A stretch of 64,000 bases of DNA from Deltaproteobacteria bacterium. GTDB lineage: Bacteria; Myxococcota; Myxococcia; Myxococcales; SZAS-1. Positions 1 to 64,000 of this stretch are shown piece after piece. Each line of letters starts with the position of its first letter. Position 1 is the first letter of the stretch. The stretch covers positions 1-64,000 of the forward strand of contig JAFEBB010000011.1 in NCBI GenBank assembly GCA_018266075.1. The letters run 5' to 3'. The notes beneath the pieces were generated by a model. It searched no databases and was not told where the DNA came from. It saw only the letters and a list, made by a program, of their open reading frames with translations. The position numbers were made by a program, and so were the translations under genes.

Positions 1-688
1 CGGTGTGCGACTCGCCGTGGGCGCCGTTGCAGATCCACACGTCGCCGGGCTTGGCCTGCGAGGCGGGCACCACGTGCCAGCCGCGCGCGCGGAGCTTGGC
101 GTTCAGATCGGCCACGCCGAGGGTGCGGAAGTTGGTGGCGCCCGTCTTGTAGAGCATCGAGGTGACGAAGTTCGCGCAGGACTCGCTCCAGGGGCAGTGC
201 TGCGTCACGCCCTCGGCCTGGAGCTGCGACTCGTACTTGCCCAGGTAGTTCTTCGCCAGTGAGGCCGCGTTGGTCCCCTTGGCCGTGCCGCCGCCGGAGT
301 GCACCGCGTGGGTGCCGCCGCTCGACGAGCTGCCCTTGCCCGGGATGTGGAGCTTCTCGCCGACGCTGATGACGTTGAAGTTGTGGATCTGCGGGTTGGC
401 CTTCTCGAGCGCGGAGAGCGAGACGCCGTGGCTGGAGGCGATCTTCGACATCGTGTCGCCGCTGCGCACGGTGTAGGTCGAGCCCGAGGACGCAGGCTTG
501 GGCGCCGGCTTCGACGACTTCGGGGGCGAGAAGCTGTCCTTCTGGCCGGGGATGTTGATGTGCTCGCCGACGTAGATGCTGTTCGGGTTCTTGATCTGCT
601 TGTTGGCGCCCTCGAGCGAAGCCAGCGAGACGTGGTATCGCGCGGCAATCGAGGAGAGGGTGTCGCCCTTCTTCACCGTGTAGCTCAT
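1..688 (-). CDS. LysM-LysM-CHAP/NlpC-type cell wall protein (3' end off window)
   Basis: The protein has two LysM peptidoglycan-binding repeats (about residues 2-48 and 71-115), each opening YTV-GDT-S-IA and ending in an I-IPG turn. A Ser/Pro/Lys linker separates them. From about residue 140 a domain begins that resembles a CHAP or NlpC/P60 peptidase: the stretch around [14 protein letters not shown] carries the expected nucleophile Cys, followed by [10 protein letters not shown] and then HGESH at the window edge. A role as a wall hydrolase or a wall-anchored cysteine peptidase is inferred from these domains. The ATG at 688 follows a GGAGG ribosome site. No signal peptide is visible, so export would need another route. 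The C-terminus is missing because the gene leaves the window. Confidence 0.85.
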
Positions 689-714
689 GGAAGCCTCCGC
701 AAAGCGTGTAACGC

Positions 715-745
715 ATTGTCGGAAGCCTCGGAGAGTTGTTGTCAA
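715..745 (-). promoter_or_regulatory. possible sigma70 promoter for the LysM gene
   Basis: On the minus strand TTGACA (740-745) and GACAAT (715-720) lie upstream of the LysM gene. The -35 match is perfect, but the 19-nt spacer is long, so this is tentative. Confidence 0.4.
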
Positions 746-787
746 TGACGCTGTCGATCCTCACAAAGCCAAGATCTCACGTCGGTT

Positions 788-3412
788 TTACGGGGTGAGC
801 ACGCGCACCACGCCGTTGCCGGTGTCGCTCACGTAGACCTCGCCGTGGGTGCCGACGGCGAGCCCCGCGGGCACGGAGATGTTGCTCAGCGCCGGGCTCG
901 AGAGCGCGGTTCCTTCGAGTCCGTTTCCGGCAAAGGTGGTCACGCTCGAGGACGACGCGCTCGGGCCGTCGACGATCTGGCGGATCTTGTTGCTCGACGC
1001 ATCCGTCCAGAGCACGCCCGAGGGCATCCACAACAGGCCCATCTGTCCGCGCAAGAGCGCCTGATCGCCGGTGCCGTCCACGCAGCCGAAGGTCGAGAGC
1101 TGGCCGGCGATGGTCTCGACCGTGGGATTCGATGAGGGCTTGATGCGCCGCAGGAGCGCGTTGCCGGTGTCGAGCACGTAGAGCGTGCCATCCGGGCCGG
1201 TCGCGACGGCGGTCGGGAAGTTGAAAGCGGCCGTGAGCGCAGGGCCGTCCGCGTAGCCGTTCCAGGTGCCCGCGAAGGTGCTCACCGTGTGCGCGGCGTC
1301 GTTGGCGATGACGCGGATGAGGTTGTTCTCCTCGTCGGCGACGTAGAGCTGGCCGCGCGTTCCAAAGGCAATCGAGGTCGGCCGGTTGAAGTAGGCCTGG
1401 TTGCCGGGGCCGTCCGCGTAGCCGCCGTGTCGGTTGTCGACGCCCGCGTAGGTGGTGACCGGATTTCCCGGCGCGGTGAGATCGATGCGTCGGATCTCGT
1501 GGTTGTCGGAGTCTGCCACGTAGAGCGCGTGGTCCGGGCCGATGGCGAGTCCGGTCGGCCAGCGGAAGCGCGCCTGGCTCGCTGGGCCGTTCAGGTCGCC
1601 ATCGACGCCGTCGCCCGCAAACGTCGTCACATTTCCGCCGGCGACCATGCGGATCACGTTCGCGGTCGTGTCTGCGACGTACACGTTCCCGTGCGCATCC
1701 ACCGCAATTCCCGTCGGCGATGCGAAGCCCGCTTGCTGCGCCGGTCCGTCTTGCTTGCGCAGCAGCCCGGGCTGACCCGCGACGGCCGCGATCGACGTCG
1801 CCCATCGCGGATTGGGCGGCGGGTCGTCGTGCGTGACCCAGGGGATGTCCGGCGGCGGCCGCGGCGCGTGTCGGTGCGCGAGCGCGGCCTCGAGCACGTT
1901 CCAGGTGAGCTTCTGGATTCGACTGTCCCGCCAGTTCGCCTGGCTCGAGAGCGCGAGCGGCCAGTAGATGCTGCCCGCGCTGAAGACGGTGCGGCCCTGG
2001 GGTGTCGTGCGCACCACCACCTGCGAGGTCGACGGGAACGCCTCGGCGTTCAGCACCGGCGAGCTCGCGAGGATCACCGTCCCCGGCGGCGTGAGGCCGT
2101 TGGCGAAGACCTTGTCGTACTCGTAGCCCACGAGCTGCGGCACCTGATCGCCGGCCTGAAAGCCCGTGCCCGCGAAGAGCGGATTGGAGACGTCGCCGAT
2201 GATCAGCGGATAGCCGAGCAGCTCCCAGTCTTCATACATCGAGCCGAAGAGCCCGTTCTCGGGCTGCGCGTTCGGCGTGAGGCGGAACATCGCGGTCGTG
2301 GTGTTGTCGCCGGCGCCGAAGGGATCGAGCTGCTGCATGGCCTTGAAGCAGGTCATGCGTCGGTTCGGTCGGCCCTGCGCGTCGGGCGAGTAGCGCACGC
2401 GCCAGTACGCGGGGTTCGCGGTGAGGTTCACGAGCGAGGTCTTGCCGCTCGCGAGCACGCCGTCGATCACGTCGCGCTCGCGCTGGGTCCAGTACTCGTC
2501 GTGGCCCGCGGTGACGATCGCGCCAATGCCGCCGTAGAAGCCGTCGAAGCGATACGCGTCGACGCTGGTGCCGTAGCTCACGTCGTAGCCGTGCTTCTCG
2601 AGGAAGCGCAGCGCGTGCTGCTCCCACCAGAGGATGGAGTACGTGCCCGCGCCGTCGTCGAACGGGCGATCGAAGCTGATCTCGAAGCCCATCCCGGACG
2701 GCGAGGTGCCGGAGCTGTCGTAGTAGAGGCTCTCGCCGCCCCAGCGGTTGTAGGCCTGGTCCGTGTTCACCGAGACCTTGAAGAGCACCTCGGCCGCGCG
2801 GTGATCGCGAATGGTGAACGGCACGTAGCGCTCGTGGCCGTCGTCGCGGTGCAGCTTGATGAAGTACACGCCGCTCAGCCAATCGCTGGGGATCGCGAGC
2901 GTGAACGACACGGGCCAGCTGCACTCGATGCGATTGGTGGTCGCGTCGCGCGGACACGCGGGCGCTGGTTGGCCGTGCAGCGTGGGCCCGGTCAGCACCT
3001 TCCGCGCGCCGTGCCCGCCGTACCAGCCGAGGCGGTAGACCGCGTACGTGAAGTCGCTCGCCACGCTGGTGGACACCATCACGTCGAGCGACTCGCCCGC
3101 TTCCACGGACACGTCGCTCGCGTAGCCCTCGATCTCGTGGGCGTTGGAGTCGAGCGAGATGTACCAGTCGTCGTCGCCGGGCTTCTGGTTCTCGTCGACG
3201 ATGGGATTTGCCGCGGGCGCGCGCGCGTAGGGCGTGGGAGCGTCGGAGCCCGCGTCGAGGATCAGGCCGGTCGTGCCGCTGCTGCCGCTGCCTGCCGAAG
3301 TGCCCGCCCCGGACGTCGATCCGCTGCCGATGGGCTGCGTCTTGCCGTTGTTGCAGCCGACGCAGAGGAGCGCGAAGGCCGTCCACCATGCCACGCCACC
3401 GTGCGCCCGCAT
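788..3412 (-). CDS. exported DMFase-like domain / NHL-repeat lipoprotein
   Basis: An 874-residue exported protein. The N-terminus is a short basic and hydrophobic segment ending LCVGC, a plausible but imperfect lipobox, followed by a Gly/Ser/Thr linker. Residues of about 80-520 resemble the C-terminal domain family of the N,N-dimethylformamidase large subunit (YRLGWYGGHGAR, QAYNRWGGESLYY, TAGHDEYWT). The last 270 residues hold about five NHL-type propeller blades (PTGIAVDAHGNVYVADT and variants). The start at 3412 is preferred over 3445 because GGAGG sits 5 nt upstream. NHL propellers usually bind proteins or ligands. The enzymatic role of the first domain in this setting is unknown. The gene lies 67 bp downstream of the VOC gene on the same strand. 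Confidence 0.75.
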   Translation of the reverse strand: MRAHGGVAWWTAFALLCVGCNNGKTQPIGSGSTSGAGTSAGSGSSGTTGLILDAGSDAPTPYARAPAANPIVDENQKPGDDDWYISLDSNAHEIEGYASDVSVEAGESLDVMVSTSVASDFTYAVYRLGWYGGHGARKVLTGPTLHGQPAPACPRDATTNRIECSWPVSFTLAIPSDWLSGVYFIKLHRDDGHERYVPFTIRDHRAAEVLFKVSVNTDQAYNRWGGESLYYDSSGTSPSGMGFEISFDRPFDDGAGTYSILWWEQHALRFLEKHGYDVSYGTSVDAYRFDGFYGGIGAIVTAGHDEYWTQRERDVIDGVLASGKTSLVNLTANPAYWRVRYSPDAQGRPNRRMTCFKAMQQLDPFGAGDNTTTAMFRLTPNAQPENGLFGSMYEDWELLGYPLIIGDVSNPLFAGTGFQAGDQVPQLVGYEYDKVFANGLTPPGTVILASSPVLNAEAFPSTSQVVVRTTPQGRTVFSAGSIYWPLALSSQANWRDSRIQKLTWNVLEAALAHRHAPRPPPDIPWVTHDDPPPNPRWATSIAAVAGQPGLLRKQDGPAQQAGFASPTGIAVDAHGNVYVADTTANVIRMVAGGNVTTFAGDGVDGDLNGPASQARFRWPTGLAIGPDHALYVADSDNHEIRRIDLTAPGNPVTTYAGVDNRHGGYADGPGNQAYFNRPTSIAFGTRGQLYVADEENNLIRVIANDAAHTVSTFAGTWNGYADGPALTAAFNFPTAVATGPDGTLYVLDTGNALLRRIKPSSNPTVETIAGQLSTFGCVDGTGDQALLRGQMGLLWMPSGVLWTDASSNKIRQIVDGPSASSSSVTTFAGNGLEGTALSSPALSNISVPAGLAVGTHGEVYVSDTGNGVVRVLTP

Positions 3413-3479
3413 GCCCGCCTCCCCGCCCCACACGGAGGTAGGCATCGCGACACGTCGCAGCAATTGTCGGGCGTCGGCT

Positions 3480-3971
3480 TCAGGACGGCTTCGGCCCGAG
3501 CAGCGTCGTTGCCACTTCGGACAACTCCGGATCGCCGAAGCGCTCCTCGGGCGCGAACGGCCGCTGTCGCGCGAAGGCCTGCAGGAACACACCGGTCACC
3601 GGATCGCGAAACCGCAACACGACCGCGTAGCCGTGGTCTTCCATTCCAGCCACGGGTACGCCGCCGCCGAGAAGCCGCTTCCGGACATCTTCGAGCGCGG
3701 GCAGATCCGCCACCTGCAGCGCGACCTGCGCGATCGCGCTCTGCCCCGAAGGCGGCTCGACGGACTCCTCGAGCACCAGCACCGATTGCCCGAGCGCGAG
3801 CAGGTAGCGCCGCTGCGGCTTGCCATCGCTTCGAAGGATCGGCAGCCCGAGCAGACCCGCCCAGAACTGCAGCGAGCGATCGAGGTCGGGCGTGCGCAGG
3901 TACACAGCAGCCAGGCCGTCGAACGCGGGCGTGGAGGTCTGCGGCTCAGGCGGCAGCGTGGGCAATTTCAT
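3480..3971 (-). CDS. VOC (glyoxalase/bleomycin-resistance) family protein
   Basis: A 163-residue protein with one vicinal-oxygen-chelate module over about residues 17-135. AAVYLRTPDLDRSLQFWAGL begins the first beta-alpha-beta unit, and ALQVADLPALEDVRKRL followed by RFRDPVTGVFLQAF forms the second. Members bind a metal and act on small molecules, but substrates vary widely and cannot be read from the sequence. The protein is cytoplasmic, with no signal peptide. It is divergent from the 6S RNA gene, with which it shares an upstream region of about 95 bp, and is followed on the same strand by the DMFase-like lipoprotein gene. Confidence 0.75.
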   Translation of the reverse strand: MKLPTLPPEPQTSTPAFDGLAAVYLRTPDLDRSLQFWAGLLGLPILRSDGKPQRRYLLALGQSVLVLEESVEPPSGQSAIAQVALQVADLPALEDVRKRLLGGGVPVAGMEDHGYAVVLRFRDPVTGVFLQAFARQRPFAPEERFGDPELSEVATTLLGPKPS

Positions 3972-4065
3972 GTCGAGGATTTTCTAGCGCAAAGGCGACT
4001 CGGAAACTCGAAAACGAAAGTGTCAAGGCGCCCGCTTGGGCGCTCGCGAATTGCCGCTCATCGCG

Positions 4066-4094
4066 TTGACCCTGCAGATCGCGGTGGCTAGGAT
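4066..4094 (+). promoter_or_regulatory. sigma70 promoter of the 6S RNA gene
   Basis: TTGACC (4066-4071) and TAGGAT (4089-4094) are separated by exactly 17 nt. Initiation is expected near 4101, giving a precursor longer than the conserved 6S core. Confidence 0.7.
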
Positions 4095-4137
4095 CGACCC
4101 ACGTTTCCAAGCGCGCCCTCGGGCGCAGGAGGACAAA

Positions 4138-4342
4138 AACCTTCCCTGCCTCTCTCGTGATGGCCAGCAATTCATCCGAACCGATATGTCCATAATGGGG
4201 TCTGGGTACGTGAGGACGGTGAGCAAGCCCTCGGCGCCGCAAGGCGAAGAGAAGGAAGCCTGAAGTCCTCCTACGTGGTCCCCACCTGTCAGAGACGACA
4301 GGTTCGATGGACGTTGGCCACACGGTCATGGTGGGGAGCCTT
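4138..4342 (+). ncRNA. ssrS: 6S RNA
   Basis: About 205 nt with the hallmarks of 6S RNA, the transcript that binds the housekeeping RNA polymerase holoenzyme as a promoter mimic. The 5' side has CCGAACCGATATGTCC, matching the conserved GAGCCGATAT segment of the E. coli RNA. The middle has ACGGTGAGCAAGCC and GAAGCCTGAAGTCC, matching GGTGAGCATGCTC and GAAGCCTTAAAAC. The ends pair in an interrupted long stem (CGTGATGGCCAGC against GTTGGCCACACG, and CTTCCCTGCC against GGTGGGGAG), leaving a large central bubble. It sits directly upstream of the 5-formyl-THF cyclo-ligase gene, the classic ssrS-ygfA order of proteobacteria. Ends are approximate, and the precursor probably starts near 4101. Confidence 0.85.
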
Positions 4343-4345
4343 TCC

Positions 4346-4383
4346 GGGCGCAGCGGCTTCGGCCGTTGCGCCCGAGTCGTTTT
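4346..4383 (+). terminator. terminator-like hairpin after 6S RNA
   Basis: A 12-bp stem (4346-4357 with 4362-4373, one G-U pair) is capped by a TTCG tetraloop. A short T-rich run, TCGTTTT, follows about 4 nt later. It separates 6S RNA from the next gene and may be partly read through. Confidence 0.65.
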
Positions 4384-4393
4384 CGGCAACGCC

Positions 4394-4972
4394 ATGACCT
4401 CCAAGCCCGACCTCCGCAAGCACCTCGCCGCCCAGCGCCGCGCGCTCCACGCGAGCGATTGGTCCGCGCGCTCGGCCAAGGTCCAAGCGTCGCTGCTCGC
4501 GGATCCGCTCTTCACGGGCGCGCGCGCCATCGCGCTCTACCGTCCGATGGGCAACGAGGTGGACACCGCCGCGCTCCACGAGGCCGCGCTCACCGCGGGA
4601 AAGCGCGTGGCGTATCCGGATGTCGTGAGCGACGGCGCGCCCATGCGCTTCGTGCTCGCCGGCGCCGAGACGCCGTGGCGGCTGGGACACCTGGGCTTCG
4701 AAGTACCCGCCTCGGACCAGGTGATCCTCCTCGAGGACCTGGAGCTCTTCGTGCTCCCTGGCCTGGGCTTCGACCGCGCCGGCCGACGGCTCGGGCGCGG
4801 CGCCGGCCACTATGACCGCACCCTCGGCCTGCCGCTCCGCGCCCCGCGCGTGGGGCTGGCCTTCGAGTTCCAGCTGATCGACGCCGTCCCCGAGGACCCC
4901 TGGGACGTCCGTCTCGACGCCGTGGCCACCGAGTTGGGCGTGATCCGCGCGCCGCCGCCGCTGGCCCGTTAA
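4394..4972 (+). CDS. ygfA: 5-formyltetrahydrofolate cyclo-ligase
   Basis: A 192-residue cytoplasmic enzyme converting 5-formyl-THF and ATP to 5,10-methenyl-THF. The family signature is present near residues 135-155: LPGLGFDRAGRRLGRGAGHY holds the glycine-rich ATP/phosphate loop, followed by DRTL. The N-terminal LRKHLAAQRRAL helix and ALYRPMGNEVDT are also typical, and the length fits the family. The ATG at 4394 is chosen because an upstream in-frame start would place the 6S terminator inside the coding region. In E. coli this gene is co-transcribed with 6S RNA, and the same arrangement is seen here. Confidence 0.92.
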   Translation: MTSKPDLRKHLAAQRRALHASDWSARSAKVQASLLADPLFTGARAIALYRPMGNEVDTAALHEAALTAGKRVAYPDVVSDGAPMRFVLAGAETPWRLGHLGFEVPASDQVILLEDLELFVLPGLGFDRAGRRLGRGAGHYDRTLGLPLRAPRVGLAFEFQLIDAVPEDPWDVRLDAVATELGVIRAPPPLAR

Positions 4973-4984
4973 GATGTGCCCCGC

Positions 4985-6409
4985 ATGTTTGCGCTCTTTG
5001 CAGGCCCTCAGCGGCCCGGCGGTCGGTCAACCTTTCAGCTGGGCCCCATCCCCGTCCGGGTGGAGTTCTCGTTCTGGCTCACGGCGGCGCTGCTCGGTTA
5101 CCTGATGACGGGCGGCATGGGCGCCGCGACGCTCGTCGTCGTGGGCGTGGTCTTCGTCTCCGTGCTCATCCACGAGCTCGGTCACGCGCTTGCCTACCTC
5201 AGCCGCGGCGCTCGCGCTGAGGTTCTCCTCTATGGCGCGGGCGGCCTGACCATGGGCCGTCGCGACGCCCCATTCCGCCCTGGAGAGCGGCTCTTCACGG
5301 CACTCGCCGGACCGCTGGCGGGCATGGTCTTCGGTGCAGGCGTCTACTTCGCCCAGAAGGCGCACGGTCCCTTCGCGAATCCGCTGGCCGGCGTCGCCAT
5401 CGAGGCCACGCTCTTCACCACCATCGGCTGGGGCATCTTCAACCTCCTGCCCGTGCTGCCCATGGACGGCGGGCACGTGCTCGAGTCGCTGCTGTGCTTG
5501 AAGGACGAGCTGCGCGGTCGCATCTGGGCGCGCTACGTGAGCATCGGCTTCGCGGCGGTGCTGGCGCCGCTGGCGCTCTATCTCGGGTGGCAGTTCGCAG
5601 CGGTGCTGCTCGTGCTCGACGCTCTCCAGTGCTGGCAGACGCTGGCGCTGCTCAACCCCAAGCGTCAGGCAGAGCTCTCCCGCATGCCGGCGAACGCGCC
5701 GCCGCCCGAGGCGCCCGACGTCATCGAGAACCTGGCCCGGCTGCACAAGCTGCTCGCCGAAGAGCAGCCCGAGCAGGCGCGCGCGGTGGCGCACCAGGTG
5801 CTCTCGGCCGCGCGCGGCCACGGCGCCCGCGACCAGGCCTTGCGCGCGCTCGCGTGGCTCAGCATCGGCGCGGGCAACGCTCAGGAGGCGCTGGGGTTCC
5901 TCAGCAAGACCAGCCCGCGCTTCGACGATCCCCTCACCTGGGGCACCGCCATCGCTGCCAGCGGCGACGCGCTCAACGCCCTGCCCCACCTTGCGCGCGC
6001 CTTCCAGCGCTCGGCGGATCCGCAGACGGTGGCCACCTACGCGCGGTGTCTGGCGTCGGTGGGGCAGCTCGAGCAGGCCCGCAAGCTCGCCGGGCCGGGC
6101 TCACCGGTGGAGGTGCAGCGCGCGCTGGGCGAGGCGCTCTTCCGCTCGCGCGACTTTGCGGGCTCGGCGGAGATCTCGCGGCGGCTCTACGAGCGCGCGC
6201 CCCATCCGCTCGACGCCTACAACGCGGCCTGCGCCGAGTCGCGGCTGGGCCACACCGACGAGGCCCTCCGCTGGCTGCAGCTCGCCCTCGAGAACGGCTT
6301 CGACGATCGCGCGCACCTGATGGAAGACCCGGATCTCGAGCCGCTGCGTGCGCACACCGGTTGGGCGGAGCTCGTCAATCGCTTCCCGGGCGCGCCGGCT
6401 GCGGGCTGA
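4985..6409 (+). CDS. site-2 protease (M50) family protein with TPR-like C-terminus
   Basis: About 474 residues. The first 210 form a polytopic membrane domain with both zinc-metalloprotease motifs of the M50 family: HELGH (63-67) within a hydrophobic helix, and NLLPVLPMDGG with the metal-binding Asp near 161. Such enzymes cut substrates inside the membrane, often anti-sigma factors. Residues of about 235-474 are soluble and Ala/Leu-rich with helical pairs resembling degenerate TPRs (AYNAACAESRLGHTDEALRWL), probably a substrate or partner platform. There is no PDZ domain. GTG at 4976 is an alternative start. The 3' end overlaps the convergent membrane gene by 35 bp. Its substrate is unknown. 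Confidence 0.85.
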   Translation: MFALFAGPQRPGGRSTFQLGPIPVRVEFSFWLTAALLGYLMTGGMGAATLVVVGVVFVSVLIHELGHALAYLSRGARAEVLLYGAGGLTMGRRDAPFRPGERLFTALAGPLAGMVFGAGVYFAQKAHGPFANPLAGVAIEATLFTTIGWGIFNLLPVLPMDGGHVLESLLCLKDELRGRIWARYVSIGFAAVLAPLALYLGWQFAAVLLVLDALQCWQTLALLNPKRQAELSRMPANAPPPEAPDVIENLARLHKLLAEEQPEQARAVAHQVLSAARGHGARDQALRALAWLSIGAGNAQEALGFLSKTSPRFDDPLTWGTAIAASGDALNALPHLARAFQRSADPQTVATYARCLASVGQLEQARKLAGPGSPVEVQRALGEALFRSRDFAGSAEISRRLYERAPHPLDAYNAACAESRLGHTDEALRWLQLALENGFDDRAHLMEDPDLEPLRAHTGWAELVNRFPGAPAAG

Positions 6410-6788
6410 GCTTCTGCAGCCCCGCAATCCGCCAGGCCACGATCGGTAGGGCCACCGCGGCGACGGCCAGTCGCGCCGGGAGCGCGTGGGCCACGAGCAC
6501 GTCGCCCACACCCACGATGAGCAGCAGCAAGAGCTCGATGGCCCACGCGGCCCAGGCCGCCCAGTGCGCGCGCGTCAGCGCCAGCAGGCCAATGCCGAAG
6601 ACCACCGGGCCCGCGAGCATGGCCATCGCCCCGCGCGAGGCGGCGAACGCGGCGCCGCCCGAGAGCTTCACCCCGAACTGCGCGCCATGGGCCAGCAGGG
6701 GCGCGAGCAGCAAGAGCAGGATGAGCTCGTTCACCCGCCGCTCGGCGCGGGGATCGACGGGCCTGGGCGCGGGCAGCGAGGCGGGCAT
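6375..6788 (-). CDS. small polytopic membrane protein of unknown function
   Basis: 137 residues with about four hydrophobic segments: LILLLLLAPLLAHGAQFGV, MLAGPVVFGIGLLAL, AAWAIELLLLLIVGVGDVLV and LAVAAVALPIVAW. A Pro/Arg-rich N-terminus of about 18 residues precedes them. No family is recognised. The hydrophobic pattern, poor on the other frames, supports it as a real gene. It overlaps the end of the protease gene by 35 bp on the opposite strand and follows the DUF4340-like gene on the same strand with a 68-bp gap that contains an AT-rich palindrome. Confidence 0.65.
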   Translation of the reverse strand: MPASLPAPRPVDPRAERRVNELILLLLLAPLLAHGAQFGVKLSGGAAFAASRGAMAMLAGPVVFGIGLLALTRAHWAAWAAWAIELLLLLIVGVGDVLVAHALPARLAVAAVALPIVAWRIAGLQKLSPQPARPGSD

Positions 6789-6843
6789 GGCGGCGCATGG
6801 TTAACGCGTTTGCGCGCGAACGGAAACCCGATCTGATTCAGAC

Positions 6844-6855
6844 ATATCGCGATAT
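6844..6855. promoter_or_regulatory. AT-rich palindrome ATATCGCGATAT
   Basis: A perfect 12-bp palindrome lies in an AT-rich patch of otherwise GC-rich DNA. It is just past the stop codon of the DUF4340-like gene and about 55 bp upstream of the small membrane protein gene. It could be an operator for the latter, but no regulator is identified. Confidence 0.3.
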
Positions 6856-6856
6856 A

Positions 6857-7660
6857 TCATGGACCGCGGAGCAGCATCCGCCAGACGTCGTCGCGCAGCT
6901 CGGCCACATCCATCTGCGGCGCCTGGACGTACACGTGGCCGTTGGTCTCGCCAAAGCGGAAGGTGCGACACGTCGTCGGCCCGGCGCAGAGCACGGCGGT
7001 GAGCGCGGGATGGTCCAGCCCGAAGCGCTCCGGCGGCCCGGGCGGGGGAAAGCCCACCAGCTGCCGCCCGGTGATGGCCCCCGCGAAGTCCTCGAGGTCC
7101 TGGTTGTGGGTCGGAGGCGGTGTGCTCTGCCAGTGCTCGTCGTCGATGCGGGTGACCACGTAGCTCGCGCGGCCGCTCACCTTGAGCACCGTCTCATGGT
7201 GCTCGGCCGACATCCACAGCGCGGGCGCGAGGTAGTCCTCGGGATCGGGCACCTTGGTGGAGAGCTCGAGCGGCGCGCCGATGAACCGCATCTTCCCGTC
7301 GACGACCAGCGGTACCGGTGCGCCCAGCGCGGCCTGCTCGAGCTCAACCGAGTGGGTTCCCTGCGAGCCGACGAGCTCCACACGCGTGGCCACGGGCCCC
7401 TGCGCACCACTCCACGACGCCGAGAGCAACTGCGGCTGCTGAAGCACGCTCAGCAGGCTCGTGACCGCGCGCGGATCGGCCTCGCCGTGGTGGGGCGCGC
7501 TCTCGCGCCAGATGCCGTCCGCTCCGCGCGCGAGCCGGACCTCGCGGTCGCCACGCCGAACGTGGACCTCGCTCACGCCGTCGGAGAGCCCGGTCGGCCA
7601 CTCGGGTGGCGGGCGGTGACAGCTGCACAGGGCGAGCAGCAGCAGCAGGAGCTTTCGCAC
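6857..7660 (-). CDS. lipoprotein with a DUF4340-like fold
   Basis: 267 residues starting at a GTG: VRKLLLLLLALCSCHR is a lipoprotein signal with Cys at the cleavage site. The rest has the spacing of DUF4340 proteins: VSEVHVRRGDREVRLARGAD then W, an Asp-Pro-x-Ala-Val helix (ADPRAVTSLLSVL), and repeats such as MRFIGAPLELSTKVPDPEDY. DUF4340 proteins often accompany ABC-type gliding or export systems in other bacteria, but no such genes flank it here. The longer upstream reading is rejected because it would overlap the preceding gene and lacks a signal peptide. Same strand as, and 31 bp downstream of, the glycosyltransferase-like gene. The family assignment is tentative. Confidence 0.65.
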   Translation of the reverse strand: MRKLLLLLLALCSCHRPPPEWPTGLSDGVSEVHVRRGDREVRLARGADGIWRESAPHHGEADPRAVTSLLSVLQQPQLLSASWSGAQGPVATRVELVGSQGTHSVELEQAALGAPVPLVVDGKMRFIGAPLELSTKVPDPEDYLAPALWMSAEHHETVLKVSGRASYVVTRIDDEHWQSTPPPTHNQDLEDFAGAITGRQLVGFPPPGPPERFGLDHPALTAVLCAGPTTCRTFRFGETNGHVYVQAPQMDVAELRDDVWRMLLRGP

Positions 7661-7691
7661 GCCGAGAGCTTGGCCCAGACCTCGCTGCGCA

Positions 7692-9218
7692 TCAACGCGC
7701 GGGCAAGCGAGCGAGGAGCGCCGCGCTCTCGGCGGTGCGTCCGAGCGACTCGAGCGCCTTGGCGCGCAGGACGATCGACGCGGGGGATGCATCCGGTCGG
7801 GCTGTCTCGGATTCGAGGAGCTGCGCGGCCTCGTCGGCGTGCCCTTCTGCGAAACGAGCGGCAGCGAGATCGTGGGTGAGCTCGCGCTTCGCGCGCGCAT
7901 CCGCGAGCGTCAGCGCCGTGCGAAACGCGGCCTCCGCGTCACCGGGCTCGCCACGCTGGAGCTGCGCCACGCCGAGGTTCTGCCACGACGCCGCGAGGTC
8001 CACATACGCGAGCACGCCCGGATGCGGCGCGACGGCACGCTGGTAGGCGAGCGCGGCACCCTCGAGGTCGCCACCCATCCGCCGCACGTCGCCCACGTAG
8101 AGCCAGCCCTCGCGACACGACGGGCGCTGCTCGAGCTCGGCCTCGAAGAGCGCGCGATCGTCGCGATAGCGCCGCGCCTGCTGCCACGACGCAATCACGA
8201 GGAGCGCGAGCACTGGCGCGGCCACCAGCGCGAGCCGACGCAGCTCGCCGACCGCATTCGCGAGCCCGAGCGCCAGGAACGCGAGCGGCAGATAGAAGTA
8301 GTGCGGCGACCAGAAGCGAGGCGCGGGCACGAGATCGAGCGCCGGGATCAGGCTCACCGCGAAGAGCAGCCACGGACCGCGTCGACGAAGCGCGAGCACG
8401 GCCACGAGGATCGCGAGCGCGAATCCGCAGAGCGCCGACAGGTCGAGGCCGCGAATGAGCGTGTCGTCGCAGATGGATCCATCGACAGGGGCCACGAGCG
8501 CGAGCGCGCTGCGCACGAACGCGCCCGCGCGCGTGCCCACGTGCTCCGCGAACGTGAGCGGCGCGGCGGGCGTGCGCCAGGCGGGCGCGTACGCGAGTCG
8601 CAGCCCGAGCGCAACCGCGAAGCCCGCGAGCCCAGCCAGTGCCACGCGCGGTCGGAGCGGCAGCTTGGTGGTGCACATCAGCACGAGTGGCGCGAGCGCG
8701 AGCCCGGTCTCCTTCGAGAGGCCGGCCACCAGAACGGACGCGAACGCCACCATCGTCCAACCCCGCCGCTGCGCGAGGATCGCCAGCAGCAGCGCGACCG
8801 TGACCAGCGCTTCCGCGCGATACGAGATGGCCCCGACCACGATCGATGTCACCGGGTGCACCGCGAAGAGCGCGCCCGCGAGCAACGCCGCGCGGCGAGC
8901 CAGGCCCAGCTCGACCCCCACCAGCACCAGCAACATCGCGACCAAGGCGTGCCATAACAAATTGGTTAAGTGAAAGATCGCCGGCCCGAGATGCGTCGCC
9001 GCGTCGAGCGAGAGCGTGAGCGCCGTGAATGGCCGGTAGAAGCCGGTGCGGGCGAAGCCGTGCGTGAAGAGGCTCAGCCACCTCCCCGGCGGTGCGATCG
9101 CCGCGCCATCCTCGAGGTCGCCGTGGTCGAGCCAGGTGAACCCGGCCGTGAGCACCGGCGCGTGCGCCAGCGCCGCGAGCAGCGCCACGGCAGCGAGCTC
9201 GCGAGCGCGTGGTCTCAT
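7692..9218 (-). CDS. polytopic glycosyltransferase-like membrane protein with C-terminal TPRs
   Basis: 508 residues. About ten hydrophobic segments span residues 8-350, with FTWLDHGDLED in the first periplasmic loop and FYRPFTALTLSLDAATHLGP after it. This matches the GT-C / TMTC-like membrane family, in which an Asp of the first loop is catalytic. The C-terminal 140 residues hold three or four TPR units (EGWLYVGDVRRMGGDLEGAA, NLGVAQLQRGEPGDAEAAFR). Such proteins transfer sugars from lipid carriers to protein or glycan acceptors. ATG at 9218 is preceded by AGAAGG. The gene is divergent from the phosphatase lipoprotein across 78 bp and probably co-transcribed with the DUF4340-like gene. Confidence 0.8.
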   Translation of the reverse strand: MRPRARELAAVALLAALAHAPVLTAGFTWLDHGDLEDGAAIAPPGRWLSLFTHGFARTGFYRPFTALTLSLDAATHLGPAIFHLTNLLWHALVAMLLVLVGVELGLARRAALLAGALFAVHPVTSIVVGAISYRAEALVTVALLLAILAQRRGWTMVAFASVLVAGLSKETGLALAPLVLMCTTKLPLRPRVALAGLAGFAVALGLRLAYAPAWRTPAAPLTFAEHVGTRAGAFVRSALALVAPVDGSICDDTLIRGLDLSALCGFALAILVAVLALRRRGPWLLFAVSLIPALDLVPAPRFWSPHYFYLPLAFLALGLANAVGELRRLALVAAPVLALLVIASWQQARRYRDDRALFEAELEQRPSCREGWLYVGDVRRMGGDLEGAALAYQRAVAPHPGVLAYVDLAASWQNLGVAQLQRGEPGDAEAAFRTALTLADARAKRELTHDLAAARFAEGHADEAAQLLESETARPDASPASIVLRAKALESLGRTAESAALLARLPAR

Positions 9219-9296
9219 CACCTTCTCATCTGCGGCAGGTCCCACGGTTGTCTCGGCACCATCGGTGTGGTCTACGCTCGCGTCGAGGAGCCGATC

Positions 9297-10940
9297 ATGC
9301 GCCGATTCGTGCTGGTGACCAGCCTCGCCCTTGCCGCGTGCACCACCGGGACCGTGAGCCAGGCCGGCGGCCCGCCTGTCGCCGTCGTGCCCGGTGACCA
9401 GACCGTGGCGCCCGGAACGACAGTCGTCCTCGACGGCAGCGCCTCGCACGATCCCGCGAACAAGCCGCTCACCTTCCAGTGGGCGCAGACCAGCGGCCCC
9501 TCGGTGGACCTGGGCGATGTCACGCAGGCGCAGGTGAGCTTCGTCGCGCCCAACGTCACCGCCATCACCGACTTCGTGTTCCAGCTCACCGTCTCCAACG
9601 GCGACCTCACGGCCACCGAGGCCACCACGGTCACCGTGATGCCCAGCCTCGCCAGCACCACCGGCACGGCGTCGACGAGCACGGGCACGTCGTCCACGAC
9701 CACGGGGACCACCACGACCGGCACCTCGTCCACGAGCGCGACTGCGACGACGGGCACGAGCTCCACGTCGACGAGCAGCACGGCTGCCAGCACGACCACG
9801 GGCACGACGGGAACGTCCTCGACCTCGACGTCCACCTCGACGTCGACTTCCACGTCGAGCACCGGCGGCACCACGGGCTCGCCGATCCCCGCGAACATCA
9901 CCAAGGTCGTCTCGCTGCACGCGGTCACGCGCACGGGAATCGTCGTCTTCTTCCACACCGACGTCTCGGTGACCGCGACCGTCGACGTGCAGCCCGGAAA
10001 CATCACCGCGAGCGACGCCAGCGCCACCACGCACCACGTGATCCAGGTGAGCGGCCTCACCGCGAACACCCAGTACAACTACACGGTGCACGCGGGCACG
10101 GCCTCGTCCAGCGGCAGCTTCTGGACCGCGCCCGACTACCAATCGAGCCCGGGCCCATTCACGTTCGCGGTCGCGGGCGACGCGCGCGGCCTCAGCGATT
10201 GGACGACCGTCGCCAACGCCATCCTCGCCAAGAACCCGCGCTTCCTGGTGCAGACCGGCGACAACGACGGCGACTGGACCAACAGCGACCAGGCCTGGCG
10301 CGACTACTACTCCGCCGCCCAGAGCCTCTTCGCGAACATCCCGGTCTTCGCCGCGCAGGGAAACCACGACGCGGTGAGCGACTACTCCACGTTCAACGTC
10401 GCGCCGCAGAGCTCGTCGAGCAACGACACCTACTACGCGTTCGTCTACGGCAACGCGGCCTTCGTGGCCGTGAACCCCAACGCGACGTACAGCTCGGGCA
10501 GCACCCAGAACACGTGGATCTCGAACGCACTGCAGAAGCTCACCGGCGGCCCACTCTTCGTGTTCCAGCACCAGCCGCTCTACTCCTGCGGCTCGCACGG
10601 CAGCTCGACGTCGATCCAGTCGGCGTTCAAGTCCATGTACGAGACCAACCACGTCACCTCGAACTTCACGGGCCACGATCACGACCTCATCTACTGGTCG
10701 AAGGTGAATGGCGTGCAGTACGTGGTCTCGGGCGGCGCGGGCACCGGGCACTACACGCTCAGCGGCTGCCAGGGACCATTCAGCACCACCAGCTTCGGCT
10801 TCATGCTGGTCACGGTGAACGGCTCGAGCGTCACGCAGACGTTCTATGACCAGACCGGCGCGCAGCTCTTCACCGACTCGCTCCAGGCCCAGGGCGCGAG
10901 CGTGAACTTCAACAACCTCGGCGGCCTGGTCGTCTACTAG
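9297..10940 (+). CDS. purple-acid-phosphatase-like lipoprotein with PKD and Ser/Thr/Gly linker
   Basis: 547 residues. MRRFVLVTSLALAACT is a lipoprotein signal with lipobox LAAC. A PKD-type beta domain follows (residues of about 25-115, with DGSASHDPANKPLTFQW). Next is a linker of about 85 residues made almost only of Ser, Thr, Gly and Ala, and then a fibronectin-like domain and a metallophosphatase. The metal-ligand blocks are GDARG, QTGDNDGDW, AAQGNHD, FVFQHQP and GHDHDL, the order expected for purple acid phosphatases. It is likely outer-membrane- or surface-anchored, releasing phosphate from organic phosphates. The linker DNA is itself a low-complexity run and may vary in length. Confidence 0.88.
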   Translation: MRRFVLVTSLALAACTTGTVSQAGGPPVAVVPGDQTVAPGTTVVLDGSASHDPANKPLTFQWAQTSGPSVDLGDVTQAQVSFVAPNVTAITDFVFQLTVSNGDLTATEATTVTVMPSLASTTGTASTSTGTSSTTTGTTTTGTSSTSATATTGTSSTSTSSTAASTTTGTTGTSSTSTSTSTSTSTSSTGGTTGSPIPANITKVVSLHAVTRTGIVVFFHTDVSVTATVDVQPGNITASDASATTHHVIQVSGLTANTQYNYTVHAGTASSSGSFWTAPDYQSSPGPFTFAVAGDARGLSDWTTVANAILAKNPRFLVQTGDNDGDWTNSDQAWRDYYSAAQSLFANIPVFAAQGNHDAVSDYSTFNVAPQSSSSNDTYYAFVYGNAAFVAVNPNATYSSGSTQNTWISNALQKLTGGPLFVFQHQPLYSCGSHGSSTSIQSAFKSMYETNHVTSNFTGHDHDLIYWSKVNGVQYVVSGGAGTGHYTLSGCQGPFSTTSFGFMLVTVNGSSVTQTFYDQTGAQLFTDSLQAQGASVNFNNLGGLVVY

Positions 10941-10945
10941 CGACC

Positions 10946-11070
10946 CGCCAGTAACGCGGGATCACCCGCCAGCAACGCGGGAACGGGCGCCAGTAACGCG
11001 GGAACAGGCGCCAGTAACGCGGGAACGACCGCCGGTAACGCGGAAGCGGGCGCCAGTAACGTTACTGGCG
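10946..11070. repeat. six 21-nt tandem repeats ending in a 20-bp palindrome
   Basis: Six units of exactly 21 nt start at 10946, 10967, 10988, 11009, 11030 and 11051. The core is CGCCAGTAACGCGGGAA with changes mostly in the last few positions. The sixth unit becomes the perfect palindrome CGCCAGTAACGTTACTGGCG (11051-11070). Shorter inverted cousins, ACTGGCGCC and ACCGGCGGG, follow at about 11085 and 11105. The block fills the gap between the phosphatase gene and tyrS, starting 5 bp after the first gene's stop. There is no spacer variation of CRISPR type. Confidence 0.9.
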
Positions 11071-11162
11071 GGCCAAGGCGTGTGACTGGCGCCCACTCCA
11101 AGGTGACCGGCGGGCTGGCGCCAGGTCCCGCTGGTGATAAGAGTCCGCCGCACGAGGGACCC

Positions 11163-12416
11163 ATGTCCGATCTTCTCACCCGCGCCACGCCCGACGAGCA
11201 GTTCGCCGAGGTCACGCGCGCGCACGTCGATCTTCAAGTTCCGCAGGAGCTCAAGGACAAGCTCAAGCGCAGCTATGACAAGAAGAAGCCGCTCATCATC
11301 AAAGCCGGCTTCGATCCCACCGCGCCCGACCTGCACCTCGGCCACACCGTGGTGCTGCAGCGCATGCGCCGCTTCCAGGAGTTCGGACACCAGATCGTCT
11401 TCATCATCGGCGGCTTCACCGCGATGATCGGCGACCCCACGGGCAAGAACGCCACGCGCCCGCCGCTCTCGAAGGAGCAGGTGCTCGCCAACGCCGAGAC
11501 CTACAAGCAGCAGCTCTTCAAGGTGCTCGACCGCGAGAAGACGATCGTCCGCAACAACAACGAGTGGCTCGAGCCGCTCGGCGCGCAGGGCATGATCCGC
11601 TTGGCCGCGCGCTACCCGGTGGCGCGCATGCTCGAGCGCGCGGACTTCAAGAAGCGCTTTGAAGAAGGCAAGAGCATCGCCATCCACGAGTTCCTCTACC
11701 CGCTGCTCCAGGGCTGGGACTCGGTGGCCATCCAGAGCGACGTGGAGCTCGGCGGCTCGGATCAGATCTTCAACCTGCTCGTGGGCCGGCAGCTCATGAA
11801 GGAAGAAGGTCTCGAGCCGCAGGTGGTGCTGACCAGTCCGCTGCTCGAGGGCCTCGACGCGAAGCTGGTCGACGGCAAGCTCGTGGGCGACAAGATGAGC
11901 AAGAGCCACGGCAACTACGTGGGCGTGTCCGAGCCGCCGAACGAGCAGTACGGCAAGCTGCTCTCCGTCAGCGACGACCTGATGTGGCGCTACTACGACC
12001 TGCTCTCGGCGAAGACGACGAGCGAGATCTCCGAGCTGCGTCGCAAGGTGAGCGCGGGCGAGCTGCATCCAAAAGCCGCGAAGGTGATGCTCGCGAAGGA
12101 GATCGTCACCCGCTTCAACGACGCGGCCGCGGCCGATGCCGCCGAGCAGTACTTCGAGAATCGCTCCAAGGGAAACACGCCCGACGACGTGCCCGAGAAG
12201 TCGATCTCCCTCGCGGGCGCGAAGAGCATGAACATTCGCAAGGTGTGTGTCGAAGCGGGGCTCGCCAGCTCCAACAGCGACGCGCAGCGCCTCATCCAGG
12301 GCGGCGGCCTGAGCATCAACGGCGAGAAGATGGTCGACCCCAAGCGCGAGCTCGAGGCCGGCAGCTACCTGCTCAAGGCCGGCAAGCTGCGCTTCGCGAA
12401 GGTCACGCTGGCCTAG
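11163..12416 (+). CDS. tyrS: tyrosyl-tRNA synthetase
   Basis: 417 residues, a class I aminoacyl-tRNA synthetase charging tRNA-Tyr. The adenylate site motifs are HLGHTV (HIGH type) within FDPTAPDLHLGH, and KMSKS in the stretch DKMSKSHGNYVG. An S4 RNA-binding domain occupies the C-terminus (KVCVEAGLASSNSDAQRLI, GGGLSINGEKM). Length and motif spacing fit the TyrRS subgroup with an intact S4 domain. The ATG at 11163 follows CGAGGGACC. A longer in-frame reading from 11082 would begin in repeat-derived sequence and is rejected. The upstream 21-nt repeat block may bear on its expression. The stop overlaps the convergent gene by 4 bp. Confidence 0.97.
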   Translation: MSDLLTRATPDEQFAEVTRAHVDLQVPQELKDKLKRSYDKKKPLIIKAGFDPTAPDLHLGHTVVLQRMRRFQEFGHQIVFIIGGFTAMIGDPTGKNATRPPLSKEQVLANAETYKQQLFKVLDREKTIVRNNNEWLEPLGAQGMIRLAARYPVARMLERADFKKRFEEGKSIAIHEFLYPLLQGWDSVAIQSDVELGGSDQIFNLLVGRQLMKEEGLEPQVVLTSPLLEGLDAKLVDGKLVGDKMSKSHGNYVGVSEPPNEQYGKLLSVSDDLMWRYYDLLSAKTTSEISELRRKVSAGELHPKAAKVMLAKEIVTRFNDAAAADAAEQYFENRSKGNTPDDVPEKSISLAGAKSMNIRKVCVEAGLASSNSDAQRLIQGGGLSINGEKMVDPKRELEAGSYLLKAGKLRFAKVTLA

Positions 12417-13357
12417 AAGGCCACCTCTTCTCCGACCGACGCGTGTGGCGGCGCAGGCGACAACTCGTCGTGCAGCCGCAGCACGGGCTCGCGCCATGCG
12501 GACAGGTGAAGCGATCGGGTCGCGAGGAGCGCGTCGATGGCGTCGTCGCGGCCCTCGAGCCGGGCGAGCCGGCGCAGAAGTCCACCAGGCATCTGCTCGG
12601 GCGCGTCGCTGCGGCTCACCGCGCGCGCGGCCGCCTCGACGAGCTCGCGATCGTGCTCCACCAGCTCCACGCGCATGTTGATGCGCGAGAGCAGCGCCGC
12701 GCAGCTCGTGACGTCCTGCCAGAGCCGCGCGCCGGCCTTTGCGTCGCCCTCGGTGGTGAGCCACTGCTGCACGCGGTCGTGCAACGCGCGGAGCTCGATG
12801 CGGTCGGCCACGCGTGCGTCACAGAACTCGGGGCTCGCCGTGAACGCGGAGAGCCGAGCCCCCAACAGCGCCAACGCGGGGCGCGTGGTCTCGGGCGTCG
12901 GCTCGAGCTGCGAGTTCAGCTCGCGGCGGAGCTTGGCGTAGGCCGCGCGCAGCCGGAGCGAGCGCGCGAGCCCGGCGGTTCGACGCGGCGCACGTCGCGC
13001 GTCCTCGGGCAGCGCGGCCTGCCGAAGCGCGCTCAACACCGCGAGCACCGCGCGTTGGGCGGCGCCGCACTCGGCGATGAGCCGGGGACCGTCGAGGCCT
13101 TGTGCCTGGCGGAGCCGCTCGCCCACGCCCTGCAGCTCCAGCCGCGCCATGGCAGCGAGATCCAGGACGTTCGCGTTGGCCTCGATGCGTCCCAACTCGG
13201 CCAGGTCGTTGGCGGCTTCGTTCACCAGCGCTTCGACGCGCGGGACGAGCACGTTCGCCACCGACACAGGATCCGCCTCTTCGAAGCTGCGCAGATCCAC
13301 TGCGCGGAACCGCCGCGCCGTGCGCTCCAGCGCCTCCAGCTTGCCGTCACTCGCCAT
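12413..13357 (-). CDS. unknown Ala/Arg/Leu-rich helical protein
   Basis: 314 residues, almost entirely alpha-helical by composition, rich in Ala, Leu, Arg and Glu, with heptad-like stretches such as RVEALVNEAANDLAELGRIE and LEALERTARRFRAVDLRSF. There is no signal peptide, membrane segment or recognised motif. An alternative GTG start at 13375 would add six residues. The ATG at 13357 is favoured by the GGGGGG tract just upstream. Its stop overlaps tyrS by 4 bp. The 264-bp region upstream is shared with the divergent VIT-vWA operon. Function unknown. Confidence 0.6.
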   Translation of the reverse strand: MASDGKLEALERTARRFRAVDLRSFEEADPVSVANVLVPRVEALVNEAANDLAELGRIEANANVLDLAAMARLELQGVGERLRQAQGLDGPRLIAECGAAQRAVLAVLSALRQAALPEDARRAPRRTAGLARSLRLRAAYAKLRRELNSQLEPTPETTRPALALLGARLSAFTASPEFCDARVADRIELRALHDRVQQWLTTEGDAKAGARLWQDVTSCAALLSRINMRVELVEHDRELVEAAARAVSRSDAPEQMPGGLLRRLARLEGRDDAIDALLATRSLHLSAWREPVLRLHDELSPAPPHASVGEEVAF

Positions 13358-13621
13358 CGCCGCCCCCCGTGTCACCCCACACCGAGCAACCTAGGGAGCG
13401 GTCGGCGTGCGAGGAAGGCCCCTGCCTGCCCGCCGTGACGCCGACTGGTGAACGGGCTCGGCGTGAGCGCGATCACGGGTGCGAGCGGACACACTCGCGG
13501 CAGGTCAACCGCGCCCGGTCAGCCGCAATCGGCGGGTTTGCGGGCGGACAAGCGCTGGCACTCCTCCTGCTACAGCCCAGTCACGGCGCCGCGTCCGCGG
13601 CGACTTCGGAGGTCTCTCGAA

Positions 13622-15952
13622 ATGCGAAGGCTGATTTGCGCCCTGTTGGGCGCCACGCTCCTCCCCTGCCCGGCGTTCGCGGGTGTCCTGCTTCCAAAAG
13701 AGCCGGGCCAGAAGCCGCTCGCCGTGCGCAGGTCCATGCTGCGCGTGCAGGTCACCGATCAGGTCGCGCGGGCCACCGTCGACGAGGTCTTCGAGAACCT
13801 CACCGACTCGCCGCTCGAAGGCCGCTACCTGCTGCCGCTGCCCGACGGCGCCGCGATCTCCGGATTTGCGACGTGGGTCGATGGCCAGCGCGTCGAGTCG
13901 CAGATCCAGGAAAAGGATCAGGCGCAGAAGACGTACCAGGCCGCGCAGCAAGCCGAGGCGCAGCCGGCGCTGCTCGAGCAGGTGGATCCGCACACCTTCG
14001 CGACGCGCGTCGACGGCATCGCCGCACATGGCACCAAGCGCGTCGAAGCGCAGTTCGCGCAGATTCTCCCCTACGACGCCGGAACGGTGACCCTGCGCAT
14101 CCCCTTGAGCCTCAAGGGTCAGAGCGGTGTCGAGAGCGTCGACGACCTCCAGGTCCAGGTCGAAGTCAGCGACTCGAAGAGGATCGCCGAGCTCACCTCG
14201 TCGACGCCCGGGCTCGTTGCGCAGCGCGTGGGCCCGAGCAGCTTCGTGGTGCGGCTCGCGGGCAAGAACGTCGTGCCGCCCGATGAGCTGGTGGTGCACT
14301 ACCGCACCGAGAGCTCGCGGCTTGGCCTGAGCTTCGCCACCTACAAGCCCGAGGGAGAGAAGGAGGGCTACTTCCTCTTGCTCGCCTCGCCGCAGGAGCT
14401 GACGACGGATGCGGACATCGTCCAGAAGGACGTGGTCTTCGTCTTCGACACCTCGGGCTCGATGCAGGACGACCACAAGATCGACCAGGCGCGCACCGCG
14501 CTGAAGCGGTGCCTCGGCTACCTCAACAAGGACGATCGCTTCGGCATCGTGGCCTTCAGCGACTCGCTCAATCCCTTCAAGGCCAAGCTCATCCCCGCCT
14601 CGCCCGACAACGTGAACGAGGCGCTCGCCTTCGCGGACGGACTCGCAGCCGGCGGCGGCACCAACATCTCCGGCGCGCTGCACGAGGGCCTGAAGATGCT
14701 CGACGCGAGCGAGCGCCCGCGCGTGCTGGTGTTCATGACCGACGGCGTGCCGACGTCCGGCGACACGAACCCCGAATCACTCAGCGCGGGCGTGAAGGCG
14801 TCGAACACCGGCGGCGCGCGGCTCTTCAGCTTCGGCGTGGGCAGCGACGTGAACACGGTGCTGCTCGAGCGCCTCGGCCGCGAGAACCGCGGCGCCGTCG
14901 ACTACGTCGCCCCGAACCAGTCGATCGACGCGGTCATCGGCGGCTTCTACGCCAAGATTTCGAAGCCGGTGCTCAGCGACCTGGCCTTCGACTTCGGCGA
15001 CGTCACGCCGGTGATGCAGTACCCGGATCCGCTGCCGGACCTCTACAAGGGCAGCCAGCTCGTCGTCGTCGGCAAGTACCGCGGCGCGGGCACCGTGAAC
15101 GCCAAGCTCACTGGCACGCTCAACGGCAAGAAGGTGGAGCTGCCGTTCGCCGCCACGTTCCCTGCGAGCGCCTCGCGCGACGCCTTCGTCGCGCGGCTCT
15201 GGGCCGAGAAGCGCATCGACACGCTCATGGCCCAGATGCGCATGGCCGGCGAGCGCGCCGAGGCCAAGAGCGAGGTCATCTCGCTCTCGAAGCAGTACCG
15301 GATCATGACGCCGTACACGTCGCTGGTGGCGGTGAAGACCGGGCCGATGGTGGCGAGCGTCTTCCCCGCGCGCGTGAAGCCCGGCGACCCGGTCATCCAC
15401 GTGCGCGCCCCGCGCGACGCGAGCGTGCGCGTTCGCATCCCCGCCTTCGACGTGGACAAGGCCGCGCGCTGGGATACCGCGCTCGGCGTTTGGACCGCGC
15501 GCTTCCTGGTACCCGCGGACACCACCGACGGCAGCTACGCCATCCAGATCGACATCCGCCACGCCGACGGCCACCTCGAGCAGCTCGCCGAGCGCGTGAG
15601 CGTGGACACCCACGCGCCCGCAATCGCGGCGAACGCCAAGGGCGGCATCGCGGGTGAAACCATCTCGTTACATGCGCAGGCGGAGCTGAGCCCCTTCGAA
15701 GTGGCGAGCGCGCTCTGGCTCCGCAACGACCCGAGCGAGGCTGTGAAGGCGCTCGTGGACGTGCGCCGCGTCACCGCGCACCTCTGGGACGGCCGCGACG
15801 TGGAGCTTCACCTCGATCCGGACGGCATCGGCTTCACGGCGCATGCGGAGACGAACCGCGACCTCGCGCCCGGCCGCTATCCGGTCACGTTCACCGCGCA
15901 GGACTTCGCGGGCAACGTGGCACAGACGCAAGCCGTGGTGGAGGTCCGCTAG
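13622..15952 (+). CDS. secreted VIT-vWA domain protein
   Basis: 776 residues with signal peptide MRRLICALLGATLLPCPAFA. A VIT domain (about 25-150; DQVARATVDEVFENLTDSPL, EGRYLLPLP) precedes a von Willebrand A domain that holds a complete MIDAS: DTSGSM (Asp near 276), GGGTNISGAL and MTDGVP. A C-terminal beta-rich region resembles Ig-like or carboxypeptidase-regulatory modules. This matches inter-alpha-trypsin-inhibitor heavy-chain-like bacterial proteins, thought to mediate metal-dependent protein contacts in the periplasm or on the surface. GGAGG lies 9 nt before the ATG. It is the first of four tightly spaced genes; the next begins 2 nt after its stop. Confidence 0.88.
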   Translation: MRRLICALLGATLLPCPAFAGVLLPKEPGQKPLAVRRSMLRVQVTDQVARATVDEVFENLTDSPLEGRYLLPLPDGAAISGFATWVDGQRVESQIQEKDQAQKTYQAAQQAEAQPALLEQVDPHTFATRVDGIAAHGTKRVEAQFAQILPYDAGTVTLRIPLSLKGQSGVESVDDLQVQVEVSDSKRIAELTSSTPGLVAQRVGPSSFVVRLAGKNVVPPDELVVHYRTESSRLGLSFATYKPEGEKEGYFLLLASPQELTTDADIVQKDVVFVFDTSGSMQDDHKIDQARTALKRCLGYLNKDDRFGIVAFSDSLNPFKAKLIPASPDNVNEALAFADGLAAGGGTNISGALHEGLKMLDASERPRVLVFMTDGVPTSGDTNPESLSAGVKASNTGGARLFSFGVGSDVNTVLLERLGRENRGAVDYVAPNQSIDAVIGGFYAKISKPVLSDLAFDFGDVTPVMQYPDPLPDLYKGSQLVVVGKYRGAGTVNAKLTGTLNGKKVELPFAATFPASASRDAFVARLWAEKRIDTLMAQMRMAGERAEAKSEVISLSKQYRIMTPYTSLVAVKTGPMVASVFPARVKPGDPVIHVRAPRDASVRVRIPAFDVDKAARWDTALGVWTARFLVPADTTDGSYAIQIDIRHADGHLEQLAERVSVDTHAPAIAANAKGGIAGETISLHAQAELSPFEVASALWLRNDPSEAVKALVDVRRVTAHLWDGRDVELHLDPDGIGFTAHAETNRDLAPGRYPVTFTAQDFAGNVAQTQAVVEVR

Positions 15953-15954
15953 CC

Positions 15955-16986
15955 ATGGACGCGCTCGTCGCCCAGCGGCTCACGTCGCGCTCGCTCGGTG
16001 CCTGGTTCGCTGCGATCGGTGTCGTCGCCACGGCCATCGCCATCGCGCGGATCGACGCGAAGGGCCTCGAGCGCATCCACCGCCTGCCCACGCCGGTGCT
16101 TGCCGTGCCCGATCGGACCTCGCTCGCGCTCGCGGGCGGCAAGCTCGGCAAGCTGAACGTGCGCGCGAAGGTGCTGGAGACACGCGCGCTGCCGACGTCG
16201 AGCCCGGTGATCTCCATTGCGCCCTGGGACGGCAAGCTCGCGGTGGCCAGCTTCGACGACGGCGCTTGGATCCTCGATGGCGACGCCGCGCTGCCGCTCG
16301 CGCTGGGCACCGCCGTCAACGACCTCGCCGCGGGCCCGGACGGCTGGCTCTTCGCGGCCACCAACGACGGCGCGTTTCGCGTCTCGCGCGCAGGCACGGT
16401 CGAGAAGCTCGCGGACGGCGTGTTCAGCGCGGTGGCCATCTGGCGCGGCCAGCCCTACTTCGCCTCGGCGCACGGGCTCGCGACGATCGACGCGCAGGGC
16501 TTCATCACCTACGGCGCCGAGCGCGGCCTGGTGCCCGAGCGTCCGGACGCGCTCGCGGCTTGCGGCAGCGTACTCTGCGTCGCCGCCGAGGATGGACTCT
16601 GGCTCTTCGACGGCGCGAGCACCACGCGACGCTCGAGCGGCTCCGGAGATCTGACGTCCGATGCGGTCACCGCCGTCGCCTTCGACGGAACGAGCATCTT
16701 CGCGGGCAGCTTCGACGCCGGCTTCGCGCAACTGGGCTCGCACGCCCGCCGGATGGCTCCCGCGGACGGCATTGCCGACGGCCGCATCAACCCGCGCGCG
16801 CTCGTGAGCTGGAACGGCTTGTTCCTCGCCGGAACGCCCACTGGCCTCGCCGTCGTGCGCGGTGACTCGGCCGGGCACGTCACGAACCTCCCCACAAAGG
16901 AGATCACCTCCGTCGCGACAACTTCAACCGCAGTGTGGGTCGGCTACCGCGGTGGTCTGGCCCGGATCCAGCTGGAGGTCTCATGA
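15955..16986 (+). CDS. membrane-anchored beta-propeller protein
   Basis: 343 residues. An N-terminal hydrophobic helix (about 15-32, AWFAAIGVVATAIAIARI) anchors a repeated beta-rich region with six to seven blades of about 40 residues. Recurrent patterns are WDGKLAVASFDDGAWIL, GPDGWLFAATNDGAFRVSR, NGLFLAGTPTGLAVV and WVGYRGGLARI. The blade style resembles the sensor propellers of two-component regulators (YxGTxxGL), but no kinase is attached. It sits 2 nt downstream of the VIT-vWA gene and overlaps the next gene by 4 nt (ATGA), so translation is probably coupled. Likely a periplasmic interaction module for the same assembly; this is an inference. Confidence 0.7.
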   Translation: MDALVAQRLTSRSLGAWFAAIGVVATAIAIARIDAKGLERIHRLPTPVLAVPDRTSLALAGGKLGKLNVRAKVLETRALPTSSPVISIAPWDGKLAVASFDDGAWILDGDAALPLALGTAVNDLAAGPDGWLFAATNDGAFRVSRAGTVEKLADGVFSAVAIWRGQPYFASAHGLATIDAQGFITYGAERGLVPERPDALAACGSVLCVAAEDGLWLFDGASTTRRSSGSGDLTSDAVTAVAFDGTSIFAGSFDAGFAQLGSHARRMAPADGIADGRINPRALVSWNGLFLAGTPTGLAVVRGDSAGHVTNLPTKEITSVATTSTAVWVGYRGGLARIQLEVS

Positions 16987-17570
16987 GTCGCAACGCGCTG
17001 CAGCTCGCGCGACGGGTTGCATCGGAGTTCTTGCTCGCCGCCTACGCTCTCGGCGTCTCGGCCGCGCTGGTGGTTCGCGTCGCCGTTCCCGAGGCGCTCG
17101 TGGCCACGGTGCTCGGGCTTCTCGTGGCCGGACGCGCGCTGCTGGGGATGTCGCGAGCGGGCTCGCTGAGGCTGGCGTGGCGCTATCCACGTGTGGACGC
17201 GCTGGGGCTGGCGCCGCCCACCGACGCGCTCGGCTGGCGCGTGGCCGAGGCCGCCGAGGCCGTTCTCGCCGCGCTCGACGGCGAGGCCAACGCGTACCGC
17301 GACTTCTTCCCCAACGCTCGCCGCGACGTGCGCGCGGCCCTCGCCCTTGCACTCGATCCGCGCGCCCAGTCCGCCGAGGTGGAAGCCGTGGAGCAGCGGC
17401 TGGGCGAGATCGAAGCGCGGCTCCGCTCGGCCAGGCCGACGGCGCCCGTGGGCAGCGGCCTGGGCGCGCTGGAGCTGCTCGACGCGCGCTCGCACGCGCT
17501 GGCCTCGGCCGTGGAAGAGCTCGCGCCGCGCTCAAATGTCGTCCCCATTCGCAGCGGAGGCCGATCGTGA
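16983..17570 (+). CDS. small membrane protein of the VIT-vWA operon
   Basis: 195 residues. Two adjacent hydrophobic segments near the N-terminus (about 17-33 and 37-52) form a hairpin. A soluble helical region of about 140 residues follows, with an acidic coiled coil (EVEAVEQRLGEIEARLRSAR). No family recognised. The ATG overlaps the preceding stop (ATGA) and GGAGG lies 5 nt upstream. The following gene starts at a GTG overlapping this stop (GTGA). Membrane topology and coupling suggest it is part of the same complex as its neighbours. Confidence 0.65.
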   Translation: MSRNALQLARRVASEFLLAAYALGVSAALVVRVAVPEALVATVLGLLVAGRALLGMSRAGSLRLAWRYPRVDALGLAPPTDALGWRVAEAAEAVLAALDGEANAYRDFFPNARRDVRAALALALDPRAQSAEVEAVEQRLGEIEARLRSARPTAPVGSGLGALELLDARSHALASAVEELAPRSNVVPIRSGGRS

Positions 17571-18160
17571 TTCGCCATCCCTACTGGCTCGCGCTCGAGG
17601 CGCTCACCGCGGTTGCCGTCGCGGCGATTGGACACTTCGCGCCCGAGCGAAAGCCGCCTCCCGAGCCGGCGCTGCACTTCGCGCTCTCGGTGCTCGGCGA
17701 GCGCGAGAATCGCGACGGGAGCTGGCAAGGCACCGACGCGCTCGTCGATCCGGACTCGGGCGTGGATCGCTTTCAGATCAGCGTGCGACCCGAGCTGGAT
17801 TCGCAGCTCACCATCGACGCCGTGGGCGAGGACGGCATCGAGCGGCTCTTCCCCGCGCCGGGCCAGAGCGGCTTCATGCGCGCGGGCCAGACCTACGGAC
17901 TCCCTTCACCGCACAGCTTCTACGAGCTCGCCGGGCGCGCGCGCCTGCGCGTGACGGTTCGTCCGCCGGGAACCGCCGATGGTGATCTGCCGCCCGCCGC
18001 GCCGCTGCCCGAGGCGCGCATGCGGCCCTACCCACTCAGCGACGGCGCGCGCCACCTCGCCAGCGAGCGCAGCTTCCTCGCGCCACACGGCGGAAAGGTC
18101 GAGCTCTCGCTCCAGGGTCACCAGGGCATGGTGGTGCCCACGCCCAGCACCAGCGAGTAG
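17567..18160 (+). CDS. membrane-anchored DUF4384-like protein
   Basis: 197 residues with an N-terminal hydrophobic anchor (about 6-22). The body follows the DUF4384 pattern: DRFQISVRPELDSQLTIDAV, ERLFPAPGQSGFMRAGQTY, then LPSPHSFYELAGRARLRVTV. In other bacteria such domains occur in envelope and secretion-associated proteins and are thought to mediate protein contacts. Translation is coupled to the previous gene by a GTGA overlap. The last 14 codons run into the opposite-strand barrel lipoprotein gene by 43 bp, an unusual tail-to-tail coding overlap. The family call is moderate; the role in the operon is inferred. Confidence 0.7.
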   Translation: MIRHPYWLALEALTAVAVAAIGHFAPERKPPPEPALHFALSVLGERENRDGSWQGTDALVDPDSGVDRFQISVRPELDSQLTIDAVGEDGIERLFPAPGQSGFMRAGQTYGLPSPHSFYELAGRARLRVTVRPPGTADGDLPPAAPLPEARMRPYPLSDGARHLASERSFLAPHGGKVELSLQGHQGMVVPTPSTSE

Positions 18161-18978
18161 CGGTTCACCGTCACCAGCGGATTGAGCTGGCCGGGCGGCG
18201 TGCCGCTCGCGGACGTCTGGGTGAGCCAGAGCCGCTCCGCGCCGAAGAACGCGTGGTAGCGCTGCGACGACCCGTGCATCTTCGGGAAGCTGAACATCAC
18301 CGCGGCGCCCGCGCCCCAGGTGTAGCCGGTGTCGACGGCCGCGGTGATGGGCTCGTTGATCGACCCCGAGCCGGTGCCCGTGCCGGTGCTGCTCGCGACC
18401 GAGTCCTCCTGGCGCAGGAGGTTGTTGCGGCCCCAGAGCTGCAGGGTGAGCGCCCAGCCGTTCTCGAACTTGTGGGTGATGAGCATGGGCAGCTCGAAGC
18501 CCAGCGAGCGCGTGCCGAAGGCGCTGGTGTACTTGTTGTTGGTGCCCGTGGCGGTGACGTCGAAGAGGTTGAGCGCGCTCGCGCCCACCACGCGCGGGGC
18601 GAAGGCCACGGCCACGCCGAGCTCGGGGTCCTGCCAGGCGGTGACCTTGGTGCCCAGCGAGAGCGCGTTCAGCCAGGGCGCGTAGTAGTGCTGGAACGTC
18701 ACCTCCGCGCCGACGGTGAGCTGCACCTGGGGCATCACCGCCCAGCGCAGCTCGCCCTCGACGTACGGCGTCCCCGGGATGACCGACTCGCCCAACCCCG
18801 CGCCCGGCGCTGGGGCATAGCCGAGCGTGCCTGCGAGCTCGCGCTGGCCCGCCATCTCGGCGGCGTCGGCGGTCATGGGGTGGATGGGCGTGAGCGCGGG
18901 GGCCATGCAGCCGGCGCAGCCCAGCGCGCAGAGCGCTGCCGCGACGCGCCACCCGCCCGCTGAGGCTCCACGCTCCAT
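18118..18978 (-). CDS. outer-membrane barrel-like lipoprotein
   Basis: 286 residues. MERGASAGGWRVAAALCALGCAGC is a lipoprotein-type signal (LGCAGC). The body alternates polar and aromatic/hydrophobic residues in strand-length stretches (YVEGELRWAVMPQVQLTVGA, SLGFELPMLITHKFENGWAL, WGAGAAVMFSFPK) and ends in an aromatic residue (VGTTMPW), as many outer-membrane barrels do. It therefore looks like a small porin-like or lipid-binding barrel, though a lipid anchor plus barrel is uncommon. Its 3' end overlaps the DUF4384-like gene by 43 bp in the opposite direction. Function unknown. Confidence 0.65.
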   Translation of the reverse strand: MERGASAGGWRVAAALCALGCAGCMAPALTPIHPMTADAAEMAGQRELAGTLGYAPAPGAGLGESVIPGTPYVEGELRWAVMPQVQLTVGAEVTFQHYYAPWLNALSLGTKVTAWQDPELGVAVAFAPRVVGASALNLFDVTATGTNNKYTSAFGTRSLGFELPMLITHKFENGWALTLQLWGRNNLLRQEDSVASSTGTGTGSGSINEPITAAVDTGYTWGAGAAVMFSFPKMHGSSQRYHAFFGAERLWLTQTSASGTPPGQLNPLVTVNRYSLVLGVGTTMPW

Positions 18979-19050
18979 GGCCGGGCATGGGAACCCCTGG
19001 CTGCATCGCGAGTCAAGCGCATCGCGCGGCGGTGGGTTAGAAGCTGCGCC

Positions 19051-19335
19051 ATGGGTACCGACCGAATCGAGTGCGAGACGCTGCAGGCATTCATCGAGGA
19101 GATCGACAAGGCGGGCGTGCGCGCGGTCGGTCTGCGTGCCGTGAACGAGATCCGGCCGAAGCACCATGCGCACCATCGCGTCGAGGTCGGGCCGCAGAAG
19201 TGGGTGGAGCTCTCGAGCTACAGCCAGGGCTCGCTCATCGTGGCCCGGCTCGACGGCGCCGACGGCGCGCAGATCCGCACCGTGCTCGAGGAGCGCGGCC
19301 TCTCGGTCCGGGCCGGTTCTGGAAACATCACCTAG
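19051..19335 (+). CDS. small conserved-looking protein of unknown function
   Basis: 94 residues, soluble, no Cys. The alternation of CETLQAFIEEIDKAGVRAVGL, VEVGPQKWVELSSYSQGSLI and GAQIRTVLEERGLSVRAGSG suggests a small alpha-beta fold. Codon usage is typical of the window. It is divergent from the barrel lipoprotein gene (72 bp apart) and convergent with trmJ, with a heptanucleotide repeat block between the two stops. Family not recognised. Confidence 0.6.
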   Translation: MGTDRIECETLQAFIEEIDKAGVRAVGLRAVNEIRPKHHAHHRVEVGPQKWVELSSYSQGSLIVARLDGADGAQIRTVLEERGLSVRAGSGNIT

Positions 19336-19403
19336 TTCCTGGTCGCTGGTTCCTGGTTCCTGGCGGGCGCCCAACCAGGAACCAGGAACTAGGAACCAGG
19401 AAC
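19334..19403. repeat. inverted cluster of CCAGGAA heptamers between convergent genes
   Basis: Copies of TTCCTGG on the left arm and (CCAGGAA)2-CTAGGAA-CCAGGAA on the right arm face each other around a GGCGGGCGCC centre, so the RNA could fold into a long hairpin. It lies between the stops of the 94-residue gene and trmJ and could act as a bidirectional terminator. The same heptamer recurs at 23828, 42050 and 43289. Confidence 0.8.
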
Positions 19404-20108
19404 CGACTTCGCGATCTTGCTCAGCGCAGCGATCCACAACCTCAGCTCTCTCGGCGAGAGCTGCGCGCGCTGAAACGCACGCGCCAGATCGCGAACCGCG
19501 TGCCGTGGATTCTCGGGATCGACGAAGTGGACCGCAGCGAGCGCATCAACGAGCTTGGCCTCGAGCTGTTGCAGCTCGGCGTCGGTGGCAGCGGGCCGCG
19601 GCGTGGCCTCGCGCGGCGCGAGGAGCGCCTGGCGCAGCTCGTACGCGTAGATGCCAACGGATTGCGCCAGGTTGATCGACGGCTGCGCTTCATCCACGGG
19701 CACCCGCGAGAGCGCATGGCAGCGCGCGACCTCTTCGTTCGAAAGCCCGGCGCGCTCGTCGCCGAAGACGAGCGCGATCTCCTGCCCGGCCTGCGCGCGC
19801 TCGGCGGCAGCGGCGGCGAATTCACGCGGCGTGAAGACCGGAACACCCGGCACCTTGCGCGAGCTGGTGCCCACCACCCAGGCCGCGCGCGACACGGCTT
19901 CGTCGAGAGAGGGAACGAGCTGGGGCTTGTCGAGGATCTCCTCGCTGTGGACCGCCACGCGGCGGGCGGCGGCGAAGTCGAGCGTGCGCGGATCCACGAG
20001 GGTCCAGGTCGCGAGCCCGAAGTTCCGCATCACCCGTGCGACCGCGCCGAGGTTCTCCGGGTTGCGCGGCCGCATGAGCACGAGCCGGATCTGGGAGAGC
20101 GCTTGCAC
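19389..20108 (-). CDS. trmJ: tRNA (cytidine/uridine-2'-O-)-methyltransferase TrmJ
   Basis: 239 residues, SPOUT-class methyltransferase that methylates the 2'-O of position 32 in tRNA using S-adenosylmethionine. Diagnostic blocks are RLVLMRPRNPENLGAVARVM (motif 1, with the catalytic Arg in the PxNxGAxAR type), LVFGDERAGLSNEEV (motif 2) and PSINLAQSVGIYAYELR (motif 3 of the trefoil knot). The C-terminal helical extension is usual for TrmJ. The ATG at 20108 places the motif at residue 12. It is divergent from the MFS permease gene. The 3' end reaches into the heptamer repeat cluster. Confidence 0.93.
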   Translation of the reverse strand: MQALSQIRLVLMRPRNPENLGAVARVMRNFGLATWTLVDPRTLDFAAARRVAVHSEEILDKPQLVPSLDEAVSRAAWVVGTSSRKVPGVPVFTPREFAAAAAERAQAGQEIALVFGDERAGLSNEEVARCHALSRVPVDEAQPSINLAQSVGIYAYELRQALLAPREATPRPAATDAELQQLEAKLVDALAAVHFVDPENPRHAVRDLARAFQRAQLSPRELRLWIAALSKIAKSVPGS

Positions 20109-20126
20109 GCGCGCAGCCTACCCGCT

Positions 20127-20155
20127 TTGACACACGCATCGCGTGGCTCGTACAA
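20127..20155 (+). promoter_or_regulatory. sigma70 promoter of the MFS permease gene
   Basis: A perfect TTGACA (20127-20132) and GTACAA (20150-20155) are separated by 17 nt, ending 21 bp before the permease ATG. A GGGGAG ribosome site follows. Confidence 0.65.
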
Positions 20156-20176
20156 GGGCGCGTTCCGGGGAGCACC

Positions 20177-21514
20177 ATGAGCGACGCCGCCGTGCAGACC
20201 GCCACGCCGCGAAAGACCTTCCATCCGGTGGTCTGGCTCATCCTCTATGTGCCCTTCGGCGCGCTGGGCGGGTTCATCACCATCGCGCTCACCAACCAGG
20301 CGAGCGACCACGGCATCTCCATCACCGACGGCGCCTGGATCGCCGGCTCGCAGATGCTCACCCAGTGGCTGAAGTGGCTCTGGGCCCCCGCGGTCGACAT
20401 CACCCTCTCGCCCAAGCGCTGGTACGTGCTCTCCACGGCGCTCTCGGCGCTGGGCGTGTTCACCATGTCGGCGATCCCGCTCTCGAACGAGCGGCTGGGC
20501 ATGCTGCTCGTCATCATCGCGCTGGCGAGCATCATCAACTCGGTGGTGGGCATGTCGGTGGAGGCGATGATCGCCTCGCTGACGACGCCCGAAGAGGTGG
20601 GCCGGGTGAGCGCCTGGTTCCAGGCGGGCAACCTGGGCGGCAACGGCGTGGGCGGCGGCCTCGGCCTGCTGCTCATGCAGAAGATGCACGCCACGTGGAT
20701 GTCGGGCGCGATCATGGGCGGGCTCTTCATGCTCTGCTGCACGCCGCTCCTGCTCATGCCCGCGGTGAAGGCGCACAGCAGCGAGCTCAAGCCGGTGGAG
20801 GCCGTGAAGAACGTGGCCACCGGGCTGTGGGGCATGCTCAAGACGCGCGTCGGCTTCCTCACGGCGCTGCTCTGCATGCTGCCGGTCTCGACCGGCGCGG
20901 CCTCCGGCACGCTCACCCAGGCGGCCGTCGCGGCACACTGGGGCGCGACCACGGGCGATGTGGTGCTCGTGCAGGGCATGTTCGCCGGTTTCATCACCGC
21001 CATCGGCTGCTTCGTGGGCGGCTGGGTGTGCGACCGCATGAACGCGCGCACCGCGTACGCGACCTTCGGAATCGTGCTCGTCGTGGTGGCCGCGGCGATG
21101 GCCTTCTTCCCGCCCATGCCCGAGACGGCGTGGCACGTGGCCATCCCGGCGATCGGGTTCGATCTGAACGTCCACATGGTCTACGCGGCGTTCAACCTCG
21201 TCTACGCGTTTGGCGTGGGGCTCTCGTACGCGGCGTTCACGGCCATGGTGCTGGTGGCGCTCAAGGGCACGGCGGCCGCGACGGGCTACAACGTCTACGC
21301 TTCGCTGTCGAACTTCCCCATCTGGTGGCTGGGCCTGCTGCTCGGCTGGGCAGCGGATCCGGCGAAGGGCGCGCGCCACGGGCCGTCGACGATGCTTCTC
21401 ACCGAGGCGGCACTGGGCGTGGTGGGCGTGATCGTGTTCGCGGTGGCGACGAAGGCAGCAGGCGCCAGGGCCGCGGCCGCCGAACCCACGCCCGAGCCCG
21501 CGGCCACTGCGTGA
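20177..21514 (+). CDS. AmpG/PAT-like MFS permease
   Basis: 445 residues with about twelve hydrophobic segments and no signal sequence. The shape and motifs (LYVPFGALGGFITIALTNQ, TQWLKWLWAPAVDITLSPKR after helix 2, FVGGWVCDRMNARTAYA in the middle loop, YNVYASLSNFPIWWLGLLLG near the end) resemble the AmpG / acetyl-CoA-transporter branch of the major facilitator family. AmpG proteins import anhydromuropeptides during wall recycling, but this protein's substrate cannot be assigned. The C-terminus is an Ala/Pro/Glu-rich tail of about 25 residues. It has its own promoter and GGGGAG 5 nt before the ATG. dnaX follows 40 bp later. Confidence 0.8.
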   Translation: MSDAAVQTATPRKTFHPVVWLILYVPFGALGGFITIALTNQASDHGISITDGAWIAGSQMLTQWLKWLWAPAVDITLSPKRWYVLSTALSALGVFTMSAIPLSNERLGMLLVIIALASIINSVVGMSVEAMIASLTTPEEVGRVSAWFQAGNLGGNGVGGGLGLLLMQKMHATWMSGAIMGGLFMLCCTPLLLMPAVKAHSSELKPVEAVKNVATGLWGMLKTRVGFLTALLCMLPVSTGAASGTLTQAAVAAHWGATTGDVVLVQGMFAGFITAIGCFVGGWVCDRMNARTAYATFGIVLVVVAAAMAFFPPMPETAWHVAIPAIGFDLNVHMVYAAFNLVYAFGVGLSYAAFTAMVLVALKGTAAATGYNVYASLSNFPIWWLGLLLGWAADPAKGARHGPSTMLLTEAALGVVGVIVFAVATKAAGARAAAAEPTPEPAATA

Positions 21515-21554
21515 TCCGCGGATCCGGATCCGCCGCTGTGTTACCTTGCGCGCC

Positions 21555-23459
21555 ATGAGTTATTTGGTGCTCGCGCGCAAGTGGCGCCCCCAAGCCTTCG
21601 CCGACATGACGGGCCAGGAGCACGTGGTCCGCACGCTCGCCAACGCCATCGCGCAGGATCGCGTGGCGCACGCGTACCTCTTCTGCGGCCCGCGCGGCGT
21701 GGGCAAGACCACCGCGGCCCGCCTGCTCGCCAAGGCCCTCAACTGCCAGAAGGGGCCGACCGCCACGCCCTGCGGCGAGTGTCCGCCGTGCAAGGAGATC
21801 GCCGCCGGAAACGATTTGGACGTCGCGGAGATCGACGGCGCGTCGAACAACGGCGTGGAGAACGTCCGCGAGATCCGCGAGGCCGCGCGCTTCTTGCCCC
21901 AGCGCGATCGCAACAAGATCTACATCGTCGACGAAGTGCACATGCTCAGCGGGCCGGCCTTCAACGCGCTCCTCAAGACGCTCGAGGAGCCGCCGCCGCA
22001 CGTGAAGTTCATCTTCGCGACCACCGAGCCGCACAAGCTGCCGGACACGATCCTCTCGCGGTGCCAGCGCCACAACTTCCGGCGCATCCCCACGGCGATG
22101 ATGATCGCGCGGCTGCGCGAGATCCTCACCGCCGAGAAGGCGCAGGTCTCCGATCGCTCGCTGGCGCTGGTGGCGCGGCAGAGCGAGGGCGGCATGCGCG
22201 ACGCGCTCTCGCTGCTCGACCAGATCCTCTCCGCGTGCGGCTCGAACCCGACCGACGAAGCCATCGCCGAGGCGCTGGGCACGGTGGATCGCACGCACGT
22301 GCACCGCCTGGCGAAGTCGCTGCTCGAGCGCACGCCGAAGGACGCGCTCGCGGCCATCGACGAGGTCTTCATCCGCGGCGTGGATCTGCGGCGGCTGGCG
22401 GAGGAGCTGGCGCTGTACCTGCGGCACGTGCTGGTGGCGAAGGTCACGCGCGAAGCGCCGGACGATCTCGCCGAGAGCGAGAAGAAGGCCGTGCTCGAGC
22501 TCGCCAATCCGGCCGATGCGACGCAGATCGCGCGGCTCTTCGATCTGGTGCACGAGTCGGTCTGGGACATCCGCGAGGCGGCGCAGCCCAAGCTCGCGCT
22601 GGAAGTCGCGCTGCTGAAGGGCATCCACCTCGCGCCAGGCGCGGCGGTCGAGGAGCTCGTGAGCAAGCTCGAGGCGCTCTCCACCCGCATCCAGAACGGA
22701 GGGACCTCGGCCGCGCGCCCGGGTCCGACGTTTCAAGTAGCGACCAGCCCCCAGCCGGTCGCCGTCCAGCCCCCAGTCCCCAGCCCCCAGCCCCAGCGCT
22801 CGAGCTCGAAGGTGTTGGTCCTCGACAGCTCTCCGGAAGGCTGCGCGACCGGCGAGTGCCTGCCCGACATCCGTGCGGCCAATGCTGCGAACGGTGTGGT
22901 CGTCCCGAACGGCGTCGCGCCTGCGCCGTTGCCGATGCCCGACGACGATCGCGACGAGCCCGAGGCGCCGATCTCGCTCTCGAGCTCGCTCGACAACCTG
23001 AGCCTGTCGCTCATCGAGCGCTGGAAGTCGGTGCTCGAGTCGGTGAAGAAGCTGAACCCGCTGCTCGCGGACTCGCTCTCGCACGCGCGGCCGCTGTGGA
23101 TTCGCTCGGGCGAGGTGGCGGTCGTGTTCGCGGGTCCGCAGGGCGGCTACCACAAGATGCGCGTCGAGCGACCGGTGTCGAAGCCGGATCTCGACAAGGC
23201 GCTCGCGGCGCACTTTGGCCGCGCCACGGCGCTCAAGATCGAGAAGGACGCGCCGCTCGAGGACTCGGCGCCGCTCTCGCCGGCCGAGGAGGCCGCGGAG
23301 CGCCGGAGCACCCGCGAGCAGCGCCTGACGAAGACCGCGCGCGAGCACCCCTCTGTCCGAGCGGCGCTGCAACTGCTCGGAGGGACCTTGCAAGAGGTCC
23401 GCGTTCGTGACGAGATTGCGCCGCCTCCCGAGGAGCCCGAGGGCTTCGACGAGGCCTGA
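21555..23459 (+). CDS. dnaX: DNA polymerase III subunits gamma/tau
   Basis: 634 residues, the clamp-loader ATPase. Walker A is GPRGVGKTT (about 45-53). A four-Cys zinc module follows (NCQKGPTATPCGECPPC), then Walker B (YIVDEVHML) and the sensor region (ATTEPHKLPDTILSRCQ). Residues of about 380-480 form a Pro/Gln/Ser linker partly encoded by CCAGCCCCCAG repeats, and a tau-type C-terminal domain ends the protein. The start is MSYLVLARKWRP, the normal DnaX N-terminus. No A-rich slippery site was seen, so a frameshifted gamma form is not predicted. It heads the dnaX-ybaB-recR run. Confidence 0.96.
   Translation: MSYLVLARKWRPQAFADMTGQEHVVRTLANAIAQDRVAHAYLFCGPRGVGKTTAARLLAKALNCQKGPTATPCGECPPCKEIAAGNDLDVAEIDGASNNGVENVREIREAARFLPQRDRNKIYIVDEVHMLSGPAFNALLKTLEEPPPHVKFIFATTEPHKLPDTILSRCQRHNFRRIPTAMMIARLREILTAEKAQVSDRSLALVARQSEGGMRDALSLLDQILSACGSNPTDEAIAEALGTVDRTHVHRLAKSLLERTPKDALAAIDEVFIRGVDLRRLAEELALYLRHVLVAKVTREAPDDLAESEKKAVLELANPADATQIARLFDLVHESVWDIREAAQPKLALEVALLKGIHLAPGAAVEELVSKLEALSTRIQNGGTSAARPGPTFQVATSPQPVAVQPPVPSPQPQRSSSKVLVLDSSPEGCATGECLPDIRAANAANGVVVPNGVAPAPLPMPDDDRDEPEAPISLSSSLDNLSLSLIERWKSVLESVKKLNPLLADSLSHARPLWIRSGEVAVVFAGPQGGYHKMRVERPVSKPDLDKALAAHFGRATALKIEKDAPLEDSAPLSPAEEAAERRSTREQRLTKTAREHPSVRAALQLLGGTLQEVRVRDEIAPPPEEPEGFDEA
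22744..22797 (+). repeat. CCAGCCCCCAG low-complexity repeats within dnaX
   Basis: Near-identical C-rich units (CCAGCCCCCAG, CCAGTCCCCAG, CCAGCCCCAG) encode the Pro/Gln/Val linker of DnaX. They stay in frame. Confidence 0.6.
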
Positions 23460-23488
23460 AGCACTTTTTTCCACCGCAGGAAGCGCCC

Positions 23489-23806
23489 ATGCCCGGCATC
23501 GACATCAACTTCTTCATCCGTCAGGCCAACAAGCTCACCGAGAAGATCGAGAAGCGGAAGGCTGAGCTCGCCACCGAGACCGTCACCGGCACCGCCGCGG
23601 ACATGGTCACGGTGACCGCGGCCGGCAACGGCGAGAGCATCAAGTCGATCAAGATCGACAAGAAGGCGCTCGAGGGCGGCGACGTGGCCATGCTCGAGGA
23701 CATGCTCACGGCGGCCGTGAACCAGGCGCTCACCAACGCGCTCACGCACCGCAACACCGAGCTGTCGAAGGTGTCGAACGGCGTGAAGATCCCGGGCATC
23801 ACCTGA
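23489..23806 (+). CDS. ybaB: YbaB/EbfC nucleoid-associated protein
   Basis: 105 residues. The family pattern is an N-terminal helix (NFFIRQANKLTEKIEKRKAE), a central sheet (ETVTGTAADMVTVTAAGNGE, SIKSIKIDKKALEGGDVAML) and a C-terminal helix (EDMLTAAVNQALTNALTH). These dimers bind DNA and commonly sit between dnaX and recR, exactly as here. Start 29 bp after dnaX. It is likely co-transcribed with both neighbours. Confidence 0.92.
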   Translation: MPGIDINFFIRQANKLTEKIEKRKAELATETVTGTAADMVTVTAAGNGESIKSIKIDKKALEGGDVAMLEDMLTAAVNQALTNALTHRNTELSKVSNGVKIPGIT

Positions 23807-23827
23807 TTCCAGTCGGCGCTCCGCCGC

Positions 23828-23852
23828 AACCAGGAACCAGGAACCAGGAACT
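23828..23852 (+). repeat. (CCAGGAA)3 heptamer repeat before recR
   Basis: Three CCAGGAA units followed by CT lie 9-33 bp before the recR ATG. The last AGGA could double as its ribosome-binding site (11 nt spacing). Confidence 0.75.
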
Positions 23853-23860
23853 GGCTCGCG

Positions 23861-24454
23861 ATGACTGCTGATCCGATTTCGAGATTGGTCGCCGAGCTCG
23901 CCAAGCTGCCAGGCATCGGCGAGAAGAGCGCGCAGCGGCTCGCGTTCCACCTGTTGCAGGGCCCGCGCGAGAGCGCCGTGGCCTTGAGCGACGCCATCCG
24001 CGAGGTCACCGAGAAGGTGAAGCTCTGCAGCCAGTGCTGCACGCTCACCGACCGCGAGATCTGCACCACCTGCTCGGATCCGCGCCGCGACGGCAAGCTC
24101 CTGTGCGTGGTCGAGAGCGTGCCGGACTTGATGGCCGTGGAGCGCACCCGCGAGTTCAAGGGCCGCTACCACGTGCTGCACGGCTCGCTCTCGCCGCTCG
24201 AGGGCGTGGGGCCGGATCAGCTGCGCATCAAGGAGCTGCTCACGCGGCTCGGCGCGGGTGAAGTGCAGGAGGTGATCGTGGCCACCAACCCGGACGTCGA
24301 GGGCGAGGCCACGGCGCTCTACCTGCTGCGCCTGCTCAAGCCGATGGGCCTCAAGCTCACCCGCATTGCCCAGGGCGTGCCCATGGGCGGCGACCTCGAG
24401 TACGCCGACCCGGCCACCCTCGCGCGCGCCCTCTCGGGCCGCCGCGAGCTGTGA
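23861..24454 (+). CDS. recR: recombination mediator RecR
   Basis: 197 residues, the RecFOR-pathway protein that helps load RecA at gaps. Its features appear in order: a helix-hairpin-helix (KLPGIGEKSAQRLAFHLL, about 14-31), a four-Cys zinc finger (CSQCCTLTDREICTTC, about 54-69), a Toprim domain starting LLCVVESVPDL, and C-terminal GGDLEYADPATLARAL. Length and order are standard. It follows ybaB by 54 bp, a gap that holds a heptamer repeat. Confidence 0.96.
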   Translation: MTADPISRLVAELAKLPGIGEKSAQRLAFHLLQGPRESAVALSDAIREVTEKVKLCSQCCTLTDREICTTCSDPRRDGKLLCVVESVPDLMAVERTREFKGRYHVLHGSLSPLEGVGPDQLRIKELLTRLGAGEVQEVIVATNPDVEGEATALYLLRLLKPMGLKLTRIAQGVPMGGDLEYADPATLARALSGRREL

Positions 24455-24525
24455 AACGCGAGAAGCCCTCGCGCGTCTGATCCGCGCGGATCCAGCGGGT
24501 CAAGCGCGTTTCGAGAGCGCGTTTC
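24453..24525. repeat. GAAACGCG / CGCGTTTC sites upstream of the mglBA promoter
   Basis: GAAACGCG (24453-24460) and its complement CGCGTTTC at 24505-24512 and 24518-24525 lie in the 211-bp gap before mglB. The two direct copies are 13 bp apart and end 10 bp before the predicted -35. They could be operator half-sites; no regulator is known. Confidence 0.4.
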
Positions 24526-24534
24526 AGCCCGCCC

Positions 24535-24563
24535 TTGCCACCCCCGGAAGGCGATGCTAAGAC
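24535..24563 (+). promoter_or_regulatory. probable sigma70 promoter for mglBA
   Basis: TTGCCA (24535-24540) and TAAGAC (24558-24563) are 17 nt apart, about 100 bp before the mglB start. The leader ends in AAGGAGA upstream of the mglB ATG. Confidence 0.55.
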
Positions 24564-24665
24564 CTCGACTCCACGTCTCTTTCGCTCGCTTGCCCCGGAG
24601 CGCCCGAGACCGACGACCGCGGAGCTTCCGCCGGCCCACCGGCCGGTGAAGGAGAGAGCGCGCCA

Positions 24666-25145
24666 ATGAATCCGCAGTTGGTGATGTACGAAGAGGAGTA
24701 CAACCAGATCAACGCGATCTGCGAGCGCCTCACGCGCGACGCGAACGCGAAGGTCGTGTTCCTCGTCGACAAGAACGGCCAGCTCATCAGCGCCCAGGGC
24801 GCCACCGCCGACATCGACACCACCAGCCTCGCCTCCCTCACGGCCGGCAACGTGGCGGCCATGGGCGGCTTGGCCAAGCTCATCGGCGAGAACGAGTTCC
24901 CCAACCAGTTCCACGAAGGCAGCCGCGACTCGCTGCACATGACCATCGTGGGCAGCCGGGTGGTGCTGGTGGTCATCTTCGACACCAAGGCCACCCCGCT
25001 GGGCCTGGTTCGGTTGCGCGTGAAGAAGGCCACGGACGAGCTCAACAAGATCTTCGAAGGACTGCTCAAGAAGACCGAGCAGCCCGGCGCAGGCTCTCCG
25101 TTCGCCGAGATCACCGACGACGACATCGACAATCTCTTCAGCTAA
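24666..25145 (+). CDS. mglB: MglB, roadblock-domain GTPase-activating protein
   Basis: 159 residues, a roadblock/LC7 protein. In Myxococcus it is the GAP for MglA and is concentrated at the lagging pole, fixing front-rear polarity. The sequence is close to the known family: [75 protein letters not shown], and the acidic tail [18 protein letters not shown]. It lies 25 bp upstream of mglA, and AAGGAGA precedes its ATG. Confidence 0.97.
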
Positions 25146-25170
25146 CGCCCTTCGCCCGAGACCCCTAGCG

Positions 25171-25761
25171 ATGAGCTTCATCAACTACTCGTCCCGCGAA
25201 ATCAACTGCAAGATCGTCTATTACGGCCCGGGCTTGTGCGGGAAGACGACCAACTTGCAGTACGTGTACGCAAAGACCGCCGCGGATGCGAAGGGGAAGA
25301 TGATCTCCCTCGCCACCGAGACCGAGCGCACACTCTTCTTCGACTTCCTCCCGCTCTCGCTCGGCGAGATCCGCGGCTTCAAGACCCGCTTCCACCTGTA
25401 CACGGTGCCCGGGCAGGTCTTCTACGACGCCAGCCGCAAGCTCATCTTGAAGGGCGTCGACGGCGTGGTCTTCGTGGCCGACAGCCAGATCGAGCGCATG
25501 GACGCGAACCTCGAGTCCATGGAGAACCTCAAGGTCAACCTCGCCGAGCAGGGCTTCCAGCTCGAGAAGCTGCCCTTCGTGATTCAGTACAACAAGCGCG
25601 ACCTGCCAAACGCCGCCTCGAAGGAGGAGCTGCACAACCTCCTCAACCCGCGAAACGTGGCCGAGTTCGAGGCGGTGGCTCCCACGGGCGTCGGGGTGTT
25701 CGACACACTCAAGATGGCAGCCAAGCTCGTGCTCACCGAGCTGCGCAAAGATCCGCGGTAA
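25171..25761 (+). CDS. mglA: MglA, Ras-like polarity GTPase
   Basis: 196 residues, a small cytoplasmic GTPase. In Myxococcus, the GTP form marks the leading pole and activates both type IV pili and the gliding complexes. Visible motifs are the P-loop GPGLCGKTT (about 19-27), the switch region [15 protein letters not shown], the modified G3 VPGQ in [14 protein letters not shown], and the G4 NKRD. VPGQ instead of DxxG is the family hallmark. Immediately downstream lie an intrinsic-terminator-like hairpin and a new promoter leading into the Glt-like genes, so polarity switch and motor-complex genes are neighbours here. Confidence 0.97.
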
Positions 25762-25775
25762 CTGTTTGGAAAGAT

Positions 25776-25795
25776 AAGCGGTTGGCCGACCGCTT
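25776..25795 (+). terminator. possible terminator after mglA
   Basis: AAGCGGT (25776-25782) pairs with ACCGCTT (25789-25795) around a six-base loop, followed by GCCTTT. The T tract is short. The next promoter's -35 begins at 25800. Confidence 0.45.
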
Positions 25796-25799
25796 GCCT

Positions 25800-25828
25800 T
25801 TGACACGCACCGCCATGGCGGGGATGAT
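25800..25828 (+). promoter_or_regulatory. sigma70-like promoter for the Glt-like gene run
   Basis: TTGACA (25800-25805) and GATGAT (25823-25828) are 17 nt apart. A hairpin, GGGTCT (25867-25872) with AGACCC (25881-25886), lies in the predicted leader. Confidence 0.5.
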
Positions 25829-25907
25829 GCCGGTTCTGTTACCCGGTGACCGCTGAGGGGCGCGCCGGGTCTTTTCGAACAGACCCAGCAGAAGACGAGG
25901 TCAGGCC

Positions 25908-26684
25908 TTGGCAACAACGCGCGCGCTCTTCTTCGTGCTCGGCACCGTGGCGCTCATTCATCCCGGGGTGGCCGCCGCGGCGGACGCCAAGCCCGCGGAT
26001 GCCAAGCCGGCCGAGACCAAGCCGGCTGACGCCAAGCCTGCCGATGCCAAGCCGGCCGACGCTGCTGCGGCCACGCCCGCTCCCCAGAGCTCGGACGAAG
26101 CCTTCGACGTCCGCGTGAAGAGCCTCGAGGAGCAGGTCAACGACATCAAGGAGAAGATCTTCCGCACCAAGGCGCGCCTGCTGCTCTTGCAGGAGACGGT
26201 GGTGGGCGGCGACATCGTCTCCGGCGCCCGCGCGGTGATCATCCACAAGAACGAGATGGGTAGCACGTTCGTGCTCACCAGCGTGGCGTACGCGCTCGAC
26301 GGTCAGCCCATCTTCACCAAGGTCGACGTGAACGGCGACCTCTCCGGCAAGGATCAGATCGAGATCTTCAACGGCCGCATCGTCCCCGGCACGCACCAGC
26401 TCACGGTGAAGCTGCAGTACACCGGCCACGGCTTCGGTCCCATCAGCTACCTCGAGGGCTACAAGGTTTCACTCGCATCGAGCTACACCTTCAACGCGGA
26501 GGGCGGTAAGGCCACCACGGTCAACGCCATCGGCTACGAGAAGGGCGGCCCCTTCGCCGAGTACAAAGACAAGCCCGACGTGAAATACGAGACCTCGGTG
26601 TCCAAGGTGGCCGCGCCCAAGGACTCGGGCGACAAGCCCGCCGAGAAGCCTTCTGCTGACGCCAAGCCCGCCCCGACGCCCTAG
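25908..26684 (+). CDS. exported Ala/Lys/Pro-repeat protein at the head of the Glt-like cluster
   Basis: 258 residues starting at TTG, with GAGG upstream. MATTRALFFVLGTVALIHPG and the next residues form a signal peptide. Then come about eight AKPAD/AKPAE repeats (28-60), a coiled-coil stretch (FDVRVKSLEEQVNDIKEKIF) and a beta-rich domain (KVDVNGDLSGKDQIEIFNGR, PGTHQLTVKLQYTGHGFGPI). A second AKP tail closes it. The AKPAD repeats can attract spurious acyltransferase matches. No enzyme motif is visible. It starts 146 bp after mglA behind its own promoter and 10 bp before the next gene. Likely a periplasmic structural component; function unknown. Confidence 0.8.
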   Translation: MATTRALFFVLGTVALIHPGVAAAADAKPADAKPAETKPADAKPADAKPADAAAATPAPQSSDEAFDVRVKSLEEQVNDIKEKIFRTKARLLLLQETVVGGDIVSGARAVIIHKNEMGSTFVLTSVAYALDGQPIFTKVDVNGDLSGKDQIEIFNGRIVPGTHQLTVKLQYTGHGFGPISYLEGYKVSLASSYTFNAEGGKATTVNAIGYEKGGPFAEYKDKPDVKYETSVSKVAAPKDSGDKPAEKPSADAKPAPTP

Positions 26685-26694
26685 CCCGCACGCC

Positions 26695-29025
26695 ATGTCC
26701 CGCCTCTCGCGTCGCTCCTCCATGCTCGTGGTGGCCGCCGGGCTGGCGCTGGCGCGGCCCGCGATTGCCCAGAGCACCGCTGAGGCGAAGTCGAAGGTCG
26801 ACCTCGTCGAGTTGCAGCTCAAGGAAGCCGAAGAGCGCCTGGGCTTCGTGGAGCAGGAGTACGTCCAGCGCAAGGACGCGACCGACGAGCAGCTCCGCCA
26901 GGAGCGCTTCGCCAAGGGCGCGAGCGCCTTCGCCGACGCGGACTACAACTCGGCGTCGATCCTCTTCTACGACCTGGTCGAGAACCCGGCGTTCAAGAAC
27001 GACCCCAACTACGACGACGCCGTCTACTACCTGGGCGAGTCGCTCTACCAGCAGCAGAACCTCCTCGGCGCGCGGCACTTCTTCCGCGAGCTCTTGAACC
27101 TGCGCCGCAGCCACTACCGCAGCGCCCTCGCCCGCTATCTGGAGATCGCCGGCAAGCTGAACGACTTCGGCGACGTGGCCGGCTACGTCGACGCCGCCCG
27201 CGACGCGCAGGGCAACCTGCCCGCCGAGGTGGGCTACGTCTACGCGAAGTGGCTCTTCAAGCGGCAGGACATTCCCCTCGCGCAGCGCGCGAAGGAGGCC
27301 CAGGCCGTCCTCAAGCCCATCGCCGAAGGCAACGGCGATGACCGCCTCGCCGCCATGTACCTCTATGGCGTGCTCGAGGTGCAGCAGGGCAACTTCGACG
27401 AGGCCACCGAGACGTACACGCACCTCACCCGCATCGGCTCGCGGAACGAGCGCGAGCGGCAGATCGTGGAGCTCGCGCACCTCGCGCTGGGCCGCATCGC
27501 CTACGAGCAGTCGAAGTTCACCGAGGCCATCGACGCGTACCAGGAAGTGGATCGCGACAGCGAGCACTTCACCGAGGCGCTCTATGAAATTGCCTGGGTA
27601 TTCGTGAAGAAGGGCGAGTACGAGAAGGCGCTGCGCTCGACGGAGATCCTCGACGAGCTCGCGCCCGACTCCATCATCGCGCCCGAGGCCAAGGTGCTCC
27701 GCGCGCACCTGTACTTGAAGCTCACCCGCTACGCCGACGCGACTCAAACTTATAAGGACGTCATCAACGCCTACGCGCCCGTGCGCGATGAGGTCGACGC
27801 GCTGCTCAAGCTGCACGACGACCCGGTTAAATATTTTGATGATTTGCTCGCGCAGAACGACAAGGACTTCAACGTCACGTCGCTCCTGCCGCCCGCCGCC
27901 GCCAAGTGGGCCACAACCCAGCAGGACGTCGCCGAGGCCATGCGCGTCTCGGGCGATCTCGGCGCGAGCCGCAAGGGCGTCGACGAGGGCAACGACCTCG
28001 CCCAGCAGATCCTCAAGCAGATCGACGAGAAGGGCGCCAACGCCTTCCCTGTGCTGCAAGAGGGCTTCAGCAAGGCCGAAGCCGTCGACGCCACGCTCAC
28101 CAACGACTCGCAGTTGCTCGTCGACGCGCAGCGGCTCATCGTGGAGTCGAAGGTCGGCGACCTCGCGGTAGAGCTCGAGGCGGCGCGCAAGGAGCGCGAG
28201 GCCCTGGAGCAGAAGTTCAAGACCCTGCCCCAATCCGACCAGGACCTCGCCACCCGCAAGGCCCGCTACCAGAACCGCCTCGATGCGATCGATCACACCG
28301 CCTTCCAGCTCCAGAACCAGATCGAAGCCATGAACGCGGCGCTGGCCTCCATCGAGAAGTGGGTGGTCGACACGCGCGCGGAGCGCACCAACGACCCCGC
28401 AGCCGAGAAGAAGTTCCTCGCCGACGTGAAGGATGTCCGCGGCGAGGTGGCCGATCTCAGCAAGACCGTCGCCGAGGTGCGCCAAGGCATCAAGAACGAG
28501 AAGCTGCGCTCCGGCAACGCCACCGCCGACGACCAGGTTCGCGCCCAGTACCAGCAAGCCCTCGACCGCGAGAAGGCCGTGCTCGCCCAGGCCGCCTCGC
28601 GCCTCGGGCCGGATGACCAGGCGCTCGCGGAACGCATCGCCGGCGTGCAGAAGCGCGTCGAGGGCGACCGCGCCCGCGTGGCCTCCGCCAAGCTCCAGCT
28701 CCAGACGGCCGTCGCCAACAAGGCCGAGAACATCCGTCGCCAGGTCGAGGAGGAGCAGAACAAGCTGCGCGGCTACTCCGGCGAAGTCGACAACGTGGCC
28801 GGCAACGCGCGCAACCTGGTGGGCCGCATCGCCTACGACAGCTTCAAGCGCGTGCGGAAGCAGTTCTACGACATGGTGCTCAAGGCCGACGTGGGCATGG
28901 TCGACGTGGCCTGGACCAAGAAGCAGGACGACACCAACAAGATCCAGGAGCTCAGCAAGAACAAGGACAAGGAGCTGAAGAGCCTGGACGACGAGTTCAA
29001 AGAAGTCTTGAAGGACGTGGACTGA
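26695..29025 (+). CDS. exported TPR / coiled-coil protein upstream of GltD-like
   Basis: 776 residues. The signal peptide lies in MSRLSRRSSMLVVAAGLALA with cleavage near AIAQ. TPR-like helical pairs span about 55-370 (FAKGASAFADADYNSASILF, AVYYLGESLYQQQNLLGARH, LALGRIAYEQSKFTEAIDAY). A long charged coiled coil runs from about 480 to 700 (LEAARKEREALEQKFKTL). The end is Lys/Asp-rich. Its stop and the next ATG share one base (TGATG), which indicates translational coupling to the GltD-like gene. It is not one of the named Glt proteins as far as I can tell, yet its position strongly suggests a periplasmic role in the same machine. Confidence 0.85.
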   Translation: MSRLSRRSSMLVVAAGLALARPAIAQSTAEAKSKVDLVELQLKEAEERLGFVEQEYVQRKDATDEQLRQERFAKGASAFADADYNSASILFYDLVENPAFKNDPNYDDAVYYLGESLYQQQNLLGARHFFRELLNLRRSHYRSALARYLEIAGKLNDFGDVAGYVDAARDAQGNLPAEVGYVYAKWLFKRQDIPLAQRAKEAQAVLKPIAEGNGDDRLAAMYLYGVLEVQQGNFDEATETYTHLTRIGSRNERERQIVELAHLALGRIAYEQSKFTEAIDAYQEVDRDSEHFTEALYEIAWVFVKKGEYEKALRSTEILDELAPDSIIAPEAKVLRAHLYLKLTRYADATQTYKDVINAYAPVRDEVDALLKLHDDPVKYFDDLLAQNDKDFNVTSLLPPAAAKWATTQQDVAEAMRVSGDLGASRKGVDEGNDLAQQILKQIDEKGANAFPVLQEGFSKAEAVDATLTNDSQLLVDAQRLIVESKVGDLAVELEAARKEREALEQKFKTLPQSDQDLATRKARYQNRLDAIDHTAFQLQNQIEAMNAALASIEKWVVDTRAERTNDPAAEKKFLADVKDVRGEVADLSKTVAEVRQGIKNEKLRSGNATADDQVRAQYQQALDREKAVLAQAASRLGPDDQALAERIAGVQKRVEGDRARVASAKLQLQTAVANKAENIRRQVEEEQNKLRGYSGEVDNVAGNARNLVGRIAYDSFKRVRKQFYDMVLKADVGMVDVAWTKKQDDTNKIQELSKNKDKELKSLDDEFKEVLKDVD

Positions 29026-32000
29026 TGCGGGCGCCGCTCACCATCGCGTTGCTGGCGAGCGCGGCCATGGCCGCGAGCGCACTCGCTGCGCCCAAGGGCA
29101 AGAAGGCCGCCGCCAAGCCCGAGGCCTCGCCCGACGGCGGCGCTGCCCTGTCCGCCCCGCCCCCTCAGGCCTGCACGCCCGTGGGCCAGACTTCGGAGAA
29201 GAAGGACGCCACCGTCAAGGACGTCGACAAGTCGGGCCTGGAGCAGTACGGCAAGACGCCCGAGGAGAAGGCCGAGCTCAAGGAGCTCAACGATACGGTT
29301 AAAGAGTACGAGGCCGAGAGTAAAGAGTACCGCAAGGAGATCCAGCTCCTCGTGGAGAAGAAGTACAAGGACAAGCGCGACCTGCTCGGCGCCTCGTACG
29401 AAAAGGCCATCTCCGACCTGGAGGTGGTCCAGCGCCAGGAGCGCCTCGACGCCATCGCCCAGTTCGAGGAGTTCCTCTCCCGCTACCCCGACGAGCCGCG
29501 CTACACGCCCGACGTGATGTACCGCCTCGCCGAGCTCTACTACGAGAAGAGCGAGGACGATCAGCTCGCCGCCGAGAAGCAGTACGAGGCGACCTTGAAG
29601 CTGGTGGAAGAGGGCAAGGTCGCCGCCGCGCCGCCCGAGCCGGTGGCCGACTTCTCCAAGTCCATCGCGCTCTACCAGCAGCTGCTCGCCAGGTTCGCCG
29701 ACTACCGCTACAACGACGGCACCTACTACCTGCTCGGCTACACCGACGAGAAGCAGGGCAAGTTCGAAGAAGCGCTCACCGCGTACCAAACCCTGATTCA
29801 AAAGTACCCGGGCTCGCGCTTCATCCCCCAGGCCTGGATGCGCCAGGGCGAGTACTACTTCGACCAGACCGACGACGCCGCCATCAAGAAGGCCATCGAG
29901 GCCTATTCGAAAGCCATCGCCTTCAAGGACGATCCGCTCTACGACAAGGCACTCTATAAGCTCGGTTGGGCGTACTATAAAGTCGACGACTTCGATCACT
30001 CCGTCGAGACGTTCACCGCGCTCCTCGACTTCTACCAGGCCAAGACCTCGGGCGATGAGCAGCTCGGCGGTGACCTGGTGAACGAAGCGCTCCAGTACAC
30101 CGCGATCTCGTTTGCCGACGAGAAGTGGGGCTCCGTCGACAAGGCCAAGGCCTGGTACGCGAAGGTTGGAACCAAGGCCTACGAGGCCGAGGTCTTCCAC
30201 CGCCTCGGCGACGTGTTCTTCGATCAGACCAAGCAGGACGATGCCATCGCCAGCTACCGCATGTTCCTGAGCCTGGCGCCCTTGTCGAAGGACGCGCCCG
30301 GCGTGCAGGACCGCATCGTCCAGGCGTACGAGCGCAACCGCGACTTCGACCGCGCCTTCGCCGAGCGCGAGCTGCTCATTCAGAACTACGGGCCGAACTC
30401 CAAGTGGGCCGACGCCAACAAGCGCGACCCGGACGTGATTCACGCCGCCACTGCCCTCTCGGAGCGCAGCCTCTACTCGAGCGCGATCTTCCACCACAAG
30501 CAGGCGCTGGCCTACAAGACCGACGGCAAGACCGAGCTCGCGTTCAAGGAGTTCCAGACCGCCGCGCGCGGCTACGGCGCGTACCTCGAGCGCTTCCCGC
30601 ACTCGAAGGAATCGTACGACCTCACGTTCTACTTTGCAGAGTGTCTGTACAACTCCTTCGACTACGAGAAGGCGTCTAAACAGTACGCGGTGGTGCGTGA
30701 CTCCAACGCCGACACCACGCACACCCAGGAAGCCGCCGAAGGCGCCGTCTTCGCCATCCAGCACGAGATCGAGCAGGAGACCAAGTCGGGCAAGCTGCCT
30801 GCGCGGCCGGTCATCCTCTCCGCGCAGCGCAAGGACGGCGAGAAGATCGAGCCGGTGCCGCTCCCGCCCATCGTGCAGTCGTACATCGACGCGATCGACG
30901 GATACTTGAAGATCTTCCCCAAGTGCGACCGCGCCGCCGCCTTCGCGCACAACGCGGGCGTCATCTACTACACCTACAATCAATTCCCCGAGGCGCGCAC
31001 CCGCTTCCAGGGCGTCATTACCAACTACCCCGACAGCATGGTGGCCAAGCTCGCCACCAACCTCATCGTCGAGACGTTCCTCTCGTCGAAGGATTGGAAG
31101 CAGGTCGAGGACACCTCCGGCGCGCTGGCCCAGAACGCGTGCAAGGTCGATCCGACCGGCGAGGCGTGCGTCACCCTCACCAAGTACAAGCTGGCAGGTC
31201 GGTTCAAGCGCGCCGACGAGCTCATGGCCGCCGGCAAGTTCGAGGAAGCCGCTGCCAAGTACATCGAGTTGGTGGACGAGGTGCAGAAAGAGGCCAAGGC
31301 CGGCCACCAGGACGCCATCCGCGACGCCCAGCAGTTCTGCGACAAGGCGCTCAACAACGCCGCCGTGTGCCTCGAGTCGGCCCACCGCTTCGATTCGGCG
31401 CTCACGATCTACGAGCGCCTCTACACCGACTACCCGAAGAGCACGCTCGCCGACTCCGCGCTGTTCCGCGTGGGCGTCGACGCGCAGCAGAGCTACGACT
31501 TCGACAAGGCCATCGAGCGCTACAACAAGCTGATTAGAGACTACCCGACCTCGAAGGATCGCTCGAAGGCGCTCTTCAACGAAGCCCAGCTGCTCGAGGG
31601 CGACCAGCGCTACAAGGAAGCGGCCAAGGCCTTCATCCAGTACGCCGAGACCTTCAGCGAGCAGGACGACGCGCCCGACAACGCCTACCACGCGGCGATC
31701 ATCTACGACCGCATGAAGGACTACAAAGGCGAGATCGCCGCGCTCCAGGAGTTCCAGCGCAAGTTCAACAAGAACACCAAGCAGCAGGAGCACGTGGTCG
31801 AGTCGTACAAGCGCATCGCCGAGGCGTACGAGAAGCTCGGCAACTCCAGCGGCGCGCTCGGCGCGTACAAGCAGTGCGTCGACGAGTACAAGAAGCGCGG
31901 CATGAAGGTGGACCAGGGCATCGCGTCCAACGCCGCCGCCGAGGCCTCGTTCATGCTCGCGGAGAAGGAGTTCGCCACCTTCGACAAGCTGAAGATCACC

Positions 32001-32579
32001 GGCCGCGGCAAGGCGCTCACCAACAGCTTCAAGGCCAAGCAGACGGTGATGAAGAAGGCCGCCGACGCCTACAAGCTCGTCCTGCCCTACAAGCGCGTGG
32101 AGTGGACGCTCGCCGCGTTCTACCGCCTCGGCTTCTTGCTCGAGCGCTTCTCGAATACGGTCGTCGAGGCGCCCATCCCGCCCGAGGTGAAGCGGCTCGG
32201 CGACGAGGCCGTGGCCTCGTACCAGGACCAGCTCGGTCAGATGTCGGCGCAGCTCGATGACAAGGCCGTGGAGGCCTACCAGGCGACCTTGACCGAGGCC
32301 AAGAAGGCCCACGTGCTCAACAACGAGTGGATCAAGAAGACACTCGAAAGTTTGAATCGCTACCGTCCTAAAGAGTATCCGCTGCTGAAGGATCCGAAGA
32401 GCACCCTCAACTTCGATCCGCTCTACCAGCCGATGTGGTCCGACACGCCCGACGGGCCCACGCAGCAGGCCGCGCCCGCGCCGCAGCAGGCGCCCGCTCC
32501 CGCCCCGGCCCCGGTGAACAACGTCTCCACCACGAGCTCCAACCCCACTCCAGGCAAGGTCACCGGCAATGAGAAGTGA
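29025..32579 (+). CDS. gltD: GltD/AgmU-like periplasmic TPR protein
   Basis: 1184 residues with signal peptide (LTIALLASAAMAASALAAPK). At least ten TPR-like pairs are spread over the length (KQGKFEEALTAYQTLIQKYP, YKVDDFDHSVETFTALLDFY, QQSYDFDKAIERYNKLIRDY, KLGNSSGALGAYKQCVDEYK), and the last 40 residues are Pro/Ala-rich. In M. xanthus, GltD (AgmU) is a periplasmic TPR protein of similar size in the gliding complex, encoded next to GltE, GltF and GltG, which is the order found here. The gene overlaps its neighbours by 1 nt and 11 nt. Identity rests on size, signal, repeats and order, not on a sequence search. Confidence 0.8.
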   Translation: MRAPLTIALLASAAMAASALAAPKGKKAAAKPEASPDGGAALSAPPPQACTPVGQTSEKKDATVKDVDKSGLEQYGKTPEEKAELKELNDTVKEYEAESKEYRKEIQLLVEKKYKDKRDLLGASYEKAISDLEVVQRQERLDAIAQFEEFLSRYPDEPRYTPDVMYRLAELYYEKSEDDQLAAEKQYEATLKLVEEGKVAAAPPEPVADFSKSIALYQQLLARFADYRYNDGTYYLLGYTDEKQGKFEEALTAYQTLIQKYPGSRFIPQAWMRQGEYYFDQTDDAAIKKAIEAYSKAIAFKDDPLYDKALYKLGWAYYKVDDFDHSVETFTALLDFYQAKTSGDEQLGGDLVNEALQYTAISFADEKWGSVDKAKAWYAKVGTKAYEAEVFHRLGDVFFDQTKQDDAIASYRMFLSLAPLSKDAPGVQDRIVQAYERNRDFDRAFAERELLIQNYGPNSKWADANKRDPDVIHAATALSERSLYSSAIFHHKQALAYKTDGKTELAFKEFQTAARGYGAYLERFPHSKESYDLTFYFAECLYNSFDYEKASKQYAVVRDSNADTTHTQEAAEGAVFAIQHEIEQETKSGKLPARPVILSAQRKDGEKIEPVPLPPIVQSYIDAIDGYLKIFPKCDRAAAFAHNAGVIYYTYNQFPEARTRFQGVITNYPDSMVAKLATNLIVETFLSSKDWKQVEDTSGALAQNACKVDPTGEACVTLTKYKLAGRFKRADELMAAGKFEEAAAKYIELVDEVQKEAKAGHQDAIRDAQQFCDKALNNAAVCLESAHRFDSALTIYERLYTDYPKSTLADSALFRVGVDAQQSYDFDKAIERYNKLIRDYPTSKDRSKALFNEAQLLEGDQRYKEAAKAFIQYAETFSEQDDAPDNAYHAAIIYDRMKDYKGEIAALQEFQRKFNKNTKQQEHVVESYKRIAEAYEKLGNSSGALGAYKQCVDEYKKRGMKVDQGIASNAAAEASFMLAEKEFATFDKLKITGRGKALTNSFKAKQTVMKKAADAYKLVLPYKRVEWTLAAFYRLGFLLERFSNTVVEAPIPPEVKRLGDEAVASYQDQLGQMSAQLDDKAVEAYQATLTEAKKAHVLNNEWIKKTLESLNRYRPKEYPLLKDPKSTLNFDPLYQPMWSDTPDGPTQQAAPAPQQAPAPAPAPVNNVSTTSSNPTPGKVTGNEK

Positions 32580-34110
32580 CCTCGCCCGAAGCGCCGTGGT
32601 CGTCGCCGCGCTCGCGGGCGCGCTCGCGTGCTCGCACGCCAAGCCTGCGCCGACTGCGGATGCGACCGACGCGGGTGCGTCCGATGCCGCGTCGACGTCG
32701 AGCGCGCCCACGGCCACGCCCGTCGCTGCGACACCGGAGAACGCGGGCAGCAAGCTCGACACCAAGGGCGACGACGCCCAGCCTCCGCCGCCGAAGCCGA
32801 GGCCGGCCGAGCCCGAGAAGGTGGCGGATCCGGCGGTGCGCCAGGCGTTCAGCGCCGCGGCCGCCGCCGAGGCCAGCGGCAACCTCGACGGCGCCGTGGC
32901 CAGCCTCAAGGACGCGCTCAGCCGCGACTTCAAGCTCCCCTGGGCCCACTACGACCTGGGCATCATCTACGAGCGCAAGGGCCAGCTCGCACCTGCGCTC
33001 GACCAGTACCGCAAGGCGCTCGAGGTGAAGCCCGACTTCGGGCCGGCGGCGATGGCCGAGGCGCGGCTCCTCGTGCGCCAGCGCCGCATGAGCGAAGCCG
33101 AAGGCGACCTGCGCGGCCGCGTGAACGCGCATCCGGAAGCGCTCGGGCTGCGCAACGCGCTGGTGTTCACGCTGGTGCAGGAGTCGCAGTACGACCAGGC
33201 CGTGGTCGAGGCCAAGAAGGTACTCAAGGCCGACGAGAAGAACTCGGACGCGATGTTCCAGCTGGCTACTGTCTATTACAAACAAGGCAAGAACGAGCTG
33301 GCGCTGATGGTGCTCACCAACGCCGCCGCGATCCGCCCCGACGATCCCCAGATCCAGAACGCGCTCGGCTTCGTGCACATCGCGCTCAAGGAGCGCGAGA
33401 AGGCCCTCGAAGACTTCCGCAAGGCCGCCTCGCTCTCGCCCGACTTCGCCGAGGCGCACAACAACCTGGGGGCGCTCTACAACGAGGCGCAGGACTATCC
33501 GGCGGCGGTGCGCGAGCTGGAGCTCGCCGTCCGCGACGGGCCCGACTACGCCCCCGCGCACCTGAACCTGGGCAACGCCTACCGCGGCAACCAGCAGTAC
33601 GACCAGGCGCTCGCCGAGTACCAGAAGGTCCTCTCGCTCAAGCCCAACGACAAGGACACCCTCTTCAACCTGGCGGTGCTCTACTTCGACGGCGACTTCT
33701 CGAACATGTCGCTCACGGATCGCCTGGAGAAGGCGAACGGCTACTTCGATCAGTACCGCTCGGCCGGCGGCGACGACCCCAAGGTCGACCAGTACAAGAA
33801 GGACCTGGCCAAGCTCGAGGAGAAGGAGAAGCGCCGCCTCGAGCGCGAGCAGAAGGACAAGCTCCGGAAGGCCCAGAAGGCACAGAAGGACGCCGAGAAG
33901 GCCCAGAAGGACGCCGCGAGCGGCGCCAAGCTCAAGGACGACTCCGGCGGCGGCGCCAAGCTCAAGGACGACAGCGGCAGCACGCCAGCGCCCACGGGCG
34001 GCACCAAGCTCAAGGATACGAAGGCCGACAGCACGGCAAAGCCTTCCGGGAAAGCATCTCCCACCGCGGCCCCGAGTGGCGGTAAGCTCGGCGGCGGAGA
34101 CGACAAGTGA
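32569..34110 (+). CDS. gltE: GltE/AglT-like TPR lipoprotein
   Basis: 513 residues. MRSDLARSAVVVAALAGALA is followed by Cys, a lipoprotein signal. About eight TPRs span residues 85-400 (AHYDLGIIYERKGQLAPALD, AHNNLGALYNEAQDYPAAVR, AHLNLGNAYRGNQQYDQALA). The C-terminus is a Lys/Glu coiled coil with three GTKLKD/GAKLKD repeats. AglT (GltE) of M. xanthus is a TPR lipoprotein needed for gliding, and the gene order supports this match. It starts 11 nt inside the previous gene, and its last codon overlaps the next start (GTGA). Confidence 0.8.
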   Translation: MRSDLARSAVVVAALAGALACSHAKPAPTADATDAGASDAASTSSAPTATPVAATPENAGSKLDTKGDDAQPPPPKPRPAEPEKVADPAVRQAFSAAAAAEASGNLDGAVASLKDALSRDFKLPWAHYDLGIIYERKGQLAPALDQYRKALEVKPDFGPAAMAEARLLVRQRRMSEAEGDLRGRVNAHPEALGLRNALVFTLVQESQYDQAVVEAKKVLKADEKNSDAMFQLATVYYKQGKNELALMVLTNAAAIRPDDPQIQNALGFVHIALKEREKALEDFRKAASLSPDFAEAHNNLGALYNEAQDYPAAVRELELAVRDGPDYAPAHLNLGNAYRGNQQYDQALAEYQKVLSLKPNDKDTLFNLAVLYFDGDFSNMSLTDRLEKANGYFDQYRSAGGDDPKVDQYKKDLAKLEEKEKRRLEREQKDKLRKAQKAQKDAEKAQKDAASGAKLKDDSGGGAKLKDDSGSTPAPTGGTKLKDTKADSTAKPSGKASPTAAPSGGKLGGGDDK

Positions 34111-34352
34111 CCCGCGCCCTCGCCCGCCTCGCCCTCGCGCTCGCGACCTTCGCCGCCGGCCAAGCCTTCGCGGCCGACGTCAAGAAGCCGCACAAGGTCA
34201 TCCGGCTGGACAGCATCACCATCGAGGGCAAGATCCAGAAACCGCAGGCGTTCCTGCTCCTTCAGCGCTCCAACCTGAACTTCGAGGAGCTGGAGCGCAC
34301 GGAGAGCTTCATTCCGAAGGTGATCAAGAGCGTCGACAAGGATCCCTTCTAG
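34107..34352 (+). CDS. small exported protein at the GltF position
   Basis: 81 residues from a GTG overlapping the previous stop by 4 nt. TRALARLALALATFAAGQAF is a signal peptide. The mature part is about 60 residues with VIRLDSITIEGKIQKPQAFL and an amphipathic C-terminus. No domain is recognised. In M. xanthus the gene between gltE and gltG is gltF; location, size and export fit that, but the match is positional. A strong RNA hairpin follows the stop. Confidence 0.65.
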   Translation: MTRALARLALALATFAAGQAFAADVKKPHKVIRLDSITIEGKIQKPQAFLLLQRSNLNFEELERTESFIPKVIKSVDKDPF

Positions 34353-34368
34353 GCTTTTGAGAACTTAT

Positions 34369-34401
34369 GGGGCCCGCCGAGCGTCAAAACGGTCGGGCCC
34401 C
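34369..34401 (+). other. strong intra-operon RNA hairpin
   Basis: GGGGCCCG (34369-34376) pairs with CGGGCCCC (34394-34401), with an inner CCG/CGG extension and an AAAA-containing loop. No T tract follows. It sits between the GltF-position gene and the GltG-like gene and may adjust the ratio of the two transcripts or mRNA decay. Confidence 0.5.
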
Positions 34402-34434
34402 GCAGCAGGCTGAGGCGGGCCCAAGAGGAAGCAC

Positions 34435-35754
34435 ATGGCGGCCAATCCGTTGGGAAAAGTGCTGCGCCTGGGAGTGATCCAGGGCGGCAAGATCATCGAA
34501 GACCGGACCCTCGACAAGCGGGAGAACGTCTCCATCGGCAACGACGGGAAGAACACCGTCGTGGTGCCCATGAGCAACCTCCCCAAGTCGCTGGTGGTCT
34601 TCGAGCTCAAGGGCACGCAGTACTCGCTCTGCTTCACCGAGGACATGGACGGCCGGCTCTCCACCGGCGGCGGCTCCAACGACCAGCTCAGCTTCGCGGC
34701 CCTGAAGAGCCAGGGCCTGGCCAAGAAGCGCGGCGACGTCTACGTGATGCCGCTGACCGAGTCGGCCAAGGGCAAGCTCTCGCTGGGCGAGATCACCCTG
34801 CTCTTCCAGTTCGTAAACCCGCCCAAGGTGCTGCCCAAGATGGAGCTGCCCAAGGCGGCCAAGGGCGGCCTGGTCAACACCGTCGATCGCACGTTCACCG
34901 GCGTGCTGATGTTCTTCCTCTTCATCGAGTTCGCCGGCGCGGGCGCGCTCTCGCGCATGCCGCTGCCGAACGACGACGTGTCGCTCGAGGAGCTGCCCGA
35001 TCGCTTCGTGAAGATGGTGGTGCCGGAGAAGAAGCCCGAGCCGCCCAAGCCTAAAGACGACGGCAAGAAGCCCGAAGAGGCCAAGAAGGACGACACGCCC
35101 AAGGAGAACAAGAAGGAGCCGCCCAAGGACTCCGCGCAGCACAAGGCGGAGGTGGCGCAGAAGGTGGCGAGCAAGGGCCTCTTGAAGGTCCTCGGCGCGC
35201 AGGGCGGCGTGGGCGCGGGCATCGCCGACGTGCTCGGCAACGGCGCGGCAGCCACCGACGTGGCCAGCGCGCTCGCGGGCGCCTCGGGCGTGGCCACGGC
35301 CCAGAGCGACGCGGTGGGCGGCCCCAAGGGCGGCGGCGCAGGGAGCGCGGCTGGCATCGGCGACCTGGGAACCCAGGGCGGCGGCGCGGTCGACACCGGC
35401 CCCAAGAAGGAAGCGCAGATCCGCGGCCGGGTGATGGACTCCGCTCCCGAAGTGGAGTCGAGCGATCTCGACAAGGCCGCGCTCGCGCGCTTCATCAAGG
35501 TGCGCCTCTCGGCCATCCAGGCCTGCTACGAGGCCCAGCTCAAGCGCAACCCGCAGCTCAAGGGCAAGATCGTGGTGCGCTTCACCATCGGCTCCACCGG
35601 CCGCGTGACCGACGTAGAGATCGACGAGAACCAGATGGGCAACGACGAGGTGGCCAGCTGCATCAAGGCCAAGATCCGCGCCTGGACCACGCCCTTCAAG
35701 CCCGACGGCGACGCGACGGTGAGCTATCCGTTCGTGTTCCAGCCGGCGAGCTGA
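34435..35754 (+). CDS. gltG: GltG/PglI-like FHA-type, single-pass, TonB-like protein
   Basis: 439 residues. An N-terminal cytoplasmic region (about 8-130) has the beta-rich character of an FHA-type domain (LRLGVIQGGKIIEDRTLDKR, ENVSIGNDGKNTVVVP). One membrane helix lies at about 154-172. A Lys/Pro/Glu periplasmic spacer (180-230) and a Gly/Ala-rich stretch follow, and the last 100 residues form the AgmX/PglI C-terminal domain, TonB-like, with paired cysteines in IQACYEAQLKRNPQLKG and VASCIKAKIRAW. In the gliding machine, GltG and its paralogue GltJ link the cytoplasm and inner membrane to periplasmic partners. It is separated from the previous gene by 82 bp containing a hairpin. Confidence 0.85.
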   Translation: MAANPLGKVLRLGVIQGGKIIEDRTLDKRENVSIGNDGKNTVVVPMSNLPKSLVVFELKGTQYSLCFTEDMDGRLSTGGGSNDQLSFAALKSQGLAKKRGDVYVMPLTESAKGKLSLGEITLLFQFVNPPKVLPKMELPKAAKGGLVNTVDRTFTGVLMFFLFIEFAGAGALSRMPLPNDDVSLEELPDRFVKMVVPEKKPEPPKPKDDGKKPEEAKKDDTPKENKKEPPKDSAQHKAEVAQKVASKGLLKVLGAQGGVGAGIADVLGNGAAATDVASALAGASGVATAQSDAVGGPKGGGAGSAAGIGDLGTQGGGAVDTGPKKEAQIRGRVMDSAPEVESSDLDKAALARFIKVRLSAIQACYEAQLKRNPQLKGKIVVRFTIGSTGRVTDVEIDENQMGNDEVASCIKAKIRAWTTPFKPDGDATVSYPFVFQPAS

Positions 35755-35775
35755 CGCGGCGAGAAGGAGCAACTC

Positions 35776-36807
35776 GTGCAGAAGGCGCGGCGCCTGGCTG
35801 AGGTGAAGGACCTCCTGGCGTCGCCCGAATTTCTGGCGTGGTGGGAGAGCCTCACCACCGCGCGCCAGAAGCTGCGCGAGCTCACCGAGCAGTACGACGA
35901 GCTGCTCACCCAGGCCATGCTCATGGACTTCCGCGCGGAGCTCGCGCAGAAGAACGCCATCGACACCCTCTACCGCTCGGGCGAGCACGAGGACGCCGCC
36001 GCGGGGCTGCTGGCGGAGAGCACGGAGCTCGAGAACCAGAGCTTCAAGAGCGTGGGCGAATTCGAGGAGCTGCGCTTCAAGGCCTCGGAGACCTGGTACA
36101 AGCTCGGCGCCGCGGAGCGACAGCTGGAAGAGCAGAAGGAGCAGCTTACGCTCGCCCAGCAGCACCGCGAGAAGCTCCAGGGCAGCGCGCGCCGCGAGGC
36201 CGACGCCCGCTTCAGCCAGCGCGAGCACGAGCTCAAGCTGGCCGAGCGCGCCTTCCGCCAGCTCCAGCAGGAGTACGACCGCGAGAACGGCCGCAAGACG
36301 CGCGTCTGGGACGAGGTGGAGCGCATCTGGGCCAAGAGCGCGGAGATGAGCCTCACCATGGCCGAGAAGAAGATGCAGGCCAAGAAGGTGCGGCGCGAGG
36401 CGGAGACCGGCTTCGCCCAGGCCGAGGAGCGCAAGCAGCGCGCCCAGAAGCTCCGCGCCGAGGCGGACGCCAAGGGCGCCACCCGCGAGCAGGCCAGCCA
36501 GAAGGTGGCCGAGGTGCTGAACCAGGCGCGCGAGAAGTTCTCCTGCGCCATCGGCGACGAGTTCTTGTATTTCAGGGAGCGCGACCAGAGCCAGCGCGCC
36601 TTCGCCGTAAGCCTGGTTGCCGACAGCCAGACGTTCAACATCGAAGTGAAGCCGCTGGCCATCTACAACGTCGACCGCAACCGCGGGGTGAGCTTCCTGG
36701 AGCCGGCGGTGGAGCAGCCGCCCTCGGTCGAAGAGGGCGACCGCCGCTTCGAGGCCTACTTCCTTCAGGGGCGCAAGGGCGAGAAGAAGCCCGCCGCCGC
36801 CGGATAG
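35776..36807 (+). CDS. long coiled-coil protein after gltG-like
   Basis: 343 residues from a GTG with AAGGAG 7 nt upstream. There is no signal peptide or membrane helix, so it should be cytoplasmic. Residues of about 10-260 are nearly continuous heptads rich in Gln, Glu, Arg and Ala (LGAAERQLEEQKEQLTLAQQ, EHELKLAERAFRQLQQEYDR, MAEKKMQAKKVRREAETGFA). The last 80 form a compact globular end (IGDEFLYFRERDQSQRAFAV, NIEVKPLAIYNVDRNRGVSF). It follows the GltG-like gene by 21 bp and precedes the cyclic-nucleotide-binding gene by 12 bp. A scaffold that meets the cytoplasmic FHA-type part of GltG is a reasonable but unproven idea. Confidence 0.8.
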   Translation: MQKARRLAEVKDLLASPEFLAWWESLTTARQKLRELTEQYDELLTQAMLMDFRAELAQKNAIDTLYRSGEHEDAAAGLLAESTELENQSFKSVGEFEELRFKASETWYKLGAAERQLEEQKEQLTLAQQHREKLQGSARREADARFSQREHELKLAERAFRQLQQEYDRENGRKTRVWDEVERIWAKSAEMSLTMAEKKMQAKKVRREAETGFAQAEERKQRAQKLRAEADAKGATREQASQKVAEVLNQAREKFSCAIGDEFLYFRERDQSQRAFAVSLVADSQTFNIEVKPLAIYNVDRNRGVSFLEPAVEQPPSVEEGDRRFEAYFLQGRKGEKKPAAAG

Positions 36808-36819
36808 CCCGGACCCACC

Positions 36820-37266
36820 ATGCAAAAGCTCGAGGTGCTCAGCCGTTCGCCGCTTTTCGAGATGCTCTCCACGCCGGAGCTGGAGTTCGTGGCCGATCTC
36901 TCGCGGCCGCGGCGCTACGCAGCGGGGGAGATCGTCTTCGAGGAGGGCGAGCTGGGTGACTCGCTCTACGTGATCGTCGAGGGCGAGGTGGAGGTCTTGC
37001 GCAAGAACGACTCCGGCGAGCTCAAGGTGCTCACCACCCTGGCCGCGCCCGCGTTCTTCGGCGAGATGTCGCTCATCGATAAGGAGTACCGGTCGGCGAG
37101 CGTCCGGGCCAAGACGGAGGCCGTGTTGCTCCACCTGACGGCCGAGAACCTGGCGTTGTTTCGCAAGCAGTACCGCGACGGGTTCACCTTCCTGGTGATC
37201 AACATTGCCCGGGTCTTGAGCAGCCGGCTTCGCGACGCCAACCAGCGCCTCGCCACGCGCTTGTAG
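36820..37266 (+). CDS. stand-alone cyclic-nucleotide-binding domain protein
   Basis: 148 residues consisting of one cNMP-binding domain without a DNA-binding helix-turn-helix. The beta roll has RYAAGEIVFEEGELGDSLYV, followed by a phosphate-binding cassette around FFGEMSLIDKEYRSASVRA, with Gly-Glu and Arg-x-Ala-Ser in place. It ends in a helical tail (VINIARVLSSRLRDANQRLA). It may sense cAMP, cGMP or another ligand, or act as a pure protein-interaction module. It is the last gene of the eight-gene run after mglA. Such a sensor at the end of a gliding cluster hints at second-messenger input into motility; that is inference. Confidence 0.88.
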   Translation: MQKLEVLSRSPLFEMLSTPELEFVADLSRPRRYAAGEIVFEEGELGDSLYVIVEGEVEVLRKNDSGELKVLTTLAAPAFFGEMSLIDKEYRSASVRAKTEAVLLHLTAENLALFRKQYRDGFTFLVINIARVLSSRLRDANQRLATRL

Positions 37267-37370
37267 GGTGTGACCGTTCGATCGCGTCTTGGGTCTAAGT
37301 GCTCGACGCGACGCCGGTTTGCGCGATCGTTTTGAATGCCGGGAGGGGCGTGTGGACACCTGGTCTTTCG

Positions 37371-37400
37371 TTGACACCCTGCGACACGCGCTCCTATAGT
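37371..37400 (+). promoter_or_regulatory. strong sigma70 promoter before the exported protein gene
   Basis: TTGACA (37371-37376) and TATAGT (37395-37400) are 18 nt apart, 44 bp before the GTG start. This is one of the best promoter matches in the window and marks a new transcription unit. Confidence 0.7.
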
Positions 37401-37444
37401 CCGGATCCTGCAAGACGTTTCGGGCGCGAAGAGGGGACGAACCC

Positions 37445-38044
37445 GTGCGACGGTTGACTTTTCTCATCTCCAGCCTGGCTTTTCTGGCGCCCGCCTACGG
37501 CCAGGCTCCCGCTTCCGCCCCGGCCTCCACGCCGGCGCCCACCGCCGCACCTTCCGGCGATGAGTCCTTGAAGTTCGAGTCGAACGAGAAGCTCTCCGAC
37601 AAGGACAAGGTCAGCCACAGCGCCGCGATCATCGCCAAGATGCGCGACACGCTGAAGGTGGTGCTCCAGAAGCTCACCGAGGCGCGCGAAGCGAAGGACG
37701 TGGTGCGCCTCAACTGCGTGAATGAAAAGCTCACGCAGATCAAAGGCTTCATCAAAATCGGCGAGCAGGCTGACCTGGGGCTCCAGGAGGCCGTGGCCAA
37801 GACGGACTCGGGCGCCGCCGATCACGAGTTCACCAAGGTGGAGATCGCCGGGCAGCGCGTGGCGCAGCTCCGCGCCGACGCCGAGGCCTGCATCGGCGAG
37901 ATCGCCTGGAACGGCACCGAGGGCCAGACCAAGGTCGACGTGACCGAGCCCGCGGACCTGCCCGTCGCTTCCACGTCGCCCGCTCCGCCGTCGCCGCCCT
38001 CGGTGGTCGTTCCGCCGCCGGCGAGCGCATCCACTCAACCTTGA
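37445..38044 (+). CDS. exported Pro/Ala-tailed protein of unknown function
   Basis: 199 residues from a GTG with GAGGGGA upstream. MRRLTFLISSLAFLAPAYGQ is a signal peptide. A Pro/Ala/Ser linker and a helical core follow (about 45-150), with two conserved-looking Cys (LNCVNEKLTQIKGF and DAEACIGEIAWN) that could form a disulphide. The C-terminal 35 residues are Pro/Ser-rich. No family recognised. It stands 123 bp before the beta-barrel gene and has its own promoter, so it may be co-transcribed with the export pair and act with it in the periplasm; this is inference. Confidence 0.7.
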   Translation: MRRLTFLISSLAFLAPAYGQAPASAPASTPAPTAAPSGDESLKFESNEKLSDKDKVSHSAAIIAKMRDTLKVVLQKLTEAREAKDVVRLNCVNEKLTQIKGFIKIGEQADLGLQEAVAKTDSGAADHEFTKVEIAGQRVAQLRADAEACIGEIAWNGTEGQTKVDVTEPADLPVASTSPAPPSPPSVVVPPPASASTQP

Positions 38045-38166
38045 AAAGCTCCTAGGGAGAGCCGCACCGGTTCGTCGGAGGGGGAAACAGCGCTGTTCAC
38101 ATGAGCTCGCAGCGGGCCAGGCCGGCTCTCGCCGCACACGCTGAACACCTCCGCGCCGTCACACCC

Positions 38167-39414
38167 ATGGTCAAGCGACTTGCACTGCTGCTCTGCGGAG
38201 CCCTCGTCCTCGCCGCTGCCCCGCGCGCCGCGCAGGCGGACGAGAACGGCCTGAAGATCGGCGATGGCCGGTTGCATCCCTACTTCGATCTCGAGACCGT
38301 CTACGACACCGCGGCTCAGCTGCAGCTCAACAACGACGGCACCGCCAGCGGCGTCGGCGACTTCATCTTCCACTTCCGCCCGGGCATCAAGCTCGACATC
38401 CCCTCGCCCAACCTGAGCATCAACTTGGGCGCGGCGCTGGAGTACCTCGTCTATGCGGGGCTCAGCACCGGAACCGCGTCGAGCCTCGACCGCTTGCAGA
38501 CCGAGTGCAACCTCGACCTGGGCATCCTGCGCGGCTCGATCGTGAGCTTCGATCTGGGCGATCACCTCACCCGGAGCAACCAGACCACCGACGTGGGCCT
38601 GCCCTTCGGCGCGCTGTCCCTTTACAACGACGCGCGCGCCGCGATCACCATCGCACCCGGGGGCGGCTCGCTCACCATCTCGCCCGGGTACCACTTCATG
38701 GTGGAGGGCTTCTCGGCGCTGGGGAACATCACCAACACCAGCGGCAACTCGGCGGTGCCCAGCGATCTCTCGGCGCTCAACTACATCCAGCATCGCATCA
38801 CGCTGGAGAACCGCTGGCGCTTCCTGCCCAAGACCGCCGTGCTGCTCGACGGCGAGTACAACATCCGCAACTACAACTCCGACGTGGGTACCGCGGGTAC
38901 GGGCAACGTGAATATCAACTACGTAAAGGCCACCACCGGCGTGACCGGCCTGGTGACGCCGCACTTCTCCACCGTGCTCCGCCTGGGCTGGGCCGTGGAT
39001 ACGGCCGCCGGCTCGTTCAACAGCATCATCGGACAGCTCGAGGGCACCTACCTGGCCAATGAGACCTCGCAGGTGCGGCTGGGCTTCCTGCGCAACTTCG
39101 AGCCGGTGTCGTTCCCGTACGTGAGTTACGAGGATGATCGCGGCTACCTGCAGGGCCGCCTGGGCGCCTTCGGGCGGCTCACCGTGAACGCTCAGGTGAT
39201 GGTGGACTACCTCGGCTTCCGCGGCGGGCAGGCGCGAAATGACCTGGTCTTCACTGCGGGCGCCGGCGCCGACTTCGAGGTCACCCGCTGGTTCATCGTC
39301 TCCGCAGGCGACTCGTTCACCACGCGCGCGTCGGACCTCAAGGGCGACCCGATCGACGCGGGACTGAACCTCTCCTCGGACCAGGTCTACCTGAGGCTGA
39401 CGTTCATCTACTGA
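38167..39414 (+). CDS. outer-membrane beta-barrel, partner of OPX protein (EpsX/WzaX type)
   Basis: 415 residues. MVKRLALLLCGALVLAAAPR followed by AAQADE is a signal peptide, which favours this start over the ATG at 38101. The mature protein is strand after strand of alternating residues (LHPYFDLETVYDTAAQLQLN, NLSINLGAALEYLVYAGLS, RITLENRWRFLPKTAVLLDG, TVLRLGWAVD) and ends VYLRLTFIY with the aromatic terminal residue typical of barrels. Together with the next gene it fits the composite OPX/beta-barrel polysaccharide translocon described in myxobacteria, where a large barrel replaces the OPX protein's own outer-membrane pore. No polysaccharide synthesis genes are nearby, so the exported polymer is unknown. 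Confidence 0.78.
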   Translation: MVKRLALLLCGALVLAAAPRAAQADENGLKIGDGRLHPYFDLETVYDTAAQLQLNNDGTASGVGDFIFHFRPGIKLDIPSPNLSINLGAALEYLVYAGLSTGTASSLDRLQTECNLDLGILRGSIVSFDLGDHLTRSNQTTDVGLPFGALSLYNDARAAITIAPGGGSLTISPGYHFMVEGFSALGNITNTSGNSAVPSDLSALNYIQHRITLENRWRFLPKTAVLLDGEYNIRNYNSDVGTAGTGNVNINYVKATTGVTGLVTPHFSTVLRLGWAVDTAAGSFNSIIGQLEGTYLANETSQVRLGFLRNFEPVSFPYVSYEDDRGYLQGRLGAFGRLTVNAQVMVDYLGFRGGQARNDLVFTAGAGADFEVTRWFIVSAGDSFTTRASDLKGDPIDAGLNLSSDQVYLRLTFIY

Positions 39415-39424
39415 GCCTCGCTCC

Positions 39425-40030
39425 ATGAACCTCCGCTTGCTCCTGGCTGCCGCGGCGCTCGCCCTGGCCGCCTGCCGCACCCCCAGCCCCACGCCCGAGG
39501 CCACGCCTCCGCCCACGCTCCCCGACGGCGGCGCGCCCGAGGCCAACGTGCTCGGCCGCGGCGACGTGGTCGAGGTCAAGGTCTTCCAGGAGCCGGACTT
39601 CTCCGGCGTCTACCGGGTGGGCAGCTCTGGCACCATCGACTTCCCGTTCTGCAAGAACCTGCCGGTGGTGGGCCTCACGCCAGAAGAAGTGGGCGCCAAG
39701 CTCACGGTGTGCCTCGCGCCGCGGGTCCTCAAGAACCCGCAGATCACGGTGAGCACGCGCGAGTTCAACTCGAAGAAGATCTTCGTGGTGGGCGAGGTGT
39801 CCAAGCCGGGGACGTTCCCCTACGAGGACAACATGACCGTCATCCAGGCGGTGACGCTCGCCGGCGGCTTTACCAAGGTCGCAGCCAAGAACTCGGTGAC
39901 CGTCACGCGCATGGTGGAAGGCCAGGAGACGCGCATCAAGGTCATGGCCGACGACATCGCCCAGGGCAAGGCGCCCAACATGGCGCTCATCCCCGGCGAC
40001 ATCATCTACGTGCCCGAGAGCTTCTTCTAG
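39425..40030 (+). CDS. short OPX (polysaccharide export, SLBB) lipoprotein
   Basis: 201 residues. MNLRLLLAAAALALAACRT is a lipoprotein signal (lipobox LAAC). A poly-export domain comes first (GRGDVVEVKVFQEPDFSGVY, YRVGSSGTIDFPF, GLTPEEVGAKL), then one SLBB domain (FVVGEVSKPGTFPYEDNMTV, IQAVTLAGGFTKVAAKNSVT) and a Pro-Gly-Asp-Ile-Ile-Tyr-Val ending. Unlike E. coli Wza there is no C-terminal amphipathic helix to cross the outer membrane. That missing part is what the beta-barrel encoded 10 bp upstream is expected to supply. Confidence 0.9.
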   Translation: MNLRLLLAAAALALAACRTPSPTPEATPPPTLPDGGAPEANVLGRGDVVEVKVFQEPDFSGVYRVGSSGTIDFPFCKNLPVVGLTPEEVGAKLTVCLAPRVLKNPQITVSTREFNSKKIFVVGEVSKPGTFPYEDNMTVIQAVTLAGGFTKVAAKNSVTVTRMVEGQETRIKVMADDIAQGKAPNMALIPGDIIYVPESFF

Positions 40031-40048
40031 GTCCGACGTCCGCGCGGC

Positions 40049-40741
40049 TCAGGTGTTGATGAGCCCCTTGCGGATGCCCTCGGTCACCGCCTCCACGCGG
40101 TTGGTGACCTCGAGCTTCTGGTAGATGTGCTCCAGGTGGGTGCGGATGGTCGCGCGCGACACGTTCAGCATCTGCGCGGCCTCCGCGTTCGACACGCCCT
40201 TCGCGATCAGCTGCAGGATCTCCTGCTCGCGATCGCTGAGCTTTCGCGTCGGGCCTTCGATCGGCTGCGGCGCCGCGGGCGCAGCCGCGTCGGCGGGCTC
40301 GACCTTGAAGTGCTTGAGCAGCCGCCGCGCGAGGTTGGGCTGGATCACCGTGCCGCCGCCTCGAACTTCCTTGATGGCGTCGACGATCTTGTCGGCCGCA
40401 GCGCCCTTGAGCAGGTAGCCCGAGGCACCCGCACGGACGGCGTCGAGCACCTTCTCCTCCTCGTCGAAGATCGTGAAGATCAAGATCTCGATGCCCGGGT
40501 GCTTGGCCTTCACCGCGCGGGTGACGTCGATGCCGCTCATGCGCGGCAGGCCGAGGTCGCAGAGCAGCACGTCGGGCTTGAGCTTCTCCACCTCTTCGAG
40601 CGCTGCCTCACCCGAGAGCGCCGTGCCGACGATTTCGAGATCCGGTGAGGCCTCGAGCAGCTTGAGCTGGCTCTTGAGGATCTTCACCTGGTCTTCGACC
40701 ACCAGCACGCGGACCTTGCTCGCGGGAGTCTGCGCTTCCAT
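40049..40741 (-). CDS. NarL/LuxR-family response regulator
   Basis: 230 residues. The receiver domain (about 8-125) has the phosphorylatable Asp in LLCDLGLPRMSG, the switch region IFTIFDEEEKVLDAV and the conserved Lys in YLLKGAAADKIV. A linker rich in Ala and Pro (140-165) precedes a LuxR-type helix-turn-helix (LSDREQEILQLIAKGVSNAE, ATIRTHLEHIYQKLEVTNR). It should bind DNA when phosphorylated by the kinase encoded 12 bp upstream. It is convergent with the OPX gene, 18 bp apart. Targets unknown. Confidence 0.95.
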   Translation of the reverse strand: MEAQTPASKVRVLVVEDQVKILKSQLKLLEASPDLEIVGTALSGEAALEEVEKLKPDVLLCDLGLPRMSGIDVTRAVKAKHPGIEILIFTIFDEEEKVLDAVRAGASGYLLKGAAADKIVDAIKEVRGGGTVIQPNLARRLLKHFKVEPADAAAPAAPQPIEGPTRKLSDREQEILQLIAKGVSNAEAAQMLNVSRATIRTHLEHIYQKLEVTNRVEAVTEGIRKGLINT

Positions 40742-40753
40742 GACGGCTCCTTC

Positions 40754-42037
40754 TCAGGCGCTCTGCGCAATCGGCTGCGGTGGGTAGGGAATGGCCAGCG
40801 CGACGGTGGTGCCCTGGCCGGGCGCGCTCTCCACGTCGACGCGCCCCAGGATCTTGCCGGCGCGCTCGCGCATGTTGAGCAGGCCGTAGTGGCCCTTGGG
40901 CGTGACCTTGGGATCGAAGCCCTTGCCGTCATCGCGGACGACGAGCAGCACCGAGCCTTCGTCGAAGGTCACGTTCACCGTCACCGCCTTGGCCTCGGCG
41001 TGCTTGGCGGCGTTGGTGAGGCTCTCCTGGAGGATGCGGAAGAGCGTGAGCTGGCCCTCGGCGCCCACGGGCCGCTCGCTGCCGGTCTTGTTGAAGCGGA
41101 CCTCGAGCTTGAAGCGGTCGCCGCAGGTCTTGCAGTAGTCGGCGAGCGACTGCACCAGGTCGAAGTCCTTGCGCATCATCTGCAGGGAGCGGCGCAGCTC
41201 GTCGATGCTCTCTTCGGCGGCGCTCTTGAGCTCCTGCACTTCCTTCTTGAGCTCGGGCTCCTTGGCGAGCTGCTCGATGTACTCGGTCTGGATGATGAGC
41301 GAGCTCAGCGACGCGCCCAGGCCGTCGTGGATCTCGCGGGCGAGGCGGTTGCGCTCGTCGATGACGGCCAGCTCGCGCAGATCCTGGTGGAGCGCGACGA
41401 CTTCACGGTGCGCGTTCTCTTCGCGCTCGTTCAGGTACACGACCACGTACACGACGATGAAGTTCATCGCCGAGTACCAGAGGAGGATCAGCAGCTCCAC
41501 CATCGCCACTTCGCGGTTGCCGAGGATCTGGTCGATGCGCGCCACGAGCGGCAGCGTGAGCAGCGGCGGCACGATCGCCAGCGGGGTGGGGAAGAGCATC
41601 GCGAAGAGCGTGGTGAACAAGAGCTCGGTCGCGAGCAGCGGCGAGTGCAGACCGCCCGACGCCGTCGCCAGGTAGACCATCACCGAGAGGTCGAGGCAGA
41701 GCGTGACGAACGTGGCGACGCGCCCGACGATGGGATGTTCCACCACCACGAAGTTGGCGACGGAGTAGGAGAACATGCCGCCGTAGATCAGCAGGCCCCA
41801 GAGGCCCTCGGCCTGGAACGCGCGCGCCCACGCGGGCACGGCGAGGACGCCCAGGCCCAGCGCGAGGAAGGCGATGCGCGTGTAGAAGAGCGCGCGGGCG
41901 CGGGTGACGAACTTCTCGTGCGCCCAGCGCAGGTTGGGATCGGCCGCGGGGCCGCGGGCGTCGAAGAGCGCCTTGGCCGCGGCGAAGCGGTCGTTGGCGC
42001 CGGGCGTGGCCGTGCCGAGCTGGAGCGAGGGTTCCAC
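40754..42037 (-). CDS. membrane sensor histidine kinase (HisKA_3, NarX/DesK class)
   Basis: 427 residues from a GTG; a longer in-frame reading begins in repeat sequence. Six hydrophobic segments occupy about residues 50-205, with only short loops, so sensing probably occurs inside or close to the membrane. A coiled linker (NEREENAHREVVALHQDLRE) leads to the phosphoacceptor His (about 237) in ERNRLAREIHDGLGASLSSL. The ATPase domain shows ESLTNAAKHAEAKAV, RDDGKGFDP and GHYGLLNMRERAG. It phosphorylates the regulator encoded downstream. A heptamer repeat (CCAGGAACCAGGATCT) lies just upstream of the start. Confidence 0.93.
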   Translation of the reverse strand: MEPSLQLGTATPGANDRFAAAKALFDARGPAADPNLRWAHEKFVTRARALFYTRIAFLALGLGVLAVPAWARAFQAEGLWGLLIYGGMFSYSVANFVVVEHPIVGRVATFVTLCLDLSVMVYLATASGGLHSPLLATELLFTTLFAMLFPTPLAIVPPLLTLPLVARIDQILGNREVAMVELLILLWYSAMNFIVVYVVVYLNEREENAHREVVALHQDLRELAVIDERNRLAREIHDGLGASLSSLIIQTEYIEQLAKEPELKKEVQELKSAAEESIDELRRSLQMMRKDFDLVQSLADYCKTCGDRFKLEVRFNKTGSERPVGAEGQLTLFRILQESLTNAAKHAEAKAVTVNVTFDEGSVLLVVRDDGKGFDPKVTPKGHYGLLNMRERAGKILGRVDVESAPGQGTTVALAIPYPPQPIAQSA

Positions 42038-42049
42038 GGCCAGAGCGTA

Positions 42050-42066
42050 CCAGGAACCAGGATCTG
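42050..42066 (-). repeat. short CCAGGAA heptamer repeat
   Basis: CCAGGAA followed by the variant CCAGGAT on the plus strand, between the histidine kinase start and the preceding gene's stop. Confidence 0.6.
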
Positions 42067-42068
42067 GA

Positions 42069-42461
42069 CTATCGCGTCCGATGCGCAGCCTGGCGCGCGC
42101 GCTCTTGGATGAGGTGCTGCACGGCCTGCTTCTCGCTCGGGCGGAAGTCATCGCCCGGGGGCGCGTCGGTCACCACCTTCGCCACCGCGTGCGGATCGAC
42201 CTTGGTGCTGTGGGGCGTCGGCGCTTCTTCTGATTCGCGCTCGTCCGCCTTCGCGCGCGGATCGTCGGACATCGCCGCGGCCACGCCCCGCTTCGCGCGC
42301 GTCTCGATGACGCCCACCTGGCGCTTCACCTCGGGCTCGGCCCAGAGCGCCTGGGCGCGGGTGGCGATGGTCTTTCCGCCGATGGGCACGGTGGCGCAGA
42401 AGACGCCGGTGATCAGCGCCAGGGTGACGAACGCGCAGAGCTTGATGAAGCCCCAGATCAT
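42069..42461 (-). CDS. single-pass membrane protein of unknown function
   Basis: 130 residues. One N-terminal hydrophobic helix (WGFIKLCAFVTLALITGVFC, about 3-22) anchors a polar, charged domain rich in Glu, Arg and Lys. Its last 30 residues (DDFRPSEKQAVQHLIQERAR) look amphipathic. No family recognised. It is downstream of the 230-residue unknown gene and upstream of the histidine kinase on the same strand, so the kinase may be part of the same transcript. Confidence 0.6.
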   Translation of the reverse strand: MIWGFIKLCAFVTLALITGVFCATVPIGGKTIATRAQALWAEPEVKRQVGVIETRAKRGVAAAMSDDPRAKADERESEEAPTPHSTKVDPHAVAKVVTDAPPGDDFRPSEKQAVQHLIQERARQAAHRTR

Positions 42462-42502
42462 GGTCGCCCTCGAGATCGGGCCGACCGCGGCCCACCCAAG
42501 GA

Positions 42503-43195
42503 CTACCAGGGCCACTGGAGGGGGGCGAATTTCTCGCCGGCGGCGCGGCGCAAGAGCGCCTCCACCCGGCGCTGCCACTGCGCGCCTTGCCGCTGCAGCT
42601 CCGACGGCGGCAAGTAGCCCTGCCGCCCCTGGAGCGCGACGACCTGGTCTGCGCGCGGGCGCATGGCCAGGAAGAAGCGCTCGGCGGCGCCGCGGACGAC
42701 GTCCAGAAACTCTTCGCGCGGCACCGACAGCGCGACGTCCTCGCAGGCGAGCTCCACGTGCTCGCCGCGATCGAGCACGAGCACGCGGGTGTCGCCGGGC
42801 AGGTACACCGAGCGCGCCACCAGGTGATCGCCCGCGGCGAGGACCTCGTCCGGCGGATCGTCGAGCTCGTCGTCGGTGGCGGCCACCATGGCCTCGTAGC
42901 GCGCGAGGATCTCCGCGGCGCTTCCCTCGCCCAGGAGCTCCGGCAGTGGCTGCGCGCGCACCTGGATGGCCAGCACCGAGGCCAGGTCGTCGAAGAGCGT
43001 GAGCAGGTGCACGTCGGGGCCGGCGAGCTTCTTCTCGGGCCAGCCCAGCGAGGCGTCGGGGAGCAGCCTGGTGCTGGCGTCGGTGAGCACCGCCGCGCCG
43101 TCGGAGAGCGCGTTGAAGCCCAGCATGGGCCGGCCCGCCAGCTTGGTCAGGCGACACTGGGGCACGGGCCGGAGCTCGAACTCGAAGGACAGCAT
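42503..43195 (-). CDS. unknown soluble protein
   Basis: 230 residues without signal peptide or membrane helix. The N-terminal half is beta-rich (LSFEFELRPVPQCRLTKLAG), the middle acidic (AATDDELDDPPDEVLAAGDH), and the end helical and basic with WQRRVEALLRRAAGEKF. One or two Cys only. No motif is recognised. Start ATG at 43195 is 174 bp from the divergent CFI-box gene, a gap that contains a heptamer repeat. Confidence 0.65.
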   Translation of the reverse strand: MLSFEFELRPVPQCRLTKLAGRPMLGFNALSDGAAVLTDASTRLLPDASLGWPEKKLAGPDVHLLTLFDDLASVLAIQVRAQPLPELLGEGSAAEILARYEAMVAATDDELDDPPDEVLAAGDHLVARSVYLPGDTRVLVLDRGEHVELACEDVALSVPREEFLDVVRGAAERFFLAMRPRADQVVALQGRQGYLPPSELQRQGAQWQRRVEALLRRAAGEKFAPLQWPW

Positions 43196-43288
43196 CCACT
43201 CCCCGATGGCCTGCGAAGCGCGCCTGTCTACCAGAAGTCACCCACTCGGTGACAACTGCCCCGCTTCCTGGCTCGACCGAACCCGGAA

Positions 43289-43312
43289 CGAGGAACCAGG
43301 AACCAGGAACTG
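43289..43312 (+). repeat. AGGAACC/CCAGGAA heptamer repeat
   Basis: CGAGGAACCAGGAACCAGGA followed by ACT, the third full copy of this heptamer array. A facing CTTCCTGG lies about 25 bp upstream, allowing a hairpin. Sits in the divergent gap before the CFI-box gene. Confidence 0.7.
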
Positions 43313-43369
43313 CCTTGACAGTCCGTGCCAGCCTGAGCACTGCTGCACCGATTCGATCGGAGCGCCGTC

Positions 43370-44452
43370 TTGGACCTGGGCGACGAGATCCTGGCCCGCG
43401 CCCGCGACGCCGCCGCGCGGACCAACCCCGTGCCCGCCACCGACGCGGAGTTGGAAGCGCTTCGCGTCGAAGCCATGGAGCAGCTGGCGCTCATCCCCGA
43501 GCCGCCGGCCTATCGCCGCGCGAGCGATCCCGCGCGTGAGGCGGCCAAGGCCCGACTGGGCGCGGCCGAGGCGCTCCTGGAGCGGGCGCTGCTCTTCCGC
43601 AAGGCGTCGGCCGGCAGCAAGCTGGAGCCGCAGGGCCGCTCCATCGCCGAGGCGCTCGAAGCCCAGGTGAGCGCTCTCGCGGCCATCGCTTCAGGCCAGG
43701 TGGTGAAGGGCGAGCAGCTCGTGGACAAGGCCCGCGTGCGCGCGCGCGCGGTGAGCGAGCTGGCGGCCGCGTTCCATCGCGTGAACGCCGAGCAGAAGCC
43801 GGTCTTCGTGCGCCAGACGGGCGTGTCGCGGTTCGATCCCCACGAGCCCGAGCACCTCGAGGTCACGCTGCCCTGCCCCAGCCCGAGCTGCCGCAAACCC
43901 GCGCTCTACGCGCTCTCCACGCGCTCGCCCACCCATCGCTTCACCTGCACCACCTGCCGCACGCCGTTCGTGGGCTACTTCGGCGAGGTGCGCAGCGTCG
44001 AAGCAGTCCGCCATCCGCGCTTCACGCACTACGCGCTGCAGGTGGAAGAGGTCGGCGGCCGCGATCGGCGCGTGGAGTTCGACGACGCCTCGGGCGGCAA
44101 CCTCCCCGTGGCCCCGCGCGATCTGGTGGCGCTGCTCTACAACCAGGGGCAGTCGCTGGCCGCGGTGGAGAACCTCTCGAGCGCGCGCGTGCTCTGGGTG
44201 CGGCCCAAGGACAACTGCTTCCTGGCCACGGCCGCCTACGGCCCCGACGCGCCCGAGCTCGACACCTTCCGCGCCTTTCGCGACGAGGTGCTCCTGCCGC
44301 ACCGCACTGGACGGGCCCTGGTGCGCGCGTACTACGCGGTCGGTCCCCACCTCGCGGCGCCCGTGAAGCGCTCGCCGGTGTTGCGCGTGTGGATACGCGG
44401 CGTGCTGGAGCCGCTGAGGGGAGAACTGGAGCGGCGGGGACTGGGCCGTTAG
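43370..44452 (+). CDS. CFI-box C-terminal domain protein with zinc ribbon
   Basis: 360 residues from a TTG (GGAG 7 nt upstream). Residues 1-150 are helical. A zinc ribbon follows (PCPSPSCRKP then FTCTTCRTPF, about 165-205), then a beta-rich segment. The end is the CFI-box C-terminal domain, CFLATAAYGPDAPELDTFRA, FRDEVLLPHRTGRALVRAYY, VGPHLA. This domain is widespread at bacterial C-termini. Its function is not established as far as I know. The conserved Cys begins the box. No signal peptide is visible. The thioredoxin gene begins only 3 bp after the stop. Confidence 0.75.
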   Translation: MDLGDEILARARDAAARTNPVPATDAELEALRVEAMEQLALIPEPPAYRRASDPAREAAKARLGAAEALLERALLFRKASAGSKLEPQGRSIAEALEAQVSALAAIASGQVVKGEQLVDKARVRARAVSELAAAFHRVNAEQKPVFVRQTGVSRFDPHEPEHLEVTLPCPSPSCRKPALYALSTRSPTHRFTCTTCRTPFVGYFGEVRSVEAVRHPRFTHYALQVEEVGGRDRRVEFDDASGGNLPVAPRDLVALLYNQGQSLAAVENLSSARVLWVRPKDNCFLATAAYGPDAPELDTFRAFRDEVLLPHRTGRALVRAYYAVGPHLAAPVKRSPVLRVWIRGVLEPLRGELERRGLGR

Positions 44453-44455
44453 GGT

Positions 44456-45022
44456 GTGCGGGTGAGCAAGTCTGCGGACAAGGTCCTCCTCTTCGTGCTG
44501 GTGGCGCTGATCTCGGCTGCCGTGGTGGGCGGGATCCTCGACGCCGTCCAGAACGGCTCGGAGGAGTCTCAGCACCTGCTGGCCAAGGGCGCGCCCGCGC
44601 CGGCCTTCACTGCCATCCGCCACGCGGACAAGCAGCCGGTGAAGAGCGAGGACCTCAAGGGCAAGGTCGTGGTGCTGGACTTCTGGGGCACCTGGTGTGG
44701 GCCGTGTCGCGCAGAAGCGCCGGTGGTCCGAAACCTGGCCAACGCCTACGCGTCTCAAGGAGTCGTGGTCCTGGCGATGAACAGCGACGGAACGGGCGAC
44801 GGCCCGGAGAGCCCTGAAGAGGTGCAGCAGTTCCTCGACGCGGCCAAGCTCGCGGACTACCCGGTGGTCTACCCGCAGCGCAGCGCACTGGCGGACTTCA
44901 AGGTCGAGAGCTTCCCGACGCTCTACGTCATCGGCCGCGACGGCAAGGTCGCCTTCCGCGACGTGGGCGAGGTCTCCGAGCGCCGGCTTCGGGAGGCCAT
45001 CGACGCCGCGCTCAAGGGATGA
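44456..45022 (+). CDS. membrane-anchored TlpA/ResA-like thioredoxin
   Basis: 188 residues. An uncleaved-looking N-terminal helix (VLLFVLVALISAAVVGGIL) anchors a thioredoxin fold in the periplasm. The redox motif is WCGPC in VVLDFWGTWCGPCRAEAPVV, followed by VLAMNSDGTGD and the cis-Pro loop VESFPTLYVIGRDGKV. TlpA/ResA relatives reduce disulphides, for example in cytochrome c maturation; the partner here is unknown. A GTG at 44462 is an equally possible start. It lies 3 bp after the CFI-box protein gene, so the two are probably co-transcribed. Confidence 0.9.
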   Translation: MRVSKSADKVLLFVLVALISAAVVGGILDAVQNGSEESQHLLAKGAPAPAFTAIRHADKQPVKSEDLKGKVVVLDFWGTWCGPCRAEAPVVRNLANAYASQGVVVLAMNSDGTGDGPESPEEVQQFLDAAKLADYPVVYPQRSALADFKVESFPTLYVIGRDGKVAFRDVGEVSERRLREAIDAALKG

Positions 45023-45082
45023 GACTCTGATGAGGAGCTGGCTATAGTCGGCGGCTCGGCGGGCGCAGCCCGCGGGGGAATC

Positions 45083-47059
45083 GTGGCAAAGCAGGTACTG
45101 ATCATCGAGGACGACGACGGCGTGGGCAAAGCCATGGCCGAGCTGCTGGTCGGCCTGGGCGAGGTCACGGCGGTCATCGCCAAGAACGGCGCGACGGCCG
45201 TCGAGAAGTTTGGCCAGGCCATGTTCGACCTGGTCACCCTCGACATCCTGCTGCCCGGCGGCATGGACGGCTACAAGGTCGCCGAGGCCATCCGCGAGCG
45301 CTCGGCGGACGTGCCCATCGTGGTCATCTCCGGGTTCGTGAAGGACCCCAAGGTTCAGAAGGACCTGCAGACCCGCTTCAACATCAAGACCATCCTCCAG
45401 AAGCCCATGAAGCCCGACGAGGCCAAGGCGGCCTTCAACGCGGCCTTGGGCCTTCGCGCGACCAGCACCGCCGCCGCCATTGCGCCCGAGCAGAGCGGCC
45501 CCACGCGGATGGAGGGCTTCAGCGTCGACCTGGGCGACGTGCCCGTGCCGATGCTGTTCGGCGAGCTGTTCCGCCGCAAGGCCGAGGGCGTGCTCGACCT
45601 GATCCGCGGCAACACGAAGAAGCGCTTCTACTTCCAGCGCGGCTTCTTCCGCTACGCCACCTCCAACGTGAAGGCCGAGACCATCTCCGGCCTGCTCGCA
45701 GCGAAGGGCGTGCCCGACGCGAAGATCAACCAGGCCATGGCCACCGCCAAGCAGGAAGGCGCGACCCTCACCGATGCGTTGGTGGAGCTCCGGGTCATCG
45801 CCGAGCGCGACGTGAACCCGCTCCTGGTGCAGCAGACCGAAGAGGTGGCCACCACGGCGCTGAGCTGGACCGAGGGCAGCGCCACCTTCAAGCCGTCGGC
45901 GGTCGACTCGGGCCCCGAGGGCCGCGCGAACCCGGTGATCGTGGTCCTCAAGGGGCTCAAGCGGCTCTCCACGCCGGAGCAGGCGCGCGCCGCGCTCTCC
46001 ACCGAGGGCAAGTCCGTCCTCGAGCGCACGCCGGAGTTCGAGCGCGAGCTCTTCGCCATCCGCGCGATCTTCGGCGGCGAGGCCATCAGCCCCGCCATCA
46101 ACGGCAAGCTCACCGTGGCCGAGCTGCTCGGCCGCGCCAAGCCGCCCGACCTGGTCTTGCTCCAGGGCCTCTTCGCCACCGGCCTCGCGCGGGTGAAGGG
46201 CCAGATGCCGGTCACGCTCGGCGCGCGGCCCGCGGAGGCGAGCGGGCCCCAGCCGACCAACGTGGCCCGGCCAGCCACCTCGCCCGTGAACAGGCGGCAT
46301 ACCGCCGAGGAGCAGGACGCGCGCAAGCTCGTGCAGGCGGAGCACAAGCGCCTCGCGGGCGCCACCACGCACTACCAGGTGCTCGGCGTGGACAGCCGCA
46401 CCGACGCCGCCGGCATCAAGAGCGCCTACTTCGGCAAGGCCCGCCAGTTCCACGCCGACAGCTTCGCCGGCCTCGAGCTCGGCGACGCCCAGCCGCTCCT
46501 CGAGGAGGTCTTCAAGCGCATCACCGAGGCCAACCGGGTGCTCTCCAGCGAGGACGAGCGCGCCACCTACGACCTCATCCTCAGCAACAAGGCCAAGGGC
46601 CTGCCCACCTCGGTCGAGCAGATCATGCAGGCCGAGGCCACCTTCCAGCGCGCCGAGGGCAGCCGCAAGGCCGGCCGCTTGAAGGACGCCGAGAAGCTCT
46701 ACCGCGAGGCCGTCGGCCTGAACGCCGGCGACGCGAACTACATCTTCCAGCTCGCGCAGCTGGTGCACCAGCTCCAGGGAAAGTCTGGCGCGTCCGAGGT
46801 GTTGGACCTGCTGGACAAATCCCTCAAGATCAAGCAGGATAACCTGGCTGCACAGGTGTTGAGGGGCCAGCTGCTCCTCGACGCCGGCAAGGCCAAAGAA
46901 GCCCTGGAGATTGGGCGCCACGTCATGGGCGCCAGTGCGGGTTTTCCGGGAGCGATGGATCTCATCAAGGCCGCCAAGGCCGCAGCCGCGGGAGGCGGCG
47001 CGACCGAGGGAGAGAAGGGCGGCTTGTTCGGCAAGCTGTTCGGGGGCAAAGGCAAGTAG
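45083..47059 (+). CDS. REC - PATAN/DUF4388 - J-like - TPR protein
   Basis: 658 residues from a GTG. A receiver domain (1-125) has its Asp near 54 in TLDILLPGGMDG and Lys in LQKPMKPDEA. A PATAN/DUF4388-type domain follows (about 145-260; VPVPMLFGELFRRKAEGVLD, KKRFYFQRGFFRYATSN). Residues of about 425-500 form a J-like domain, HYQVLGVDSRTDAAGIKSAY, in which the HPD tripeptide that activates DnaK is HAD (ARQFHADSF). A TPR tail (510-620) and a GGLFGKLFGGKGK end close it. The protein is cytoplasmic and has no output DNA-binding domain, so it likely signals by protein contacts. Confidence 0.85.
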   Translation: MAKQVLIIEDDDGVGKAMAELLVGLGEVTAVIAKNGATAVEKFGQAMFDLVTLDILLPGGMDGYKVAEAIRERSADVPIVVISGFVKDPKVQKDLQTRFNIKTILQKPMKPDEAKAAFNAALGLRATSTAAAIAPEQSGPTRMEGFSVDLGDVPVPMLFGELFRRKAEGVLDLIRGNTKKRFYFQRGFFRYATSNVKAETISGLLAAKGVPDAKINQAMATAKQEGATLTDALVELRVIAERDVNPLLVQQTEEVATTALSWTEGSATFKPSAVDSGPEGRANPVIVVLKGLKRLSTPEQARAALSTEGKSVLERTPEFERELFAIRAIFGGEAISPAINGKLTVAELLGRAKPPDLVLLQGLFATGLARVKGQMPVTLGARPAEASGPQPTNVARPATSPVNRRHTAEEQDARKLVQAEHKRLAGATTHYQVLGVDSRTDAAGIKSAYFGKARQFHADSFAGLELGDAQPLLEEVFKRITEANRVLSSEDERATYDLILSNKAKGLPTSVEQIMQAEATFQRAEGSRKAGRLKDAEKLYREAVGLNAGDANYIFQLAQLVHQLQGKSGASEVLDLLDKSLKIKQDNLAAQVLRGQLLLDAGKAKEALEIGRHVMGASAGFPGAMDLIKAAKAAAAGGGATEGEKGGLFGKLFGGKGK

Positions 47060-47389
47060 GACGCCGGACGCAACGCCGGGCTCGGGCCTGGCGACAACTG
47101 CAGCCGGTGCAGATGTTCACGGAGTCTGGTTCAGGGCTCTTGTGGCGGCCAGCAAACCGCCCGGTCCGAAAGCCGGAACCCGAGGGAGCCGAGGCCACCG
47201 GAAGGTGGCCCTGACCGCGCGAGCCTGAGGGCACTGGGTCCTTGACCGCTGCAGGTCGCGAGCACGGAAGCACAGCGTCCGCCACCTGGCGCCCATGCGC
47301 CGAGCGGACCCTCACAGCCATCCCGCCGACGCTCCGGCCGAAGGAGCGACTCGTGCGCGGCGTTGTACCCACGACGGAGAGTCGCACCG
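47060..47389 (+). promoter_or_regulatory. 330-bp rho leader with hairpins
   Basis: No gene is visible. The stretch is hairpin-rich on the plus strand: GGCCACC (47193-47199) pairs with GGTGGCC (47204-47210) around a GGAA loop, and CGCTCC (47330-47335) pairs with GGAGCG (47343-47348). CCGGTCCGAAAGCCGG is a third, smaller fold. No known riboswitch class was recognised. Rho genes are often autoregulated through their leaders, which makes an attenuation region a sensible guess. Confidence 0.45.
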
Positions 47390-48937
47390 ATGAGTGAAGA
47401 GCAGGTCCCGCCCTCAGGCAATCCTTCCGGCGCCAATGCACCCCAGGCGTCCGGCTCCGCTGGCCAATCTTCGTCGCAGGGCGGACAGCCCGCGAGCTCG
47501 GGTCAGCCGCAGTTCAGCAGCGCCCAGCCCAACTTCAACCAGCAAGGCGGCGGCTTTGGCCAGGGTGGTCAGGGCCAAGGCCAGGGCCAGGGCCGCGGGG
47601 GGCGCCGCCGCCGTCGCCGCCGTCGCGGCAAGAACCGTGGGCCGCAGCAGCTCGACGCCAACGGCAACCCCATTCCGCAGCAGAGCTTCCAGCAGCAGGG
47701 CCAGGGCGGCGAGGCGTACGTGCCGCAGGTGGGCCCGGACGGCCAGCCGCTGCCGCCGCCGCAGGGGGCGCCCCAGGGCCAGCCCGGCCAGCAGCAGCAG
47801 CAGCAGCAGTTCCAGCCGCGCCCGCCGCCTCCGCCGGTGCAGACGTTCGCCGTGGAGGGCGTGCTCGACACCGAGGTGAAGGGCGCCTTCGCCTTCCTGC
47901 GCAACCCCAAGCGCCAGTGCGCGAGCTCGCCGGATGATCCGGAAGTGCCGCGTCCGCTGGTGCAGCGCCTCCGTTTGCGCGCGGGCCAGATGGTGACCGC
48001 GCAGGCCACGCAGCGCGGCGCGCGGCCGCAGGTGCAGCGCATCGAGACCGTGGACGGCCAGACGCCGGACGTGGCCATCAACGCGCCGCACTTTGCGGAT
48101 CTGACCGTGGTCGATCCCGTTCAGCGCATCGATCTCGAGTACGACCGCAAGGAGATGGTGACGCGCGTCCTCGACTTGATCGCGCCCATCGGCTTCGGCC
48201 AGCGCGGCCTGATCGTCGCGCCGCCGAAGACGGGCAAGACCATCATGCTCATGCGGTGCGCCAACGCGATCAGCACCAACCATCCGAAGGCGAAGTTGAT
48301 GGTGCTGCTCATCGACGAGCGCCCCGAGGAAGTCACCGACATGCGCCGCAACATCCAGGGCGAAGTCATTGCCTCCTCGAGCGACCGCGACACCAAGGAG
48401 CACATCCGCCTGGCCGAGCTCACCCTGGAGCGCGCCAAGCGCCTGGTCGAGCGCGGCGAGGACGTGGTGATCCTGCTCGACTCGATCACCCGATTGGCGC
48501 GCGCCTACAACAAGGACATCGAGGGCTCGGGCCGCACGCTCTCGGGCGGCGTGGATCAGCGCGCGCTGGAGCGTCCGAAGAAGCTGTTCGGCGCGGCGCG
48601 CAAGATCGAAGAGGGCGGCTCGCTGACCATCCTCGGCACGGCGCTGGTGGACACCGGCAGCCGCATGGACGAGGTGATCTTCGAGGAGTTCAAGGGCACC
48701 GGCAACATGGAGGTCACCCTCGACCGCCAGCTCTCGGAGAAGCGCATCTGGCCGGCCATCAATATCCCGGCCTCCGGCACGCGCAAGGAAGAGAAGCTGA
48801 TGGATCACAAAGAGTTCGACAAGGTGAAGAAGCTCCGCCAGATGCTCTATTCGATGAAGCCGGCCGACGCGATGGAGAAGCTGGTGAAGAAGCTCGCCGA
48901 GTACGACTACAACTCGGAGTTCCTCGAGGAGCTGTAG
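47390..48937 (+). CDS. rho: transcription termination factor Rho with disordered N-terminal extension
   Basis: 515 residues, the hexameric RNA-dependent ATPase that ends transcription; E. coli Rho has 419. The first 150 residues are low complexity, Gln/Gly/Ser/Pro-rich with a run of eight Arg ([12 protein letters not shown]). The RNA-binding cold-shock-like domain follows ([20 protein letters not shown]), then Walker [25 protein letters not shown], the Q/R-loop region and [10 protein letters not shown]. The start ATG at 47390 follows GGAGAG. The extension may bind RNA or drive condensation, as proposed for extended Rho proteins elsewhere. A convergent terminator-like hairpin follows the stop. 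Confidence 0.97.
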
Positions 48938-48963
48938 GCTGTATTAACGAGCTGGTTAACGAG

Positions 48964-49002
48964 CGCCGCCGCGGCCGTCAGGCTCGGGCGGCGTTCGTGT
49001 TT
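48964..49002 (+). terminator. possible terminator after rho
   Basis: CGCCGCC (48964-48970) pairs with GGCGGCG (48987-48993), followed by TTCGTGTTT. It lies between convergent genes and could serve either strand. Confidence 0.45.
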
Positions 49003-49008
49003 CCGCGG

Positions 49009-49320
49009 TCAGTCGTGGAGAAGCTCGAAGCCGCATTTCCTGCAGTTCTTGCGCACTGGCAGCACGGTCTTTCCTGGCATCCAGCGCGTCCGACATTGCG
49101 GACAGCGGAACAGCTTGATCCACGTCGACGCGCCAAAGAGAAACGCGAACACGGCGATCACCGAAGCGGACCATGCGTCGCGTTCGCCGACACCCCGCCG
49201 AAGAAGAACCTCGTAGAGGGTCACCGCCGCCGCCACGCCGAGAGGAACCGCAGTCCAAATGGCGATCACGCGACGCCGCATGTCGCGCCACGCGCGGTCG
49301 TGAAGCTCCGCGGGCGTCAT
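49009..49320 (-). CDS. two-helix membrane protein with zinc ribbon
   Basis: 103 residues. Two hydrophobic segments (IAIWTAVPLGVAAAVTLYEV, about 19-38, and VIAVFAFLFGASTWI, about 54-68) precede a C-terminal zinc ribbon with two Cys pairs, FRCPQCRTRW and KNCRKCGFEL. The ribbon should face the cytoplasm. Its ATG overlaps the stop of the phosphatase gene by 4 nt (ATGA), so the two are coupled. No family named. Confidence 0.75.
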   Translation of the reverse strand: MTPAELHDRAWRDMRRRVIAIWTAVPLGVAAAVTLYEVLLRRGVGERDAWSASVIAVFAFLFGASTWIKLFRCPQCRTRWMPGKTVLPVRKNCRKCGFELLHD

Positions 49321-50123
49321 CCCTCGAGCGACTCCTTCACCACCTTCAGCATCTCGGGATGAAGCTTCCCGTTCGACGCGAGCACGTCCGCGTTCGCGAG
49401 ATCCAGCTTGCCGCCCTCGAGGTGCGTGACCGTCCCGCCGGCCTCGGTGATGAGCAGCATGCCCGCGGCGACGTCCCAGGCCTTGAGCTTGAACTCGAAG
49501 AAGCCGTCGAAGCGGCCGCAGGCCACGTACGCGAGATCCAGCGCCGCCGAGCCCATGCGCCGCATGCCCCGCGCGCGACACGCGAAGTGATCGAAGAGCG
49601 TGAGCGTCCGCTCCGGATTGGCCCACATGTCATACGGAAAGCCGGTGGCGAGCAGCGCGTTGCCGAGATCGTCGGCGGTGGTCACCCGAATAGGCCGATC
49701 GTTCAGGCTGGCGCCCTCCCCTTTGCCTGCCGTGAAGAGCTCGTTGCGCACCGGATCGAGAATCGCGCCCGCGAGCACGCCCTGCGGGCCCTCGACCGCC
49801 ACAGACACGCAGTAGTGCGGCACGCCATGCGCGTAGTTGGTGGTCCCGTCGAGCGGGTCGATGATCCACCGGTACGGCGCGCTGCCCGCGCCGGTGCCGC
49901 TCTCCTCCGCGAGCACCGCGTGCTCCGGATACGCCGCGCGCAAGTGCGCCAGGATGCGCGCCTCGCTGGCCTTGTCGGCGTCGGTGACCAGGTCGATGCC
50001 GCCCTTGAAGGCGATCTCCCGGTGCTGCGCCAACCGAGCGGTCAGCTCCTCGCCGCCCACGCGCGCGGCTGCGGTGGCCGTCGCCCGGAGCGCTGACACG
50101 GTCGGTTCCGCGGAGTGTCCCAT
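49317..50123 (-). CDS. inositol-monophosphatase family phosphatase
   Basis: 268 residues, a magnesium-dependent phosphatase of the inositol monophosphatase / SuhB family. The metal-binding motifs are DLVTDADKASE, VLAEESG, WIIDPLDGTTNYAHG and LKAWDVAAGMLLITEAGG, in the expected order and spacing. Substrates may be myo-inositol phosphates or related sugar phosphates; some relatives also modulate transcription or ribosome assembly. Length is normal for the family. Co-transcribed with the downstream zinc-ribbon membrane protein. Divergent from the large Cys-rich lipoprotein gene across 185 bp. Confidence 0.92.
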   Translation of the reverse strand: MGHSAEPTVSALRATATAAARVGGEELTARLAQHREIAFKGGIDLVTDADKASEARILAHLRAAYPEHAVLAEESGTGAGSAPYRWIIDPLDGTTNYAHGVPHYCVSVAVEGPQGVLAGAILDPVRNELFTAGKGEGASLNDRPIRVTTADDLGNALLATGFPYDMWANPERTLTLFDHFACRARGMRRMGSAALDLAYVACGRFDGFFEFKLKAWDVAAGMLLITEAGGTVTHLEGGKLDLANADVLASNGKLHPEMLKVVKESLEG

Positions 50124-50308
50124 GCTCGCATCCTAGGTCCTGCCTCGACGCTGCGCAGCGCTCTCCAACGATCCGCGCGCGCTGGGGATGCGCGCCTTCA
50201 GGAACTCGAAATACGCCGTCCAGGAACTGCCCCTTTGATCCGAAACCAGCGTAGGATTTGAACGTTTGCGCCGGCGGCCGGCCACTGCCTGAGCGCCCGG
50301 AGGTTGCA

Positions 50309-53300
50309 GTGAGTCTCCACGTTCGCGCCCTGCTCGGCGCGGTGATCTTGTCCGCGCTCGCGGCGGGCTGTAGCCGCACCGAGCCCTACTTCTGCACCAC
50401 CACCGCAGACTGCGCCGACGGCTTCCACTGCGTCGACCAGCGCTGCGTCCCCGGCGCCGACGGCGTGGTGTGCAACACCGGCGAGACCGCGTGCGGCACC
50501 GCGTGCGCCAACCTCTCCACGGACCCGAACAACTGCGGCGCGTGCGGCAACGCCTGCGCCCAGGGCCAGGTCTGCAACCAGGGCGTGTGCGGCCTGCTCT
50601 GCGACCCGGGCCTCACCAGCTGCGACGGCGCCTGCGTGAACCTCACCAGCTCCGACGCCAACTGCGGCGCCTGCGGCAACGCCTGCGGCCCGCAGCAGAC
50701 CTGCCTGGCCAGCACCTGCACCTGCCCCGCGCCCAGCAGCGCCTGCGGCACCGAGTGCGTGCACCTCGACCAGGACCCCAACAACTGCGGCCGCTGCGGC
50801 AACGCCTGCCCCGCGGGCGAGCTCTGCGTGAACGGCAACTGCGGCTGTGGCGGCGGCGAGTCGCTCTGCGGCGGCGCCTGCGTCGACACCCAGGATGATC
50901 CCGACAACTGCGGCGGCTGCGGCATCGTCTGCGCCGCGAACGCGCTCTGCCAGCAGGGCGGCTGCGTCACCCAGTGCAGCACCGGCTTCACCCCCTGCGG
51001 CCGCTCCTGCGTGGACCTCGGCAACGACCCCAACCACTGCGGCACCTGCACCAACGCCTGCCACCCCGATCAGGTCTGCGACTTCGGCGGCTGCGCCTGC
51101 GGTGTGGGCCGGACCAACTGCAACGGCGCGTGCGTGAACGAGCAGTCCGACGACAACAACTGCGGCGCCTGCGGCCACGCCTGCGGCCCGGGCTCGACCT
51201 GCGTGCTCGGCCAATGCTCGTGCGGCGTGGGCAAGCTGGAGTGCAACGGCACCTGCGTGGACCCCGGAACCGATCCCAACAACTGCGGCGGGTGCGGTCG
51301 CGCGTGCGGCCCGGGCGCGGTGTGCGTGACCGGCCAGTGCGTGGGCGGCGACGGCGGCGGCTGCCAGCCCCCCAACACCCAGTGCATCGACCCCACGGGC
51401 GAGGCCAAGTGCACCAACCTCCAGACCGACCCGCTCGACTGCGGCTTCTGCAACCACGCCTGCGGCGCGGGTCAGAGCTGTGTGAACGGCGTGTGCCAGG
51501 GCTGCCCGCCGGGCACCACCGCCTGCGGCAACCTCTGCGTGGACCTCACCAGCGACCAGGGCAACTGCGGCTTCTGCGGCAACGCCTGCTCGCCGTCGTC
51601 GGTGTGCGTGGGCGGCACCTGCACCTGCGCCCTCACCGGCGGCGGGGTCACCACCGGCGCCACCACTGGCGGTGGACCGGGCGTGCCGCCTCCGCAGTGC
51701 GCGTGCAACCCCGGCCAGCTCGCGTGCGGCCCCTTCTGCGTGGACCCGGTGAACGATCCCAACAACTGCGGCGGCTGCGGCAACGTCTGCCCGCCTGGTG
51801 ACTCCTGCTCGAACGGCAGCTGCCAGGGCGGCTGCAACCTGCCCTTCCTCCAGTGCGGCAACGCGTGCATCAACCCGCAGAGCGACAGCAACAACTGCGG
51901 CAGCTGCGGCAACGCCTGCGTGAACGGCACCTTCTGCGCGAACGGCCAGTGCCAGTGCGGCGTGCTCGTCGGTCCGCCCTCGCTCGACGGCGGCTTCGGC
52001 TGCTTCTGCGGCCCGGGCCAGGTTCAGTGCGGCCTCACCTGCGCCAACATCCAGAACGACCCCTCCAACTGCGGCGGCTGCGGCATCACCTGCGGCTTCG
52101 GCCAGACCTGTCAGAACGCCCGGTGCCAGGGCAGCGACGCCGGCGGCTGCCTGCCCGGCCAGCTCCAGTGCAACGGCGTCTGCGTCGATCCGCGCACGGA
52201 TCCGCGCAACTGCGGCTTCTGCGGCGACGTCTGCGGGGGCGGGGTGTGCAACGGCGGCATCTGCGGCTGCCCCTTCGGCGACACCCAGTGCGCCACCGGC
52301 TGCACGAATCTGGAGACCGACCCCAAGAACTGCGGCTTCTGCGGCAACACCTGCGCCCCGGGCACCACCTGCAACTTCGGCACGTGCGCCTGCCCCGTGG
52401 GCCAGTCGCTCTGCGGCGGCCGCTGCGTGGACGAGAAGACCGACGTGAACAACTGCGGCGGCTGCGGCATCGCCTGCGGCCCCAGCGAGCAGTGCCAGAG
52501 CGGCGTCTGCGGCTGCGCGGCCGGCCTCACCGACTGCAACGGGCAGTGCGTCGACACCTCCAGCAGCACCGCCAACTGCGGCTCGTGTGGCCGCAGCTGC
52601 GGCCCGGGCCAGTTCTGCCAGTCGGGCGCGTGCAGCTGCCCCTTCGGCGACAACTTCTGCAATGGCGCCTGCGTGCAGCTCCAGAGCGACCCCAACAACT
52701 GCGGCAGCTGCGGCAACGTGTGCCCGGCGAACGCCCCGCTCTGCCAGCGCGGCGGCTGCGTGTCGCAGTGCTCGGGCCCCGGCCAGACCCAGTGCGGCAA
52801 CTCCTGCACCAACACCCAGCGCGACCCGCAGAACTGCGGCAGCTGCGGCCATGCCTGCGCGCCGGATGAGATCTGTCAGCGCGGCGGGTGCGTCTGCGGC
52901 CCCGGCCTCAACAGCTGCAACGGCTCCTGCGTGGACGTGCTCAACGACCGCAACAACTGCGGCGCCTGCGGCAACGCCTGCTCGCCCAGCCAGACCTGCA
53001 ACGGCGGCACCTGCGGCTGCAGCGGCGGCACCAGCGCCTGCGGCAGTAGCTGCGTGAACCTCCAGACCGACACCCAGAACTGCGGCACCTGCGGCCACGT
53101 CTGCCCCGGCGCCGACGTCTGCACGAACGGCGTGTGTTCCTGCCCGCCGAACGACATCCAGTGCCCCGGCTCGGGCTGCGTGGACTGGACCAGCGACCCG
53201 AACAACTGCGGCGGCTGCGGCATCCGCTGCGGCCCGGGCGGGGTGTGCACCCAGGGCTTCTGCCAGTGCCCCCCGGGCGAGGAGGACTGCGGCAACGGCT

Positions 53301-54592
53301 GCGTGAACGTCCTCACCGACTCCAACAACTGCGGCTTCTGCTTCAACAGCTGCAACGGCGAGCCTTGCTCCAACGGCGTGTGCCAGTGCCTGCCCGGCTC
53401 CACCAACTGCTTCGGCCAGTGCACGCTCACCAACAACGACCCGAACAACTGCGGCGCCTGCGGCAACTTCTGCCCCAGCGGCGTATGCACGAACGGCCAG
53501 TGCGGCTGCAGCGCCGGCCAGGCCAAGTGCAACGGCAGCACCGTCTGCCAGGACCTGCGCTTCGACGACAACAACTGCGGCAGCTGCGGCAACAAGTGCC
53601 CCGCGGGCACGGCGTGCAACAACGGCACGTGCGGCTGCCCTGCGGGCTTCACCGCCTGCAACGGCGTGTGCGTGGACCTCACCAGCGACCCGAATGACTG
53701 CGGCGCCTGCAACAACGACTGCGGCAACCAGGGCCGCTGCAACGCCGGCACCTGCCAGTGCGGCTTCGGGGCCCAGGTCTGCAACGGCAGCTGCGCGACG
53801 ATCCTGAACGACCCGAACAACTGCGGCAGCTGCGGCAACAAGTGCGCCGCGGGCACCAACTGCCTGGGCGGCTTCTGCTTGAACCAGTGTCCGTTCGGGC
53901 TGACCAGCTGCAACGGCTCCTGCACCACCACCCAGTTCGACGCGCACAACTGCGGCACCTGCGGCAACGACTGCGGCCAGGGCGGCACCTGCCAGTTCGG
54001 CACCTGCGTGTGCGGCGGCTTCGAGACCAACTGCAGCAACGCCTGCGTGGACCCGAACAGCGACCCCAACAACTGCGGCTTCTGCGGCGACGTCTGCTCC
54101 AGCTCGCAGGTGTGCAGCTTCGGCGTCTGCACCACCAACTGCTTCGATCCCAACCAGACGCTGTGCGGACGGTCCTGCGTGGACAAGGGCACCGACCCGA
54201 ACAACTGCGGCAGCTGCGGCCACCCGTGCGCCACCGGCCAGAGCTGCAACAGCGGTGTCTGCGGGTGCGCCCAGGGCCAGGCGGCCTGCGGCCCGGCCGG
54301 CGCCTGCGTGGACATCCAGTTCAACAACCAGGACTGCGGCGGCTGCGGCATCGTCTGCGGCGCGGGCCTGCAGTGCTTCTTCGGCTTCTGCGAGAACCCG
54401 GGCACCACCTCTGGCTTCGGCACCAACGCGGGCTTCGGCACCGGCGGCTTCGGCGGCACCTCCGGCACGTTCAGCACCGGGACCGGCGGCATCGGCGGAA
54501 ACGGCTTTGGCTCCAGCTTCGGCGGCTTCGGCGGCGGCGGCGGGCCGGGCGTGACCAGCACCACCACCACCGGCACCGGGACCACCGGCTGA
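50309..54592 (+). CDS. giant Cys-rich repeat lipoprotein (30 repeats)
   Basis: 1427 residues from a GTG with GGAGG 5 nt upstream. VSLHVRALLGAVILSALAAG plus Cys is a lipoprotein signal. After a short FCTTTADCADGFHCVDQRCV module come 30 repeats of about 40-50 residues with the core DPNNCGxCGxxC, each flanked by CxxGxC and CxxxCVxL patterns, so eight or more Cys per unit and probably dense disulphides. The last 55 residues are a Gly/Phe/Thr tail. This Stigma/EGF-like repeat style is common in myxobacterial surface proteins. A role in adhesion or surface coat is an inference. The repetitive codon pattern also produces a long open antisense frame, which is not a gene. Confidence 0.9.
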   Translation: MSLHVRALLGAVILSALAAGCSRTEPYFCTTTADCADGFHCVDQRCVPGADGVVCNTGETACGTACANLSTDPNNCGACGNACAQGQVCNQGVCGLLCDPGLTSCDGACVNLTSSDANCGACGNACGPQQTCLASTCTCPAPSSACGTECVHLDQDPNNCGRCGNACPAGELCVNGNCGCGGGESLCGGACVDTQDDPDNCGGCGIVCAANALCQQGGCVTQCSTGFTPCGRSCVDLGNDPNHCGTCTNACHPDQVCDFGGCACGVGRTNCNGACVNEQSDDNNCGACGHACGPGSTCVLGQCSCGVGKLECNGTCVDPGTDPNNCGGCGRACGPGAVCVTGQCVGGDGGGCQPPNTQCIDPTGEAKCTNLQTDPLDCGFCNHACGAGQSCVNGVCQGCPPGTTACGNLCVDLTSDQGNCGFCGNACSPSSVCVGGTCTCALTGGGVTTGATTGGGPGVPPPQCACNPGQLACGPFCVDPVNDPNNCGGCGNVCPPGDSCSNGSCQGGCNLPFLQCGNACINPQSDSNNCGSCGNACVNGTFCANGQCQCGVLVGPPSLDGGFGCFCGPGQVQCGLTCANIQNDPSNCGGCGITCGFGQTCQNARCQGSDAGGCLPGQLQCNGVCVDPRTDPRNCGFCGDVCGGGVCNGGICGCPFGDTQCATGCTNLETDPKNCGFCGNTCAPGTTCNFGTCACPVGQSLCGGRCVDEKTDVNNCGGCGIACGPSEQCQSGVCGCAAGLTDCNGQCVDTSSSTANCGSCGRSCGPGQFCQSGACSCPFGDNFCNGACVQLQSDPNNCGSCGNVCPANAPLCQRGGCVSQCSGPGQTQCGNSCTNTQRDPQNCGSCGHACAPDEICQRGGCVCGPGLNSCNGSCVDVLNDRNNCGACGNACSPSQTCNGGTCGCSGGTSACGSSCVNLQTDTQNCGTCGHVCPGADVCTNGVCSCPPNDIQCPGSGCVDWTSDPNNCGGCGIRCGPGGVCTQGFCQCPPGEEDCGNGCVNVLTDSNNCGFCFNSCNGEPCSNGVCQCLPGSTNCFGQCTLTNNDPNNCGACGNFCPSGVCTNGQCGCSAGQAKCNGSTVCQDLRFDDNNCGSCGNKCPAGTACNNGTCGCPAGFTACNGVCVDLTSDPNDCGACNNDCGNQGRCNAGTCQCGFGAQVCNGSCATILNDPNNCGSCGNKCAAGTNCLGGFCLNQCPFGLTSCNGSCTTTQFDAHNCGTCGNDCGQGGTCQFGTCVCGGFETNCSNACVDPNSDPNNCGFCGDVCSSSQVCSFGVCTTNCFDPNQTLCGRSCVDKGTDPNNCGSCGHPCATGQSCNSGVCGCAQGQAACGPAGACVDIQFNNQDCGGCGIVCGAGLQCFFGFCENPGTTSGFGTNAGFGTGGFGGTSGTFSTGTGGIGGNGFGSSFGGFGGGGGPGVTSTTTTGTGTTG

Positions 54593-54629
54593 CGTCGACG
54601 CCGGTCGGCGATCTGGTTAGAGAAGCGCC

Positions 54630-54968
54630 ATGCGAATCACCTTCTTTGGCCGCTCGTGCTCGGGGTGCCGCCCGGTGCGCGGGTTCCTCGAGGACGAGCA
54701 GATCGCCCACGACTTCGTCGACGTGCGCAAGGCGCCGCTCGACAAGTCGCGCGCGCTCGAGCTCGCGCGAAAGCACCAGGAGATCGCGGCCACCCGCGGC
54801 GGCAAGCTGGTGCGGGTGAAGACCATCGAGGCCACCGACGCCGAGCTGGAGCAGCTGGTGCTCGGCCGCGAGGGCAACCTCCGCGCGCCCACCGTGAGCA
54901 ACGGCAAGACGCTGCTCTGCGGCTTCGAGAAGCGGGCGCTCACGGCGCTGGTCTCGGACGAGTCGTGA
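54630..54968 (+). CDS. ArsC/Spx-like thioredoxin-fold protein
   Basis: 112 residues. The N-terminus MRITFFGRSCSGCRPVRGFL places two Cys (10 and 13) after the first strand, as in ArsC- and glutaredoxin-like folds. DFVDVRKAPLDKSRALELAR and the Pro of NLRAPTVSNGKTLLCGF fit the ArsC/Spx family. Whether it reduces arsenate, other oxidised substrates or acts as a regulator cannot be told. Its stop overlaps the next start by 4 nt (GTGA). Confidence 0.75.
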   Translation: MRITFFGRSCSGCRPVRGFLEDEQIAHDFVDVRKAPLDKSRALELARKHQEIAATRGGKLVRVKTIEATDAELEQLVLGREGNLRAPTVSNGKTLLCGFEKRALTALVSDES

Positions 54969-55867
54969 GCGAGCCCCGGGGCTGGGGCCACGTGATGGGC
55001 AAGCTCCCGCTCGACCCGAGCCCCGAGGGCGCGCGCGTGCCCGACGGCCTGCGCGTGTTCGACGCCCACGTGCACGTCTTTCCAGAGCGGCTCTTTCTGG
55101 CCATCTGGCGCTGGTTCGGGCAGCACGGCTGGCCCATCCGGTACCGGCTGCACGCGGAGCAGGTGATCGCGTTCCTCTCTGCGCGCGGCGTGGGGCGGAT
55201 GACCGCCCTGCTCTACGCGCACAAGCCCGGCATGGCGACGGCGCTGAATCGCTTCGTGGCCGAGATCGCCAGGGCCCACGCGTGCGTGGTGCCGCTGGGC
55301 ACGGTGATGCCCGGCGAGCCCGATGCAGGAGCGATCGTCCGCGAGGCCCTGGGCACGCTGGGGCTACGCGGCATCAAGCTGCATTGCCATGTCCAGCGCA
55401 TGTCGCCGGACGACGCGCGGCTCGACGAGGTCTATCGCGCGTGTGAAGAGCTCGGTCGGCCCGTGCTCATCCATGCGGGCCGCGAGCCGAGCTCACCCGC
55501 GTACGGCGTCGACACCCGCGCGCTCTGCGCCGCGCCGATGGTGGAGCGGGTGCTGCAGCGCTTTCCGAAGCTGAAGCTGGTGATCCCCCACCTCGGCGCG
55601 GACGAGTACCCCGAGTACGCGGCGCTGCTCGGCAAGCACGAGAACCTCTGGATGGACACCACGATGGTCGTCGCGGGGTACCTGCCGGGACCGGCGCCCA
55701 CCGACCTCGTGCTGCGCCACGCGGACCGCCTGATGTACGGCACCGACTTCCCCAACATCCCCTATCCGTGGGACCGCGAGCTGAAGCGGCTCGTGGCGCT
55801 GCCGCTCGACGAGGAGAAGAAGCGCAAGCTCTTCTGGGGCAACGCCAACGCGCTCTACGCAGACTGA
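54965..55867 (+). CDS. amidohydrolase family 2 metal-dependent hydrolase
   Basis: 300 residues from a GTG overlapping the preceding stop. It is a TIM-barrel amidohydrolase of the amidohydrolase-2 (decarboxylase/hydrolase) type. Ligand motifs are FDAHVHVF (HxH near the start), IKLHCHVQ, VLIHAGRE, VIPHLGADE and the Asp in YGTDFPNIPYPW. Members include decarboxylases and lactone hydrolases; the substrate is not predictable. Its 3' end overlaps the convergent small gene by 13 bp. Coupled to the ArsC-like gene. Confidence 0.85.
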   Translation: MSEPRGWGHVMGKLPLDPSPEGARVPDGLRVFDAHVHVFPERLFLAIWRWFGQHGWPIRYRLHAEQVIAFLSARGVGRMTALLYAHKPGMATALNRFVAEIARAHACVVPLGTVMPGEPDAGAIVREALGTLGLRGIKLHCHVQRMSPDDARLDEVYRACEELGRPVLIHAGREPSSPAYGVDTRALCAAPMVERVLQRFPKLKLVIPHLGADEYPEYAALLGKHENLWMDTTMVVAGYLPGPAPTDLVLRHADRLMYGTDFPNIPYPWDRELKRLVALPLDEEKKRKLFWGNANALYAD

Positions 55868-56340
55868 AGATGCTCGAGCACACGCGCCGCGTTCGCGCGA
55901 ACGCGCAGCTTGGGATGCTCGAGGAGACGCTGGAGCTCCGCGCGCATTCCGGGCGCGTCGACCGCGCGGGCGATCGTGGGGATGCGACGGAACGGCAGCC
56001 AGAGCCGCCCGGTCACCGCGCCGTGCACGATCGCGCGCAGCCGCTCGTCCTGCGCGGGCGTGCGCGAAGGCCGCAGCGCATAGGCGAGCGCCTTGCCCTG
56101 GATGTAGCCGCTGCGGAAGAAGTAGGGACAGGCCTCGAGGAAATCGAGCACCGCGTCGAGCCCCGACGGATCGCCCTGCTTGCAGCGCTCGAGCTGCTCG
56201 AAGAAGCCCGGCGGCCACGCGGCCTCGATCGCGCTGTGGAAGCGCGCCGCGGCCTCGGCATGCCCGGGCTGTCCGCGCGCCGCGAGCTCGCCGTGCGCGG
56301 CGTTGACGGCATCGGCGTGCGCCTTCCAGTCCCAGCTCAT
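55855..56340 (-). CDS. unknown helical protein (HEAT-like end)
   Basis: 161 residues, soluble. An Ala-rich N-terminus leads to FHSAIEAAWPPGFFEQLERC and ACPYFFRSGYIQGKALAYAL. The C-terminal 35 residues (GMRAELQRLLEHPKLRVRAN, AARVLEHLQ) resemble a HEAT-type repeat. No family recognised. The start ATG at 56340 is 68 bp from the divergent DUF2314 lipoprotein. Its 3' end overlaps the amidohydrolase gene by 13 bp. Confidence 0.65.
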   Translation of the reverse strand: MSWDWKAHADAVNAAHGELAARGQPGHAEAAARFHSAIEAAWPPGFFEQLERCKQGDPSGLDAVLDFLEACPYFFRSGYIQGKALAYALRPSRTPAQDERLRAIVHGAVTGRLWLPFRRIPTIARAVDAPGMRAELQRLLEHPKLRVRANAARVLEHLQSA

Positions 56341-56408
56341 CGGCCCCTGACGAGGTCGACCCGCGCAACCTGAAACCGTAGGCTGCGCGCTCCGAGCTGG
56401 AGCTCCCC

Positions 56409-57740
56409 ATGGTCCGCCGCTTCTCGCTGCTCTTGCTGCTCGCAGCCTGCACGCGCCACTCCGATTCGACGCCGCCGGTCGCGATCGAGGCGCAGCCCGC
56501 GCCGCAGCCCGCCCTCGCGCCGGTGAAGGCCGACCTCGGCGGCTGCGAGCTCGCGGTGATGCTCGTGCACGCCAAGCCGGACCTCGACGAGAAGTCGGTC
56601 GCCAAGCTGGTGGCGACGTTCGACGCCGAGGGCCGCACCGCAGACGGCAAGCCCCTGCAGCTCGGGGCCGAGGGCTTCGACCTCGCGCCACTGCACAAGC
56701 TCTCGCCCCAGGTCACCGACGCGGAGTGGACCAAGCTCGTCGCCGGCAAGAGCGCGGCGCTGCTGCACCTGCGCTGGAAAGGCGCCGACGCGGGTGGCCT
56801 CGCCGCGGCCTACGCCTTCGCGCAGAAGCTGCCCGGCGACGGCGCCTGGACGCTCGACGGCCAGACCCAATCGTTCCTCGACGCCAAAGCCTGGGCCGCG
56901 CTCGCCGCCGACGCCGCGCAGAAGCCGCTCCGCGCCGAGCGCCACTTCGTGAACCAGCTCTACCCCGAGGACGACGGCAGCCTCACCATCGAGACCGCGG
57001 GCACCGAGCGCTTCGGGCTGCGGCCCATCCGCGTCGCCAAGGTCATCCGCTCCAACGCGCGCGCGCTCGGGCACCTGGTGAACCTGCTTGTGCAGCGCTG
57101 GGTCGAGGGCCAGCGTCCCGCCGCGGACGGCAGCTTCGACCTCGATCTCGCCCAGCTCCAGAACGCCGAGCTCCGCGCCGCGCTCCAGGGCTCGCTCCTG
57201 CCCGGCGCCAAGCAGCGCGCCCATCTGCGGTTGGTCACGGACAGCGCCCAGGAGGGCGATCTGGCCATCGCCTTCCCTGGCGCGGGTGCCGAGGGCGAGC
57301 GCCAGGAGGCCACCCTCGACGCGCTCTTCGGCACCGCCGACTCCACCCACAACGTGACCCACACCGACGAGCTCTTGGCCGTGAGCAAGAAGGCCCGCGA
57401 GCGCGTGATCCGCGAGCTCAAGCCGCGCGTGCAGAAGGGCCTGCCGCCCGACGAAGTCCTCTTGGTGAAGGCGCCGTTCCCCTGCGAGAAGGGCGACGAG
57501 TGGATGTGGGTGGAGGTCCAGACCTGGAGCGGCGAGACCGTGCGCGGCGCGCTCCAGAGCGATCCCGAGTGCGCGGTGGGCTATCGCAGCGGCCAGACGG
57601 TCGAGGTCAAGGAGGCCGAGCTCTTCGACTACATGGACAAGTTCGTCGACGGCAGCTTCATCGGCAACGACACCGGCAAGATGATGGAGCCCGCCTTCTT
57701 CGAGGAGCTCGACGGCGGCCGCCGGCGCATCCGCGAATAA
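56409..57740 (+). CDS. lipoprotein with C-terminal DUF2314 domain
   Basis: 443 residues. MVRRFSLLLLLAACTRHSD has lipobox LAAC. A central region of about 280 residues (CELAVMLVHAKPDLDEKSVA, GKSAALLHLRWKGADAGGLA) is unrecognised. The C-terminal 80 residues match DUF2314: FPCEKGDEWMWVEVQTWSGE, VRGALQSDPECAVGYRSGQT, VEVKEAELFDYMDKFVDG. The GDEWMWVEV core is characteristic. DUF2314 function is unknown. Convergent with the next lipoprotein, 7 bp apart. Confidence 0.8.
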   Translation: MVRRFSLLLLLAACTRHSDSTPPVAIEAQPAPQPALAPVKADLGGCELAVMLVHAKPDLDEKSVAKLVATFDAEGRTADGKPLQLGAEGFDLAPLHKLSPQVTDAEWTKLVAGKSAALLHLRWKGADAGGLAAAYAFAQKLPGDGAWTLDGQTQSFLDAKAWAALAADAAQKPLRAERHFVNQLYPEDDGSLTIETAGTERFGLRPIRVAKVIRSNARALGHLVNLLVQRWVEGQRPAADGSFDLDLAQLQNAELRAALQGSLLPGAKQRAHLRLVTDSAQEGDLAIAFPGAGAEGERQEATLDALFGTADSTHNVTHTDELLAVSKKARERVIRELKPRVQKGLPPDEVLLVKAPFPCEKGDEWMWVEVQTWSGETVRGALQSDPECAVGYRSGQTVEVKEAELFDYMDKFVDGSFIGNDTGKMMEPAFFEELDGGRRRIRE

Positions 57741-57747
57741 CGAAGCC

Positions 57748-58458
57748 TCAGTGGCAGAGCGAGTCGTTGGCGGTGAAGCTGCCCAACAGGTGGCTCGAGC
57801 CCGCGTCGACGAAGTGCACGTTCACGTCGAAGGAGCCGGTGATGTAGTCGTTCGCGAAGACGGCGAACGTCACCGAGCCGGTGATGCCGTTGCCCGCATC
57901 GCCCAGCGAGCTGTCGTAGCCGAAGACGAAGCCGCCGTCGGCCTGGTTGTCGGTGTAGGCCATGTGCAGGCTCGGCCCGCCGTCCTGGCCCGCGAGGGAG
58001 TAGGTGCCCGGCGGGAACACCGTGGCCGCCGCGGTGGCGTCGATCTCGATGACGTGCCCGAGCGCCGAGCTCGCGTTGTCGCAGCTGGGCCACATCGCGT
58101 CGGCCAGGAGCAGGGTCACGCTCTCGCCCTGGCCGTTGTCGACGGTGGAGTAGTCGGCCATGTAGCTGGTGGTGAAGTCCAGGTCGCCAGTGAGCGTGCC
58201 CTGGTTCGCGGGAATGCCCGCGTCGGGCCCCGCATCCGGGCCGCCGTCGACGCCCGCGTCGACCGGGCTGAACCCCGCGTCGCCGCCCTGGGAAATGCAC
58301 ACGCCCTGGGTCGAGCCGATCTGGATGGCGCAGGTGTAGCCGTCGATGCAGGGGTGCGCGGAGTCGCAGGCCTTGCCGTCGAGCTTCACGTCGGGCACCA
58401 GGCACCCCGCGGCGAGCGCGAGGCCGGCAACCAGGACCAGGGGCACGAGGAAGCGCAT
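57748..58458 (-). CDS. lipoprotein with Cys module and Asp-Ala-Gly linker
   Basis: 236 residues. MRFLVPLVLVAGLALAAGCL has lipobox AAGC. A four-Cys module (KACDSAHPCIDGYTC then GVCI) resembles those in other myxobacterial surface proteins. A linker of DAG repeats (about 60-82) follows, then a beta-rich domain of about 150 residues (TLTGDLDFTTSYMADYSTVD, GNGITGSVTFAVFANDYITG, SFDVNVHFVDAG) that looks like a small jelly-roll or Ig-like fold. No enzyme motif. Likely surface- or outer-membrane-anchored. Confidence 0.75.
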   Translation of the reverse strand: MRFLVPLVLVAGLALAAGCLVPDVKLDGKACDSAHPCIDGYTCAIQIGSTQGVCISQGGDAGFSPVDAGVDGGPDAGPDAGIPANQGTLTGDLDFTTSYMADYSTVDNGQGESVTLLLADAMWPSCDNASSALGHVIEIDATAAATVFPPGTYSLAGQDGGPSLHMAYTDNQADGGFVFGYDSSLGDAGNGITGSVTFAVFANDYITGSFDVNVHFVDAGSSHLLGSFTANDSLCH

Positions 58459-58515
58459 CGGCCCGCTAGGTTAGCGCGGCCCAGGGCGGCAGGCGAGAAG
58501 TGATGCGGAACCGAG

Positions 58516-58595
58516 GAGGTCTGGAGAAACGGCGAGCGTTGGAGCGGTCGAGCGGTCGAGCGGTGGCCGACCGTGAGGTCCGGAGAAACGGCGAG
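58516..58595. repeat. pair of 21-bp direct repeats with GAGCGGTC units between
   Basis: GAGGTCTGGAGAAACGGCGAG (with C for T in the second copy) occurs at 58516-58536 and 58575-58595. Between them are two GAGCGGTC octamers and a GAGCGGTG variant. It fills the gap between the lipoprotein start and the DUF4272 gene stop. Confidence 0.6.
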
Positions 58596-58603
58596 GGGTG
58601 GCT

Positions 58604-59311
58604 TCAGCCCAGGCTGTAGCGTTCGCCGCTGCCGCAGAGCCAGGAGATGCTCCGCGCGCGCTCGGTCGCCGCGTCGAGCGCCTCGTTCCAACGATCTTCT
58701 TCGCACTGCGCGAGCGGCTTGCCGTCGATGCGCAGATCGCCGTCCGCGAGCGGCACGCCCGAGAGCACCAGCGGCCCCAGCTCCGCGCCCTTCGCCAAGA
58801 GTTCCAGCGACACCGGCTCCCGGGTCTGCGAGAAGGCGACCAGGCGCTCGCGCACCAGCACCAGCCGCGCCTCCGCCGTGGCCAGCTCCTCTTCCGGGCG
58901 CAGCAGCGGCAGCGTGAGCAGGGCCTGGGCCCCGTCGGTCAAGAAGCCCAGCGACTCCACCACCCGCCGCGGATCGATCTCCGAGTCCGGCAGCGGCAGC
59001 TCGAAGCGCCCCAGCGCCCAGGCGAGCACCGAGAGCCCCTCGCAGAGCCACGAGGCGTCGGCCTGCTCCCGCTGCGAGAGCCGGCCCACGGGCCTCTCCA
59101 TCAGCTTGCGCTCCGCCTGCGTCAGCTCGTCCATCAGGTCGAGCTGCTGGAGCCAGGCGAGCATCTGCTTGCGGAGTTGCTCGGTGTGGGGATCGTGGGC
59201 GGCCTCTTCGAGGTAGGCGCGGGCGATGACGGCGCAGAGGGTGAGCGCGCGCGCGGCGATGCGGCCCGGGCTGGGCGAGGTCCGTCCACGCGGGTCCGCG
59301 GAAGCGCTCAC
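58604..59311 (-). CDS. DUF4272 protein
   Basis: 235 residues from a GTG overlapping the stop of the upstream TPR gene by 4 nt (GTGA). The DUF4272 pattern is clear: RALTLCAVIARAYLEEA, LDLMDELTQAERKLMERPVG, a conserved Trp/Glu helix (ASWLCEGLSVLAWALGRFEL), then a pair of helices ending in RPEEELATAEARL. The protein is soluble and has no signal peptide. The family's biochemical role is unknown. Overlap with the large transglutaminase-like gene suggests a shared process. Confidence 0.8.
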   Translation of the reverse strand: MSASADPRGRTSPSPGRIAARALTLCAVIARAYLEEAAHDPHTEQLRKQMLAWLQQLDLMDELTQAERKLMERPVGRLSQREQADASWLCEGLSVLAWALGRFELPLPDSEIDPRRVVESLGFLTDGAQALLTLPLLRPEEELATAEARLVLVRERLVAFSQTREPVSLELLAKGAELGPLVLSGVPLADGDLRIDGKPLAQCEEDRWNEALDAATERARSISWLCGSGERYSLG

Positions 59312-62300
59312 GGGTTCTTGGCCTGGGGCGTCGGCTCCGCGCCGGGCGCGGGGATGGTGGGAGCGAGCACGATCTTGCGCGCCAGCGCCTGGTCGATCTC
59401 GCCGAGGAACGCGCGGAACGCGGGGTAGTCGCCCACGGCCACGCGCGCGGTGGCCAGCTTCACCACGCCGTCGCAAACCAGCGCGTCGCCGTCCTTCTTG
59501 TAGGTGAGGTGCACCGCGCCGAAGGGCGTGTCCTTGTCGAACGCAGGCGGGAGCGCGCCCAGCGCGGCGCCCTGGGGCAGCTTGTAGCGGTAGGAGAAGT
59601 GGTTCTCCCAGGGGAACGGCATCACCACGTCGAAGCTGCGGCTCGAGAGCGGCGCGTAGCCCTCCACGTAGCTGCGCACCTTGGAGAAGGGCGCGAAGGT
59701 GATGCCCGCGGGCGCCACCTCGCCGAAGTGCGGCACCTCGAGCGCGAACGAGAGCTTCACCGGCTGCTCCAGCTGCGCGGTGTCGCCCAGGTCCAGCTTC
59801 TCCACCGTGAGCCCGGGGAAGGTGCGGCTCCAGGCCTCTTCGAACGTCGCGCGGCGCGTGGCCGGCGTGGCATAGGCGCGGCGGTAGTCGGGCGCGTTCA
59901 GGCCGCGCACCTCGCTCTGGGCGAGGATGTGCGCGCTGCCGTCGCGCGCGAGCTGCACGTCGTAGGCGCTCTCGGTGCGGTTCTGCTCCGGCTTGCCGCC
60001 GGGGATGTGGCCGATCTGCGAGTCGCCCTCGGGCTTGATCACCAGCACCTGCGCGCCGCGATCCTCGTTCGGCAGCTCGTCCGAGCCGTAGTACTCGGCG
60101 GTCCCGTCCAGGTAGAGGTCGAACTTGGGCACGTAGAGGATGGCGTGGTTGAACACCGCCAGGCTCGCCGGCGAGGTGTCGATGTCGCCCAGGCGCTTCA
60201 TGCGCAACAACACGAGATTTGACGGCACGCCGAGCTGCTCGAGCAGCGCGTGCATCAAGCTCGCCTTGTCCTTGCAGTCGCCGAAGTGCCTGCTGAGGAT
60301 GCGGTCCACCGGGTACGGCTTGTACCCGTGGATGCCGAACTCCAGGCCCACGTAGCGCGTCTTGGAGACCACGAAGTCGTAGACGGCGCGCACCTTGGCC
60401 ATGTCGTCATCGGGCGCGATGCCCTTGCCGAGCTCCTGCGCGGTGCGCTTCACCTCATCGCTGGCGACGAGCTGGTCGCGAACCAGGCCCCAGTAGAAGC
60501 GGCCCACGCTCGCCCAATCCTTGTAGGTGGACACGTGCAAGGACGCGCTCGCCTCGGCCCAGCCCGGCATCGACGGCTCGGGGACGATCTTGGGCAGCTC
60601 GTTCCAGCTCCACTGGTAGCGGGTGGTGCCGTCCTTCTGCTCGGTCTTGGTCTGCGACGCGGGCTTGATGCGCGCGTCGTTCGAGTAGATGGGCCGCGTC
60701 GATGGCGCGTCGAGCACGTAGGTGAAGTGGTGCGTGGGCAGCTCGCTCTGGAGCTGGGTGAAGTCGCCGAAGTAGTCGCTGAGCAGGTTGTCGCGGGCCG
60801 CATCGTCGACGCGATAGGAGAGCTCCACCACGTCGCCGGGTTGGAGATTCGGGAAGCTGACCACGCGCACGCGGGCGTCGTAGTAGATGCCGCTCCAGGG
60901 CTCGCTGAGGCTCTGGTCGCCCTCGCTGTGGGAGTCGACCACCGAGCCGTCGGGCCGGAGGATGCGCGCGCGCAGCACGCTGACCTCCTGGCGGTCGGGC
61001 GAGTAGTTCACGTACGTGGAGCGGAGGCCGTCCACGCCGCGGTCGGTGTTGGCGCGCGAGATTTGTTGGACGAAGCGCGTCGAGGTGCCGTTCGGGTTCA
61101 CCTTCACCGCGATGAGCTGCGAGAGGATCTCCGCGTCCTCGGCCTTCATGGGCGGGAGCTGCGCGGTGAGCGTCTTGGCGTCGAGCGCGAGATCCTCGCC
61201 AAAGCCGTGCTCCTGATTTTGCAGCGTGCGCAGCGCGTCCTTGAGCCGCGGGTTCTGCGGGCGCAGCGCGAGGCTGGCGTTGAAGGCCTGCACGGCCGAG
61301 CTCTTATCGCCCAGCGAGAGCAGCGCCTTGCCCTCGTCCTCGCGGAGCTGGGCGTCATCGGGGCACTGCGCTTCGGCGCGCTTGAAGACCGCGCGGGCCT
61401 CGGCGCCCTTCCCGTTCGCGGCGAGCAACTGGCCGCGCTGGGCGAGCATGTAGAGGTCGGAGGGATCGAGCGCGAGCAGCTTGTCCTGCTCGGCCATCGC
61501 CGAGTCGAGCTCACCGAGCGACACGAGCTCCTGCACCAGCTGCCGACGCGCCTCGAGGTCGTCGTAGCGCAAGGCGAGCACCACGCGCAGGCTTCCCACC
61601 ACGTCGCGGTGGCGATCCAGCCGGCGGGCCTGGCGGGCCGACTCGCGCAGCGCCGCGACCGCGCGCGGATGCGCACGCACCGTGGCCTGCACGCGCTGCT
61701 GCGCGCTGGCGAAGTCGCCGAGCTCGTCCTGGGTCCGCGCCCAGAGGAGCTGCAGCGCCACCGAGTCATTCCGCGTGGCCAGGCTCTGCAGCCGCTTGAG
61801 CGCGCGCTCGGGGTGGCCGCGGTTCAAGTCGTCGCGGGCGAGCTCGAGCTGCGGCTCGGCCTGATCCGGCGCGGCAGCCGCGGCGGCCTCGAGGTAGCCG
61901 CGACGCAGGTTGGCGTCCTCGTCTTCGAGCTTGGCGGCGAGCAGCTGCGCGTCGGCGTCATTGGGAGCGAGCGCAGCGGCGCGCTCGGCCTCTTGCGCGG
62001 GCCGGCGATCCTTCGAGTCGTAGGTGTGCGTGAACGCGAGCGCCTCGGCGAGCTCTTCGTGCGCCTTGGGATCGTTGGGCGACTGGCGGACCTTCTTGTC
62101 GAGCGCGTCCACGAGCGCGGGCTGCTGCTCGGGCTGCAGTCCACCGCGCGGCGGCGTGACAGGACCCGTCGGCATCCGCGGCGTCACCGCGCTGAGCGCC
62201 TCGCCGCGCGTGCCCGAGAGCCGCAGCCAGAAGCCCATCGGCCCATCGGCCTGAGCGAGCTTGAGCATCACCCGGTGGGTGCCCTTCTTCAGATTCACGG

Positions 62301-63033
62301 CCACCGCGTGCTGATCGAACGACGCGGGGTGGTACTGCCTGTCCTCGAGGACCTTCTGTCCGTCGACCCAGATGCGCGTCGCGCCCGAGGCGCCCACGTG
62401 CAGCACGGCGCGCACGTCGCGCGAGACGTCGAGATCGGTCACCGCGTAGATCGCCGAGTCGTGCACCGGGCGCACGGCGCTGGAGAGATCCGCGTAGCCG
62501 TCCGGGGTGAGCACGTCGAGCCGACGCCAGCCGATCTCGCGCTCCTTGCCCGGGTAGCGCTTGTTGAAGTCGAGCTCGGTCTCTGGCGGGTAGGCCTTGT
62601 CGAAGCCGGCCTTGCCCTCGTTGTCGAAGCCGCCGATGAGCATGAAGTGGGTGAAGAGCCCCAGCCGCTGCATCGCGTCCGCGGCGCGGTTGGGCAGGCC
62701 GCGGGCGCGGAGGATGTCGGCCTGGTAGAAGCGCGCGAGCGCCGCGATCTCCGGCAGCGAGCGCCGCGAGTTCGCCACCGACGAGAACGCGTCCTCCAGC
62801 GGCTCCAGCTCGTCGAGGTCGGCCTTCAAATTGTAGAGCCGGTGCAGCGGCACGAGCGCGGAGGCGCTGTTGGCCTGCTGCCACGCCTGGTGCGCGAGCG
62901 GCGCCACGCGGTCGGCCGACGGATTCGACGGCGCTTCGGCCTTCTCGGCGCGCGCGACCTTCGCGTTCAGCAGCGCGGCGAAGGCGAGCGAGGCAGCGAG
63001 GGCTCGGGTGGCATTTCGGGCAGGGACGTGCAT
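59308..63033 (-). CDS. large periplasmic TPR - DUF3857 - transglutaminase-like protein
   Basis: 1241 residues with a signal peptide (NATRALAASLAFAALLNAKV then ARA). The first 600 residues contain an early beta domain (about 185-290) and about ten TPR pairs (DDLNRGHPERALKRLQSLAT, ELVSLGELDSAMAEQDKLLA). A DUF3857 domain follows (EVSVLRARILRPDGSVVDSH, FPNLQPGDVVELSYRVDDAA). A transglutaminase-like domain comes next, with the catalytic Cys in RHFGDCKDKASLMHALL, His in FNHAILYV and Asp in YLDGTAEYYG. It ends in a beta-rich domain. DUF3857-transglutaminase proteins are probably periplasmic peptidases or crosslinkers, but the substrate is unknown. It overlaps the DUF4272 gene by 4 nt. Confidence 0.88.
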   Translation of the reverse strand: MHVPARNATRALAASLAFAALLNAKVARAEKAEAPSNPSADRVAPLAHQAWQQANSASALVPLHRLYNLKADLDELEPLEDAFSSVANSRRSLPEIAALARFYQADILRARGLPNRAADAMQRLGLFTHFMLIGGFDNEGKAGFDKAYPPETELDFNKRYPGKEREIGWRRLDVLTPDGYADLSSAVRPVHDSAIYAVTDLDVSRDVRAVLHVGASGATRIWVDGQKVLEDRQYHPASFDQHAVAVNLKKGTHRVMLKLAQADGPMGFWLRLSGTRGEALSAVTPRMPTGPVTPPRGGLQPEQQPALVDALDKKVRQSPNDPKAHEELAEALAFTHTYDSKDRRPAQEAERAAALAPNDADAQLLAAKLEDEDANLRRGYLEAAAAAAPDQAEPQLELARDDLNRGHPERALKRLQSLATRNDSVALQLLWARTQDELGDFASAQQRVQATVRAHPRAVAALRESARQARRLDRHRDVVGSLRVVLALRYDDLEARRQLVQELVSLGELDSAMAEQDKLLALDPSDLYMLAQRGQLLAANGKGAEARAVFKRAEAQCPDDAQLREDEGKALLSLGDKSSAVQAFNASLALRPQNPRLKDALRTLQNQEHGFGEDLALDAKTLTAQLPPMKAEDAEILSQLIAVKVNPNGTSTRFVQQISRANTDRGVDGLRSTYVNYSPDRQEVSVLRARILRPDGSVVDSHSEGDQSLSEPWSGIYYDARVRVVSFPNLQPGDVVELSYRVDDAARDNLLSDYFGDFTQLQSELPTHHFTYVLDAPSTRPIYSNDARIKPASQTKTEQKDGTTRYQWSWNELPKIVPEPSMPGWAEASASLHVSTYKDWASVGRFYWGLVRDQLVASDEVKRTAQELGKGIAPDDDMAKVRAVYDFVVSKTRYVGLEFGIHGYKPYPVDRILSRHFGDCKDKASLMHALLEQLGVPSNLVLLRMKRLGDIDTSPASLAVFNHAILYVPKFDLYLDGTAEYYGSDELPNEDRGAQVLVIKPEGDSQIGHIPGGKPEQNRTESAYDVQLARDGSAHILAQSEVRGLNAPDYRRAYATPATRRATFEEAWSRTFPGLTVEKLDLGDTAQLEQPVKLSFALEVPHFGEVAPAGITFAPFSKVRSYVEGYAPLSSRSFDVVMPFPWENHFSYRYKLPQGAALGALPPAFDKDTPFGAVHLTYKKDGDALVCDGVVKLATARVAVGDYPAFRAFLGEIDQALARKIVLAPTIPAPGAEPTPQAKNP

Positions 63034-63116
63034 GGACCCGGAAACACGCGTGGGGAGCGGAAGCATCCCCGGATTGTACGAGCCTGCGTTCGAGAGGGCA
63101 GCGATTCCTTGGACGC

Positions 63117-64000
63117 TCAGTTTTGGCAGCAGTACTGTCCAATGGGCGCCAGGCAGCCGCTGCAGAGTGGCCCTCGAGGGCGGCCGTGGAGCGGACCGTC
63201 CTGCCGCCGCTTGATCCGTCGGTGCGAGAGGCGCCCGGTGCCCGACACACAGACACTCCCTTGGCAGAAGCTGCCCGAGCAGCAAGCGTTGTTCGCATCA
63301 CACGGTTGGCCGTTGCTGACGCAGCCGCCGGTGGAGCCGCCCGTCCCCGAGGTACCGCTCCCGATCGTCGTTCCCGTCCCGGTGCTGCTGGCGGTCACGG
63401 CGCCGACGAGGCAGGAGCCCTGGTAGCAAGCTCCAGAGCAGCAGTCGGCGTCGACCTGACAGTTGGCGTTCACGGGCGCGCAGCCGCCGGTAGTGCCGCT
63501 CGAGCCTGTCGTGAAGTCGCCGCCGGTGAGGCAGACGCCGCCCTGGCAGTAGCCGCCCACGCAACACGGGTGGCTCGAGTCGCACGCTTGGCCGTACGAG
63601 CCGCACCCAGCGCCCGCGCAGCCGGTCGTACCAATGGCTGCGCCTTGCTGGCCGATGGTGCACAAGCCGGCGACGCACACGTAGCCGATGTGCTGCGAAT
63701 CGTTGCAGTCCGCGTCGGTGGTGCACACGCAACCGCCTTGGCCGCCGCTGGTGCCTATCGAGCCGGAGCCGCCGGTGCTGCCGCTGTTGCAGACCGCGTC
63801 GACGCACGAACCGCTGCAGCAGTCAGTGTCCTGGTAGCACGACGAGCCCTGGCTGACGCACGCCCCGCTGGTGGCGCCGGGTCCCGTGGCGGTCCCGCCC
63901 TGCCAGGAGCACTGGCCCAGCGAGCACGAGAGGCCGCTGCAGCACTGCGAGCTGTCGGTGCACGGCGTGTTGATGTTGCCGCAGCCGCCGGTGGTGGTGC
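63117..64000 (-). CDS. Cys-rich secreted protein (5' end off window)
   Basis: At least 293 residues; the frame stays open to the window edge, so the start is missing. Six or more modules of about 45 residues share CxxxxDCCSGxCxxGxC patterns (QVDADCCSGACYQGSCLVG, DSSHPCCVGGYCQGGVC, DANNACCSGSFCQGSVC), separated by linkers of Gly, Ser and Thr. The double-Cys style recalls dickkopf-like or small disulphide-knot modules and differs from the NCGxCG repeats of the 50.3-54.6 kb protein. The last 40 residues are basic and unlike the rest, ending GQYCCQN. Probably a surface or extracellular protein. Confidence 0.75.
   Translation of the reverse strand, partial: TTTGGCGNINTPCTDSSQCCSGLSCSLGQCSWQGGTATGPGATSGACVSQGSSCYQDTDCCSGSCVDAVCNSGSTGGSGSIGTSGGQGGCVCTTDADCNDSQHIGYVCVAGLCTIGQQGAAIGTTGCAGAGCGSYGQACDSSHPCCVGGYCQGGVCLTGGDFTTGSSGTTGGCAPVNANCQVDADCCSGACYQGSCLVGAVTASSTGTGTTIGSGTSGTGGSTGGCVSNGQPCDANNACCSGSFCQGSVCVSGTGRLSHRRIKRRQDGPLHGRPRGPLCSGCLAPIGQYCCQN

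Follow-up and report, generated by a model that had tools for sequence, protein, structure and literature searches.

A WzpB/WzaB-type OPX/β-barrel gene pair, its conserved upstream gene and a neighbouring Glt-paralog cluster in a myxobacterial genome

The OPX/β-barrel pair and the gene that precedes it

The gene pair studied here lies on the forward strand of the window, i.e. the whole stretch of 64,000 nt that was analysed. The first gene (38167..39414) codes for a protein of 415 aa with a type 1 signal peptide, which its AlphaFold2 model and the conserved gene order designate as a WzpB-type 18-stranded outer-membrane β-barrel. The second (39425..40030), separated from it by 10 bp and on the same strand, codes for a 201-aa WzaB-type OPX lipoprotein of the D1D2 kind. 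Both reading frames display the high-GC bias in third position that is typical of real genes. The original prediction had described two adjacent genes, one for a 415-residue barrel and one for a 201-residue OPX protein, and these coordinates and sizes were confirmed.

The OPX protein gave Pfam matches to Poly_export (3.8e-18) and SLBB (1.5e-13), with one copy of each. OPX proteins of no more than 280 aa, with a PES motif and a single SLBB domain, make up the short D1D2 class, to which this one belongs. It had also been described as a lipoprotein without outer-membrane helix, and this holds: the SLBB_2 match ends at residue 196 and the sequence stops five residues further on, which leaves no C-terminal helix spanning the outer membrane, and the lipobox (LALAAC, with Cys17), recognized by inspection and not by a dedicated predictor, is conserved in alignments. 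Among solved structures, the protein matches chain 9n9a, an entry whose sequence is that of Myxococcus xanthus WzaB, and the D1-D2 region of Wza. D1 and D2 are thus common to E. coli Wza and to the window protein, but Wza has in addition a D3 domain and an α-helical outer-membrane barrel, a role that the 18-stranded barrel protein would take here.

The barrel assignment of the 38167 protein, proposed initially from the sequence, was supported by AlphaFold2, whose model shows 18 long β strands (mean pLDDT 87.7, pTM 0.83). Its comparison with solved structures placed AlgE (5iyu; Z 19.5, rmsd 4.4 over 313 residues) and the 18-stranded porins of OprD type (Z ~18-20, rmsd 4.0-4.6 Å, ~290-315 residues) on a level as best matches. 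Since the Foldseek matches were scattered across many porins, the fold alone is no proof of polysaccharide export. PgaA, whose homology with the barrels of M. xanthus has been reported by others, was not among the 50 matches listed, an absence that excludes nothing. From a rough tally of the charges that face the lumen, no cationic lumen emerged for the window barrel, but the same tally also failed on M. xanthus WzpB, for which a cationic lumen has been reported.

From its domains and predicted fold, the pair is of the composite OPX/β-barrel translocon type, in agreement with the third export type invoked in the original prediction, and would serve polysaccharide export. A family search found no match to Wzz, Wzx or Wzy on the contig of the window, so the flanks are, as had been stated, devoid of flippase and polymerase genes. 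The description of the pair as an orphan was accurate as to the synthesis genes, which are unlinked; it overlooked the gene immediately upstream (37445..38044, forward strand), which accompanies the pair throughout the phylum.

This gene, the counterpart of MXAN_1917 by gene count, codes for a 199-aa protein with a signal peptide, probably periplasmic, which has two conserved cysteines (Cys91 and Cys149) and is predicted to fold as a three-helix bundle with a confident core. It belongs to no Pfam or NCBIfam family, and a fold search of the PDB gave no significant match (best E 0.1). A predicted sigma-70 promoter, TTGACA-18-TATAGT (37371..37400, forward strand), with 11 matches out of 12, is found 44 bp before it; this is the sole such site in 5.9 kb, where 0.2 would be expected. 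In most of the relatives examined, a TTGACA hexamer followed at 16-18 bp by a hexamer of the TANNNT type was similarly present upstream of the orthologous gene. Because of this recurring promoter, the 37445 gene, wzpB and wzaB probably form one operon, of which the 199-aa protein would be the third product.

Orthology to WzpB/WzaB and location of the synthesis genes

Within the order, the window barrel was present in 105 genomes out of 145, normally as a single copy, and the OPX gene directly downstream and the 199-aa gene directly upstream were near-universal among these relatives. The barrel gene precedes the OPX gene in the window, in M. xanthus AM003 and in nearly all relatives; the order is the reverse in the two other pairs of the same genome, termed C18 and C53, and OPX likewise comes before barrel in the published EPS and spore-coat pairs (PMC9603273). 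The AM003 ortholog, with its 23-bp gap and 204-aa OPX, reproduces the figures published for MXAN_1916/MXAN_1915 (PMC9603273, PMC9601211). In a maximum likelihood tree of 32 OPX proteins three groups were obtained: a spore-coat type (with the C18 protein), an EPS type (with the C53 protein) and a WzaB type. The latter clade, separated with a support of 99/98, contains the window OPX together with M. xanthus WzaB and every operon-linked OPX protein. Gene order, OPX clade and synteny identify the pair as the ortholog of M. xanthus WzpB/WzaB (MXAN_1916/MXAN_1915), with which its barrel shares ~36% identity and its OPX 50%. Both loci have in common the gene order, the short D1D2 OPX lipoprotein, the 18-stranded barrel and the location of the synthesis genes elsewhere, as well as their neighbours, namely a cNMP protein, the 199-aa protein, the G4 cluster of Glt paralogs and mglBA. 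They differ on the two sides of the pair: the window has an extra coiled-coil gene upstream, and a two-component system in place of an inositol monophosphatase (IMPase) gene downstream. This convergent system (a LuxR-type regulator and a histidine kinase) occupies positions 40049-42151; the IMPase gene, which follows the OPX gene in most Myxococcaceae, is found here at 49317-50123. EpsY/EpsX, the translocon of M. xanthus EPS (PMC9601211), is of the same type but belongs to another clade, has the opposite gene order and is embedded among synthesis genes; the C53 pair is this genome's own pair of EPS type.

The M. xanthus pair has a published history. Islam et al. (2020) described mxan_1915 as ‘orphan-like’, lying 1.016 Mb away from the cluster for biosurfactant polysaccharide (BPS), and reported that a wzaB mutant phenocopies the other BPS mutants (PMC7310880); Perez-Burgos et al. 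(2020) likewise paired MXAN_1915/1916 with MXAN_1025-1052 (PMC7484181), and two papers of 2022 defined the composite translocon (PMC9601211, PMC9603273). A need for WzpB itself in BPS synthesis is still to be demonstrated (PMC9601211). The 2022 survey retained an OPX gene only if a polysaccharide gene lay at most five genes away (PMC9601211), a filter that both the window pair and M. xanthus WzaB/WzpB would fail; this was a criterion for searching, not a definition of the translocon. The pair is thus very probably known already, in kind as well as in assignment. Since an orphan pair whose polymer is made elsewhere had been published before, the original prediction was a correct rediscovery and not the recognition of a new type.

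That the polymer is made elsewhere was upheld by the content of the genome. It has three OPX genes, and each of the two outside the window is accompanied by a barrel and by synthesis genes of its own. The C53 cluster is complete, and EpsY and EpsX are the best matches of its OPX and barrel; on C18, genes for PGT, kinase, Wzc, barrel and OPX are present. A full-length WzcB (731 aa, with a fused tyrosine-kinase domain) stands alone on C23, and C78 encodes a TPR-tailed polymerase of the WzyB type in the vicinity of a UDP-sugar dehydrogenase; compared with the corresponding proteins from the BPS region of genome G104, the polymerase shows 32% identity and the dehydrogenase 77.6%. The genome therefore contains both a PCP-2A WzcB and a WzyB. 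There are several Wzx-type genes, none of which could be assigned as WzxB. In G104 the WzcB relative is at 1.26 Mb and the barrel at 2.32 Mb, a separation like that of M. xanthus. Across the order, presence of the barrel and of full-length WzcB agreed in 130 of 145 genomes (93 with both and 37 with neither, uncorrected for kinship), and this was also the case within two families that mostly have neither. Twelve genomes had only the barrel and three only WzcB; in one of the latter (G008) the contig stops just after the 199-aa gene, so that incomplete assembly may explain the absence of a barrel there.

The search for Wzx and Wzy genes without a cognate OPX, recommended at the outset, led to C78 and also to C38. 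On C38 (L102:13567-19935 and L103:1550-2995) there are a Wzx, two Wzy-type proteins and a Wzz-like protein of 238 aa, and no OPX; this is possibly an O-antigen locus, a type that requires none. As a candidate for the cognate locus it was set aside, because no resemblance to the G104 BPS region was found and C78 provides the better WzyB match.

The Glt-paralog neighbourhood and its conservation in the phylum

The genes upstream of the operon, all on the forward strand, form a block headed by mglB and mglA (24666..25761; Robl_LC7 and Arf domains), the polarity GTPase module, which is 82-84% identical in G104. The next members are TPR proteins resembling GltC (26695..29025; gliding_GltC, 86.2 bits for a cut-off of 450) and GltD (29025..32579; assigned by its TPR and by synteny) and a TPR lipoprotein resembling GltE (32569..34110; gliding_GltE, 102.9 bits for a cut-off of 225). 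They are followed by a small exported GltF-like protein (34107..34352; 81 aa, assigned by position and synteny) and a GltG-like protein (34435..35754; gliding_GltG, 171.7 bits for a cut-off of 650). A conserved coiled-coil protein of 343 aa (35776..36807), which is not beside the pair in Myxococcus, and a 148-aa protein with a cyclic-nucleotide-binding domain (36820..37266), conserved between the GltG-like gene and the translocon operon, complete the block. The GltC, GltE and GltG homologs all scored below the NCBIfam cut-offs that define gliding equivalogs. The GltD homolog occupies the position of MXAN_1922, seven genes from MXAN_1915, and in G104 it is likewise the seventh gene from wzaB. 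MXAN_1922 was identified by Luciano et al. as the G4 homolog of gltD, and its mutant moves normally (PMC3169522). On this gene count, and from their sequences, the neighbours of the pair are Glt paralogs of the G4 cluster and not the gliding machine. The proximity to gliding genes on which the original prediction had drawn is real as regards Glt-type genes, and ancient, but the genes concerned are mglBA and G4. The comparison with Agl-Glt and Agl-Nfs (PMC3169522, PMC3858216) is to be read in the same way: homologs of GltC, D, E, F and G are in the window block, but as G4 paralogs and not as motility genes, and the AglRQS-type motor found in the block of other lineages is missing from that of this genome.

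The nearest AglR homolog of this genome is on C40 (L222:9959-12484), accompanied by three ExbD-type genes and away from any Glt gene; being 53% identical to the AglR of the conserved-block motor in L196, it likely belongs to the Agl motor of the organism. An ExbB-ExbD-ExbD-TonB set was also noticed on C23 (L039:9776-12318), 2.5 kb from the lone WzcB. It was rejected as the missing motor, its ExbB being only 24-25% identical to the block AglR, as against 53% for the C40 gene.

The conservation of this arrangement was examined by searching 195 genomes of the phylum with the 199-aa protein as an anchor; 40 regions were taken, 38 of them from outside the order. A detectable barrel stood beside the 199-aa gene in 19 regions, 13 of which also had the OPX. 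In one family the 199-aa gene, the barrel and the OPX were together in all nine regions; there, where the flank was long enough, GltF/GltG, coiled-coil and cNMP genes came before the trio, with an AglR-ExbD-ExbD motor between GltF and GltG. Pathway genes were adjacent in some deep lineages. In L191 the series is GltG-P37-WzpB-WzaB-WzcB (P37 being the 199-aa protein), with WzcB right behind the OPX, and L080 has the same series with one extra gene between. L196 starts with the motor, GltG, coiled-coil, cNMP, an FG-GAP protein, the 199-aa gene, barrel and OPX, and continues with WzyB, WzcB, a glycosyltransferase, an aminotransferase and a NusG-like gene. L195 has, after the barrel, a glycosyltransferase, an initiating transferase of the GT4 type resembling that of the BPS region in G104, and a Wzy with a TPR tail. 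Of two records labelled Pseudomonadota, L091 has the order GltC-G, 199-aa gene, barrel and OPX, and L092 only the end of it. The block is thus kept across many families, and in these Pseudomonadota-labelled records, at protein identities of ~20-40%, and its order survives the insertion of a gene of 4-6 kb. As a control, no Glt genes were found at the two other OPX loci of the genome.

A few variations were observed. In several families a very large exported FG-GAP β-propeller protein (~1,270-1,900 aa), absent from the window and from Myxococcus, is encoded after the cNMP or GltG-like gene and ahead of the 199-aa gene (L135:12117-17828, L177:6023-9844, L180:6004-9864, L141:12260-16927 and L196:5777-9619). 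Among distant relatives, L085 and L087 have the 199-aa gene, the barrel and the whole Glt core; L078, L081 and L082 have the 199-aa gene and the barrel, and no Glt genes; in these five, no OPX was detected downstream. Genomes G143 and G038 retain the pair (in G038 together with P37) and have no G4 nearby.

Possible roles of the translocon and of its neighbours

The exporter is of a known type, and the pair taken alone is ordinary; most of the interest would reside in the conserved third gene and in the link with a Glt-type machine, which appears to be ancient across the phylum. Our literature search, which covered the running text of open papers, found no publication on a link between wzaB/wzpB and G4, nor any earlier description of the conserved third gene with its Glt-type connection. 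The conserved neighbourhood suggests a testable function for the G4 cluster, which the literature searched has left unexplained since 2011, and would support the idea that an ancestral Agl-Glt core had a link with polysaccharide export that predates its use in gliding.

With a high degree of confidence, we consider the pair to be the outer-membrane translocon of a BPS-type Wzx/Wzy-dependent pathway, its cargo being deduced from the orthology with WzpB/WzaB. BPS itself is a polymer rich in ManNAcA. WzyB would polymerise the chain at the inner membrane, and WzcB would hand it to the OPX lipoprotein, which in all likelihood assembles into a ring in the periplasm beneath the barrel; the polymer would then leave through the 18-stranded barrel. 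In M. xanthus, WzaB is required for BPS secretion (PMC7310880), and the sibling proteins EpsY and EpsX interact. According to Saidi et al., ~100 Å of periplasm are spanned neither by the OPX nor by the PCP (PMC9603273), which makes a partner protein worth seeking; the 199-aa periplasmic protein, probably a third component of this BPS-type translocon, may assist its assembly or bridge it.

The original prediction favoured slime or adhesion polymers as cargo. The pair does lie 12 kb from mglBA and beside GltC-G homologs; the Glt and Nfs complexes have been proposed by Wartel et al. to move slime and spore coat (PMC3858216), and our literature search found no named secretion route for slime. Nevertheless, the export of slime or of another gliding adhesin, in concert with the Glt machinery, appears highly improbable, and was abandoned as the leading interpretation: the OPX falls in the BPS clade, wzaB mutants phenocopy BPS-synthesis mutants (PMC7310880), and the neighbours are the G4 paralogs, below the gliding cut-offs, whose gltD-homolog mutant glides normally in M. 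xanthus (PMC3169522). It is also quite unlikely that the translocon is a general outlet for any polymer deprived of its own exporter. The unlinked synthesis genes of this genome would fit such a role, as would the Wzx and Wzy genes of C38, but C38 could equally be an O-antigen locus. Furthermore, WzcB and WzyB are linked to the pair in deep lineages, the barrel tracks WzcB in presence and absence, and the mutant phenotypes of M. xanthus are pathway-specific.

A dedicated BPS translocon leaves the part played by G4 to be considered. Its conserved position suggests that the G4 complex serves BPS-type polymers as Nfs serves the spore coat, by acting on the polymer once exported. A stronger version, in which G4 would be a dedicated, proton-motor-driven BPS machine, the third of Glt type with a polymer of its own, and in which the 199-aa protein would bridge OPX, barrel and Glt-type complex, is put forward tentatively and with more doubt than conviction. 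The competing explanation, to which we give a little less than even credence, bears on G4 only: the linkage would be an inherited gene order devoid of functional meaning. A promoter of its own appears to serve the translocon operon, and this would explain how a polar mutation in MXAN_1922 could leave wzaB active; that mutation has no motility phenotype (PMC3169522), the mglBA and G4 arrangement is common to a whole family, and, gene order being no proof, the genomes that hold the pair without G4 nearby (G143 and G038) count against a G4-BPS link. Mere inheritance, however, accounts less readily for a block that has persisted across many families and into Pseudomonadota-labelled records despite low identity, that has outlasted the insertion of a 4-6 kb gene, that includes motor genes in several lineages, and whose Glt component is specific to this one of the three OPX loci of the genome.
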